Both the position numbers and the translations under genes were made by a program. The notes below the pieces were generated by a model. That model was not told the origin of the DNA, searched no databases, and saw nothing but the letters and a program-made list of their open reading frames with translations. Of a stretch of 64,000 bases of DNA, positions 1 to 64,000 are shown in pieces (the stretch's first letter is position 1; each line of letters begins with the position of its first letter). Source of the stretch: Tetrahymena thermophila SB210 (taxonomy: Eukaryota > Ciliophora > Oligohymenophorea > Hymenostomatida > Tetrahymenidae). The stretch is taken from assembly GCF_000189635.1 (NCBI RefSeq), contig NW_002476500.1, forward strand, positions 186,001 to 250,000, given 5' to 3'.

Positions 1-441
1 TATTAATATATAATGCTATATTTTTAGTCATAGTTTACTTTGTTACAGAAACTGTTCTATTATTTTAACTAACTAGAATTAATTGCTCTATTTTTAGGCG
101 CTATCTTCATACTTATTGAATTGTTACTTTTTTTGTGTTTATTTTAATATTTATATGTTTGTTCAATTTTTAATAATCATTCAGCAGCTCTATTACAAGA
201 AAGTATTTTGTTTTTCTATTATTATTCAATATAAATTAATTGTAATTTACTTTGAATATACTTCTAAAATTCATTAAGAAAGGTTTTGTTTGTTGATTGA
301 TTGATAGATAGATAGGATTTATTTATTATTGATTGATTAATTTATTTATTTTTGATTTATAGAATTGCTTTTATGAGTTTGTCTTGACTTAATTTGATTT
401 GGTTGATATATCTGTTGATTAAAAAATCAAGGTTAAGATGT
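1..441. other. AT-rich intergenic leader
   Basis: I see no gene here. The stretch is AT-rich with short GATT/GATA-type microsatellite runs around 285-345. It is probably the upstream region of the ORF that follows. Confidence 0.6.
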
Positions 442-1173
442 ATGATTGATTTGCATTTTATGATCCCATTCTATATAGAGCACATCAAGGAGGGAAAATG
501 TACAAGCTATAGATAAACCAAGATGACCTATTATACAGCTAATAATTCCTTTGTTTTCTTTAATATAACTAAAAGTCTTGGCTATTTGGAAGAAAGTTGT
601 TGTAAAGAGTATAGACATCTACCAGCTCATCAGGAAGGAAAGAATGGAGAAATGAAAAATCATGTAGCTAACTTGAATGAAAGTAATTTTCTTTTAGCCA
701 AGGGTTTTCTCAAGAAAGAGTCTCCAAAACCATTCTTCCATAATTGGGTTAACAAAGGCGAGAAATATGCAGAAGAGAAAGAGATAGAATGCATTATATT
801 TAATTGGAATATCCAAATGCTAAAGCATATTATGCTTAAACTCATACAAAAAAAAGTAATAAGCTACCATCAGGGAGAAAGTTACCATAGAGAAAGTTAT
901 TCCGTACTTAATTTATTAAAGTCTATTCTAAAACTCGCTTATAAAATAAATGCTGATTTCTTTTTCCTTACTAATTTTTTTAATGTAAATATATGGTAAT
1001 CCAAAATAGCAAACTATTTAAAGCACTATCATTGTTACCAAGGCATCTTTTAGTAGTAAAAGGGTCATCGGAGTCAGCAAAATTGGTGCTAAAACTATTC
1101 CGTAAATGCAAAATTTTTATTTGGTTGTTAAGCCATAAACTCCCTCGTCCATTTATAATTAATTTGCTAATGA
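442..1173 (+). CDS. Orphan protein of 243 aa (code 6), function unknown
   Basis: Open from ATG 442 to TGA 1171-1173 when TAA/TAG are read as Gln. ATGs at 460 and 523 are in-frame alternatives. The first part (about 460-1000) is visibly less AT-rich than its surroundings and uses many Glu, Lys, His and Cys codons, which is typical of Tetrahymena coding sequence. The opposite strand has only short ORFs. The protein is hydrophilic in its first half and Gln-rich near the end (a QQQ run about residue 210). I recognise no domain, signal peptide or clear membrane segment. It could be a decayed or intron-containing gene, because the last ~60 codons are closer to background composition. No paralogue is seen in the window. 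Confidence 0.45.
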
Positions 1174-2284
1174 GTTAATATAATTAATTTCAAAATATCT
1201 TCAAAGTGATTCTGAATTTATTTAATATGAATTTCTATATATTATTATGATATTGCTGATACTATATGAATATATTGATTCTATATTATAGATAACTGCT
1301 TTAGTTATGGTTAACTCTAAATACCTACTATACTAATATATTTTAAATCTTCTAAATCAAAGATACAAAAAAAAATATTACTAATTTATATTTAATTATT
1401 CCTTCAAAATTAATTATTGATTTTTGAAATATGTTAAACAGCTTTTAATAACAAAGAATGTTTATTTTCTTTTCCTTATTTACTTAGCTATTATCATTTA
1501 ATATTTATTCATGTTAAATCTTATACTTATCAGATTTCCTTGCTTGCTTGCTTGATTGCTTCTTTTATTCATCAAAGATATCTTTTAAAACTTATCTTGA
1601 AATTAAAAAACAGAAAACATAAAAAAACTAAGAAAATTATAAAAAAATGAATTCCCTCATTAATATAATTGCTAATTTATATTAAAATCTCTATTTTTTT
1701 TATATAATTTTTTAGGAAACTAATTTTTTATTTTAATGTTGCTAATATAAAAGTATCATATTATTTTAAAAATTTATGTTTTCAAAAGTTATGATCAACA
1801 ATATATTAACCAACTTACTTATATTTTTTTATCTATAAATTTTTTATAGGGTTATGCAAAAATATAATTTTAAAATTTGCATTTGCAACATTTTTGTATT
1901 GTAAAAGTAGAGACCCATATTTTTAAACAACAGTATTTAATATTATAATATCTTTTTATATTTCATACAAAAAAAAATTTTTTTAAAATCAAAAACTAGA
2001 CTTAATATAATTTGATGTTAATTAAATAATTAATTTTTACCTTAATTAAAATTGATTAATCTTAATACAGATTTCATAAAAGCTGATATAAAAACATAGA
2101 AAAATCAAAACAATGTTAAAAGTATTAAGAAAATTAAAATTCTAAAAAAAGAATTGGAAAAAATATAATTAATTATTTAATTAATATTCTTAAATAAACT
2201 AAATAAGAAATATTTTTATTTTATTCAATATGAATTTTTATTTTAAAAAAATATAAATTAATCCAAATAAAAATACTTTTTAAC
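1174..2284. other. AT-rich intergenic region
   Basis: I see no gene. This is homopolymer-rich AT sequence lying between an orphan gene on the plus strand and the 3' end of the first channel gene on the minus strand, so it holds two convergent 3' flanks. Confidence 0.6.
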
Positions 2285-5005
2285 TCATTCAAATTAATTA
2301 ATTTAATACTTAAAAGCTGGAACTACTTGTATTTATTAGTCTTAAGAATTTTAAGATTGTGAATTATAATTTTCTTAGGATTCGCTGCCACTTTCGCTTT
2401 CTTTGTCTTGATTTGGTATTTAAATGCAAGCATCTTGATTTTATTTTTTAATTGCTTCAATTATTAATTCTGATTCATAATTTTTGTCAGACTTATTATT
2501 TTACTCCAAAATAATTTCTATTTGCTATGAACTTTATGAATATCTTTTAGCTATTTAATTTTATTAATCTTCATTTTTCTTTTCTTGATTAAATTGTTTT
2601 TTTTAATATGTTTCTGAGTTCATTTCTATTTTGATATTTGAATTGCTGATATTTATGTTGTTCTCTTGTTTTTATCTGTTTGAGGCAATTTTTATAGATT
2701 CAAATCTGATGAATTATTTATACCAGTTTATATTTTCTTATTCTTAGATGAATTTCTAGCTTGCCAGTCTTTTTGTTGCTGGGTTTGCCCTATCATAGTC
2801 AGTTGAAAAATCCCCATAGACTTATCTATAACTTTTAATGTTCTCTGGTTTTCTAGGTTTTATTTTGATTAATTCTTTATTAATGACATGAATTGGTAAT
2901 ACAAAATGAGCAGCTGAGACAATTATTGCCACTAACGAAATAAATTGCGAGTTATTATCTGCATTATCTTTCGACATATAAATAAACACGTAGGAGAGAC
3001 AAGCAAATATAAGTATGCCTGCATTCAAGAGGTTGATCATTACTTAACTAAGAGAAGAGCCTATATTGAAGGGCGCAGATCTTCTATTGATTAAGTTGTA
3101 TTTTGCTATGAGATATTAAATGATAATACCTGCTATTGACCATAAAACACAAATAGGTAATGGAGTTGCATAAAATAAAGTCATTAATAAAGTATTCATA
3201 ACCTAAGAATACTCTGCTTCAATAGTAAATTAAGGGTCTTCGTAGAGATCCAAAAGCTCTTGTTAAGTCAAAATACTGTTTTGGTTCTTCTTTTCTTCAC
3301 TTTTTCTCTATAGTTTCTTTAAGATATATTCAAAATCTAAGAAAAAGAAAAGTATTGGTAGAAAAGAGTTAACCATAAAGATGATGTTTTGATTCGGAAT
3401 CAAACCTGAAGCTCCATAAAGCATTTGATAGTTAGTGCTTTCATTAACGATGAATGAAACTATAAAAGGTACAAGTGTGGCATTAGTGAACTGGGCTAAG
3501 CTTAAAAAGAAGGCAAAAGAAAGGTTGTAGTATGTTCTAGTCTAGAATTTTTTGAATTTAGCTACTTGTCTAACAAGAACTGTTAAGATTGAGTTTATGA
3601 TAAATATTACTATTGAAATAGCTAATGAAAGTAATTAAATATTTGTTATTTCATCTTTATTATTTTAACTATTGTAGATTATGCTTATTTTGTGCTTCTC
3701 GGCATATGTAGACTGGTAATCTTACAAAAAATATATAGACAAACCGCTTCCGAATACCACAAGAAAGTCTATGCTTAATCCGATTGCTATTCTGACATTC
3801 CTTTCTAACTAACTTGTGTTCAAATTCTCCCAATAAATTTCAGTAGGATCTGGAGCAGGGGAAATACTTAAAATTCTACCAAAGTAAGGTGTGATTTTTT
3901 TGCTATTAGAAAGCCAAGTCTGTTTGGAAAGATCAAGTAAAATTTTTTACATTCTCTCTGTTTCAAGCGTGACAAAAGCTACACCTGTGAAATGATTGTT
4001 CATAAACGAAATACCTTTTCCATCTCTAAATTTTACTTCTAATTCTTCTATTTTATTTTTGATAAAATAAATTTTCTTGTCCAACTAAGCAATCTCATCA
4101 GATTAAACATCACAAAGAAGACCTTTTTTTATCAACTTTAATAACAATTTCTATTTTTCTTCTACAAGATTTTTTTGCTATGCTTCTAATTACTTTAAAT
4201 CCTTTATCTTTAATCCTAGGTTTACTTTAACAACTTTTAATACTTCACCATTCATATTTAAAGGATTTTAAAAAAACTCTTTCAAATTTGAATAGACATC
4301 AAAATTGTTTGATTTGTCTTCATTTTCAAATTCAAAAACTTAAGGGAAATTCTAGACCATAACAGTGTAGTCAGAAGCTATAATAGCACAGTCATCACAA
4401 TCAGAATCTAATCTCCTTTGCTTGTAGATGATAATTTAAATAAATACAATCAAAACACACACAGTTGTTAAATTTAGGCACTCTTGAACATAAATTGAAT
4501 AGAATAAGTCAGTTCTATTTCCTAAAGAATATTAAATAATCCAATTTTATTTGCATTGAAGTCCTTTTTTAATGCATTGATTTCCATAATTACCATTCAC
4601 CACCATATTGAATATCCCGCTTATGCAAAACAAAATAGCCAAAAATGCAATAGACAGCTTTTGGAACTAAAAGAACATTGGATATCCAGAACCTAAATAA
4701 CTGAGTTGAATGACATCAGAATTCATATTGAGTGATTCCCTCTCAACATCTCTTCCACAACAATCACATTTCTCATTTAATTTACCTTAAAGCTTTTCCT
4801 GTCTTTTTAGTATTTTTTCAGGTGCAACCCTAGTAGCTCTCTTGTGTAGCTAAGCAAGCCTAAAATCACCTGGTATTTTTTCGAAGTCAACACATTTCTT
4901 TAAATGAGAACTTTTTTCAACAGCTGCTGCAGTGTTTTGCTATGAGAAATGCATATTAGCATCATGTTAGTTATTTTCAGCTTATTCTATTTATTAATTT
5001 CTCAT
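2285..5005 (-). CDS. OSCA/TMEM63-like (DUF221) membrane channel, paralogue 1
   Basis: Single open frame of 906 aa in code 6. The ATG is at 5003-5005 (minus) and the TGA at 2285-2287. Family members are calcium-permeable, mechanically or osmotically gated cation channels of the plasma or endomembranes. Visible landmarks run in the family order. First comes a soluble N-terminus with a Cys-rich CDCCGR motif (about residue 80), then a first membrane span, a second span region, and an ASDYTVMV segment (about residue 212). Next is a charged cytosolic domain, then the signature APDPTEIYWENL (about residues 380-393), followed by about seven hydrophobic helices. The tail after KPENIKSYR is ~180 residues, Gln/Asn/Ser-rich and probably cytosolic. 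It lies head-to-tail with a paralogue 1.6 kb upstream. No introns are needed. Ion selectivity cannot be read from the sequence, and a lipid scramblase-like role is a less likely alternative. Confidence 0.8.
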
Positions 5006-6597
5006 TTTTATTAGATAAAAGTAATATTTTACAAATATATTTTTTTGAAATATTTATTTATTCAATTTTATTTTAAAACTAATTTAAAGAAGCAAATTAA
5101 ATCAATCAAACAAACAAACAAATAAATGAATAAAAAATAGCGTGAAACAAATTATTTAATAATCTGAATATTAATTTCTATATCAAAACTATTACAATTT
5201 TTTAATGAAATAAATTTGAAAATATCATAGAATTTTTTTTGTAATTATAAAAATCCATCCAATTTTCTAATAAATCATAATTAAATTAAAAAAGGATTTG
5301 CTAGACAAAGAAAATTAAAAAATAGAAGGAATAAATGTGATAATTTATTAATTAAAATATTTTTAACAATCAGAAAATTTATTTCTTTTCCATGTTTATA
5401 AATTTTTTTAAATATTTTAATTTTATTTTAAGTCATCCACATAAAAAATATCCAAAATATTTTAAATGCTATTTTCAAAATTAAAATTTTATTAAAATAA
5501 TCTGATTAAATTTGCAAGAGGAAGTAATTGTAAGAATTTAACATGTGAAATTATTTTTTTAAAATATCTTAAAACCTTAAAACTTAAATAAAAAATCAAC
5601 TTAATTCTAAAAAATAGTTTTAAAAATTAACATGTAAGGAAATATTTATTAAGTAAATATTTTTTATATTATTTGAATTCTGCTTTTCATTTTATTTTTA
5701 GCTCATAAGTCTCTATTTCTAATTTAATTATTTATTTTTAACATTAATTATCAAATTTTCTTAATTTTGATGTGAGCATTTATATTTTATTAAATTAAAA
5801 ATGCAAAAAATGTTAGTTGTATTCTTTAATTCATATTTAATATCATTTAAAATTTAGTTTGAAAATTATTTTTATTCTTCCACTTTAAAACTAGTAATAA
5901 AATATAAACTAATGAATGAATAATAAAATGAAAATATAATTTATGCTACAAAGAATTAAATTAATTTAATTCAATTTTTTGTTAATTTATACTCTTTCTT
6001 ACAATATTTGATTCAAAAGTAAAAGATTTGCCTTTCGTCTATTTTTAGTAATTTATTGAAGAATATTTAGTTTATGAATTTGTTTATAAATTTTAGAAAT
6101 TCAATTTAATTTGAGATTACTATTGATAGATGATTCAATGTAATTTAACTAAAGAACTTTATTTATTTCATTCATATTTTTTATATTAGAAATGAAAAAT
6201 ATATTTAACATTTTTTATAAAATAATAAATAAAATTTTTTTGATTGGACTTCAATTTTATTTTTAGTTATTGTTTTAAAATCATACAAAATAAAGTGGCT
6301 TTTCTTCTATTTTTAGCTATTAAAGTTGAGATTTTTAATTTATTTATTTAATTTAAATACCTTAATTAACTATGAATATTTAATTACATTGTAGGTTATT
6401 GTAATTTAATACAATTGTTTCAATCAGGTTTTTATTATGTTTTAAATTAAATATAAAAATATTTTTTTAATCAATTATTTTATTAGAAATAAATATTTAT
6501 AAATTATTAAGCAATTTTATAAAAAAATAAATAAATTAAAATTTTATTGATCTAAATTTTTTATATTAATTTTAAATTTTTAGTTTATTTGAAGTCA
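5006..6597. other. Intergenic region between the two channel genes
   Basis: I see no gene. It must contain the promoter of the downstream minus-strand channel gene (5005) and the 3' flank of the upstream one. A short CAAA-type simple repeat lies at about 5105-5130. Confidence 0.6.
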
Positions 6598-9534
6598 TCA
6601 AACAAAATAAGAGTGATTTTTCTTCAATTTTTAGTTTTTTAATGATGAATTTTCAGACTCTGAATTGATTTATGTTTAGCTACTTTAATCATCTTCAAAA
6701 TTGATTACTTATTCGAATGAATATTTATTCGCTACTTGCTTACATTTAAATATATTTATGCTTATTTAGTTATTATTTTATTCTTGATCTTATACTTGTA
6801 AGTTTTCTTCGTTTTTATAATTTAATGATTCTTGATTGGCTTTATTTTCTATTTTATTTGGCAAATTTTTTGTTTTTTCTTTGTTTTTATAAAATAACTC
6901 AACAAAGCCATTTTTAATTTCTTCGTATCTTTTTAATTGTTTTTATAAAATTTCTTTAGAAAGAGATTTTACTTCAGTATTTCTTTAATTTTTGATTTCA
7001 TCATCTTAGCAGCAACTGTAGCTCTCATCTTTCAAATTTATAACATGTAAATTTGAATCATCTTTTTAATCATTTTTATGATTTTAAAGTTCAACTAGAT
7101 TTCTAAAAATACTATGCTAAATATAACCTTCTTATTTTTAGAACTACACTTCATTATTTACTGAAATAAATTTAATATTTTCTTCAATCAATTAAATATC
7201 TTTCTTCGTTCCTTAAAATTCTGATTTATTTTTTGAATCAAAATTAATTAAATCTTCTTGCTAAAAGATATTTTAAACAACAGCTTCTTGCTCTTCAACA
7301 AACTTCTAATTAGCTTGTCTTCTGGTTGCTGGGTTTGTTCTATCATAATCTGTTGAGAAGCTGCCTTATACTTCTTAATATATTTTCGTATTTTCAGGTT
7401 TTTTAGATTTGACTTTAAATATCTTTTTATTTATGATATGAGCTGGTAAAAATAAATGAATACTTGCTATTGCTATTGCCACAAAAGAAACTGTTCTTGG
7501 ATTATTATCATCATTATCCTTTGATAAAATGATAAACACATAAGAAAGACAAGCATAAATAACTAAACCAATGTTCATTAGCAGCACCATTTTATATCCT
7601 AGAGAGGAACCCATGTTAAATGGAGCTGATCTTCTATATAATAAATTATATTTTGCTATGAAATATTAAATGATTAACCCTAAAATAGACCAAAAAATGC
7701 AAATTGGCAGTGGAGTTGCATAAAATAGAGTCATTAAAAGGGTTTTCATTATTTAGGAATATTCTGATTAAATGGCAAATGCAGGATCTTCATACAACTC
7801 AAGCAACTCTTATTGAGTTAAAATACTACTTTCTCCAGAGCTTTCTTATTTTTTTCTTAAATATTTCTTGATGATTGATTGAATATCAAAAATAAAGAAT
7901 AGCACAGGCAGAAATGAGTTGACCATAAAAATAGTGTTCTGAGTTGGGATCAAACCAGAAGCTCCATAAAGCATCTAGTAGTTGGTATTTTAATGCACTA
8001 TAAAAGACACTATCAAAGGGACTAAGGTAGCATTAGTGAATTAAGCTAAACTTAAAAAGAATGCAAATGAAAGATTGTAATTAGTTCTTGTTTAAAGCTT
8101 TTTAAAATCGGCAACAGTTTTAACTAGAATTACAAGAAATTAGTTGATGATAAATATCACTATTGATATAGTGAAAGAGAGCAACTAAATATTTCTTATT
8201 TCCTTCGCCCTCAACGTACTGTCAGAAATAGAATTAACATTATGGTTTTTAGCGTAGCTAGATTAGTAGTCTAGCAAGAAATAAATTGAAAGACCACAGC
8301 CAAAAACCATAAAAGAATCAACTATTAAACCAACAACCACTCTTATTGCTCTACTCGTTTTAGATACCCCTAAATTCTCCCAAAATATCTCTGTTGGATC
8401 AGGCGCAGCTGAAATTCTTAAATGTGTACCCATAAACTGCCTTACTGTTTAACTCTTTTTAAAGCAATTCCAAGAGCTCTTTGCCATCTCAAGTAAGTCT
8501 TTTTGCATTCTTTCAGTTTCAAATGTTACAAAAGCTACTCCAGTGAAAAGGTTCTTCATAAATTCGACTCCTTTACCTTCACTGAGTCTATTTTCTAACT
8601 TTAGAATTTCACTCTTCACTATCTCTATTTGCTTATCTATCTAAATCGCCTCTTAAGAGAAAATGTCGTATTTTCCATTTTTACTTATTTGCGATTTAAA
8701 TAATTTCTTTTTATCATTCACAAATAACTTCTACTTTCTTTGTAAATGCGTTAAATCCTTAATTTCATATCCTAAATTGACTTTTATAACCTTAAATTCA
8801 TATCCATTAAAATTGCTTGGATTCTAAAAGAAGCTTTTGAGCTCATCATCATAATCTAAATTTTCTTTCTATAAATCATTCTCGCATTAAATATCTTTGG
8901 GAATATTCTCAACCATTACAGTATAGTCAGATGCTAAAATAGCTGAGTCATCGCTGTCAGAATCTAACATTCTCTACTAATAAATTATTATCTAAATAAA
9001 AATAATTAGAACGCAAACAGCTGTTAAATTCAAGCACTCTTAAATGTAAATAGAATAATATAAATCAGTCCTGTTCCCTAGCGAAAGCTTAACTATCCAA
9101 TTTGTTTTGCATTGATTACCCTTAAGATTACACTAATTACCATAGTTTGCATTAGCTACCATATTGAAAATGCCACAAACACAAAACAAAATAAGCAAAA
9201 AGAATATGCAAAACTTCAAAAACTAAAAAAACATAGGAAACCCAGATCCTAAATAACTGAGTTTGGTAATGTCTGAATTTAAATTTAATATTTCTCTGTC
9301 TACACTTCTTCCACAACAATCACATTTCTCATTTATAAAGCCCTGTTATTTGTCTTTTTCAGTAAACTCTTTATCAGGTCCCACTTTAGTAGCTTTCAAG
9401 TGCTCTTTAGCTAAAAAAATATCGCCTGGAATCTTTTCAAAATTAACACTTTTACTGATAGCGTTGCCTCTATGCAATTATTTGGAATTATGCTCAGCTT
9501 AAGTCTTAATACTATCTTAACCTTCTTAGCTCAT
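6598..9534 (-). CDS. OSCA/TMEM63-like (DUF221) membrane channel, paralogue 2
   Basis: Single open frame of 978 aa in code 6. The ATG is at 9532-9534 (minus) and the TGA at 6598-6600. It is a full-length tandem paralogue of the minus-strand gene at 2285-5005, with the same order of features: CDCCGR, first span, SDYTVMV (about residue 203), charged cytosolic insert, APDPTEIFWENL (about residue 380), a multi-helix pore region, and a segment ending in KPENTKIY. The membrane core is well conserved between the two copies. The ~250-residue C-terminal tail is longer and diverged, rich in Gln, Asn, Glu and Lys, and has a coiled-coil look. By family knowledge it is a mechanosensitive/osmosensitive cation channel. 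The two genes are probably products of one duplication whose cytosolic tails then diversified, which suggests different partners or regulation. Confidence 0.8.
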
Positions 9535-9916
9535 TTTAAATCATAAAAATTTATGTTTTCTTTTTATTAAAATTATATTAAAGGTTATTTGCCTTAATCT
9601 TATTTTTTAAGCCTAAGATATCTTTTCTAAAAATATAAGTTCGTTTCTATATTTTAATTAATTTAAGGAGTCTATCTGATAATTTCCAATTTATTTATCT
9701 ATCTGCTATTGAAGATATAAATACTACTAAATTATTTATTCAATTTTTTTGTTTACTTGCGTACCCTCTCTATTTTTTCTAATTAAATAAGACTTTTTGA
9801 ATGATATCAGTAGATATATAGAAGGAGGGTTTAGATCTTACTCACTTTTAATTAAGGTATTCTAATGTAATATATTATTTGAATTTTCTAAACATTTTCT
9901 AAACAAATAAATTAAT

Positions 9917-9954
<38 letters not shown>

Positions 9955-10931
9955 TCCTAATTTAATAAGTTAAGGATTCCTACTTAAACGTTTCATAAAC
10001 ATAAAATAGAAGAATCATCAAAAACAAATGTTAATTTTAATTTTAATAATTTTTTGTTTGTTTGTTTCTTTTTAGTGAGTTTCTGCGGCTATTTCTAATT
10101 ATTTAGAAAATATAAACTCTAAATGTTGTACTTGATGATATGTATATTCTTTTTATAGATACATGATTAATTAGACCATCCATCATTTATTAAATTAAAT
10201 ATGAATTTAGAATCAAATATCAAATATTTAATAAAATGCTTTATAAAATTTATCTAATTCTAAAATAATAAAAAAAAATGAAACTATTTGGTTTATATAA
10301 ATTGTAATATAAATTTTTAGATAAAATAGAAAAGCGTTTAGATTATTTGTAATTGTAATTGAATTTTTATTAAGAAGTTATTAGTCTATTTTTATTTTTG
10401 ATTAAACCTTCTATTATTACTATTTATTAATTAATTCATTTGTTTTTTTAATATTAAAACACATAAAAATCCATTTTAAAAAAGGAAGAAATAGAATTTT
10501 TTTATCCATCTTCTCTCCTATATTAAATTCTGATAAAAAGCGTATTATTAAGTACAATAGTTTTTAATTTTGAAATTTAAAATAATGATTTTTTCTGTAT
10601 TTCTCATGTTTTCTCTCACTTTTTACAGCAATAAAAAATTAAAATAGAAACTAATATCGTAATATTTTAACATTTTTATAAATATAACCTTTATTAATTA
10701 ATTATCCAGTAAAAAATAAGCTACTCTTAACAAATATTGGATAAAAATAGATGCTTAATAAATAAATTGATAGATAGATAATTACATTGATAAATAAATG
10801 AATACTAAATTTATAAAATTATATTTATCTAATTAATAAAATATTTAGTAATTTGAAGTGTAAAAAAAAACTTCAAAATATAAATTTTATTAAAATTAAA
10901 AAATTGAGGAAAAAAAAAATTTTTTTGTTTG
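9535..10931. other. AT-rich intergenic region with GATA microsatellite
   Basis: I see no gene. It holds the probable promoter of the channel gene ending at 9534 and a tetranucleotide ATAG run (9916-9953, about nine units). Confidence 0.6.
9916..9953. repeat. (ATAG)n microsatellite
   Basis: About nine uninterrupted copies of ATAG, read directly from the sequence. Probably length-polymorphic. Confidence 0.9.
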
Positions 10932-10989
10932 TTAAACTATTTTAAAAATGAAAATATTAAGCATGTAAAATAAACTAAAGGAAAATATT

Positions 10990-12870
10990 TCACTCATATT
11001 TATTATGTCTTAATAGAGCCTTAAAATTAATGTTATTTATTTTAGATATCTTTTTCTTCTATTAAGATATAAATAATTCAAAAATGACTTTTATTAATTT
11101 CTTTGATTAGATTCTAATCTAATATTAAATAATCTTTTGTATCAGCAAGCAATATATTTTGATTAAATTGGATTTTGATTTACATTTTTAGAATAAAATA
11201 ATTTAAACGTTTTCTTTTATATAAGTTAGCATTAATGAGTGAGTAAATTGAATACCTACTTGATAGTATTATTTAAAAGTATTGAATTTAAGTGAATTAA
11301 TAAAAATAAATTATTTTTATTTATAATTGTTTTCTTTTTTAAATTATCAATAAACTAATAGCCTTTAAAAACAAACTAATGCTATTTATTTTCTATGTAT
11401 GTCTTTGTCCTCTATAAAGATATAAATAATTAAAAATAACTTATATTCATTCATTAATTTCTCTTATTAGATTCAAATCTATATAATATTAAATTATCTT
11501 GCGCTTCAATAAACAAACAATTTATTCTGATTAAATTGGATAAAAATTTAAATCTTTTAGAATATATTAATGAATGATAGAATATCTGTTAAAAGTATAT
11601 TAAATTAAGTTAATTAATAATAAAACACTTTTATTTATAATTGTTTTTTTTTTTTTTTAAATTATCACTAAGTCAATAAGCTGAAAGAGTCTAAAAAATG
11701 ATCTTATTTATTTTAGACGCATGTCTTTGCTGTCTTTGTCCTCTATAAAGATATAAATAATTCAAAATGACTTTTATTCATTCATTAATTTCTCTTATTA
11801 GATTCAAATCTATATAATATTAAATTATCTTGCATTTCAATAAACAAACAATTCATTCTGATTAAATTTGATAAAAATTTAAATCTTTTAGAATATATTA
11901 ATGAATAAATGATAGAATATCTGATAAGATCTTTAAAAGTATATTAAATTAAGTTAATTAAAAATAAAACACTTTTATTTATAATTGTTTTTTTTTTAAA
12001 TTATCAATAAGTCAATCAGCTAAAAAAGTCTAAAAAATGATGCTATTTATTTTAGAGGTATGTCTTTGCTCTCTATAAATATAAATCATTAAAAATGACT
12101 GTAATTAACTTCTTTAAATTGATTCTAAATTAGAAATATCTAACGCTTCAACTAGCAAGCAATTCGTTATGATTAAATTAGATAAAAATTTAAACTTTTT
12201 AGAATAAATTAATTTTGATGTTTTCTTTTATTTAAATTAGCATTAATGAATGAGTGAATGAATGAATGAATACCTAGCTTTAAATTTTTTTAATTTAAGT
12301 GAATTAAAAATAAAACACTTTTATTTATAATGGTTTTTTTTTTAAATTATCAATAAACTAATATTGTCTAAACAGCAATGCTATTTACTTTAGATGTCTT
12401 TGCCCTCTATAAAGATATAAATAATTATCTTGCGTTTCAACCAACAATTCAGTCTGATTAAATTGGATTTTATTTAAATTTATATAATAGATTAATTTAA
12501 ATGCTTTCTTTTATATAAATTAACATTAATGAATGAGTGAATAACTGATAAGATCTTTAAAAGTTTTTCACTTTAAGTTAATTAAAAATAAAATACTTTT
12601 ATGAATAATTGTTTTTTTTTAATCATCAATAAGCTAATAACCCTCTAAAGATATAAATCATACAAAATAACTTTTATTAATTTCTTTAATTAGATTCTAA
12701 TCTAATATTGTACGATCTTGAGTTTCAATAATTCACTCTGATTAAATTGGATAAAAATTTAAATTTATTAGAATAAATAATTTAAATGTTTTGTTTTATT
12801 TATAAATAAGATTTTTAAAAGTATATTAATTTAAATTATCAATAAGGAAATAATGATAAATATCAAACAA
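10990..12870. repeat. Degenerate ~300-350-bp tandem array, copy 1
   Basis: Five to six diverged units follow one another. Each holds the same ordered words: GCTATTTATTTTAGATG, TCTTTG..CTCTATAAAGATATAAATAATTC, a GATTAGATTCTAATCTAAT palindrome-like stretch, CTGATTAAATTGGATAAAAATTTAAA, and an AATGAGTGAATGAATG run. Unit starts lie near 11030, 11380, 11690, 12037, 12378 and 12630. Indels between units show it is non-coding. It sits directly upstream of the GTPase gene, in its promoter region. Confidence 0.75.
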
Positions 12871-12996
12871 AAAGTAGATATTTAAGAAGAAAAAAAATCA
12901 AAAACCTTTAATAATAATTTAAAACTAAATAAATACATAAATTGAAGAAGAAAAAAAATTATTAATTTATTTGAGAGTATCATTCATTCATTCATC

Positions 12997-15069
12997 ATGG
13001 GATAGAAGAACTCAAAGCCTATGCCTGAATTCATTTACATGAAAAAAGATAATAACTAATTGCTAAAAACTCTTTGCTATTTTAATAAGGATGATAGTGG
13101 CTAAATAATTGAATTAGTATTTTAAAATGGCAGTTTTGAACAAATTTTAGAATCAGAATTTATCAAATTTTTAGATAGAAACAAAGAAAAAGAAATTAAA
13201 ATAATAACTACTCTTGGCGAGTAGGGATAAGGAAAATCTTTTATTCAAAACTTTTTAATCTCAAAATTCTAAAATTGTTAAGATTATTTAATGGTCTTTC
13301 CTAGCTCTTAGAGATGTTAGTCTGTAACAAAAGGTATTTAATTTTATGCAATAGAATATGATAAACAAGTTTTGGTATTTTTTGATTGTTAGGGATTTGA
13401 TTATTCTGATAAATCAAATTATATGTAAGATCTACAAAAATTAGTGTGTCTTATTTGTAGGATTTCAACTGTTATTTTATACGTACATATGAATTCGAGA
13501 TAACCTATGTATCTTGCAAATATTTTAAACCTAATAAACATTGTGGACGATAATCATTATTAAATAGTAAATAATTTAATAGAAGTTATTAATAACTGCA
13601 ATGGTGACAAAATTGAGAGTTACCAAGAAAGTTATGAACAAATCATAAAAAAGGTATTTCAATGTGAACACGTTAGTTTTAATTCTGAGTATGATGATTA
13701 ATAATACTCTTGTAAGATAAAAAATGACGAAAATTTTAATAAATTTATTTAATAAATTGAATAGATTTAACAATTTTGTGAAAAATCTTAATATAAAACT
13801 CCATTCGAAAATTGCAAAGCCTTTGAAAAGGAATAGAACTGTCAAAGCTTTAAGGAAATGTTGATATGTTGCTTTTAAATCATAAAAGAAGGCATTAAAG
13901 GAAATATGAATGTGAATTAATTTATAAGTATTATCAATGAGCAGCTTGTCCAAAAATAAATATTCAAAAAATAAATTGAAGAATCCAAAGATAAAATAAA
14001 AAGCTAATATTCTAAAAGAGCTAAAGAATTAATAGAATATTTAACTAAAAGTCATGTTTCTTATGCACTAATTGATTTTTTAACTATATCTTCTTATAAT
14101 TTAAGTGAAATAACGCTCAAATAAGAATTGAAAAATTCTATATAAAAATGGAAAATAGAATTTTAAACAAAACTTAATGAAATTTTTACAGATAATTAAA
14201 TTCTTTTAAATGATGTTCAAAAAGAAAAAATTATTGATTATTACTCTAATCTTGAATCAATTAAACCATCAGAAATGAGAATTTATGAAAAAATGAAAAA
14301 AAAATTAAAAAAAGTAAGAAATTTTAGTGCTACCTTAAGTAAAGTAATTAAAAAATGTTCTTATATTTTAATTATTAGTTTAGAGTTGGTTCCAGTAGCC
14401 TTTATAAAACATTTTATAGATAATAAAAAAATGAAAAATAAAATATTTAGTGATAATAATTATTTAATACAAAGATTAATTGAATAAGAAAGTTAAAGAA
14501 TATTTGATAAAAATAAAATATGTTAGAATATTGAACATTTAAAGAATATTTTAGAATAAAAATTCAAAGTTGATTTAAGTTAATTAATAAATAATTAAGA
14601 AGATTAAGATATAATAATCTTTATCATATACTGTAATCTAATGTAAAAATCTCTATATTATTTTCCTGAAAACAAAGAAACATTTGATACTGATTATTAA
14701 ATTATGTAATCTTGTCTTTAAATTCTTTAAAATTAAAATATTGAATTTGTAAATCTAAAGGCCATATACTATTCTTAATCTATAAAAATAGCTGATTCAG
14801 ATTTTACATTCTATAAAGAGTAAAGGACTATTATATTTCAAAGCTAACTTCAAACTCAGATTTTATAAGTTTTAAGCAGAGTAGACAAAAGAGAAGAATA
14901 GTTTTACAAGCATTTGTTTATCTTAAGAAATAGAAATGAAAGTCTATTTTTAAGCATTTTTTATTATGCTTACTTTCCAGACCTAATATATTCTGATGAG
15001 TTTGTAAAAAAGATGGTTAACAAATAATTTGCTGAAAAGATTATTTAAGTATAAAACTCTCTCTTCTGA
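12997..15069 (+). CDS. GBP/atlastin-like large GTPase, copy 1
   Basis: Intronless 690-aa frame in code 6, ATG 12997 to TGA 15067-15069. The N-terminus MGQKNS fits an N-myristoylation signal (Gly2, Ser6). A G domain of the GB1/RHD3 (guanylate-binding protein/atlastin) kind is visible: P-loop GEQGQGKS (residues 74-81), switch I SVTKGI (109-114, with Thr111), and switch II DCQGFD (130-135). The C-terminal ~450 residues are Gln/Lys-rich and helical. They include one hydrophobic stretch around residues 455-475 that could be a membrane anchor. Family members hydrolyse GTP and remodel membranes, or coat pathogens and vacuoles; the actual role here is not deducible. A clean tandem paralogue lies 4.7 kb downstream. 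ATTC repeats immediately precede the start codon in both copies. Confidence 0.75.
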
Positions 15070-15992
15070 TTAGAGAATGATTGATGTTATTTATTTATTT
15101 ATTTTATAAATTAACACAAATTTTAACCTTTCTTTTTTACAAAATACCAATTTTATAAAAATTTTAGTAAGCATTCATATTATTTTTAATTATAAACTAA
15201 TTAATTTATTTGATTGTTTTCAAAAATGACTGACATTTTATTAGAATTTTATTTTTTGCAAAGTGAAAAAAAACAAAGTGCGCTTTTGTTTATAAATGCA
15301 AAATTGTTGCCTTAAATAAATGTGTAGATAAATAATAAAATCATAAAATTTATATTGAGAAATTATTATCAAAACAAACAATCAATATTTATATATAAAT
15401 AAACACTTTTAAAATTAAATGCATTAATTTATCATAGATTTTCTATGTGATTTAATATATTCTTTTAACTTTTTATATTATATAAATTATAAATAATATC
15501 CAATCAGAAGAAAAGATATCAGATTTTATTGGAATTTAAATAACTTTTTTAAGTAGAGAGAGAGATAGTAAACATGATAATCATAAAATGAAGAATAATA
15601 AAGCAAATTCATAAGAGAAGAAAACCAAAAAAAGGCAGTGATAGAAGTTGGAAAGTAATTTTACAGATCATGATAGTATTTATAAATAAAACGTCTGTCT
15701 AATATTACCAGGTTTGTGAAATAAATTATAATCAGTAGGAAACTATCAACAGAGATAATACTTGGTAAGAAATACAGTAGGCCTTAAAAAAACAATGTCT
15801 TTTATATTTAAAATTATATCTAAAAATAAATAAACAGAATAATCATAAAATGAAGAATAATAAAAGCAAAATTTATAATTAAAAAAACCAAAAAGAATTT
15901 TAAAGGAGTTGAAAAATAATATTAAAAATTATGATAATATTTTTTTAATTTCTAGTTTTTTTCAAAAAAAGTGCTTTAAGCCCCCCCCCCCC
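15070..15992. other. Spacer between GTPase gene copies
   Basis: I see no gene. It holds the 3' flank of copy 1 (to about 15533), then a spacer absent from the other junction. The spacer contains an internal direct repeat (about 15577-15670 and 15836-15940, sharing CATAAAATGAAGAATAATAA) and ends in a C12 tract. Confidence 0.7.
15981..15992. repeat. C12 homopolymer
   Basis: Twelve consecutive C at the exact left edge of the second duplication copy. This is very unusual in DNA this AT-rich. The corresponding position before copy 1 (about 10921-10931) has T/G-rich sequence instead. Confidence 0.9.
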
Positions 15993-16049
15993 TTAAACTA
16001 TTTTAAAAATGAAAATATTAATCATTTAAAATAAACAAAATTGGAAAAT

Positions 16050-17560
16050 GTTTGGCTCATATTTATTACATCTTAATTGAGCCTTAAAAGTAATACTATT
16101 TATTTTAGATATGTTTTTCTTCTATATATATATATTAATAATTTAAAATGACTTTTATTAATTTCTTTGATTAGATTCTAATCTAATATTAAATAATCTT
16201 TTGTATCAGCAAGCAATATTATATGATCAAATTCGATTTAGATCTAATTTTTTTAGAATTAATTAATTTAAACGTTTTCTTTTATTTAAATTAGCAATGA
16301 GTGAGCTAGTGAGTGAATACCTACCTGATAATATTATTTAAAAGTATTGAATTTAAGTGAATTAATAAATATAAATGATTTTTATTTAAAATAGTTTTCT
16401 TTTTTAAATTATCAATAAAGTAATAGCGTTTAAAAACAAACTAATGTTATTTATTTTAGATGTATGTCTTTGCTCTCTATAAAGATATAAATAATTCAAA
16501 ATGACTTTTTTAATTAATTTCTCTTATTATAATATTAAATGATTATGCGTCAACTAACAAAGAATTAATTCTGATTAAATTGGATAAAAATTTAAATCTT
16601 TTAGAATATATTAATGAATGAATGAGTGAATATCTGATAAGATCTTTAAAAGTATTGAATTTAAGTGAATTAATAAAAATAAATGATTTTTATTTAAAAT
16701 TGTTTTCTTTTTTAAATTATCAATATTTAAAAATTAATGCTATTTATTTTAGATGCATGTCTTTGTCCTCTATAAAGATTTAAATAATTCAAAATGACTT
16801 TTTTAATTAATTTCTCTTATTAAATTATTATCTATATAATATTAAATTAATTTGTGTTTCAACCTATATTTTATTCTGATTAAATTAGATAAAAATTTAA
16901 ATCTTTTTTGAATATAATAATGAATGAGCGAATATCTATCTGATGAGAGATCTTTATAAGTATATTAAATTAAATTAATTAAAAATAAAACACTTTTATT
17001 TATAATTGTTTTTTTTTTTAAATAATAAATAAGCTAATAAGCTCAAAGAGTCTACAAAATGATGCTATTTATTTTAGATGCATGTCTTTGCTCTCTATAA
17101 AGATATAAATAATTCAAAATGACTTTTACTAACTTCTTTAATTTGATTCTAATTTAATATTGAACTATCTTGCTCTTCAATTTATTTAAATTAGCATTAA
17201 TGAATGAGTGAATGAATGAATACCTCCTAGCTGATAATATAATTTAAAAGTATATTAATTTAAGTGAATTCAAAATAATTTATTTATAATTGTTTTTCTT
17301 AAATTTTCAATAAACTAATAGCTTCTAAATAGTAATGCTACTTACTTTAGATTTATTTCTTTGTCTTCTATAAATAAATAAATAAATAATTATCATTCTG
17401 ATTAATTTGGATAAAATTTAAATTTTTTAGGATAAATAATTTAAATGTTTTGTTTATTTAAAAAAGCATTAATTAATCAATGAATTAATTTAAATTAATT
17501 AAAAATAAAACACTTTTATTGATAATTGTTTTTTTTTTAAATTATCAATAAGGAAATAAA
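16050..17560. repeat. Degenerate ~300-350-bp tandem array, copy 2
   Basis: Contains the same ordered words as the array at 10990-12870. It is non-coding and lies directly upstream of the second GTPase gene. Unit-by-unit correspondence with the first array shows that the array existed before the 5-kb duplication. Confidence 0.7.
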
Positions 17561-17722
17561 GATAAATATCAAACAAAAGTAGATATATATATAACAAGAA
17601 AAACAAAATCAAAAACCTTTAATAATAGTAATAATTTAAAACTAAAATAAATACATAAATTGAAGAAAAAATAAATAAATTAATTTATTTGAGAGTATAA
17701 TTCATTCATTCATTCATTCATC

Positions 17723-19804
17723 ATGGGATAGAAGAACTCAAAGCCTAAGCCTAAGCCTGAATTCATTTACATGAAAAAAGATAATAACTAATTGATAAAA
17801 ACTCTTTGCTAATTAATTAAGGATGATAGTGACTAAATAATTGAATTAGTATTTGAAAATAGCAGTTTTGAACAAATTTTAGAATCAGAATTTATCTAAT
17901 TTTTAGATAGAAACAAAGAAAAAGAAATTAAAATAATAACTACTCTTGGTGAATTAGGATAAGGAAAATCTTTTATTCAAAACTTTTTAGTCTCAAAATT
18001 CAAAAATTGTTAAGATTATTTAATGGTCTTTCCTAGCTCTTAGGGAAGTTAGTCTGTAACAAAAGGTATTTAATTTTATGCAATAGAATATAATTACAAA
18101 GTTTTGGTATTTTTTGATTGCGAAGGATTTGATTATTCTGATAAATCAAATTTTATGTAAGATCTATAAAAATTAGTGTGTCTTATTTGTAGGATTTCAA
18201 CTGTTATTTTATACGTACATACTAATTCGAGATAACCTAAGCATCTTGCAAATATTTTAAACCTAATAAACATTGTGGACGATAATAATTCTTAAATAGT
18301 AAATAATTTAATAGAAGTTATTAATAACTGCAATGGTCAAACAAATAAGAGTTACCAAGAAAATTATAAAAATATTATTAAAAATGTATTTCAATGTCAA
18401 CAGGTTAATTTTAATTCTGAATTTGACGATTAATAATACTCTTGTAAGATAAAAAATGACGAAAATTTTAATAAATTTATTTAATAAATTGAATAGATTT
18501 AACAATTTTGTGAAAAATCTTAATATGAAACTCCATTCGAAAATTGCAAAGCCTTTGAAAGGGAATAGAACTGTCAAAGCTTTAAGGAAATGCTAATATG
18601 TTGCTTTTAAATTATAAAAGAAGGCATTAAAGAAAATGTGAATGTGAATTAATTTATAAGTATTATCAATTAGCAGCTTACCTAAAAATAAATATTCAAA
18701 AAATAAATTGAAGAATCCAAAGATTAAATAAAAAGCTAATATTCTTAAAGAGCTAAAGAATTACTAGAATATTTAACTAAAAGTCATGTTTCTTATGCAC
18801 TAATTGATTTTTTAACTATATCTTCTTTAAATTTATGTGAAATAAAGCTCAAATAAGAATTGAAAAATTCTATATAATAATGGAAAATAGAATTTTAAAC
18901 AAAACTTAATGGAATTTTTACAGATAATTAAATTCTTTTAAATGATGAACAAAAAGAAATAATTATTAATCATTACTCTAATCTTGAATCAATTAAACCA
19001 TCAGAAATGAGAATTTATGAAAAAATGAAAAAAAAATTAAAAAAAGTAAGAAATTTTAGTGCTACCTTTCATAAATTAATTAAAAAATTTTCTTTTATTT
19101 CATTTCTTGTTCCAATAGCCTTTATAATTCATTTTTAAAATAATAAAACAATGAAAAATAAAATATATAGATTTAATAATGATTTAATACTAAGAGTTAT
19201 TGAATAAGAAAGCTAAAGAATATTTGGAAAAAATAAAATAAGTTAGAATATTTAACATTTAAAGAATATTTTAGAATAAACATTCAATGTTAATTTAAGC
19301 TAATTAATAAATAATTAAGATGATTAAGAAATAATAATCTTTATCATATACTGTAATCTAATGTAAAAATCTCTTTATTATTTTCCTGAAATCAAAAAAA
19401 CATTTGATACTGATTATAAAATTATGTAATCTTGTGTATAAATTCTTTAAAACTAAAATATTGAATTTATAAATTTAAAGGACATATACTATTCAGAACG
19501 TTTAAACATAGTTGATTCAGATTTTACATTCCATGAATAGTTAAGAGCTATCAAATTTCAAAGCAAACTTCAAGCTCAGAGTTTATAAGTTTTAAGAAAA
19601 GTAGATCAAAGAGAAGAATAGTTTTACAAACATTTGTTTATCTTAAGAAATAGAAATGAGAGTCTATTTTTAAGCATTTTTTATTATGCTTACTTTCCAG
19701 ACCTAATATATTCTGATGAGTTTGTAAATAATATGGTTAACTAATAATTTGCTGAATAGATTATTTAAGTATAAAACTCTCTCTTATAATTTGTGAATGA
19801 TTGA
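17723..19804 (+). CDS. GBP/atlastin-like large GTPase, copy 2
   Basis: Intronless 693-aa frame, ATG 17723 to TGA 19802-19804, closely similar along its length to the gene at 12997. It has the same myristoylation-type MGQKNS start, P-loop GELGQGKS, SVTKGI switch I and DCEGFD switch II. Differences include a KPKPKP expansion near residue 8 (copy 1 has KPMP) and a short deletion in the hydrophobic segment, which becomes SFISFLVPIAFIIHF. A point change also moves the end, so this copy runs four codons further. Both copies keep all nucleotide-binding motifs, so both appear functional. Substitutions are scattered, and the few length changes are multiples of three, which indicates selection on the protein. 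Confidence 0.75.
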
Positions 19805-20395
19805 TGTTATTTATTTATTTATATATATATTTAATAAATTAACACAACTTTTAATCTTTCTTTGTTACAAAATACCAATTTTATAAAAATTATAGTAAGC
19901 CTTCGTATTTTTTTTAATCTTAAACTAATTAATTTGATTTATTTGTTTTTAAAAATAAATGACTGGCTTTTTATTAGCATCTTATTTTTTGCAAAGTGAA
20001 TGTAATTAAGTGTGCTTTTGTTTATAAAGTAAACAAAATTGGTGAGTTAAATAAATGTGTAGATAAATAATAAAATCATAATATTTATATTAAGAAATTA
20101 TTGTCAAAACAATCAATCAATATTTATATATAAATAAACACTTTAAAAATTAGATGCATTAATTTATCATAGATTTTCTATGTGATTTAATATATTATTT
20201 TAATTTTTTATATTATATAAATTATAATAAAATATATCAGATTTTATTATGCAGCTATTAATTACACAATCAACAAAATTTAATCAGATTGGTCTGAAAA
20301 AAGGCTAAATTTAAAAATTTAATAGAAAAATCATAAAGATTGAAAAAAATTAAATTATTAATATTATTAATTAAATTCTATTATAAATTATTTAT
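19805..20395. other. Intergenic region
   Basis: I see no gene. It holds the 3' flank of the second GTPase gene to about 20248, then AT-rich sequence leading into a dispersed repeat. Confidence 0.6.
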
Positions 20396-20490
20396 CTTTA
20401 TATAAATAATATTCAAAGGCATCAACCATTCAAAAAAATAGTGATCTCAATTCACCAAATTTTTGAATGGCATTTTGCTATAATTAATTT
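20338..20490. repeat. Dispersed repeat with hairpin, copy a
   Basis: Matches 53681-53842 in this window. Both share the word AATAGTGATCTCAATTCAC. This copy contains an 11-bp inverted repeat, CCATTCAAAAA / TTTTTGAATGG, around about 20428-20470. A short ORF of ~125 codons starts at 20441 inside it, but the related copy at 22420 has indels in that frame, so I do not call it a gene. Confidence 0.7.
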
Positions 20491-20499
20491 ATTATTATA

Positions 20500-21424
20500 T
20501 ATTTGGTTATTAATTAATGCATCTATTAGAAAAATTTTGTTAAAAATAAAACCTGATTTTCAAGATTTAAACAAAAGTAAATTAATAAAATATGTCTATT
20601 CTAAATTTAATAAATTAATTATAATGTCTATTTATTATTTTTAATATTCACATAAAAATTTAAGTTTTAAAGATTTACTTTTTCAAAATATTTTGCAATC
20701 TTTAAGCCAAAAATGTTATAAAAATATAAAATTAAATAATAAATTTAGCTTTTTCTAATCAAAATAAACAATAGTCGCCATCAAAAAAATCTAAATTTTA
20801 ATTAATTATTTTTATTTTATTTTGGTTGTTTTTTGATAAAGATATTTTTATATCAATAAAGTCAATATTTTTGATTGCATAATTCACTAAATTAATTAAA
20901 ATATACATTAAAATTAAGGATATATTTATAACAAGTATCAAAAATCAATTGAATTCACATTAATAAAAATAAGATAAATATTCAAATAAAAAGTATTTAC
21001 TTTAAAAAAAATTTAATATTTTAAAATAATTTTAAAGCTATTTCATTCAATTTAGTTTTTTTGTTTTGTTTGATATGCGTAAAGCTTTTGCTTATAATAA
21101 TTAAATAGGTAAGATATGATTTGCGTATAAACTAATTTTTATTGATCAGGTGGTAGCAAGATTGAATATTAATAGGATTGATCAATAATTTCCTTATAGT
21201 AAAAAAAACAAAATTAATTAAAAAATAGATACTTCCTTTTATATTTATTGATAGTCAAATTAAAATATATAGATAGATTAGATAAGAATAACTAACTAAA
21301 TAAATTTAATAAACTAAATAACTAGCATGAATGTATTCAGTTTAAATTCATCTATCAAACTTTTTTTAAATGTAATAAAAATATTAATCAAAACAATAAA
21401 AAATCTGAATTACTAATTAGTATT
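20500..21424. repeat. Repeat segment Y, copy 1
   Basis: AT-rich segment repeated at 22420-23310 and (truncated by the N gap) 25386-25680. Shared words include AAGTATCAAAAATCAATTGAATTCACATTA, seen here in shorter pieces, and GATATGCGTAA. Copies differ by many indels, so it is non-coding. Y copies 2 and 3 form the upstream region of the two jacalin genes. Confidence 0.7.
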
Positions 21425-22300
21425 TTATTTGTTAATAATTTTTTTCTGAGTTGCAAGATATTTTTGATTGATTTATCTAAGTAAAATTTGGTTTGATAAA
21501 TTAAAATGAGAATGAATAGTCAATTTATAGCAAAATAATTATTTAGTTTTATTTAATTTGCAAATGAGTGCTGAATAAATAATAAATTATTTAAAAGAAT
21601 GCAAACAAAAGTTAGAGAATCTTCACTAAATAGTCAATAAAAATAATATTGTTAGCAAGAATAGTTCAAAGAGAAATTTAGATTGAGCAATTATATTTTC
21701 TTAAGTTTCATTTGTTAGTTTTTGTAGTCTCTTTTTCATAAGGATTGTTCTATTTAATCATTTTCTTATTTTTAATATTGCCAAAAAGCTTTTTTCTTTA
21801 TTGTTTTACTAAATGACAATTGATCCTCTCACTCTCAGAGCAGGTAAATTTTAAAAAGTAAACTTAAACAGATAAGTTATCCCTTTTTATTATTCTATGT
21901 TACAATGGGTCTGTTCTATATACGCATTAAAAAGATTTTTAGTCAAAAAAAGTAGTTGAATATAATTTATTTAATCTCCTAATTATTATTTTTAATCAGT
22001 CAAAAAAAGCCTAGATAAAATTTTTTATTATTTTGATTAAAATAACGATCAATTCCAGAATATTTTTTAATCAATTAAATGTTTTTATTATTTCATTTAA
22101 AATTCTTTAAGTATTAAATGGCTGTGCTTGTAAAATATGTGCTGGATTTTAGTATATAAATGATAAATACTTTTAAAAAATTTTATACTTTACAAAATAA
22201 TTTTAGTTCTTTCTTTTTTTTAGAGATAGAAATATTATTTATTTTATTTCATATTATTTTTAGTTTGAATTGAATAGTAAAATATTTAAAAAGCCATTTT
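21425..22300. repeat. Repeat segment X, copy 1
   Basis: Recurs at about 24440-25285 and 26840-27345. Each copy carries the same short ORF starting ATGAGTGCTGAA. Together with segment Y and a jacalin gene, X makes a ~3-kb tandem unit. Confidence 0.75.
21564..21686 (+). pseudogene. X-unit ORF, copy 1, interrupted by TGA
   Basis: Begins MSAEQIINYLKE like copies 2 and 3, but codon 41 is TGA (21684-21686) where copies 2 and 3 have AGA (Arg) and AAA (Lys). The frame then stays open without any indel to about 21957, still matching the other copies. The break is a single nonsense substitution, so this copy is either a young pseudogene or encodes a 40-aa peptide. I do not recognise the family. Confidence 0.5.
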
Positions 22301-23347
22301 ATTAATTCATTCTTGTAAATATTTTGTATTAATTAGCTAATAAATAAATAAATATTAATTTTATGATCAGGGTATTAAGTATGAATAGCTCAATTAATTT
22401 ATTTCTTATCGTATACCTGGAAATAAATTAATACATCTATTAAAAATTTTTTGTTAAAAATCAAATCTGATTTTAAAGAAAATATTATGTTAAAACAAAA
22501 TTAATTAGTAAAATCTATCTATTCTAAATTTAATAAATTATTATAATGTCTATTTATTTTTTTACTATTCATATAAAAATGTAAGTCTGAAAGATTACTT
22601 TTTCAATATATTTTAAAACATTTAAGTCAAAAATGGTAAAAAAATTAAATTTATGTAATAATTTTAGCTCTTTCTAATCAAAATAAACAATAGTTACCAT
22701 CAAAAAAAATCTAAATTTAATTGTTTTTTATTTTGGTTGTTTTTTTTGATGAGAATATATAAAGAGATATCAATAGAATCAATATTTTTGATTACTAAAT
22801 TAATTAAAATAATCATTAGAATTAAGTATATATTCATAACAAGTATCAAAAATCAATTGAATTCACATTAACAAAAATAAGATAAATAGTCAAATAAAAA
22901 GCATTTATTTACATAATAATTAAATATTTTAAAATAATTTTTAAGCCATTTCATTCAATTTAATTTTTTTGTTTTGTTTGATATGCGTAATGCTTTTGCT
23001 TATTTATTTTAATAAAATAAGTAAGCTATGATCAGCGTATAAAACTAATTTTTTTTGATCGGGTGATAGGAAGATTGAATATTAATAGGAAAGATCAATA
23101 ATTTCCTTATCGTAAAAAAAACAAAATTAATTAAAAAATAGATACTTATTTATTTTTACATTTATATTGATAGTCAAATTAAAATTTATAGAGTAGATAA
23201 GAATAACTAACTAAATAACTAGCATTCATTCAGTTTAAATATCAATCAAACTTTTTTTTAAAATGTAATAAAAATATTAATCAAAACAATAAAAAATCTG
23301 AAATACAAATTAATTAATTTAAAAACTTTAAAGTACAAAAAAATAAA
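22301..23347. other. Upstream region of the first jacalin gene (segment Y copy 2)
   Basis: I see no convincing gene. About 22420-23310 repeats segment Y. It presumably holds the promoter of the gene starting at 23348, because the same segment precedes the second copy of that gene. Confidence 0.6.
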
Positions 23348-24154
23348 ATGTTCGGTAAAATAGGAAACTTCTTTAACAAAGTTTAAGTAAAAACTGATGC
23401 CTTTTTCTAAGCACACCATTCTAATTAGCATCACCATACTCATTCTTAGTAACCTCCTCATTAAGGTTAATATCCTCCTCCTCCTGAAATGTAGGCTTAG
23501 TACCCTCCTCACTAATAATAAGGATAATATCCTCCACCTCCTCCTGATATGCACGCCTAATAGTGCTCATTCCCTTCATAATAATAAGGTTCTTTCCCTC
23601 CTCCACCTCCTTTTGCTGATTAGTTTTAACCTTAATAGTTCGGTTGCCAAAATCAAAATCCTTACTACAACGATAAAAGAAAATCAGTCTTCAAAAAATT
23701 TAGCAAAAAAGCTGGTAAAGACAACCACTAAAATTCAAACTACTTTGATCACTTAGAGTAATCTAGTTTGAAAAATTCATTCCATACACCTGAAGTTAAA
23801 AGAATAACAGTATTCCACAACAATAACATAGTAGTAGGTATAGAAGTTACATATTCAACCTTAGGAAATTAGAATGCAGCTACAATTTCAAGCAAAGGTA
23901 CTTCTTGTTATGGTTTCGTTTAGTCTTCTTCTATCGAATTGAGCTTCGGTGAACGTATTGAAGAAATATCTGGTCGTGCTGGAGATTCAATAGACCGCAT
24001 AAAAATTAAAACTAACAAAAACTAAGTTTTGGAAGTAGGTGGATTCGGTGGCTAGCCATTCAATTTTATTCTTGTAGGTTACCATCCAACTGTTATAAGT
24101 TTTGGAGGTTCCACACGTGAATATTTAGATTCAATTTATGTCATTTATAAATGA
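23348..24154 (+). CDS. Pro/Gln-rich protein with jacalin-like lectin domain, copy 1
   Basis: Intronless 268-aa frame in code 6, ATG 23348 to TGA 24152-24154. The order is a short N-terminus (MFGKIGNFFNKVQ), then His/Gln/Pro-rich low complexity (about residues 20-95, with repeated QQGQYPPPPP-type blocks), then a basic KRKSVFKKFSKK linker. A C-terminal jacalin-related domain follows (about residues 135-268). The lectin call rests on GRAGDSIDRIKI (from about residue 209), VGGFGGQPF, and SFGGSTREYLDSIYVIY at the end, which match the beta-prism repeats and the Gly-rich carbohydrate loops of the family. There is no signal peptide, so it is probably cytosolic or membrane-peripheral. Sugar specificity is unknown. 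A near-identical tandem copy follows at 25730. Confidence 0.8.
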
Positions 24155-24570
24155 AATTTAATAAATTTTAAAACTTTTAAAATATTTTTGTCTTTATATA
24201 AAGTAATTAGTTAAATAATTTTAGTTATCCAAAATGTTTAATAAATAAATAAATAAATCATTGAATGAAAATTTTTTGTGAAATTTGAAATGATATCAAA
24301 ATTAAAAAAAATAATTAATTGATTATTTAGCAATGATTCGGAAAGATAGATGGACGGACGATCAGAAAGAATTTTTTAATTAAAATTTTGACTGATTATT
24401 TATTTATTTATTTTTTTAATTGAGAAGGATTTTATTTGCTTATAATTTTGTTATGAATGGCAAGATATTTTTGATTGATTTATCTATGTAAAATTTTGTT
24501 TGATAAATTAGAATGTGAATGAAAAGTCAATATTTAGCAAAATAATCATTTAGTTTTATTTAATTTGCAA
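24155..24570. other. Intergenic region
   Basis: I see no gene. It is the 3' flank of the jacalin gene and carries the words TAGATGGACGGACGATCAGAAAGAATTT and TGATTATTTATTTATTTATT (each quoted in part), which recur after the second jacalin gene at about 26735-26800. Confidence 0.6.
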
Positions 24571-25026
24571 ATGAGTGCTGAATAAATAATAAATTATTTA
24601 AAAGAACGTAAAGAAAAGCTAGAGAATCTTCACTAAATAGTCAATAAAAACAATATTGTTAGCAAGAATAGTTCAAAGAGGAATTTAGATAGAGCAATTA
24701 TTTTTTCTTAAGTTTCATTTGTTAGTTTTTATAGTCTTTTTTTCTTGAAGATTGTTCTATTTAATCATTATCCGCGATTTAACATTGCCAAAAATTTTTT
24801 TTCTTTATGGTTTTACTAAATGACGATTGACCCTCTCACTCTCGGAGCAGGTAAATTTTAAAAAGTAAACTTAAACAGATAAGTTATCCCTTTTTAGGGT
24901 CTGTTCTATATACGCATTAAAAATATTTTTAGTCAAAAAAAGTAGTTGAAAAAAATTTATTTGATCTCCTAATTTTTATTTTTAATCAATCAAAAAAAAG
25001 CCTAGCTAAAATTTTTATTATTTTGA
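24571..25026 (+). CDS. X-unit ORF, copy 2, unknown function
   Basis: Open from ATG 24571 to TGA 25024-25026 (151 codons in code 6). The N-terminus MSAEQIINYLKERKEKLENL looks helical or coiled-coil. A hydrophobic middle (about residues 42-62) could be a membrane helix, and a conserved MTIDPLTLGAG stretch follows near residue 92. The three copies keep the same frame without indels from the start to the LGAG/LRAG stretch (~100 codons), while flanking non-coding segments have many indels. That is the main argument for coding. The C-terminus beyond ~110 residues differs between copies and may be spliced (GTAAATTTTAAAAAG follows LGA). I recognise no family. Confidence 0.45.
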
Positions 25027-25729
25027 TTAAAAGAACGATCAATTCCAGAATATGTTTTAATCAATTAAATGTTTTTATTATTTCATTTAAAATTCTTTAA
25101 GTATTAAATGGCTGTGCTTTGTAAAAAATGTGCTGGATTTTAGTATATAAATGATAAATACTTTTAAAAAATTTTATACTTTACAAAATAATTTTAGTTC
25201 TTTCTTTTTTTTAGAGATAGAAATATTATTTATTTTATTTCATATTATTTTTAGTTTGAATTGAATAGTAAAATGTTTAAAAAGCNNNNNNNNNNNNNNN
25301 NNNNNNNNNNNNNNNNNNNNNNNNNNNNNNNNNNNNNNNNNNNNNNNNNNNNNNNNNNNNNNNNNNNNNNNNNNNNNNNNNNNNNAATAATTAAGCTATG
25401 ATCAGCGTATATAACTAATTTTTTTTGATCAGGTGATAGGAATATTGAATATTAATAGGAAAGATCAATAATTTCCTTATCATAAAAAAAACAAAATTAA
25501 TTAAAAAATAGATACTTATTTATTTTTACATTTATATTGATAGTCAAATTAAAATTTATAGAGTAGATAAGAATAACTAACTAAATAACTATCATGCATT
25601 CAGTTTAAATATCAATTAAACTTTTTTTTAAAATTTAATAAAAATATTAATCAAAACAATAAAAAATCTTAAATAAAAATTAATTAATTTAAAAACTTTA
25701 AAGTACAAAAAAATAAAATATTTGGTAAA
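25027..25729. other. Intergenic region containing an assembly gap
   Basis: No gene is visible. It contains the end of X copy 2, the N gap, and a truncated segment Y (copy 3) that leads into the second jacalin gene. Confidence 0.6.
25286..25385. other. Assembly gap (100 N)
   Basis: Exactly 100 Ns, a placeholder length. The gap lies inside the tandem repeat: the ~750 bp expected between X copy 2 and Y copy 3, by comparison with 22300-23040, is missing here. Confidence 0.98.
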
Positions 25730-26527
25730 ATGGGAAACTTCTTTAACAAAGTTTAAGTAAAAACTGATGCGTTTTTCTAAGCACACCATTCTAATTAGCA
25801 TCACAATACTCATTCTTAGTAACCTCCTCATTTAGGTTAATATCCTCCTCCTCCTGAAATGTAGGCTTAGTACCCTCCTCACTAATAATAAGGATAATAT
25901 CCTCCACCTCCTCCTGATATGCACGCCTAATAGTGCTCATTCCCTCCATAGTAATAAGGTTCTTTCCCTCCTCCACCACCTCCTTTTGCTGATTAGTTTT
26001 AACCTTAATAGTTTGGTTGCCAAAATCAAAATCCTTACTACAAGGATAAAAGAAAATCAGTCTTCAAAAAATTTAGCAAAAAAGCTGGTAAAGACAACCA
26101 CTAAAATTCAAACTACTTTGATCACTTAGAGTAATCTAGTTTGAAAGATTCATTGTATCCACCTGATGTTAAAAGAATAACAGTATTCCACGACAATAAC
26201 ATAATAGTAGGTATAGAAGTTACATATTAAACCTTAAGACCCTAGAATACAACTACAATTTCAAGCAAAGGTACTTCTTGCTATGGTTTAGTTAAGTCTT
26301 CTTCTATCAAATTGAGCTTCGGTGAACATATTTAAGAAATATCTGGTCGTGCTGGAGATTCAATAGACCGCATAAAAATTAAAACTAGCAAAAACTAAGT
26401 TTTGGAAGTAGGTGGATTCGGTGGCTAGCCATTCAATAATATTCTTAAACGTCCCTATCCAAATGTTTTAAGTTTTGGAGGTTCCACACGTGAATATTTA
26501 GATTCAATTTATGTCATTTATAATTGA
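25730..26527 (+). CDS. Pro/Gln-rich protein with jacalin-like lectin domain, copy 2
   Basis: Tandem copy of the gene at 23348. The ancestral start codon has become ATA (25718-25720), and the first in-frame ATG is four codons on, giving MGNFFNKVQ and a 265-aa product that ends at TGA 26525-26527. The new start creates an N-terminal glycine, so the protein may gain N-myristoylation potential; this is inference. The Pro/Gln-rich part is slightly expanded by extra Pro codons. The jacalin domain keeps GRAGDSIDRIKI, VGGFGGQPF and SFGGSTREYLDS. Changes concentrate in the first beta strands and in the loop before SFGG (HPTVI versus YPNVL, with KRP inserted in place of VGY), a region that often contacts sugar in this fold. 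The frame is intact. Confidence 0.75.
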
Positions 26528-26956
26528 AATTTAATAAATTTTAAAACCTTTAAAATATATTTGTCTTTATATAAAGTAATTAGTTAATTAAGTAGTTAAA
26601 TAATTTTAGTTATCCAAAATGTTTAATAAATAAATAAATAAATCATTGAATGAAAATTTTTTGTGAAATTTGAAATGATATCAAAATTAAAAAAAAATAA
26701 TTAATTGATTATTTAGCAATGATTCGGAAAGATAGATGGACGGACGATCAGAAAGAATTTTTTAATTAAAAATTTGACTGATTATTTATTTATTTATTTT
26801 TTTAATTGAGAAGGATTTTATTTGCTTGTAATTTTGTTATGAATGGCAAGATATTTTTGATTGATTTATCTATGTAAAATTTTGTTTGATAAATTAGAAT
26901 GTGAATGAAAAGTCAATATTTAGCAAAATAATCATTTAGTTTTATTTAATTTGCAA
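26528..26956. other. Intergenic region
   Basis: I see no gene. It is the 3' flank of the second jacalin gene, repeating 24155-24570. Confidence 0.6.
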
Positions 26957-27325
26957 ATGAGTGCTGAATAAATAATAAATTATTTAAAAGAACGCAAAGA
27001 AAAGCTAGAGAATCTTCACTAAATAGTCAATAAAAACAATATTGTTAGCAAGAATAGTTCAAAGAGGAATTTAGATAAAGCAATTATTTTTTCTTAAGTT
27101 TCATTTGTTAGTTTTTATAGTCTTTTTTTCTTGAAGATTGTTCTATTTAATCATTATCCGCGATTTAACATTGCCAAAAAGTTTTTTTCTTTATGGTTTT
27201 ACTAAATGACGATTGACCCTCTCACTCTCGGAGCAGGTAAATTTTAAAAAGCAAACTTAAACAGATAAATTATCCCTTTTTATTATTCTAGGTTACAGTG
27301 GGTCACTTCTCTATTCGCATTATGA
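26957..27325 (+). CDS. X-unit ORF, copy 3, unknown function
   Basis: Open from ATG 26957 to TGA 27323-27325 (122 aa). It is nearly identical to copy 2 through residue ~105 (MSAEQIINYLKERK, hydrophobic centre, MTIDPLTLGAG), then diverges at the edge of the tandem unit. It is the last, partial repeat of the ~3-kb unit; no jacalin gene follows. It is either a real small gene or a fragment left by the duplication. Confidence 0.4.
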
Positions 27326-27540
27326 AGATTTTAAGTCAAAAAAAAATAGTTGAAAAAAAGTTAAAAAAAGTAATTATGAATAACTAAAAAATTAAATAAA
27401 TAGATTGATTGATTAATTTAAAGATTTAAAACAATTTCAAAGAAATGTTTAAGTTATTTAGCAAGCTTATAAATAATAAATAATAAATATATTTTGATAT
27501 AATTTAATTTAAATATCTATCTAAAGTGTTGTAAAAAAAA

Positions 27541-27844
27541 TATATATATATCTTGCTCGTCTTCTATTATATTTTCTTAAACAGACCCATAAAAATTCGC
27601 TTCCAAATATTTTCCACTTTAAGTAGAAATTATTTTAAGTCTTTTATACCCGCTTAATTCATTCAGATCTGTAATAGAACTGTCATTCAACCCCAAAAAT
27701 CTAGTGCTGATATAACCTTCACCAATTAGGTTCAAATAAGTGGTAATGCGGGACAAAAGACTATCGACATTTGATACACTATTTATCAATGGATGTCTTA
27801 TTTTTTTTATCTATTTCGATTTGTATTCTATATTTATGAGACAT
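27541..27844 (-). pseudogene. Unrecognised minus-strand coding block, frameshifted or partial
   Basis: On the minus strand this stretch is clearly less AT-rich than its neighbours and reads as a protein-like frame containing LLSRITTYLNLIGEGYI, RFLGLNDSSITDLNELSG and KIISTQSGKYLEANFYG. That frame has no ATG of its own. An ATG at 27842-27844 (minus; MSHKYRIQIEID) lies one frame off and would join it if an A8 run near 27812 were one base shorter. It may be a gene with a homopolymer error, a gene with an undetected intron, or a young pseudogene. The frame stays open beyond 27541 but in background-like sequence. I recognise no family. Confidence 0.4.
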
Positions 27845-29512
27845 TGATCCTATTAAAATACGTCAAAAAATAACTTGTTAAAACAAATCCAATTAATTAA
27901 TTAATTATTTTTATATAATAAATTTCATTAGTAAACTATAAATTTTTCATAAGAAATTCTTACTAAAAATAGCTTAGCTTAAAAAATATTCTAATAAATG
28001 AATTTTGCTATTAAATATTTAATTATATGAATACAATATTTTATCTAAACGTTTAAAATGCTTAAAAGACCTTAAAAAATTATCATTTTTAATTTTTTTG
28101 AATTTAAGTCAATAAATAAAAAAGATAAATCAATTTTTACATTTTGTATTTTTTAAAATACTATAAAAATAATAGAAATTAATTTTATTATTTATATTAT
28201 TATATTTTATAATTAAATAAATGAGTTTACTATAATAAAATATTCAATCAATCATAAATGTCAATCTTTTTATGCTTTTTAATTAATAAAAAACCTATAA
28301 ATGATATAAAAGTATCAAATAATATAATTAATTTTTTGCATATAAACTGTATTTTTGTGTAAATTTTTACTATCAAACGTAATCACCTTACAATAATATA
28401 AAACTTATAAAATTTGGTTATCTTAGCTTGATAAAATAATAAACGTAATATTTAATCATAATATTTGAGATTAGCATAAGTAGTTATTTAATCTTTCTAA
28501 AAAATTTATATTAATTAATCTAATATAGTCATTCAAAGTATTTTTTATGAAAAAATATTTATTTAACAAAAATGGCTGTTAATTATATATAACAAGGGAA
28601 AATTTAAAAAGTTTCTTGTTAAAAAATTTTTTTTAAACAAAAGTGATTATTTTTAATTCTTTATTACTTTATTTTCTAGCAAAAATAACATAAAAAAATA
28701 TTTTAATATGATTTAATTTTTAAAAGAGTCATTTTATGAAAAAATAAATAAATGCATAATTAGAAAAAAGAAGGTTAATCTAAATAATTATTTTCGACTG
28801 AATGTTTTTATATTAAGAACTCTTAATTTTTAAATTAATAGTTAAAATATCTATTTTAAAAATAAATGAATCAATCTTTATTTAGAATATGAATTTGTTT
28901 ATTATTTGATTGTAAAATGTTTGTTTATTAATTTTCAATTAATTTATTTATAAATACAATAAATTATCATTTATTTGTTTGTTTTTGATTGTAAAATGTT
29001 TGTTTATAGATTTTCAATTAATTTATTTATAAATACAATAAATTATCATTTATTTGTTTGTTTTTTGTGAATAAATCAAATTAATTTTTGAACTAATACT
29101 GACTATGCCCCTTTGAAAAATAAATGAATAGTTTTATTAATAATTAATTAATTAGTTAATTTATACATTCATTTCTCAATGGCAGCATTTAGATAAATAG
29201 ATAGAAATATTATTGAAAATCTATTTGTCGTTTGATTTTAAATATATTTTCAAAATGAAAACAGAAAAATTAAAAAATTAAAATTTGTTTGTTTGTTTGT
29301 TTATTTATTTTGTTTAGAAGAACAATAAATTAATTGATTAAATTTTTGATATAATTAGATAGATTCACATATAAATCTTTAAAGCAAAGCAAAGCATCGA
29401 AACAGAAAAATTTTAAATTCGATTATTAGATTTAGCAAATAAAAGGTCGAAACACAAATAATAAGTTATCTAACTAGCATTTGATACCAATAATAATTAT
29501 AGATAGATAGTC
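27845..29512. other. AT-rich intergenic region
   Basis: I see no gene. It contains a 79-bp tandem duplication (28908-29065) and probably the APC8 promoter at its right end. Confidence 0.6.
28908..29065. repeat. 79-bp tandem duplication
   Basis: Two consecutive units, each starting GATTGTAAAATGTTTGTTTA and ending ATTTGTTTGTTTTT, spaced 79 bp apart and almost identical. Confidence 0.85.
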
Positions 29513-32500
29513 ATGCAACACAATTAGCAGCCAAACATTTTTGAATAACCTAACTACTTTTATTAAGATAAGATTTTCGTAAAGCTTCCTAATTTGGAAG
29601 TTTTAAGAGCAGAATTGAGATATGCTAGTTAATATCTCTCAGCACACAAGCTCTATCACAGTGCCAAATGGTAATAAACAGAATTATCTTCACTTTTTGG
29701 AATACTTTATTATTGACTATCAATTTAGCAATTTTTTTGATTGTTTTTTTCAATTATTTAATGAATAGGGCAAGCGAACTCTTATTAGGAGTTACAAAGC
29801 AATCAGAAATATAAGATAGCGTTTTGCTAAATAATTTCATCATAAGCAATATTGATAGCAATTACAAGTTTGCTAAAGTTTATTAAGAGCCCAGCGATGA
29901 AACTTTCGAAGCCCTTTTGGTTGCTAGAAACTTATTTGACTTGAGAGAATTTAAAAAATGTGCACATATATTGAAAGACTATGCATAAAATCCAAAATAC
30001 TAATAATGTATTTTCTTATATTACTATGCTCTTTATATGGCAGGAGAAATTAGAAAGGAGGAGGAGATGTTTGAAGAAGGTAAAATTTCTATTTTAATTA
30101 AAATTGCAAATAGCAAAAATGATTATTTAGACATTTAAAAATAAAAGAGATAAGAATTCTTTAAATATTGTAAAGTATATGCAAAAAATATGAAAATATA
30201 TTAGAGAGAATGTTTAGGATCGAAATTTTTTTAATTATTTTTTTATCTATGAATCAGAATAAAGTTCTAAGAGGGTTGTCAATCCAGAATTAAGTTTAAT
30301 TTATCGCGACTTGGATTAAATGTACAAAAAGGGTGATCTTTGTGATGTAAATAGGTATTTATATGGATTGGTCCTCAAAGATTAGGAAAGAACTGAAGAA
30401 GCCCGTTAGGTATTTTTAGGAGTTTTAAATGATTTTCCTTGCTTTTGGTCAGCATGGATAGAGCTCTGCAAATTAATTCAAACAGAAGATATAAAGTTTT
30501 TGGATTTCAAAGAGCATTGGATGAAGAATTTCTTCTACAGTAGTTTCTGCTTGGAAAAGCACAAAAGCAATATTTGCATTGAAATCAATTATGGATTGCT
30601 GTGCTTTTTTAAAAATTCAAATTATTTAATAAACTAAATAGCCCACTACTTTTACAACTCATAAGGTAAACAAATAACTATCTGAAAATATTCTAATTTA
30701 TATTTTGTTAAATAATTTAGATTTCGATATTTCGCTAGAGTGGTTTGAAAAGCTTGTAGAAATAGACCCTTTTAGATACGAAAATATGGATACCTACAGT
30801 AATATTCTCTATATTAAAGAAAACTAAGGTGAATTAGCCAATCTAGCCTTAAGATGTTTCTACAATAATAAGTATGCAACAGAAACATGTTGTGTAGTAG
30901 GTAAACTATCATAAATAGATATTTTTGTTAAACGAAATTAATTCATATTTAATAAAACAATTTATTTCAATTTATTCTAAAAGCGAACCAAGTATACAAT
31001 CAAACTAAAATAGTGAATTTTCAATTAATTAATAATTTAACTTTAATTATAAATAAAAATGGTAAAAAAAGAAATAAAAAACAAAGATTTTTACTAACAA
31101 AATAAAGGATATTTATTATAAAGCTAATACTGAATAGCAAAAATCAAGAAATATTCTGATTGATATTTAATTCATTCAGATATTTATGATAAAACTAAAA
31201 ATTAGTCATGAGATTTAATAATTTTTTTTGATAAAAAAAAGAAATTGCAAATTATTTATTTAATCAATTTCTTGATTTTTCAAACATAAAAGATCAAATT
31301 TTTTATCAATTTATTGATTTTTCAAACATAAAAAGATCAAATTTTTAATCAAAAATAATTAATCAAATTATTAATAAAAAAAAAATAAATCAAATTATTA
31401 ATAAATATTCATTAATTTTAACTTTAATTTGAAAATACTTATTTTATTTATGAAATTAATTAATTTTTATTTAAAACACACAAAACATTTTATTGAATTT
31501 GTAAAAATAATAATTTTACTTAATACCTAATAAAGGTAATTATTACTCTCTGATGGGTGAGCACTTAAAGGCAGTTAATTATTTCAGAAAAGCACTTAGA
31601 TTAGATAGAAATTGTCTAGCTGCTTGGACACTTATGGGACATGAATATTTAGAAATGAAGAATATTCCTGGTGCTATTGAAGCTTACAGAAACGCTGTAG
31701 AAATAGATCCAAAAGATTTTAGAGCTTGGTATGGATTAGGATAGACTTATGAACTTCAATCTATGAATCATTACGCTTTGTATTATTTCACTAGAGCAGT
31801 TATGTCAAGGTGATTAGTTAGATCAAGATTAAATCTAAATAGTTTTCTAATAATATTTATTTTCTTTTTAAAAATAGACCAAAAGATTCTCGTATGTGGA
31901 ATGCTATGGGTAATTGTTATGAAAAATTGAATAAGAAAAACGAAGCAACTCGTTGTTATGAAAGAGCTGAGAATGGCAAAGATAAAGAAGGTATTTTAAT
32001 TAATTATTTATTTTTTTTACCTTTATTGTAATAAAAATATTTTTTAATTATTGGATTTTTAAAGGGATCGCTCTTTTCTAGATGGGTAAATTATATGATT
32101 TAATGGGATTCGAAGAAAGAGCTATCCAGTGCTTTGAAGAGAATTTAAAAAGAAAGGATGAAGAAGAAACAGTTGACAAAGAACTAGGAGAATGTCTTCT
32201 AATGTTGGCTAATCATCATAAGAAGAAATTAAATTTTGAAAAAGCCCACTTCTATGCTAGAAGGTTGCTTGATATAAATGGCGCAGAAAGGTAAAATGAA
32301 TGAAATTTTTATATTTTAATGTTCAAATTGTATGTTTTTAATGAATGAGCAAAGAAAATAGATAGTGTTTAAATAATTAAAAATCCAAACAAATTTGGGT
32401 TTAAAAAATAGTTTTCAGAATGCTAAAAAAAACAGGATAGAATTAATTTTTATTTGAAATAAAATAGGGATGAAGCGAATTAGATAATACATGAAATAAA

Positions 32501-32834
32501 TTAAATGATGAACTAGTAATAGGTTTATTAGCAAAAGCAGACACAATAAATTTAATAATAATAAATATATCAGTAAGCAGGAGGTTTTCTTCCTAAGTAT
32601 GGTTAATAAGCAAGTGGATTGAAAGGATTTTCTGTTTCATCTACTGTATAGCAACCAATACCTGGCTAACCTTAGATCCCTAATTTAATTCTTTAGCAAT
32701 AGCATTTGACTCCTCAGCAATAGTAATAATAATAGCTACTATAATAGTCATCTTCTGCATCATCAGCTAATTCTTCTCAATAGCAAAACAAATACATTCC
32801 AAATATAACTGGATTTAATTTATCAGAGTTTTGA
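29513..32834 (+). CDS. CDC23: APC8/CDC23, anaphase-promoting complex TPR subunit
   Basis: Eight exons: 29513-29670, 29769-30211, 30258-30665, 30721-30900, 31536-31809, 31878-31990, 32065-32290 and 32468-32834. They join in frame to 722 aa ending NLSEF. The protein is a scaffold subunit of the APC/C ubiquitin ligase in the nucleus. The identification rests on APC8-specific blocks: HSAKWASEL near the N-terminus, [60 protein letters not shown] and [15 protein letters not shown]. These carry the C-terminal TPR superhelix. All introns have GT and AG ends. One is long (30901-31535) and splits the Gly of VVGNYY. The Gln-rich C-terminal tail (~110 residues) is longer than in animal CDC23, which is about 600 aa. 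The 46-nt third-exon boundary intron (30212-30257) is needed to restore frame. Confidence 0.9.
30901..31535 (+). other. Long intron of APC8 (635 nt)
   Basis: AT-rich throughout, with a short internal direct repeat (AATTTCTTGATTTTTCAAACATAAA-like pieces around 31264-31345). I see no nested gene. Confidence 0.7.
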
Positions 32835-34373
32835 TGTTTAAATAAAATATATTAACAAACGCAAATAATTTATTTATCTAATAAATCCACCTTAATTAGA
32901 GCAAATTGTTGATTTTAAATATATATATATATAAATTAATAAATGCATACATAATTACTGTCAATCTATTTATAGTTTAAGTAAGTGAGTAAAATTTCAT
33001 ATGAAAGCAAGTCTAAATAAAATAAATTGCAAATCAATCAATCAATTAATAAATCAACAAACAAATTAATAAGTGGTAAATTATTCCTATTTAAATTATG
33101 AATCAATGAATTATGTAAAAGGTTAAGCTAAAACAAAGAAATTATTTGATATTTAATGTATTTATTCTAAATTAATTATAATTTTTGTTGTTAAAATAAA
33201 TATTATAAATATTTATATATCAATCAATTCCCTTTATCTAATCTTCTATCTGTCTTACTTACCATTCTAGATTTTAGATATATCTTCCTTATTATACATA
33301 TATGTCAGTCAATCAATTAATCAAAAGCTCAAAAGTTAAGCTCTTTCAATATATTTTTTGCTATTTAGCCAATAATTCGCAGAGGAAATCAAATATTAAA
33401 GAATGATTTGACCACATATATAATATTGCATTTAATTAAAGAAATTTTATTTTATTTAATTTTATTTTTTTTAAATTTTAAATATTTTCTATTTTATTTT
33501 AATGGTTATTCATTTTTAACTAAAAATTAAAATATTTAAAAATTTAATAAAAATTAAAAATATTTAATAATATTTTAAATGAAAAAGGAGTATTTTGCTT
33601 ATTAATAAATAATTTGATTTTAATTTTTAAATGTATTATTTTTACTTTATTTTTTTATTTATCTTCAATTTTTGTTTAATACTTATAGAAAATAAAATAT
33701 TTTATAATAACTTGATGAATTTTATTTATTTACAATAGAATAATGCACTAAAAAGATATTTGAAAAAATGTGTTGCAAATAGCTTGAAATTTTAAGTTAG
33801 TGCATTCATAGATAAATAAATAAATTAATGAGATGAGCTTGAATAAATAAATAAGTATATAGACATGGATATGATATGATATGAAATAAATTAAATTAAT
33901 TCTTTGTTGCATAAAAACTAAGAAAATGATTAACTAATTATCTAAGTAGCTAACTAACTAAAAAACAAACAGAAATGATTGAATAGATAGATTAATTGAA
34001 TACACAATCATGAGCTTGCTTGCTTGCTTGTAGGAGATAGATTAGCTATTTATAAGATTAGATATAAATGGATATTTTAGTTATTTGGATTAAATGAATG
34101 AAATTAGTAATGAAATGAAAAGAATGAAGAAATAAATATGAATGAATGAATAAAAGGCGAAAGATAATATAATATGGAGAGATGAAAAATGAATTAAAAT
34201 GAAAGAGAAAGAAAGACTATTTGTCTTGTCAAAATTAAGAGCAAATAATTGAAGAGGGCAATTTTAAAGCTTGGGAGAGTGAAAAAAAGCGAAAATTAAA
34301 GGAAAAAATACAAAATTTAATTAAATAAAAAGGGAATAAATTACATAAGAAAAAATCATCATATAAATAAAAA
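32835..34373. other. Intergenic region, RPL5 upstream
   Basis: I see no gene. The last ~250 bases before RPL5 (about 34120-34373) are strikingly purine-rich (GAAAGAGAAAGAAAGA and similar), as expected of a strong promoter/5' leader. The rest is AT-rich with GAATGA and GCTTGCTT simple repeats. Confidence 0.6.
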
Positions 34374-36440
34374 ATGGTAACTCATTTTTTCTGAAATTTA
34401 CTATTATATATTTAATCTAATTCCAAAATGAATACTAATCATTTTATTTTATCACTCATCAACAGGGTTTCGTTAAAGTTCTCAAGACTAAGGCTTACTT
34501 CAAGAGATTCTAAACCAAGTACAGAAGAAGAAGAGGTAAACAGCTATATTATTTCTTTGTATCATCTCGTCTTTTCTATTCTCGCTATTTAATCGTCTCA
34601 AACAGCATCCTTCATCATACAATCACTCATATCTGGTGCAAATCTCCTCAATATTTAATAATGAGAGCATATCCTACGAATAAATCGTTGATTCGTTCAT
34701 AGCAAGCTTCATAAAACATGCAAATACATATTATTTATTGCGATTGGTTTGGCATTAACAAAAATAATTTAGCAAGATATTTATTTATTTTAGGACTATA
34801 AGCATAATGTTATTTCAATGGTTTTTTGCTAACTACTCAGCTTGATGAATATAATTTGTATTCAAAAGTCAAACATTTGCAATATTTCCAGCATCTTAGC
34901 TTGCTATCAAAGCTTTCAAACCTAAAATTAGCCTATAAACAAACAATCCAAAATATAAAGTTTTAGACATAAAGCAAAATAGTATGAACAGAAAAAGTTA
35001 ATTCAGCTTCGGTTTTGTAATAGCGTTCTCTTTAGCATATTGTTAGCTGCTTCAAGCATACTAATTTAATAAAATTCAATTAGACGCTTTTCCAATATCA
35101 GCAAGGCAACTTATATGAAAATAGATACCTTGATAAGGTTAAACATAATTGCAACTAGGTTTAGATAGGAACAAACAAACTCAAATGATTATCTTGCTTC
35201 TAAAACCAACAAAATAATCAACATGCATAGAAATAGGCAGAAGCAGTTCAAAGCTCCTAAATTTGCTTCATTATCAAGATAAATCCAAACAACAAAAGAG
35301 AGTTAGCTAATTGACAGATAGATAAATAAATAAACATCATAATATCCTTTATAGATATTTTTGCAAAGCATTCAAATAAAACAAAATTATTGTATAAAAC
35401 TATTAAGCAATTGAGTGAGTGAGTGATTGATTGATTGATTGAGTGAGTGATTATAATATTGATGAAATATTTTCTTTGGTTGAAGAAAATGATATTGAAT
35501 TAAATAAATGGGAGAAGAAAAGACAAATAAATAGATGAAAGAATGAATAAATTTAAATATAAAAAAAAAAAAAAGATTTTAAATATTAAATATTTTAATT
35601 TAAATAGAGGGTCTCACTGATTACTACGCCAGAAAGAGATTGATCATCCAAGATAAGGATAAATACAACACCCCCAAGTACAGATTAGTTGCTAGAGCCA
35701 CCAACACCAGAATCATCGCCTAGATCGTCTACGCTACCCTCAAGTGCGACAGAGTCCTCTGTGCTGCTGACTCCTACGAACTCAAGAGATTCGGAGTCTC
35801 CACTGGTTTGGCTTCCTACGCTGCTGCCTACGCCACTGGTCTCTTATTAGCCAGAAGATTGCTCAAGCAAATCGGTTTAGACACCGTTTATGCTGGTCAA
35901 ACTAAGGTTGATGGTGCCTACTTCAATGTCGATGAAGACCAAAAGGAAAAGAAGCCCTTCAAGGCTATTTTGGATGCTGGTTTGGTCAGAACCACCACCG
36001 GTAACAGAGTCTTCGGTGTCTTAAAGGGTGCTTGCGATGGTGGTATTAACATCCCCCACTCTGAAAGCAGATTCCCCGGTTACGTCAGAGCTTCTGATGA
36101 AGGTGAATCCTCCAAGTACAAGCCTGAAGACCACAAGGCTAGAATCTTCGGTAAACACATCGATGCTTACATGAAACACTTAAAGGGACAATCCAACGAA
36201 GCTTTCTAAAAGCAATTCTCCAAGTGGAGCAAGACCCTCGAAGCTGCTAAGGTTGACTCCGTTGAAAAGCTCTTCACCAAGGTCCACGCTGAAATCAGAA
36301 AGAACCCCGAAAGAGTTAAATCTACCAAGAAGAACGATAAGCCCAAGAGAGACCACAAGAAGTTCTACCCTACCAAGCTTACCGCTGCCCAAAGAAAAGA
36401 CAGAGTTAAAACTAAGTTCCAACTTGCTCTCTCTTAATGA
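34374..36440 (+). CDS. RPL5: 60S ribosomal protein L5 (uL18)
   Basis: Three exons, 34374-34376, 34466-34535 and 35608-36440, joining to 301 aa. The first coding exon is the ATG alone. The second begins [14 protein letters not shown], the canonical uL18 N-terminus, and the Glu of RRRREG is split by intron 2. The third exon carries [21 protein letters not shown], quoted in part, and [24 protein letters not shown] and [11 protein letters not shown]. These show the conserved 5S rRNA-binding protein of the large ribosomal subunit. Codon use is strongly biased (GCC, CTC, AAG, TAC) and GC-rich compared with every other gene here, as in highly expressed Tetrahymena genes. Only a few Gln are TAA. The frame ends TCT TAA TGA, read as Ser-Gln-stop. 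Confidence 0.97.
34536..35607 (+). other. RPL5 intron 2 (1072 nt)
   Basis: Unusually long for this window. Its middle (about 34780-35270) is less AT-rich than ordinary introns here. I see no ORF. I looked for snoRNA boxes and found only an imperfect C-box-like TTGATGA (about 34842) without a partner D box. Confidence 0.75.
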
Positions 36441-37604
36441 TTAACTTACTCTTTAAATTGATATAAATATAAAATATACACACTATACATATATTTAATT
36501 CTAACTTATTTGCGTGTAAAAATTCATCTATGTTAAGACTTCTTACACTATAAGTCATATTTAAACATGCAAAAATCAATCAATTAAATCTGTTTGTATG
36601 TATATTTGCTCATCCTCCTTTCATCTTATTTTATTCAATTTTCTCACATTCACTCACTCACTCACTCAATCAATCAATCCATTCATTTTTCCTCTCTCCT
36701 TATTTATTTATCTACTTTATTTAAAGCATACATATAATGATGAATTTTGAGGACAGTGATACAAATTTTTTAAAAATCACATGATTAGATAGATATATTC
36801 CTTATAAAAACCACATTTATATCAAAATTAAAAAAAATTTGGAAAATATAAAAATCATTACAAAAAAATATACTTTTTATTATGATAATAAATCAAATTG
36901 ATTTATCAAAATTACTTATAGAAATATTGAGTAAAATTTAACATATTATCGTTTGTCATATCCAACATGCTAAAATAATATGAAAAAATGACATCAAATA
37001 TTTTTATTAAACATTTTTTAAATGAGTTAATTTTTTATTATTATATAATTAATCAACTGATTAATAATCGAATTAATAACATTAGAATTTAAGTAAAAAA
37101 TAAATTGAAATAATCATTAAAATAAATGAATAAATAATTATTAAATTTAAACATTTAAGTTTAATATAGCTTAACACCTAATTAAAATCTAGCGGTTATG
37201 TATGGCAGTGATGACAAACGAGCCGAAAATTTTTTGTAAAAGTAATAAATAATTTTATTAAATTTTTGCCATTCAAAAATGTAAGATTTTAGAGAATATT
37301 AAAAATAAATGAATTTAATTACAAAAATAATTTAAATATGTCAAAAATATATTTTATTCTAGTGAGTAGCATTTTCATTTATTATCTCTTTATGTACAAT
37401 CTCTAGTTCCTAATATATTTTTAAGAAAACATTTTAAATAGAAATGCTAAGATTTATTTAATAAAGAATATTATACTACTTACTTTTATGTGATTCTCTT
37501 ACTCAAAGCAAATTTATAAATTCATATAATTTATTTGTTCATTTTATACACTAATAATTAAATTTAGATAAATTGTTATTCAATATTTTTGAAAAAAAAA
37601 ATAA
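36441..37604. other. Intergenic region
   Basis: I see no gene. A short GC-richer island at about 37188-37232 (AGCGGTTATG, GGCAGTGATGACA) stands out but has no partner motifs. The right part is shared with the regions upstream of the other LRR genes (about 47080, 50600), so it is probably their promoter module. Confidence 0.6.
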
Positions 37605-40334
37605 ATGATATAATAAATTTAATATTATACAAAATTAGAAGAAGTAATTATTTATTTTTTTATCAAAATAATTTAAATTTATTTTTACTAAAATAAAAAG
37701 TTTTTAAATTCTTCACTTTAATCTCATTAGGTTCTCCATATTAATCTGAGGTATATTTTATTTATAAATATTACTATTTATTAACATTTTCTAATAATTT
37801 AACTTTCAGTTTATATAAATTATTATTTTTCTAATTGAAATTATCTCTAATATTCATCCATTTTATTTCTTCAAATATTTTTCTAGTTATTTTAACTTAA
37901 TTTTCAATTTAAATTTTTTAAATTCATTATCAATTTTTTATTATTTGATATTTTTTATTCGTTTTTTTATGCTAAAACTTTTACTTGATAAAAACAGTTT
38001 AAATGTTTTTGGTTGTGATATTTTTAGTTATAAAAATGAATTTAAAACAATATAACTAACTAACTAACTCTTCTAATTTGTTTATTAGCTTTTTGTTGTA
38101 TTTATTTTTCTTTTTTATTGCATTTGTATATATTCTTATCTATCTTTCTTAATTTATTAACTCATTTTTTTATTTTCATTCATTTTCTTTTATTATTTAT
38201 TTATTAATTTCTTATTATTTCATATTTTTTCTAAATAACTAATTAATTGGTCAACTAGAAAAAAATGGTAATGGTCATATAAACCTTAAATTCTCACTCA
38301 GCCAGTCATATGTTATTAAAAAACCTCTTTGGTAAATGTATCCTAAAAAACTAAAAGAATTAGTTGATATCAAATATCTATATTATCCATCTATTCCAAA
38401 ATCCTGAAATAAATCTGAAATGGTCATATCAATTTTTTCTTGAAATTACTGTAAATGCTCTTTAATTAAGGTATACTTTAATTAAGGCATTTTTTTCTTA
38501 AATAAAAGACATAATTTTAGGATAAATTGACCATATAGGTTTTTAATAACATATGATTGAGTGAGAATTTAAGGTTTATATGACCATATCGTTCTTGTTG
38601 ACCAATTAATTATATATTTTTTCTTCAATATTTAAAAAGAAACAATGAAATTGGTGCATCAGGTGCATCAGACTTAGGCTCTGCTTTAGCTGATTGCACT
38701 AATCTCTCAAATTTGACACTTTTTCTTGAGTAAAATAATTTATTTGTTTTGGATTGTGATATTTTTTGTTATTAAAATAATTTAAGGCAATATAGCTCTT
38801 TTAAAAAGTTTATTAGCTTTTTATTTGATTTATTTTTCATTTTCTTTTTTATTGTGTTTGTGTTTTTTTTTTTCTTCTCTCTTTCTTAATTTAACTCATT
38901 TATTTTTAACATTTTCTTTATTTATTAATTCATTTCTTATTATTTCATATTTTTTCTTCATTTTTTTATTTCGAAATAACTAATACATTTTTTATTTTTC
39001 TTCAATATTTAAAAAGTGGAAATTAAATTGGTGCAACAGGTGCATCAACTTTAGGTTCTGCTTTAGAAAATTGCACTAATCTCTCAAATTTGACACTTGA
39101 TCTTAAGTAAAAAACAGTTTATTTGTTTTGGGTTGTGATATTTTTCGTTATAAAAATGAATATAAAACAAAATAACTCTTTTAATATATTTATTAGCTTT
39201 TTATTTGATTTCTTTTTCTTTTTTATTGAATTGGGTTATTTTTCTTCTATCTATCTATCTTTCTTAATTTAACTCATTTTTTATTTTAAACATTTGCTTC
39301 TGTTTTTTAAAAATTAATTTCTTATTATTTCATATTTTTTCTTGACTTTTTTATTTCGAAATAACTAATTAATTATATATTTTTTCTTCAATATTTAAAA
39401 AGATCCAATGAAATTGGTGATTAAGGTACATCAGACTTAGGCTATGCTTTAGCTAATTGCACTAATCTCTCACATTTGGCACTTTATCTTTAGTAAAAAT
39501 AGTTTATTTGTTTATGATTGTGATATTTTTCGTTATAAAATGAATTTAAAACAATATAACTAACTAACTCTTTTAATTTGCTTATTTGCTTTTTATTTGA
39601 TTTATTTTTCTTTTTTTTTATTGTACTTGTGTTTTTTTTCTTTTATCTTTGTAACTCATTTTTTTATTTTCAACATTTACTTTTATTATTCATTCATTAA
39701 TTCATTTCTTACTATTTCATACTTTTTCTTCGTTTTTTTATTTCTAAATAACTATTAAATTGCATATATTTTCTTCAATATTTAAAAAGTGGAAATTAAA
39801 TTGGTGCAACAGGTGCATCAGCTTTAGGTTCTGCTTTAGCAAATTGCACTAATCTCTCAAATTTGATACTTGATCTTAAGTAAAAAACAGTTTATTTGTT
39901 TTGGGTTGTGATATTTTTCGTTATAAAAATGAATGTAAAACAATATAACTAACTCTTTTAATTTGTTTATTAGTTTTTTATTTGTTTTCTTTTTCTTTTT
40001 TATTGTAGTTGTGTTTTTTCTTCTTCTATCTATCTTTCTTAATTTAACTCATTATTTATAATATTTACTTTTATTATTTAAAAATTAATTTCTTATTATT
40101 TCATTTTTTTCTTCATTTTTTTATTTAGAAATAACTAATTAATTATATTTTTTTCTTTAATATTTAAAAAGTTTCAACTAAATTGGTGATAGAAGAGAAT
40201 AGAAAAACTCGCACATATAAATGCACTCAGAATACATCTTAAAATTTATTTTTATTATATTTATATAAATAATTTTTATTTATTTTTAGGTATTTTCATA
40301 ATTATTAATTTTTAATAATTCAATCAATATCTGA
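37605..40334 (+). CDS. LRR (RNI-type) gene A, one repeat per exon
   Basis: Exons 37605-37750, 38640-38729, 39017-39106, 39403-39492, 39790-39879 and 40172-40334 join to 222 aa. Exon 1 encodes a helical leader (KLEEVIIYFFIKIIQ) ending SHQVLHINLR. Each of the four middle exons is 90 nt and encodes one LRR of the ribonuclease-inhibitor type, with pattern NxIGxxGxSxLGxALxxC and NLSNLTLxL. Every intron interrupts a codon after its second base, so repeats join seamlessly. Introns are about 290 nt and similar to one another. Intron 1 (37751-38639) holds a 355-bp inverted-repeat element and the relic of a further LRR exon end (about 37975-37997). The last exon starts a fifth LRR, then leaves the pattern (GDRREQKNSH). 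No other domain is seen, so it is probably a protein-interaction scaffold. Confidence 0.65.
38249..38603. mobile_element. 355-bp MITE-like element with terminal inverted repeats
   Basis: The left arm (38249-38325, starting GGTCAACTAG) and right arm (38535-38603, ending TTGTTGACC) are near-perfect inverted repeats of ~70 bp. Both contain the complementary words CATATAAACCTTAAATTCTCACTC and GAGTGAGAATTTAAGG, quoted in part. AATTAATT occurs on both sides (38241-38248 and 38604-38611), while the equivalent uninserted intron copies have it once. The duplication is palindromic, so TA, TTAA or 8-bp target duplication all fit (Tc1/mariner, piggyBac or hAT type). It has no ORF and is non-autonomous. 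Confidence 0.75.
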
Positions 40335-40713
40335 TTTTTGAATATTTAATATACACCCTGTTTCCTCTTTTTATCATTAATTCCAGAACAATTTGGTAAT
40401 TTAATAACCTTTTTCTATACATTTATTAATTAATTACTAGAATTTTTTTAAATATGACTAACTGCTCATCTCTAATTTGTAGAATATATATTTTTTTAAG
40501 TATATGTTTTAAATATAAATATTAAGATTAAATAATTAATGTTAAATTAATTTTTATGTGATATCTATCTCTTCATAAAACCAAATTTATAAATTAATAT
40601 TTGATAATTAATTAATTATTATATTTTATTTGTTCTTTTTATCCATTTATTATTAATTAATTAATTAAATTCCATAAATTGCTTGCTATTCAATATTTTT
40701 GAAAAAAAAATAA
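40335..40713. other. Spacer between LRR genes A and B
   Basis: No gene. AT-rich; the right half resembles the regions upstream of the other LRR genes. Confidence 0.6.
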
Positions 40714-43700
40714 ATGATATAATAGATTAAAAAATATAATAAATTAGAAGAAGTAATTATTAATTTTTTTATTAATATCCTTTAAATTTATATGAATAAA
40801 CAAAAAAAGTTTTTAAGCTCTTCACTTTTATCTCATGAGGTTCTCCATATTGAAATCAAGTATATTTTATTTTCAAATATTATTTTTATTATTAATAATT
40901 TATTTTTATATATTTAACTAACTTTCACTTTATTTAAACAATTAATTTTTGTTATAGAAATTATCATCATTATTCATTCATTAATTGATTTTTATTATAA
41001 CAAAAATTTTATAGCTATTTTAACTTAATTTTCAATTCAATTTTTAATTATTTATTTATTTATTATTCATTTTTTATCATTTGATATTTTTTCTTCATTT
41101 TTTGCTATTAAAACTTACACTTAATAAAAGCAGTAAGTTTATTAGTTTTGGATTGTAATATTTTTAATTATAAAAATTATATTTAAAACATAAAAGCTCT
41201 TTTAATTTATTTATTTGATTTATTTTCCTTTTTCTTTTTATTGTGATTTCTTTTTTTTTCATTTTTTGTTAATTCTATTAATTATAAATTTATCTCATTA
41301 TTCCATATTTTTTCTTCATTTTTTCCTTCTAGTTAACTAGAGTGAAAAGCCTATTTAATTTACAAAATGCGAAATGTAATATATCTTAATAACATTATTA
41401 ATAAAACTATAATAAATTAGCTTAAAACAGCTTTATTTATTTTTGAATTTTTAGATAGTTTTAAATTCACAAAATGTAAAATTTGAAATAATATATACAT
41501 ACCATACCGTATATTCTTATAACATATCATTTTTTTTTAAAAATAAATTTTGAAAAATTTTACATACTTTTTTTTAAATTAGTGATAAATGTACATCAGG
41601 CTTAGGTTCTGCTTTAGCAAATTGCATTAATCTCTCAAATTTGACACTTAATCTTCGGTAAAAACAGTTTATTTGTTTTGGATTGTGATATTTTTAATTA
41701 TTAAAGCTCTTTTATCTTTTTATTTATTTTGTGCTTGCAATTTTTTGTTCTTTCTTTGTTAATTTAACTCATAATTTTATTTCCAAATTTTGTTTTTATT
41801 ATTAATTAATTAATCTTATTATTTCATATTTTTCTTCATTTATTCCATCTAATTAACTATTTAATGATATATTTTTTCTTCAATACTTAAAAAGTTACAA
41901 TCAAATTGGCGATAAAGGTGCATCAGGCTTAGGTTCTGCTTTAGCAAATTGCATTAATCTCTCAAATTTAACACTTGATCTTTGGTAAAAACAGTTTATT
42001 TGTTCTGGATTGTGATATTTTGAATTATAAAAACTAATTAAAAATAATAAAGCTCTTTTTTCTTTTTCTTTTTATTGTGCTTGCAATTTTTTATTCTTTC
42101 TTTGTTAATTTAACTCATCATTTTATTTTCAACTTTCACTTTTATTATTATTTAATTAATCTTATTATTTCATATTTTTTCTTCATTTTTTCCTTCTAAC
42201 TCACTATTTAATGATATATTTTTTCTTCAATATTTAAAAAGTTCTAATAAAATTGGTTCAATAGGTGCATTAGACTTAGGTTCTGCTTTAGCAAAATGCA
42301 TTAATCTCTCAAATTTAACACTTGATCTTCGGTAAAAACAGTTTATTTGTTCTGGATTGTGATATTTTGAATTATAAAAACTAACTAAAAACAATAAAGC
42401 TCTTTTTTCTTTTTCTTTTTATTGTGCTTGCTATTTTTTGTTCTTTCTTTGTTAATTAAGCTCATCATTTATTTTAAACTTTTGCTTTTATTATTAATTA
42501 ATTAATCTTATTATTTCACTTAAAAAGTTACAATCTAATTGGTAAACTTGGTGCGTCAGACTTAGGTTCTGGTTTAGCAAATTGCATTAATCTCTCAAAT
42601 TTGACACTTCTGCTTTCGTAATAACAATTTATTTATTTTGGATTACGATATTTTTAATTATAAAAACTAATTATAAAAATAAAAATCTTTTTCTTTTTCT
42701 TTTGATCTTGCAATTTTTTGTTCTTTCTTTGTTTATTTAACTCATCATTTTATTTTTAACTTTTGCTTTTATTATTAATTATTTAACCTTATTATTTCCT
42801 ATTTTTCTACATTTTTTACTTCTAATTAACTATTTAATGATAAATTATTTTTCAAAACTTAAAAAGTTATAATCAAATTGGTTAACTTGGTGTGTCAAAC
42901 TTATGTTCTGCTTTAGCAAATTGCATTAATCTATCAAAATTGACTCTTGATCTTTGGTAAAAACAGTTTATTTGTTTTGGATTATGATATTTTTAATTAT
43001 AAAAACTAATTAAAAACTATAAAGCTCTTTTTTCTTTTTATTTTTATTGTGATTGCTTTTTTTTTGTTTTTTCTTTGTTAATTTAACTCAACATTTTATT
43101 TTCAACTTTTGTTTTTAATATTAATTAATTAATCTTATTATTTCATATTTTTTCTTCATTTTTTCCTTCTAATTAACTATTTAATTATTTATTTTTTCTT
43201 CAATATTTAAAAAGTGAAAATTAAATTGGTCCAAAGTGTGCATCAGGCTTAGGTCCTACTTTAGCAAATTGCATCAATCTCTCAAATTTGACACTTGATC
43301 TTAGGTAAAAACAGTTTGTTTGTTTGTTTTGGATTGTGATGATTTTAATTATAAAAACTAATAAAAAACAATAAAGCTCTTTTTTCTTTTTATTAATTTG
43401 TGTTTGTTTTTTATTTGTTCTTTCTTTGTTAATTTAGCTCATCATTTTATTTTCAACATTTAATTTTATTATTAATTAATCTTATTATTTTATATTTTAT
43501 CTTCATTTTTTCCTTCTAATTAACTATTTAATTATTTATTTTTTCTTCGATATTTAAAAAGATAAAATGGAATTGGCGATGAAGGTGCATCAGGCTTAGG
43601 TTTTGGTTTATCAAATTGGATTAATCTCTCAAATTTGATACTTAACCTTGAGTAAAAACAATTTATTTGTTTTGGATTTTGATAATTTTAATTTTAAAAA

Positions 43701-46385
43701 CTAATTAAATACAATAAAGATCTTTGTTCTTTTTCATTGTGCTTGCTTTTTTTTGTTTTTTCTTTGTTAATTTAGCTCGTCATTTTACTTTTAACTTTTG
43801 CTTTTATTACTAATTTATTAATCAATCTTATTATTTCATATTTTTTCTTCAATATTTAAATAGTAATAATGAAATTGGAGCAATAGGTGCATCAGGCTTA
43901 GGTTCTGCTTTAACAAAATGCATTAATCTATCAAATTTGACAATTGATCTTTGGTAAAAATAGTTTATTTGTTTTGGATTGTGATGATTTTAATTTTTAA
44001 AATTAATTTAAAACAATAAAGCTCTTTTTTCTTTTTTTTTTCATTGTGCTTACTTTTTTTTGTTCTTTCTTTGTTAATTTAGCTCATCATTTTACTTTCA
44101 AGTTTTACTTTTATTATCTTATTATTTCATATTTTTTCTTCATTTTTTCCTTCTAATTAACTATTTAATTACTTATTTTTTCTTCAATATTTAAAAAGGT
44201 CCAATAAAATTGGTCCAATGGGTGCATCAGGCCTAGGTTCTGCTTTAGCAAATTGCTTTAATCTTTCAAATTTAACACTTAACCTTAAGTAAAAACAATT
44301 TATTTGTTTTGGATTATGATATTTTTAATTATAAAACTAATTAAAAACAATAAAACTCTTTTTTCTTTTTATTAATACTATGATTGCTTTTTATTTGTTA
44401 TTTCTTTGTAAATTTAGCTCATGATTTTAATTTCAACTTTATTTTTTATTATTAATTAATCTTATTGTTTCATATTTTTTATTCATTTTTTCCTTCTTAT
44501 TAAATATTTAATCTTCAATATTTAAAAAAGTTTCAATAAAATTGGCAATGAAGGTACATCAGGCTTAGGTTCTGCTATAGCAAATTGTATTAATCTCTCA
44601 AATTTGACACTTTTGCTTTCGTAATAACAATTTATTTGTTTTGGATTGTGATATTTTTATTTATAAAAATTAATTAAAAACAATAAAGATCTTTTTTCTT
44701 TATCATTTCATTGTGCTTGCAATTTTATGTTCTTTCGTTGTTAATTTAACTCATTATTTAATTTTCAACTTTTGCTTTATTATTAATTAATCTTATTTTT
44801 TTCATATTTTTTCTTAATTTTTTCCTTCTAACTAGCTATTTAATTAAAAATTTTTTTTCAATATTTAAAAAGTAAAAATTAAATTGAACCAATGAGTGCA
44901 TCAGGCTTAGGTTCTGCTTTAACAAATTGCATTAATCTCTCAAATTTGACACTTGATCTTAGGTAAAAATAGTTTATTTGTTTTGGATTGTGATGATTTT
45001 AATTATAAAAATTAATTAAAAACAATAAAGCTCTTTTTTCTTTTTCTTTTGATTGTGCTTGCAATTTTTTGTTCTTTCTTTGTTAATTTAACTCATAATT
45101 TTATTTTCAACTTTTTTTTTTATTATTAATTAATTAATCTTATTATTTCATATTTTTCTTCATTTTTTCCTTCTAATTAACTATTTAATTAATATTTTTT
45201 CTTCAATATGTAAAAAGTGGAAATTAAATTGGTAAGAAAGGTGCATCAGGCTTAGGTTCTGCTTTAGCAAATTGTATTAAACTCTCAAATTTAACACTTA
45301 GCCTTAAGTAAAAATAATTTATTTGTTTTGGATTATGATATTTTTAATTATAAAAACTATTTAAAAACAATAAAGCTCTTTTTTCATTTTATTGTTATTG
45401 TTATTGCTTTTTTTTTGTTCTTTCTTTTTTAATTTAGCTCATCATTTTATTTTCAACTTTTGCTTTTATTATTAATTAATTAATCTTATTATTTCATATT
45501 TATTCTTTATTTTTTCCTTCTAATTAACTATTTAATTATTTATTTTTTCTTAAATATTAAAAAAGTTCCAATAAAATTGGTCCAATGGGTGCATCAGGCT
45601 TAGGTTCTGCTTTAGCAAATTGCTTTAATCTCTCAAATCTAACACTTAGCCTTAAGTAAAAACAATTTATATGTTTTGGATTATGATATTTTTAATTATA
45701 AAAACTAATAAAAAACAATAAAGCTCTTTTTCTTTTTATTTTTATTATGATTGCTTTTATTTTTTTCTTTCTTTGTTGATTTAGCTCATCATTTTATTTT
45801 CAACTTTCACTTTTATTATTAATTAATTAATCCTATTATTACATATTTTTTATTTATTTTTTCCTTGTAATTAACTATTTAATGATATATTTTTTCTTCA
45901 ATATTTAAAAAGTGAAAATTAAATTGGTGCAATTGGTGTATCAGGCTTAGGTTCTGCTTTAGCAAAGTGCATTAATCTCTCAAATTTGACGCTTAACCTT
46001 TAGTAAAAAAAGATTATATATTTTGGATTGTGATATTTTTATTTGTAAAAACTAACTTAAAACAATAAAGCTATTATTTCTTTTTCTTTTTATTGTGCTT
46101 GCTTGATTTTTTTTAATCTTTCTTTGTTAATTTAACTCACTCATAATTTTATTTTGAACTTTTGCTTTTATTATTGATTAAATAATCTTATTATTTCATA
46201 TTTTTTCTTCATTTTTTTTTTTAATTTACTATTTAAAAATATTTTTTCTTCAATATTTAAATAGAAAGAATTAAATTGGTAATGAAGGTGCATTAGGCTT
46301 AAATTCTGCTTTACGAAAGTGCATTAATCTCTAAAATTTAATACTTGATCTTAGGTAAAACAGTTTATTTATTTTTGGATTGTGA
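40714..46385 (+). CDS. LRR (RNI-type) gene B, 15 single-repeat exons
   Basis: Exon 1 is 40714-40859 (leader ending SHEVLHIEI). LRR exons are 41583-41657 (75 nt, truncated at its 5' side), 41895-41984, 42242-42331, 42528-42617, 42867-42956, 43215-43304, 43562-43651, 43864-43953, 44199-44288, 44531-44620, 44873-44962, 45218-45307, 45566-45655, 45913-46002, and a last one from 46265 that reads through to TGA 46383-46385. They join without a stop to 503 aa. All full exons are 90 nt in the same phase. The repeat is NxIGxxGASGLGSALANC then INLSNLTLxL. Introns (~200-260 nt) share long words with each other. If the last exon is instead spliced on, the true end lies further right. It is longest of the four related genes. 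Confidence 0.65.
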
Positions 46386-47332
46386 TATTTTTAGTTATAA
46401 AAACTAATTTAAAATAATAAATTTGAATTTATTTGATTTATTTTTTTTATCTTATTAACACCACTAAAGTTATTTTATTTATTAATTTAAGAAATAATTT
46501 TTAATTTAAAAGTTTATTTTATTTAATATTTATTTAAAATTTACATAAATTTATAATAAAAGTCGTAACTAAATTCTTGGAAAAAAAAAGTTCAAAGTAA
46601 AAAGCATGTGTCTTAAATCAAAAAGATTAGTTATCTTTTTTTTATAATTCCATTGATAAACAAGTGATGAAAAAAAGATTAATAAATATTAAATATTTGA
46701 TAACTGAATATTATTTTTTTTATTACATAACATTTTGAACATGTTTTTTTTAACCAAAAATATTGATAAATAGATAGATTATATTATTGTTTTTATTTAT
46801 TCATATTTTTTATTGTAAGTTAATAAATAGTTTATAATAAATTAAAAAGTTAAAAAATTAAATTTATTTAAATAAATTAATCCATCCATCTTAAGATCCT
46901 CTTAACTCTCTCTTAAAAAAGTTTTAGTTGTCTTTCAAACTCTCTTTAATAATAAGTTGGTTAAATTATTGCTTCATTGACAATATTAACATATTAATTT
47001 TTTGAGTGGGGTAAGGTTAAATTAGGAAGGGGTGCTCTTTAATTAATTAAGTTAAGAAATAATTAATTAGAGAGGGTTATTTTATTCTAGCGAGTTGCAT
47101 TTTCATTGATTATCCTTTTTATCCTATCTCTATTTCCTACTATATTCTTAAGTACACATTTTAAATAAAAATATTAATATTATTTAATAATGAATGCTAC
47201 ACTAACTTACTTTTATGTGATACTCAAAAAAACAAATTTATAAATTAATTTAATTTATTTGATCATTTGGTACACCTATAATTAATTATATATTTCCATA
47301 AATTATTACTCAATATTTTTGAAAAAAAATAA
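46386..47332. other. Spacer between LRR genes B and C
   Basis: No gene. The left part (about 46590-46700, word GTCTTAAATCAAAAAGATTA) recurs after gene C at about 50210-50290. The right part is the shared upstream module also seen at about 37350-37600. Confidence 0.65.
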
Positions 47333-49967
47333 ATGATATAATAGATTAAAGAATATTAAAAATTAGAAGAAGTAATTATTTATTTTTTATCAAAATAGTT
47401 TAAATTTATATTTACTAACATAAAAAGTTTTTAAATTCTTCACTTTAATCTCATTAGGTTCTCTATATTAATCTGAGGTATATTTAATTATTACAGTTTA
47501 TTAATATTTTCTTCAGTTTATATAGAATTTGATTTTTCTAATAGAAATTATCACTTATATCCATTCATTCATTATAGGTCTTTAAATATTTTTTAGTTAT
47601 TTTAACTTAATTTTTAATTTAAATTTTTTAAATTCATTATTAATTTTTATTATTTGATATTCTTATTCATTTTTTTTATTTAATAACTTTAACTTGATAA
47701 AAACAGTTAATTTTTTTTTTGATATTGATATTTTTAGTTATAAAAATGAATTTAAAAAATGTTACTATTCTAATTTGTTTATCAGCTTTTTATTGAATTT
47801 ATTTTTCTTTTTTATTATACTTGTGTTTTTTTTTGTTCTATCTTTCTTAATTTAACTCATTTTTTATTTTAAACATTTGTTTTTATTATTTATTTATTAA
47901 TTATTTCTTATTATTTCTTCATTTTTTTATTTCAAATAACTAATTAATTATATATTTTTTCTTTAATATTTAAAAAGTTTCAATTAAAATGGTGATTAAG
48001 GTATATCAGACTTTGGTGCTGCTTTAGCTAATTGCACTAATCTCTCAAATTTGACACTTTATCTTAGGTAATAACAGCATATTTATTTTGGATTGTGATA
48101 TTTTTAGTTATAAAAATGAATTTAAAACAATTAAATCTTCTAATTTATTTATTAGTTTTTTATTTGATTTCTTTTTTTTTATTGTACTTTTGTTTTTTCT
48201 TCTATCTTTCTTAATTTAACTCATTTTTTTTTCCACATTAGCTTTTATTATTTATTAACTCATTTCTTATTATTTCAAATTTATCTTCATATTTTTTTCT
48301 TTCGAAATAACTAATAAATTAAATATTTTTTCTTCAATATTTAAAAAGTGACAATTTAATTGTTGATTAAGGTGCATCAGACTTAGGTTTTGCTTTAGCT
48401 AATTGTAAAAATCTCTCAAATTTGGATCTTTATATTGGGTAATAACAGTTTATTTATTTTTGGTTGAGATATTTATTTTTTGTTATAAAAATAATTTAAG
48501 ATAATATAACTCTTCAAATTTGTTTATTAGCTTTTTATTTGATTTCTTTTTCTTTTTTATTATATTTGTGTTTTTTTCTTCTATTTTTCTTAATTTAGCT
48601 CATTTTTTATTTCCAACAATTGTTTTTGTTATTTATTAATTCATTTTTTATTATTTCATATTTTTTCTTCATTATTTTTTCGAAATAACTAATTAATTAT
48701 ATATTTTTTCTTCTATATTTAACAGTAACAATTAAATTTCTGATTAAGGAGCATCAGATTTAGGTTCTGCTTTAAAAAATTGCACTAATCTCTCAAATTT
48801 ATCACTTGATCTTTCGTAAAAACAGTTTATTTATTTTGGATTGTGATATTTTTCATAATAAAAATAATTTAAGACAATATAACTCCTTTAATTTGTTTAT
48901 TAGAACTTTATTTGATTTATATTTCTTTTTCTTTTTTATTTTACTCTTTTTTCTTCTATCTTTCTTAATTTAACTCATTTTTTTTACTTTCAGTAATTTC
49001 TTTTATTATTTGATAATTAATTTCTTATGATTACATATTATTTCTTCATTTTTTTTTTCTAAATAACTAATTAATAATATTTTTTATTAAACATTTAAAA
49101 AGTGGAAATTATATTAGTGCAACGGGAGCATCAGACTTAGGTTCTGCTTTAGCTAATTGCACTAATCTCTCAAATTTAACACTTGATATTAGGTAAAAAT
49201 AGTTTATTTGTTTTGGATTGTGATGTTTTTCATTATTGAATTTAAAACAATATAAAACTTCTAAATTGTTTATTAGCTTTTTATTTGATTTCTTATTCTT
49301 ATTTATTGTACTTACTTGTGTTTTTTCTATCTTTCTTTATCTTACTCATTAGTTTATTATCGACATTTGCTTTTATTATTTATTAACTCATTTTTTATTA
49401 TTTCATATTTTTTCTTCATTTTTATATTCGAAACAACTAATTAATTAAATATTTTTTTTTCGATATTTAAAAAGTTACAATTAAATTGGTGCGATAGGTG
49501 CATCAAATTTAGGTTCTGCTTTAGCTAATTGCACTAATCTCTCAAATTTGACACTTGGTCTTGAGTAAATTCAGTTTATTTGTTTTGGATTGTGATCTTT
49601 TTAGTTATAAAAATGAATTTAAAACAATATAGCTCATCTAATTTGTTTATTAACTTTTTATTGAATTTATTTTTTATAGAACTTTTGTTTTTTTTCTTAT
49701 ATCTTTCTTAATTTAACTAATTTTTCTATTTTCAACATTTGCTTTTATTATTTACTAATTCGTTTCTTATTATTTAATATTTTTTCTTTATTTTTTTTTT
49801 CGAAATAATTAATTAACAATATATTTTTTCTTCAATATTAAAAAAGTAGAAATTAAATTTGTGCAACAGGTGCATCAGACTTAGGTTCTAATTTAGCTAA
49901 ATGCACTAATCTCTCAAATTTAACACTTTATTTTGGGTAAAAACAGTTTTTTTCTTTTAGATTGTGA
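47333..49967 (+). pseudogene. LRR (RNI-type) gene C, exon 1 frameshifted
   Basis: The structure matches its three neighbours: exon 1 47333-47477, LRR exons 47978-48067, 48349-48438, 48726-48815, 49103-49192 and 49475-49564, and 49847 read to TGA 49965-49967. Exon 1 is 145 nt instead of the 146 nt of the other three genes. A T run near 47395 has six T where gene A has seven, so the leader runs out of frame before SHQVLYINLR. All six LRR exons are intact and 90 nt. Either this is a one-base assembly error in a homopolymer, or the gene is a recent pseudogene. If repaired it would encode ~238 aa. LRR exons use the TNLSNLTL version shared with gene A. Confidence 0.55.
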
Positions 49968-50712
49968 TATTTTTCTTATAAAATGAATTTAAAACAATAT
50001 AACTCTTCTAATTAATTTATTTATTAGCTTTTTATTTATTTCTTTTTCTTTTTTAACAAGTTAATATTTTTTATATATTAATTGTAAAAATAATTTTTAA
50101 TTAAAAAATATCATTATATTTAATTTTTTTTAGTATTTTATTTTAATTTAATATAATATTGAAGTGAAAACAAAATTAATGAATCATAATAATTGAAAGT
50201 AAAAGGCAAGTGTCTTAAATCAAAAAGATTAGTTATCTTTGAAATATACTTCGATTGGTGATAGAGAAGTGGTAAAAAGGATGAATAAATATTAAATACT
50301 TTCTTAATAGAAAATAATATGTTTTATTACATATATATTGTTATAAGATATTTAACCTAAAATATAGATATATAGATTTATTATTATTGTAAGATACCAT
50401 ACAAAAATTTAATGATTTGCTTGCCACTTTTTATGAAATAGTTTTTTTAGTTATTTATTAAATATCTAGCTTATTTATTTTGATATTTTATAATAGAATT
50501 ATAATTAATAATTTAATTTATAAAAATTTCAAAAATAAATAATTTTTTAAATCAAAATTTTTGGAAATTTAAATATCCTTTCAGATAAATATTTTGGGTT
50601 ACTTTTTAATAAAATCTGTATTATATTTTATTTGTTCTTTTTATCTATTTATAATTTATTAATTAATTAAATTTCATAAATTGCTATTCAATATTTTGGA
50701 AATAAAAAATAA
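49968..50712. other. Spacer between LRR genes C and D
   Basis: No gene. The left part shares the post-gene-B module, and the right part (from about 50590) shares the region upstream of gene B. Confidence 0.65.
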
Positions 50713-53686
50713 ATGAAATAATAGATTAAAGAATATAACGAATTAGAAGAAGTAATTATTAATTTTTTTATTAATATCATTTAAATTTATATAAATAAAT
50801 AAAAAAAGTTTTTAAGCTCTTCGCTTTTATCTCATTAGATTCTCCATATTAATCTTCGGTATATTTAATTAAAAAATATTATTTTTATTTTTATTATTTA
50901 TTATTAATAATTTATTTTTATATATTTAACTAACTTTCAATTTATTTAAATAAATAATTTTTATTATAGAAATTATCATCATTATTCATTCATTAATTTT
51001 TACTAAAACAAAAATTTTTTAGCTATTTTAACTTAATTTTCATTTAAATTTTTAATTATTTATTATACATTTTTATTATTTGATATTTTTCTTCATTTTT
51101 TGCTATTAAAACTTACACTTAATAAAAGCAGTAAGTTTATTAGTTTTTGATTGTAATATTTTTAAAAAGAAAAGTTAATTTAAAACATTAAAGCTCTTTT
51201 AATTTATTTTCCTTTTTCTTTTTATCATAATTTCTTTTTTTAATTCTTTGTTAATTTTATTAATTATTAATTAATCTTATTTTATCATATTTTTTCTTCA
51301 TTTTTTCCTTCTAATTAACTTGAGTGAAATGCCTATTTAATTAATAAAAGGCGAAATATAATATATCTTAATAACATACTAAATAAAGCTAAATTAGCAA
51401 AATTTTATTTTTTAGTTTTTAGAAAGCTTTAAATTCACAAAATGTAAAATTTTAAATAATTTTTACAGCACATTCTAAAAACATATCATTTTTTTTAAAA
51501 AAAATAATTTTTGAATTAAACTTCTTGTAAAAACAGTTTATTTGTTTTGGATTGTGATATTTTGAATTATAAAAACTAATTTAAAACAATAAAGCTCTCT
51601 TTTCTTTTTCTTTTTATTGCGCTTGCTTTTTTTTTGTTCTTTATTTGTTAATTTAACTCATCATTTTCTTATCAATTTTTGCTTTTATTATCAATTAATT
51701 GATCTTATTATTTCATATTTTTTCTTCATTTTTTCCTTCTAATTAACTATTTAATGATGTATTCTTTCTTCAATATTTAAAAAGTTAAAATTAAATTGGT
51801 GCAAAGGGTGCATCAGGCTTAGGTTCTGGTTTAGCAAATTGCATTAATCTCTCAAATTTGTCACTTTATCTTGAGTAAAAACAGTTTATTTGTTTTGGAT
51901 TGTGATATTTTGAATTATAAAAACTAATTAAAAACAATAAAGCTCTCTTTTCTTTTTCTTTTTATTGTGCTTGCTTTTTTTTTGTACTTTCTTTGTTAAT
52001 TTAACTCATCATTTTATTATTAAGTATTACTTTTATTATCAATTAATTAATCTTATTATTTCATATTCTTTCTTCATTTTTTCCTTCTAATTAACAATGA
52101 TATATTTTTTCTTCAATATTTAAAAGTGGCAATATAATTGGTGCAAAGGGTGCATCAGACTTAGGTTCTGGTTTAGCAAATTGCATTAATCTCTCAAATT
52201 TGTCACTTTACCTTTAGTAAAAACAGTTTATTTGTTTTGGATTGTGATACTTTGAATTATAAAAACTAATTTAAAACAAAAAAGTTCCCTCTTGTTTTTC
52301 TTTTTATTGTGCTTGCTTTTTTTTTGTTCTTTCTTTGTTAATTTAACTCACCATTTTATTTTTAACTTTTACTTTTATTATCAATTAATTGATCTTATTA
52401 TTACATATTCTTTCTTCATTTTTTCCTTCTAATTAACTATTTAATGATATATTTTTTCTTCAATATTTAAAAAGTTAAAATTAAATTGGTGCAAAGGGTG
52501 CATCAGGCTTAGGTTCTGGTTTAGCAAATTGCATTAATCTCTCAAATTTGACACTTCAGCTTGGGTAAAAACAGTTTATTTGTTTTGGATTGTGATATTT
52601 TGAATTATAAAATCTAATTAAAAAAAAATAAAGCTCTCTTTTCTTTTTCTTTTTATTGTGCTTGCTTTTTTTTTGTTCTTTCTTTGTTAATTTAACTCAT
52701 CATTTTATTTTTAACTTTTTTTTTTATTATCAATTAATTGATCTTAATATTTCATATTCTTTCTTCATTTTTTCCTTCTAATTAACTATTTAATGATGTA
52801 TTCTTTCTTCAATATTTAAAAAGTTACAATGAAATTGGTGATGAAGGTGCATCAGGCTTAGGTTCTGGTTTAGCAAATTGCATTAATCTCTCAAAAATGA
52901 CACTTAACCTTAAGTAAAAACAGTTTACTTGTTTTGAATTGTGATATTTTGAATTATAAAAACTAATTTAAATTAATAAAGCTCTCTTTTCTTTTTCTTT
53001 TTATTGTTTTGCTTTTTTTTTTTGTTCTTTCTTTGTTAATTTAACTCATCATTTTATTTTTAACTTGCGCTTTTATTATCAATTAATTGATCTTATTATT
53101 TCATATTCTTTCTTCATTTTTTCCTTCTAATTAACTATTTAATGATATATTTTTTCTTCAATATTTAAAAAGTTAAAATTAAATTGGTGCAAATGGTGCA
53201 TCAGGCTTAGGTTCTGGTTTAGCAAATTGCATTAATCTCTCAAATTTGACACTTGACCTTGGGTAAAAACAGTTTATTTGTTTTGGATTGTGATATTTTG
53301 AATTATAAAAACTAATTTAAAACAATAAAGCTCTCTTTTCTTTTTTCAATTAATTGATAATATTATTTCATATTCTTTCTTCATTTTTTCCTTATAATTA
53401 ACTATTTAATGATATATTTTTTCTTCAATATTTAAAAAGGTACAATGAAATTGGTGATGGAATGGAATGGAATACTCGCACATAAATATGCACTCAGAAT
53501 ACATCTTAATTAAATTATATTATAGAAAAACAATTTTATATATTTTATTTTATTTATTTTTTTTTTGTGTTAATCTGTAGGTCTAGATAAAGGTTTTCAA
53601 AGCAATTTGTTTATTTATTTAATTCAAATATTATATATAGTATCAACGTCACTCCATGTAGTTGCCGGAGCTTCCGTAAAGATTGA
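50713..53686 (+). CDS. LRR (RNI-type) gene D
   Basis: Exons 50713-50858, 51785-51874, 52127-52216, 52475-52564, 52824-52913, 53173-53262 and 53440-53686 join in frame to 280 aa. Exon 1 encodes KLEEVII-type leader (here ELEEVIINFFINIIQ) ending SHQILHINLR. The five LRR exons are the most alike of any in the array (NQIGAKGASGLGSGLANC recurs), suggesting the most recent amplification. A degenerate exon relic sits at about 51515-51533 inside intron 1. The terminal exon leaves the LRR pattern (GDGMEWNTRT) and shares ACTCGCACATA and GCACTCAGAATACATCTTA with the end of gene A, so these two have a common 3' module. The C-terminal ~80 residues may be partly untranslated. Confidence 0.65.
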
Positions 53687-53842
53687 TATAAATTAAAATT
53701 AATTATAAATAAATATTATTAATTAATTAAATTCTATTATAAAATTTTTTATTTTTATAAAAATAATATTCAAATGCATCAGCCATTCAAAAAAATAGTG
53801 ATCTCAATTCACTAAATTTTTTATGGAATTTGGCTATAATTA
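53681..53842. repeat. Dispersed repeat, copy b
   Basis: Matches 20338-20490 (shared AATAGTGATCTCAATTCAC and flanks) although the two sites are 33 kb apart. The 11-bp hairpin of the other copy is imperfect here. Confidence 0.7.
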
Positions 53843-53878
53843 TCTATAAAATTTTAAAAATCAGAATCGATATTTTGA

Positions 53879-54552
53879 ATGAATCATCTATTATCAGATC
53901 TATTAAAACAAAAAATATAATAATTATAATAGGAATGTCTGTCAATACTTAGAGCTGATCCAAATATAAATATTCCAAATTATTTCATAGTCAAGTAATA
54001 CTCATAAAGAGAGAGCATATTTTTGAGCTAATATCACAGAAACTGTGCAAAACGATCTAATTCAAATGCTTCTTATCTTTATTCTGGGAATATTTTCACT
54101 TAGGAATAAGTTGAGGGTTGTAAGAAAGTTGTTTATAGAGTTCATCAAATGAAGGCAAAACTATAGTTTACCTCTTACTTTTAGGGAGAGTTACTTACTC
54201 TACCTTAATTTATAGGAAGAGGACTAAGTATAGATTATAGTCCTCTTGATTTAAATACAAAACCCCCATTTTTTTATCAAGCATAATTACCTCATTTTTA
54301 AAGAAATGAGTAAGTTAGACATTGAATGTCATTTAATAATTTAATAATGTTGCAATTAATGCTAAAAAACTTAACTTTTACTAAAATCAAATATATCCTT
54401 AAACCAGATACTTTACTAATTAATTTTTAATAGATGATTCTAACAAAAGGACTGACGATAAGGATGAAATATCCCAAACAGAGCTAGCTAGATTTTTATT
54501 TTAAATTATAGATTCTATAAATTAAGTTTTGAATACAATAAAATATGTGTGA
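53879..54552 (+). CDS. Orphan two-exon protein of 191 aa
   Basis: Exon 1 is 53879-54309 and exon 2 is 54408-54552, with a 98-nt intron (GTAAGTTAG...CCAG) between. They join in frame, and the start is MNHLLSDLLKQKIQQLQQE. Both exons are clearly less AT-rich than the flanks and have a normal amino-acid mix (FIGRGLSIDYSPLDLN, ELARFLFQIIDSIN). Without splicing the frame ends at 54325 after 148 aa, so the splice is preferred because it extends coding-like sequence by 48 codons. The ends look helical, with a basic Cys/His-containing stretch in between. No membrane segment or signal is seen. I recognise no family. Confidence 0.55.
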
Positions 54553-55199
54553 AACTTACTCTGACTGATAGATAGATTGATATAATAAGATTTTTGATGA
54601 TTCAAATCCTCTCAATTAAATTTAATTAAAAATAATTTTTAATTTTAGTTTCAACTATTAATTATAATAAATTAATATCATTTGGAAATGAGAAATCTAA
54701 GTTTTGTTGAACGAAAAATATTTTATAAAACTTATAAAAGTAAATAATCGGAAAAAGCATTAAACAAAAAACAGATGAGGGAAAATCGGTTATTTATTCC
54801 TGAATTATAAATAGCTAACAATAAATATTATTTTATAAATAAATGATTAATATAATTTACCCGAATTCTTAATTGAAATTAGTAGCTTTATATTTGTTTT
54901 TTAAAATAAATAGTAAATCACTAAAATAAATACTTTTGTTTTAACTTTTGCTCCACTTAAAAGTAAGTACTAACCAAATAAAATCAGGTTCAAGGTTTGA
55001 TATTAGAAGTAATCTTTTTTTAGTATTCTCTTTTCTTGTATCTTAAAAAAGAAAAAAATCAGAATTGCATGATTTTTTATTAAATTCAACAAAAAAACTA
55101 TTAATCAAACTATAATTTCAGAAAATTAAGAAAATAATTAGTAAAATAAGAAAGGAAAGAAATCTATTTAATTAAGATAGAAATATTAAATACTTTAAA
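54553..55199. other. AT-rich intergenic region
   Basis: No gene seen. It holds flanks of two orphan genes on the same strand. Confidence 0.6.
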
Positions 55200-55806
55200 A
55201 TGAGTAGTTTTTAAAGCATTTAAAAATTAAAAGTATCAGAAATATAAGAGTTATTAGCACCACTTAGTTCCATTAACGTTGACAAAGATTTATTAGTTTT
55301 TATAATCGGAACATAGTATGCGTATAAAAAAATAAATAAAGATTAGTTAAATGAGTTTGTCACATAGATTATCTAATTATACCAATAGTGCAAAAGTAAA
55401 GGTCAATATTTAATCATAGAGTAGGTATTTTCTTAGCTTATTGATGGCGAAGAGCAAGAACCCTTATCTTTTATAAAGTATTAATACGATTCAAATTTTA
55501 AATAAATGAATTTGAATAGTTAATCAAAGCCGTTAAGAGAGGTTAGCAATTTTTTATCTTTTTTTAGCTCTATAATTATCACTTCTACATGATTGAGTTC
55601 AAAAATGGTTAAGTAAGAAAACAAGCTACTATTATTAATAATAAAAATATAAAAAACAACCAACCAAGAATCTTAAATAAACCATTTTTAAGATTTAGAT
55701 TTCTAAATAAAAAACAAACAAGTTCAATAATATCTTTGTTAAATTTTAAGACTTCATTTTTAGCATATCGCAAGATATTTATTCAAAGTTTTTTTACTAC
55801 TTATTG
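55200..55806 (+). CDS. Orphan protein, helical N-terminal part
   Basis: Exon 1 is 55200-55541 (114 codons, MSSFQSIQKLKVSEIQELL...SKPLRE) and looks solidly coding: mixed Leu/Ile/Glu/Lys helices with VDKDLLVFIIGTQYAYKK and YLIIEQVFSQLIDGEEQEPLS (quoted in part). Beyond it there are two options. Unspliced, it ends after 131 aa. With a 26-nt intron (55542-55567, GTTAGC...TTTTTTTAG) it continues LYNYHFYMIEFKNG... to a TGA at about 55804, giving ~193 aa. The end coordinate reflects the spliced option and is uncertain, because such a short intron is unusual for Tetrahymena. I recognise no domain. Confidence 0.5.
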
Positions 55807-55863
55807 ATTTTTGATACTTTTCTATTAGAATTTGATATTAATTAATTAAAATTTTTTAAATAA

Positions 55864-57281
55864 ATGAATGATCAAAAAAAGACTATTTATTTTATATAGT
55901 AATAAGATGATAAAATTGAAGAATCTAAAGAAGAATAGAAATCAGAAATATGGAATTGCGATATTTGCTTTGAAAAAATGACTGATTAAGATTATTGGCC
56001 AATTGAATGTTGTCATAATACATATCATAGAGTTTGTCTTAAAAAGTATTTTAATAGCTAAGTAGAAGAAAGAAGGTTTCCTATAAAATGCGTTAATAAT
56101 AAATGCCCTTAAGTGGTTTCATAGCAAGATATTAGAGAGATATTAAATGACTCAGATTTCCAAAAATACTCATATTTTTAAATTAAAAATTATATTGAAA
56201 AATAAGGAGACTAAGTAAAATTTTTTAATTTGATTTTCATATTTTTCAACATAAATAAATAAATAGGCTTCTTGGTGTCTAACTCCAGATTGTTAATACG
56301 CCTTTATTTTAGAAAACAACTAAAAAAGATTAGATTGCCCTTTTTGTAAAAAAAGCTATTTGCCTAATTTGTAATTAGATTTATCATAAAAATTTGACCT
56401 GCAAAGAAAATAAAATTCAGAATAGCTATTTAGTAATTAATTTACTCATTTTGAACCAATTAATAAATAAATATTAATTTTCATAATTTCGAATAGGACG
56501 AAGATGTAAAATTCTAAAAATTAGTTAGAGATTAAAAATTTAAGTAATGCAATTAATGTAAAATGTGGGTTGAGAAAAATGAAGGGTAAAATATTTTTTA
56601 ATTTACATTGAGCTCTAAATAATATTTTTAATTAAAAGCTGCAATCACATGACCTGCAGATGTGGTTATGAATTTTGTTATATTTGTGGAGGGATCTATA
56701 ATTAATGTTTATGTTTTTAAAATGGAAGTCCAGAAGAAATCCCTTTTGATACAGATGAAACAGAAACCAGTTAAGTTAGAAATGAAAGAGAAATTCGACA
56801 AACGTCCTATCTTAATAGAAATATTGACTATTTACCAAATAGTTTAATTGAGTTCAATAATAATGATGTTTATAACAACAATAACTAGACATTTTAAAAT
56901 CCAATGTAATAATAGATATTTGTTATAAGTAAATAACATTTTTTTTATCATGAAAATAGAAGATTAGAATCAAGACGAAGATCTTTTGAAGAAATGCAAA
57001 AATCCAGTTCAATAAGTACAGCAGATTATAAAGAGAATTAATAATTTAATTTCAATATTTTAGATTTGCTTAATTAAGAAAGAGAATCTATTGAGGAGGA
57101 AATTAATTAAGAAAATTAATAGGATTTTAATGAAATAATTATTAATTAAATTAAAGTCAATTAATACCAAAGAAAGAAAAATAATGATAAATTCAATCAA
57201 TACCATTTCGATAAACCTTCTAATTAATTACCACCACATTAATATAATTTCCCTTAAATAAAAACCAAAACTAAATTTTGA
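55864..57281 (+). CDS. RBR (RING-IBR-RING) E3 ubiquitin ligase, with a frameshift in the IBR
   Basis: Exons 55864-56214, 56267-56432, 56497-56585 and 56639-57281. RING1 is NCDICFEKM...CCHNTYHRVCLKKYF...CVNNKC. The IBR is WCLTPDC...DCPFCKK then CLICNQIYHKNLTC. RING2 is QCNQCKMWVEKNEGCNHMTC plus RCGYEFCYICGG; its first Cys after the HNH-like GCNH block is the catalytic Cys position that accepts ubiquitin in this family. Exon 2 is 166 nt, one too many. The A7 run at about 56348-56354 shifts the frame between CPFCKK and CLICN, and six A would restore a perfect IBR. The long Asn/Gln-rich C-terminus may continue past 57281 in another frame to 57552 (KIKLNKQFQNIVQMK, ISQIPVIDFFRQSK). Probably a cytosolic ubiquitin ligase. 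Confidence 0.75.
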
Positions 57282-58887
57282 TGAGCATCCTTAAAAAATC
57301 AAATTGAACAAATAGTTTTAAAATATAGTCTAAATGAAATAAAAAGTGATAATAATTAAGGATGAAATTTCATAAATTCCTGTAATAGATTTTTTTAGAC
57401 AATCAAAAATTAGAAAAGTAATATAAAGTTAAATATTGACACTAATCATTTTTAATGTAATCAAGAATAATAAAAAAATCAACTAATAAATGTAAATTAA
57501 ATAGTTAGTTATACATCTTTACTTTAGAATCTAATTTTTTATCTTTAAATGATAGTTTATTAACTTTAAAGAATTACATTTAAGTATACCATTTGATTTT
57601 TTAAAGAAATTTTAAACAAGATTTATGAATTATTATTTTAACTCGTATTTGTTTATGTATTTATGAAAATATTATTATTTTTATATATTTTAAATTTTTA
57701 TTTTATATAGTTAGTTAAAATCATTTTTAATGTTAAATTAATTAAAAAAATAAATTGAAATATACTTATAGATAAATAAACATATGTGTGATAAAAATTA
57801 TATTAAAAAAGATTAATATAAAAATGAGTCAAAAATAATGGTTTATGCATCAATGACAAAATGTGACTGATATTTAAATTCTCTCATAATTCAAATAATT
57901 CAAGGATAACTACTAATTTTTTTAAAATAACAAAATAAAATTTATTTATTTATTTATTTATTGATTAACCTACTCTCAAGATGTTAATTTGCTTTTCAGA
58001 TTTATATTTTGAATGTTCAATATAAAAAATTACATTCTCTAATAGCTAATGATGATATTATTGGTTGACCATTTATAAATTATTTTAAATTCTATACATT
58101 TATCATTATTTAAATATGGTAGATTAAATATCAAAACAATTTACAATAAGTGAGTGATTATATTTATGTTGATTCAAAATATATTATTTAATTAATATAT
58201 GATAATTTTTTTAAAAAAATAAATAAATTATAATTTTATTGGACATTGCTTTAATATTATTTTGCCATTTTTAGTTAAATAATTAATAGAAATACAACAC
58301 ATTCAAGAGAATAAACTGTATTTTTATAAATTCATATTAGAGGATAATTTACTTGAAGATTATATAGTAAGATGATAAATTTTAATTTAAAAGAATGAAG
58401 CATCATATAAATATAATAAATTGCTTTTGTCATATTATTTTTGATTTTGCATAATTCTAATTTAGTTTCAAAGCGAATAAGAAGATTTTATTGTAAAAGA
58501 AAAGAAATACTAAACATGTTATTGGAAATTAATATTAATGATCTATCTTGTCTATCTTGACCATTGAATAAAATAATCATTTTGAAATAATCTTTGATCT
58601 AATTTGCTTGAGTGTTTATTTATTAAAAAAACTAGTAATAAATTAAGAATCAATATTAAATTCAATAAGATTGAAAGTTTTTTATTAAAGTAAAGTAAAG
58701 GAAAGCAAATATTCATGTTGAATTTTAATTTTGATCAAAGCTAGAAGGCAAATGCACTAACTAATAATTAGCAGAGCGTAAACAATCATGTTTTAATAGT
58801 TTTTTAAATAGGCCTTTAAAGTAATTAGTAATTAGGCTTAAAAAAATAAATAATGATCAGTTTTAATTGTTATCAAAATTTATAATA
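57282..58887. other. Intergenic region
   Basis: The first ~270 bases are open in the +1 frame relative to the RBR gene and may be its true C-terminus. The rest is AT-rich with no gene seen. Confidence 0.55.
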
Positions 58888-61800
58888 ATGGCGAAAATTA
58901 AAATTGTTATTTTGATAATAAAAAAGGAGGGATATACACATTCTTAAAACTAAAATTACTAAGAAGGAAATAACATTTAGGATAATTAGTAAAATGATTA
59001 AGACACCAAAATAAATTCTAATAAAAAGATAGAATTTAAAATGGTGAATCAAGAATATTAGATAACAAACTTAAATGCTTTTATCAGCAAGAGAAAAATA
59101 GAGAAAATATGTGAAGAGACATTTAAATTTATAAAATAATAGAAAATATAATAGGGATAGAAGGCTAAAGAATTGGCTCCAGGAGGATGCTCAAATAGGG
59201 TCCTACTAAATTGTTATGATGGCATTTTTTTCATCTAGAAAAAATGTAAAAGTGAATAGGATGCTTCAAAAGAAAGAGGATTTATTAAAATTCTTTCAGA
59301 AGAGGGGATAACTCTTCCTCTGATCGAGAGAACTGAATCAGATTCAGGAGGTCTTTTTTATGTTGAATAAGCAGCTGGCGTCTAATCTCTTAATAATATC
59401 AGAGATAATATTTTATAAAAGGATTACTAAAAAAAATAAGCTTTTATTCCTTTTGCGAAATGTTTAATCGTGCAGCTTTTTGATAAGCTAAGAAAGATGC
59501 ATGAGAAAGGACTAGCTCACTCTGATATAAAACCTGCTAATATAGTAATGGGATTCGATAGGTAATTCTATCTCATAGATTTTGGAGCTTCAGTAGAAAT
59601 TTAAGAGTAAAACGAGGATTATCTAAAATGCTACACAGAGAGTTTTAATACTGTTTGGTATTTGTAAAATAGACCTAAAAAAAGAAAGGATATAATAAGA
59701 TGTGATAACTGTTAGCTTTCACTAACAATAATTAGATTACTTATGGATAGTATATAAGACAAAAAATTTAAGTAATTTAATTAGATGGATGATAAAAAAT
59801 TCTTGGATTTGGTGAGTTAAATCTTCAAAAAGTTTTAAAGTTAAAGCAACCCAAACGAAAATAGAGATTTAGTAAGAATATTAATTTTTTTATTTTAGTT
59901 TGTGCTAGACCCAAAAAACAGTTTTAATCAAATATCTGAAAAAATAATATAAGAAATAGAAACATGTTTAGAAGGTGATGAGCAAAAGAAAATATTGAGT
60001 TTAGAAATAAAGCCTCTCTTCCTTTAATTCGAAAGTGTATTTCCCTTTCAAGAATTAGTTGAATTGTTTTCTAATATAGAGGAGATAGAAATTGTGCCAA
60101 ATTCAAGCCAAATTAAGATAAAAAGTATTACAATTGATAATATTAGGTATATAGAATTGCTATCAGAGTTGGGTTACAAAATAAAATGTGAAAATTATAT
60201 ATACATATAATACGACTTAATTCAAAAATACTAATAATTACAATAAAAAGCAAAAGAAAAGATCGCTTAAAAAGGAGATCTTCTTAACTAAGAGTTTAAT
60301 TTAGAGATTTACGATATTAATCTCATTTAAAAAGAGGGTATCTTAGAGAGAATTAATATTTTTGGTAATATTTCAGACAAAACTAAAACTGAAAAAATAA
60401 AATTCATTTTAGATGAAAAATTAGAAATAAAATACTGTAATAATAATAAAATTTAAGCTAATTAAGATCAATTGCTTTAATCGTTAAAAAGTTTTTTGAA
60501 GGAAAAAATAAAGACATTTAATGATAGCATGAAAAATATAAAATAGAAATTTGAAAAAGAAAAAGAAAAAGAAATATAAAAAAAAGAAGAGTAATAAACA
60601 AATTTCAAAAACGAGTTTAATTGGCTGATGGTTTAGTTGCCAAAAGAAGTAGAAATATAAATAAATGAGCAAAATCTTGCTTGCTTAGAGCAAATAGTAG
60701 CTTTTAATGATAATTTAAAATCTTTAAAGTTAAATTTGTCTTTAATTTAAAACTAAAACTCTTTAAAGCAATTAGCCTCTATTTTAACAATACTTTTAAA
60801 AAAGGGAAAGAAAATGAAATATCTTGTTCTCTAAAATATTTAAATATATTAAGAAGATTTTTTGATGAATATTTTACTAGAAGGATGGTATTCTTTGACT
60901 TTTTCACTGAGTAAAGAAATAAACCAAAGCGACTTCTAAAAAATTTTTAATAAAGTAAATAGATTTAAGTCTAAAAAACTTGAAATTATATTTTAAGAAA
61001 CCTAAAACTTGGAATATGTCTGCTCTGATTTGTTAAACATTTGTGGAAAAGTTATAAAATTAAAATTAAATTTCTTATAAAAGTCCTCCTCCTTGTAGCA
61101 ATCAGATTAATCTTTTTAAAAAATCTTTAGTGTTGTACAAAAAAGCTGTGAAATATAAAACCTTTAAATTTAACTCAAAAGAGAAGAATCAAATTAAAAA
61201 ATATTAAATTAATAATTAATAAACTATTTAATCAAACAATAAAGTATTAAATATTTTAAATTATAAATTGAAGAAACTCCAAAAAACTTAGACTAATAAG
61301 AAATTGATAAATAAATGGATAGCATTATTGAAAAAAGAAATAGAAGGAGTAGAACCTAAGATAATGAGTTTAAATATCATATTAAATTAGGTACTGTTGA
61401 AAAACTAAAATCATAATAAAAATTAGAATCCACTGAAAATATTTAAATACCAATCAATAATAATAATTTAGAAAACCTTGAGGAAATTTCTCTATAAAAT
61501 TTACAACTTGAAATTTCTTAATTAGAAAATTATTTTTAATAGATATTTTAGAATGCAAAACTTAAAACTCTGTCTGTTTAAGTAACAAAAATATTAGAAA
61601 ACAAAGAGAATAGAAAAGAGAATAATCAGTAATAAATTTTTTAGATAAATAAATTGAAAAATCTTTCAATCTTAAAACTTGATTTTTCTAAGATAAACAT
61701 TTTTAAATGTTATCCAAAAATAATTTAATAATTTTTGATGTTAAATCCAATATAATTCAAACAATTTTCCATAGAATTTTAGGAAAATATCAATAATAAC

Positions 61801-63908
61801 AATATAAAATATCCCAAACTAATATATTTGATTGAGAAAAATAATTACTAAGCTGACTTTTTAATAAATCCGAATTTTGATAATGAAGATAATAATTTTT
61901 AAAAATCACAAATAGATTTGTTTGAAATAAAAAGTGATTATTTATATTATAGCGTTGAGTTTAATATAACAGATAAATTTACATTTTAAGATAAATAGGA
62001 ATTAAAACAGAAAGCCAACTATATATTTAAGAATGCTTTTAAAAATAAAATATAAAATTTAAAAATAATCATTAATAATAAAGTTGATTACAATACATGT
62101 GTCCAAATAAATTAAGCATTAAGTAATTCATTTTCATAAAATTAAAATTAATTGAATAAATTACTTAAAATATATTTCGAGGTAAATTTATAAGAAACGC
62201 TACTAATCAAAGAATTAATATACCATTTGAAATTATTAGATAGATCAATAAAACATTAAAATTTCTAATCTTTTACTCTCATTATTTATGAAATAAATGA
62301 AGAAATTTTTTAAATATTTAAACAATTTCATGATAAAGTTATTTTAAAAATAAAAGATTTAGATTATGATAAAAATAATTTCTAAAGGTTAGTAAAACTT
62401 TGTAATAATTAAAAAAGTGATCAACTAAATTTGCTTTATACTAATGAACACCTACATAACGAAGTCAAAAAAAAATTAGGTGATGATAAATATCAATAAA
62501 TAAGCAAAATAATTGAAAAAACATTTGAAATAACTGATCAAGATGTTACTAATTCATCTTTAACTTAGAATTGTATCTCTGAAATTGAAGAAAAAAATTT
62601 AATTTCTGAAAATTAACACCAAAAAATTTTAGACAAGTCTTCAGATAATAATATATCTATTGATAAAAGTGAAGAGAAAAAATATTATTTTGATAAACTT
62701 AAAATGATGCAATAAGATTTCTATATATTTGTGCCTTACTATCAATTTAAGTACTTTCAAAATGGTGATCTTGAGCCTATGGAAATATCAAATAGCATTG
62801 GCAAATTTACTTTACCGTATTTTCATTTATTTAATTAATATTTTCATAATTTAGTTAAAAACAGAATAAAAAATTTATCAAATTAATTGAATTTTTTGAA
62901 TCCTTTAATCAATTTTATAAATCTAATTAAAATTGGTATTTATTCTATTTAGTCAAATAAACATTTTTTCTACAAAAATTACCAATTTAATATTTTGAGT
63001 TGTTTAATAAATATTAAAATTTGTAAATAAAAAGGTTGAAATAAATTGACTATCTGGAAAAGCTTTAAATATGCAATTTGGATAACCCTGATTTGGATGA
63101 AATTACTATAGACTTTTCATAATAAGATAAGAACTTAAATTACTTAGCTGATGTAAAGAAGATGATTTCTCTGTTTGAATAAATAAGTAATAAAATAAAA
63201 TCAGTCACTTTGAATTTTTAAGAAGCTCGCTCTGCTTATTTACATGCCGAGGCTTTGGAATAATTAGATTTAATATATAAACATATTGAAAAAATGATAA
63301 ATTTAGAAAAACTTATTATTTATACAGATAATGATCAATTTGATAGATAATTTTAGATCCAAAATTTAAAGAATCTAAGACATTATGAATTGCAAATACA
63401 TAATGAAATCAATAACTAATTTATATTTGAAATAATTGATAATGTGGAAAATCACCCAGGTTTGGAATATTATAAAATTTTCTACTTATTAGAAAATAAA
63501 AGTGAACGATCTTTTATTTCAGATGAGGAATTAGAAATTTAGATAGAACAGAAAAATATATTTATTCAAAATATCTACTGCAAAACTCAAATGCACAATA
63601 AATTTTGCACATTTATTCAAAATAATAACTAATTATTTAACAAAAAAAACACAAATAATAAAATAACTTTGAATTTCAAAAAAGCTTAATATGTTAGTTT
63701 CTCATTTCTTAAAAAAATCTATGAATTTATAAAAAACCATTTCTAGTAAAAATAAATGGAAATCATGTAGTTAGAACTTAATTTTGAAGAAAGTATTTTC
63801 TTAGACCCAATAGTTTAATTCACAAAAAATTATCAAAATATTAAATGTACATTTAAAAAATAAGACTATCATTAGTCTTTTATTAACAAAATAAATGAAA
63901 ATTATTGA
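58888..63908 (+). CDS. Large protein kinase-like protein with LRR-like tail, one frameshift near its 3' end
   Basis: From ATG 58888 (alternative in-frame ATG 59041) the frame is open without introns for 1383 codons to a TGA at 63037-63039. One base out, it continues as equally convincing coding sequence (63036-63908, 290 codons, ending FINKINENY). A single missing A in the run at about 63029-63033 would join them into ~1675 aa. Kinase features include hinge-like LFYVEQAAGVQSL, catalytic loop LAHSDIKPANIV (Asp213, Lys215, Asn218) and DFGAS (231-235). The Gly-rich loop is atypical (LAPGGCSNRVLL), so activity is uncertain. A coiled-coil Glu/Lys stretch follows near residue 550. The C-terminal half has irregular leucine-rich segments (LEKLQICNL, LKNLRHYELQI) typical of ciliate kinase-LRR proteins. 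Confidence 0.65.
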
Positions 63909-64000
63909 TAACATCAATACATATTTTATATTCTTGCAAACCACTAAAATATAATAAAAAAATTTATTTAATTTTTAATTATTTTTATTCTTTAAATAAA
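63909..64000. other. 3' flank of the kinase-like gene
   Basis: AT-rich sequence after the TGA at 63906-63908; nothing else is seen before the window ends. Confidence 0.5.

Follow-up and report, generated by a model that had tools for sequence, protein, structure and literature searches.

Leucine-rich-repeat exon arrays of Tetrahymena thermophila and a LINE-like element that appears to enter them at a fixed exon base

Four arrays of 90-nt exons

The window analysed here, meaning the whole 64,000-nt stretch of DNA, is by its sequence macronuclear DNA of Tetrahymena thermophila. A telomerase RNA gene lies at 27644–27808 on the plus strand (RF00025, 161.9 bits in Rfam), about 10 kb upstream of a cluster of leucine-rich-repeat (LRR) genes; window positions 27646–27804 equal the T. 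thermophila telomerase RNA in 159 of 159 nucleotides. Two neighbouring genes with PHM7_cyt domains occupy the minus strand at 2288–5101 and 6601–9540, and presumably belong to the OSCA/TMEM63-like channel family. The LRR cluster comprises the following features:

37605–37750, plus strand: leader exon of gene 1, 146 nt, ending in phase 2
38640–39879, plus strand: array of gene 1, four 90-nt exons starting at 38640, 39017, 39403 and 39790, with introns of 287–297 nt
40172–40190, plus strand: opening 19 nt of gene 1's fifth exon, which is broken at that point
40191–40418 (end approximate), minus strand: LINE-like remnant in gene 1, 3' end toward the exon, tail core at 40208–40241
40714–40859, plus strand: leader exon of gene 2, 146 nt, ending in phase 2
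41583–41657, plus strand: damaged first repeat of gene 2, a 75-nt in-frame exon
41895–46354, plus strand: array of gene 2, fourteen 90-nt exons starting at 41895, 42242, 42528, 42867, 43215, 43562, 43864, 44199, 44531, 44873, 45218, 45566, 45913 and 46265, with introns of 196–262 nt
47333–47477, plus strand: leader of gene 3, 145 nt, frameshifted
47978–49936, plus strand: array of gene 3, six 90-nt exons starting at 47978, 48349, 48726, 49103, 49475 and 49847, with introns of 281–287 nt
50713–50858, plus strand: leader exon of gene 4, 146 nt, ending in phase 2
51785–53262, plus strand: array of gene 4, five 90-nt exons starting at 51785, 52127, 52475, 52824 and 53173, with introns of 252–259 nt
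53440–53458, plus strand: opening 19 nt of gene 4's sixth exon, which is broken at that point
53459–53678 (end approximate), minus strand: LINE-like remnant in gene 4, 3' end toward the exon, tail core at 53475–53508

Both strands of the whole window were scanned with a 60-base exon core at a reporting threshold of 38/60. The scan returned 30 plus-strand matches (51–59/60), all at 38.6–53.3 kb, and no match of at least 38/60 on either strand outside that interval. The best chance score in ten first-order Markov sequences built from the window was 31–33/60, and the best on the minus strand was 35/60. In 29 of the 30 matches exactly 90 nt separate AG and GT, in phase 2 and without a TGA (ciliate code), which confirms the original prediction of 29 exons of exactly 90 nt, all in one phase, in four head-to-tail genes. 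That each exon encodes one LRR, as was also predicted, is supported by a Pfam LRR_6 match. The runs of 90-nt exons number 4, 14, 6 and 5 in genes 1 to 4, or 4, 15, 6 and 5 when the damaged exon is counted, and units inside the genes are spaced 286–387 bp apart. Introns of genes 2 and 4 measure 196–262 nt, mostly 242–262, and those of genes 1 and 3 measure 281–297 nt. Genome-wide counts were taken over an assembly of 101 Mb in 445 contigs, in which a 35-base exon core recurs, with up to 3 mismatches, at 3,434 places, against none for the control.

The layout of a leader exon followed by an array, proposed for each gene, stands for the most part: four leaders are present, but that of gene 3 is frameshifted and the first repeat of gene 2 is damaged. 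The gene 3 leader is one T short in a run of T, reads into a TGA and does not join the shared phase of the repeats; a homopolymer assembly error could be an alternative cause. The first repeat of gene 2 lacks an acceptor at the 90-nt position, and an internal in-frame AG yields the 75-nt exon. This AG lies inside the target sequence of the element described below, with ATTAG in place of the ATTGG of most exons. Reading through beyond the final donor of gene 2 meets a TGA at 46383–46385. In gene 1 and in gene 4 the array ends within an exon, at its nucleotide 19, where short repeats and a conserved core take over. Position 53686, formerly taken as the end of the locus, is a TGA met by reading on into the inserted element. 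The earlier reading overlooked the insertions that end genes 1 and 4, the frameshift of gene 3, the damaged exon of gene 2 and the diversity at the level of codons. Its further claim, that introns resemble each other gene by gene, holds in part, but mean identity between genes 2 and 4 (0.881) equals or exceeds that within gene 2 itself (0.878).

A mosaic formed by recombination between genes was also considered, genes 1 and 3 being alike in leader and exons, genes 2 and 4 being alike, and genes 1 and 4 sharing their 3' end. It was rejected because the 3' end common to genes 1 and 4 comes from two distinct copies of the element, which belong to different subfamilies.

The 90-nt exon architecture of these genes is that of an already published gene family, and so is not new. 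Xiong et al. 2019 (PMC6564038) describe, in the main text, thousands of young Tetrahymena LRR genes with 90-bp exons and phase-2 introns, and propose exon shuffling through unequal crossing-over; the same text argues for exon plus intron as the multiplying unit, a claim of the original prediction that the window also supports. As described there, the group III genes share with the window their tandem exons of exactly 90 bp, phase-2 introns, exon-plus-intron unit and variable repeat number. Their intron length in T. thermophila, about 257 bp, resembles that of genes 2 and 4, whereas the introns of 281–297 bp in genes 1 and 3 differ from the group III description. What appears to lie beyond the published text is a single-base insertion rule in the exon and the diversification of exposed residues.

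A LINE-like element at exon base 19

The core of the tail, which is about 51 nt long, occurs at 131 places in the genome with at most 3 mismatches, and its reversed control at none. Position was counted in 51 unique tails from 50 loci, picked from these 131 places with a tail-only pattern; 50 of the 51 match the pattern exactly, so older copies are under-represented. An acceptor AG stands exactly at the start of a 90-nt exon in 50 of the 51, the exon being broken after its base 19. The exon motif (bases 5–19) reaches at least 11/14 on the same strand in 50 of the 51 tails and on the opposite strand in 1, a score attained at 302 of 5,000 random positions in those 50 loci. The exceptions are L074, which has no acceptor, and L055, with 9/14 for the motif. 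The short repeats at the joint differ between copies (TAGAA in 54 of 69 tails; TGGAA, TTGAA, GAT, TGGAAA and others in the rest), and an LRR match follows within 1.5 kb downstream of 52 of the 69, with none in that span for 17. The element appears to have entered many 90-nt exons across the genome directly after base 19 and in one orientation, with the single target position and single orientation that characterize site-specific non-LTR elements.

The other end of the insertions is visible where an exon resumes. Among 353 exon cores scanned, 32 have no recognisable intron end upstream; 21 of them were chosen by eye as resuming after foreign sequence with bases 9–15 recognisable, so that their agreement at those bases proves nothing, and 11 do not show the 5' junction. 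The consensus is matched at bases 4, 5 and 6 in fractions of 0.00, 0.05 and 0.24 of the 21 junction exons, versus 0.37, 0.97 and 0.95 of 298 intact exons. Fourteen of the 21 could be paired with an upstream tail, six have no tail within 900 bases, and L026 yielded no upstream acceptor. In these 14 two-ended insertions, bases 8–19 are identical upstream and downstream in nine and bases 4–6 in none; five pairs differ somewhere within bases 8–19. By comparison, bases 8–19 are identical in 73 of 798 same-locus pairs of intact exons, where bases 5, 6 and 7 agree in 94–97%. Locus-specific variants are common to both copies, for example in L013, L029 and L058. By these comparisons, the repetition of exon bases 8–19, about 12 bp, is a target-site duplication. 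R2-type elements may have no target-site duplication, so its presence is no fixed criterion.

Between the tail and the resumed exon, 94–441 nt of element remain; such variable lengths are those of LINE copies truncated at the 5' end, or of copies from which the macronucleus has lost a part. A shared 3' end, a variable 5' extent and near-identical copies in different hosts, as in non-LTR elements, are all found. Some copies carry a second conserved end, present at 43 genome places and joining the exon at about base 8 in L057, L069, L076 and L085, which is probably the 5' end of the element. The segment 41338–41565, also tried as the 5' end, was rejected: the genome contains at least 40 matches to it, and in sampled loci it runs on into other sequence, as a piece of the leader region of other LRR genes. 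At about position 752 of L083 (minus strand), an LRR exon passes into another, partial exon at the bases that open the element's target, which may mark an insertion site that has been repaired.

The history of the copies was examined by comparing elements with their hosts. With a filter of at least 97% identity within the element, 22 pairs were found among 28 insertions, their elements 97.6–100% identical over 101–261 nt; the host flanks are 71–91% identical by best local match in 19 of these pairs and unmatched in 3. Beyond the core, the gene 1 copy is 100% identical over 177 nt to the copy in L047, which sits on another contig with an unmatched flank, and 99.4% identical over 176 nt to that in L063. 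Copies in L004, L005 and L006 match the gene 4 copy at 97.6% identity over 170 nt. For 68 tails, a set that includes some found with an exon-containing query and used for relatedness only, not for the position count, the sequence closest to the flank belongs to an intact unit in its own locus in 29, to an intact unit elsewhere in 29 and to the flank of another tail in 10; outside the own locus this split is about the share expected from the numbers of intact units (298) and tails. Upstream flanks of the 51 counted tails form no cluster at 95% identity. Because near-identical copies lie in different host units, the insertions are independent.

The published description of one element fits these observations. 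By the account in PMC6564038, REP has a conserved 54-bp 3' tail with 169 macronuclear copies beside LRR repeats; 76% of Tt.REPs adjoin such repeats, and remnants are embedded in introns of gene models. LRR introns are named there as favoured REP targets, REP and LRR genes both lying in pericentromeric and subtelomeric regions. As described, REP is germline-limited and encodes a zinc finger in ORF1 and a reverse transcriptase and endonuclease in ORF2. The element here shares with Tt.REP (PMC6564038) a conserved 3' tail of about 50 bp and many macronuclear copies beside LRR units, a likeness to the published description. No element body was found in the assembly, whose sole PF00078 match, on contig C134, has neither tail nor LRR exon within 3.7 kb. 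The LINE-like element is probably REP or REP-like, an identification that draws on the published description, the copy number (131) and the position rather than on REP sequence. The main text of PMC6564038, in naming introns as the favoured target, appears to contain neither the fixed exon insertion site nor the target duplication nor the hypervariable strand codons. The fixed exon site was not found in print in the openly licensed literature, and the 2004 REP paper may hold part of it.

Two other histories could place tails beside LRR units. The tail might be an old terminal LRR exon that arose once and spread by gene duplication, its constant position being inherited; this agrees with a position that is nearly constant everywhere and with the fact that some tails, those of genes 1 and 4 among them, lie where a gene seems to end. 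Yet in 22 of 22 copy pairs the elements are far closer to each other than their host units are, the flanks of 58 of 68 tails are nearest to intact units, and the joint repeats differ. The target duplication (9/14 vs 73/798) and the LRR matches downstream of 52 of 69 tails also speak against a terminal exon. On sequence grounds inheritance of a single old exon is rejected for the tested pairs, and we give the idea as a whole scarcely any credence. Alternatively, REP might prefer LRR introns, or merely accumulate in the same pericentromeric and subtelomeric regions, as the 76% adjacency and the remnants in gene-model introns reported in PMC6564038 would allow. Either preference would scatter breakpoints across the unit of about 347 bp, whereas 50 of 51 tails have an acceptor at the 90-nt exon start and an exon broken after base 19; we regard this as highly improbable. 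Under repeated insertion into the exon, the intron placement of REP remnants described in PMC6564038 may arise from gene models that count the wounded exon as intron.

Codon diversification and the role of the arrays

The proteins match Pfam LRR_6 above its cut-off of 23.4 (66.5 and 46.1 bits for the models of genes 2 and 4), as proteins with RNI-type LRRs do. Six chains of solved structures found by sequence are LRR proteins that include dynein regulatory complex subunit 5 and radial spoke protein 15, one of the six bearing the name of a kinase domain protein.

Within all four genes, exons resemble each other less than introns do, with mean exon/intron identities of 0.819/0.860, 0.807/0.878, 0.792/0.832 and 0.887/0.934 in genes 1, 2, 3 and 4 (damaged exon left out). 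Between the members of two diverged gene pairs they are not less alike (0.814/0.810 for gene 1 vs 4; 0.796/0.787 for gene 3 vs 4). By a simple Nei–Gojobori count, whose values recombination can distort, pN/pS is 3.17 at codons 1, 28 and the split codon versus 0.82 elsewhere (297 exons, 179 split codons), these three sites having been named after the variation was seen (ranks 1, 2 and 4 of 30; 1, 2 and 5 in the window alone). The 29 window exons give 3.11 versus 0.85. Taken singly, codon 1 has 3.65, codon 28 has 2.65 and the split codon 3.37 (179 cases); codons 7 and 6 reach 2.85 and 2.16, and the Leu, Ile and Asn scaffold codons lie at 0.09–0.47. In the 297 exons pS is 0.188. Nucleotide diversity is 0.22–0.25 at intron ends versus 0.68 at exon bases 2–4, so the regional mutation rate is no easy explanation of the exon excess. 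By the LxLxxN rule, we take codons 28, split and 1 to be exposed β-strand residues. Besides repeat number, diversity thus sits in particular codons, those of exposed strand residues beside the intron. The location of the excess, mainly in exposed β-strand residues, suggests a diversified recognition surface, and the codon pattern makes recognition of varied ligands, through binding, a likely function of this large family. Varied-ligand recognition was proposed on other grounds in PMC6564038.

Whether the arrays serve a protein at all, and whether they serve to vary its repeat number, are related questions. Decaying or neutral repeats would agree with the frameshifted leader of gene 3, the broken-off genes 1 and 4 and an overall dN/dS of 1.01 for the 29 window exons, and individual genes may indeed be drifting. 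Yet in-frame TGA is absent from 297 of 298 intact exons in the sampled loci, the scaffold codons are constrained and the strongest excess falls at exposed positions; many family members are expressed, and many show purifying selection at gene level, according to PMC6564038. We therefore consider arrays without protein function unlikely. Proteins of varied repeat number, made by alternative splicing, unequal recombination or both, were the role proposed by the original prediction. All 29 exons could be skipped or duplicated without a change of frame, the four genes differ in repeat number, recombination is argued for in PMC6564038, and modular exons with alternative splicing of LRRs are reported for human NLRP3 (PMC6642158). 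On the other side, the main text of PMC6564038 nowhere mentions alternative splicing, and a uniform phase also follows from copying one unit, so that we hold the odds on this role to be even.

Proposed mechanism, related systems and side observations

We assign a probability of about 0.85 to the reading that these are known young LRR genes with diversified exposed residues, subject to repeated LINE-like insertion after exon base 19. Each exon supplies one RNI-type repeat, and the uniform phase-2 introns would let one unit drop without loss of frame. Scaffold residues are constrained, and in the codon pattern the exposed β-strand residues change more quickly than neutrality predicts, like those of a recognition surface. 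Genes 1 and 4 are cut off by insertion of the LINE-like element, most likely REP, which appears to have entered one way after base 19 and to have duplicated about 12 bp (exon bases 8–19). The LRR exon would serve the element as rDNA serves R2, as a target in thousands of copies. If the donor before a wounded unit were spliced to the acceptor after it, that unit would be lost in frame, a skipping that is possible because every intron between 90-nt exons is phase 2 and that would explain REP remnants in the long introns of gene models.

Element and host might even form a co-evolved pair, in which an endonuclease is dedicated to base 19, hits are skipped harmlessly, and nicks and copies drive the unequal exchange that reshuffles recognition exons; this we offer tentatively and think rather doubtful. 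If true, a selfish element would be the engine of a receptor-diversification system. The insertion rule itself would explain the frequent co-occurrence of REP and LRR genes, would make exon base 19 a direct assay for new insertions, and makes the driver of LRR gene growth in Tetrahymena testable.

Site-specific LINEs with RNA-gene targets are well known, among them R2 in 28S rDNA, Utopia in U2 snRNA genes and SLACS in spliced-leader genes. Like R2 and other site-specific LINEs, the element here uses one target base in a multicopy gene, one orientation and a 3' end at a fixed joint; unlike those with RNA-gene targets, it targets a protein-coding repeat exon. The nearest coding precedent is ingi/RIME at the RHS hot spot of trypanosomes, described in PMC7563717 as LINE insertion inside the coding sequence of a multigene family with many members disrupted, whereas the target here is one exon repeated many times within each gene, so that the frame could survive through skipping. 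If a LINE does have a repeated protein-coding exon as its standing target, this would be a new kind of target. In human NLRs we know of no dedicated retroelement and of no such recent amplification. Like the window genes, human NLRs have modular, frame-preserving LRR exons, and NLRP3 is alternatively spliced, as reported in PMC6642158.

Several side observations concern the assembly and the introns. The single PF00078 match (L043, G000:C134:182753–183433, minus strand) lies in an open frame that spans at least 942 aa and encodes a LINE- and R2-like reverse transcriptase; by its sequence it is a retrotransposon-type reverse transcriptase retained in the somatic genome, and one such match in the assembly fits a macronuclear genome cleared of transposons. 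An in-frame TGA falls within the first 31 nt of 24 of the 30 window introns, at about nucleotide 29 past the donor; of 296 introns in sampled loci, 202 share the codon position of this TGA and 70 lack one in their first 48 nt. Intron retention would close the protein with a short common peptide, xQKQFICFGL. As a built-in stop this was rejected, those columns being no more conserved than their neighbours, with no selection seen. The four leader introns (37751–38639, 40860–41582, 47478–47977 and 50859–51784) each hold an apparent fossil exon end, ACTTGATAAAAACAG-like, with the donor GT changed to AT, which suggests that a first repeat was lost in a common ancestor. The leader intron of gene 1 also carries, at 38233–38619, a long imperfect inverted repeat with nested arms of 26–40 nt, MITE- or foldback-like; among the 42 genome matches listed for it, most span only the internal ~57 bp.
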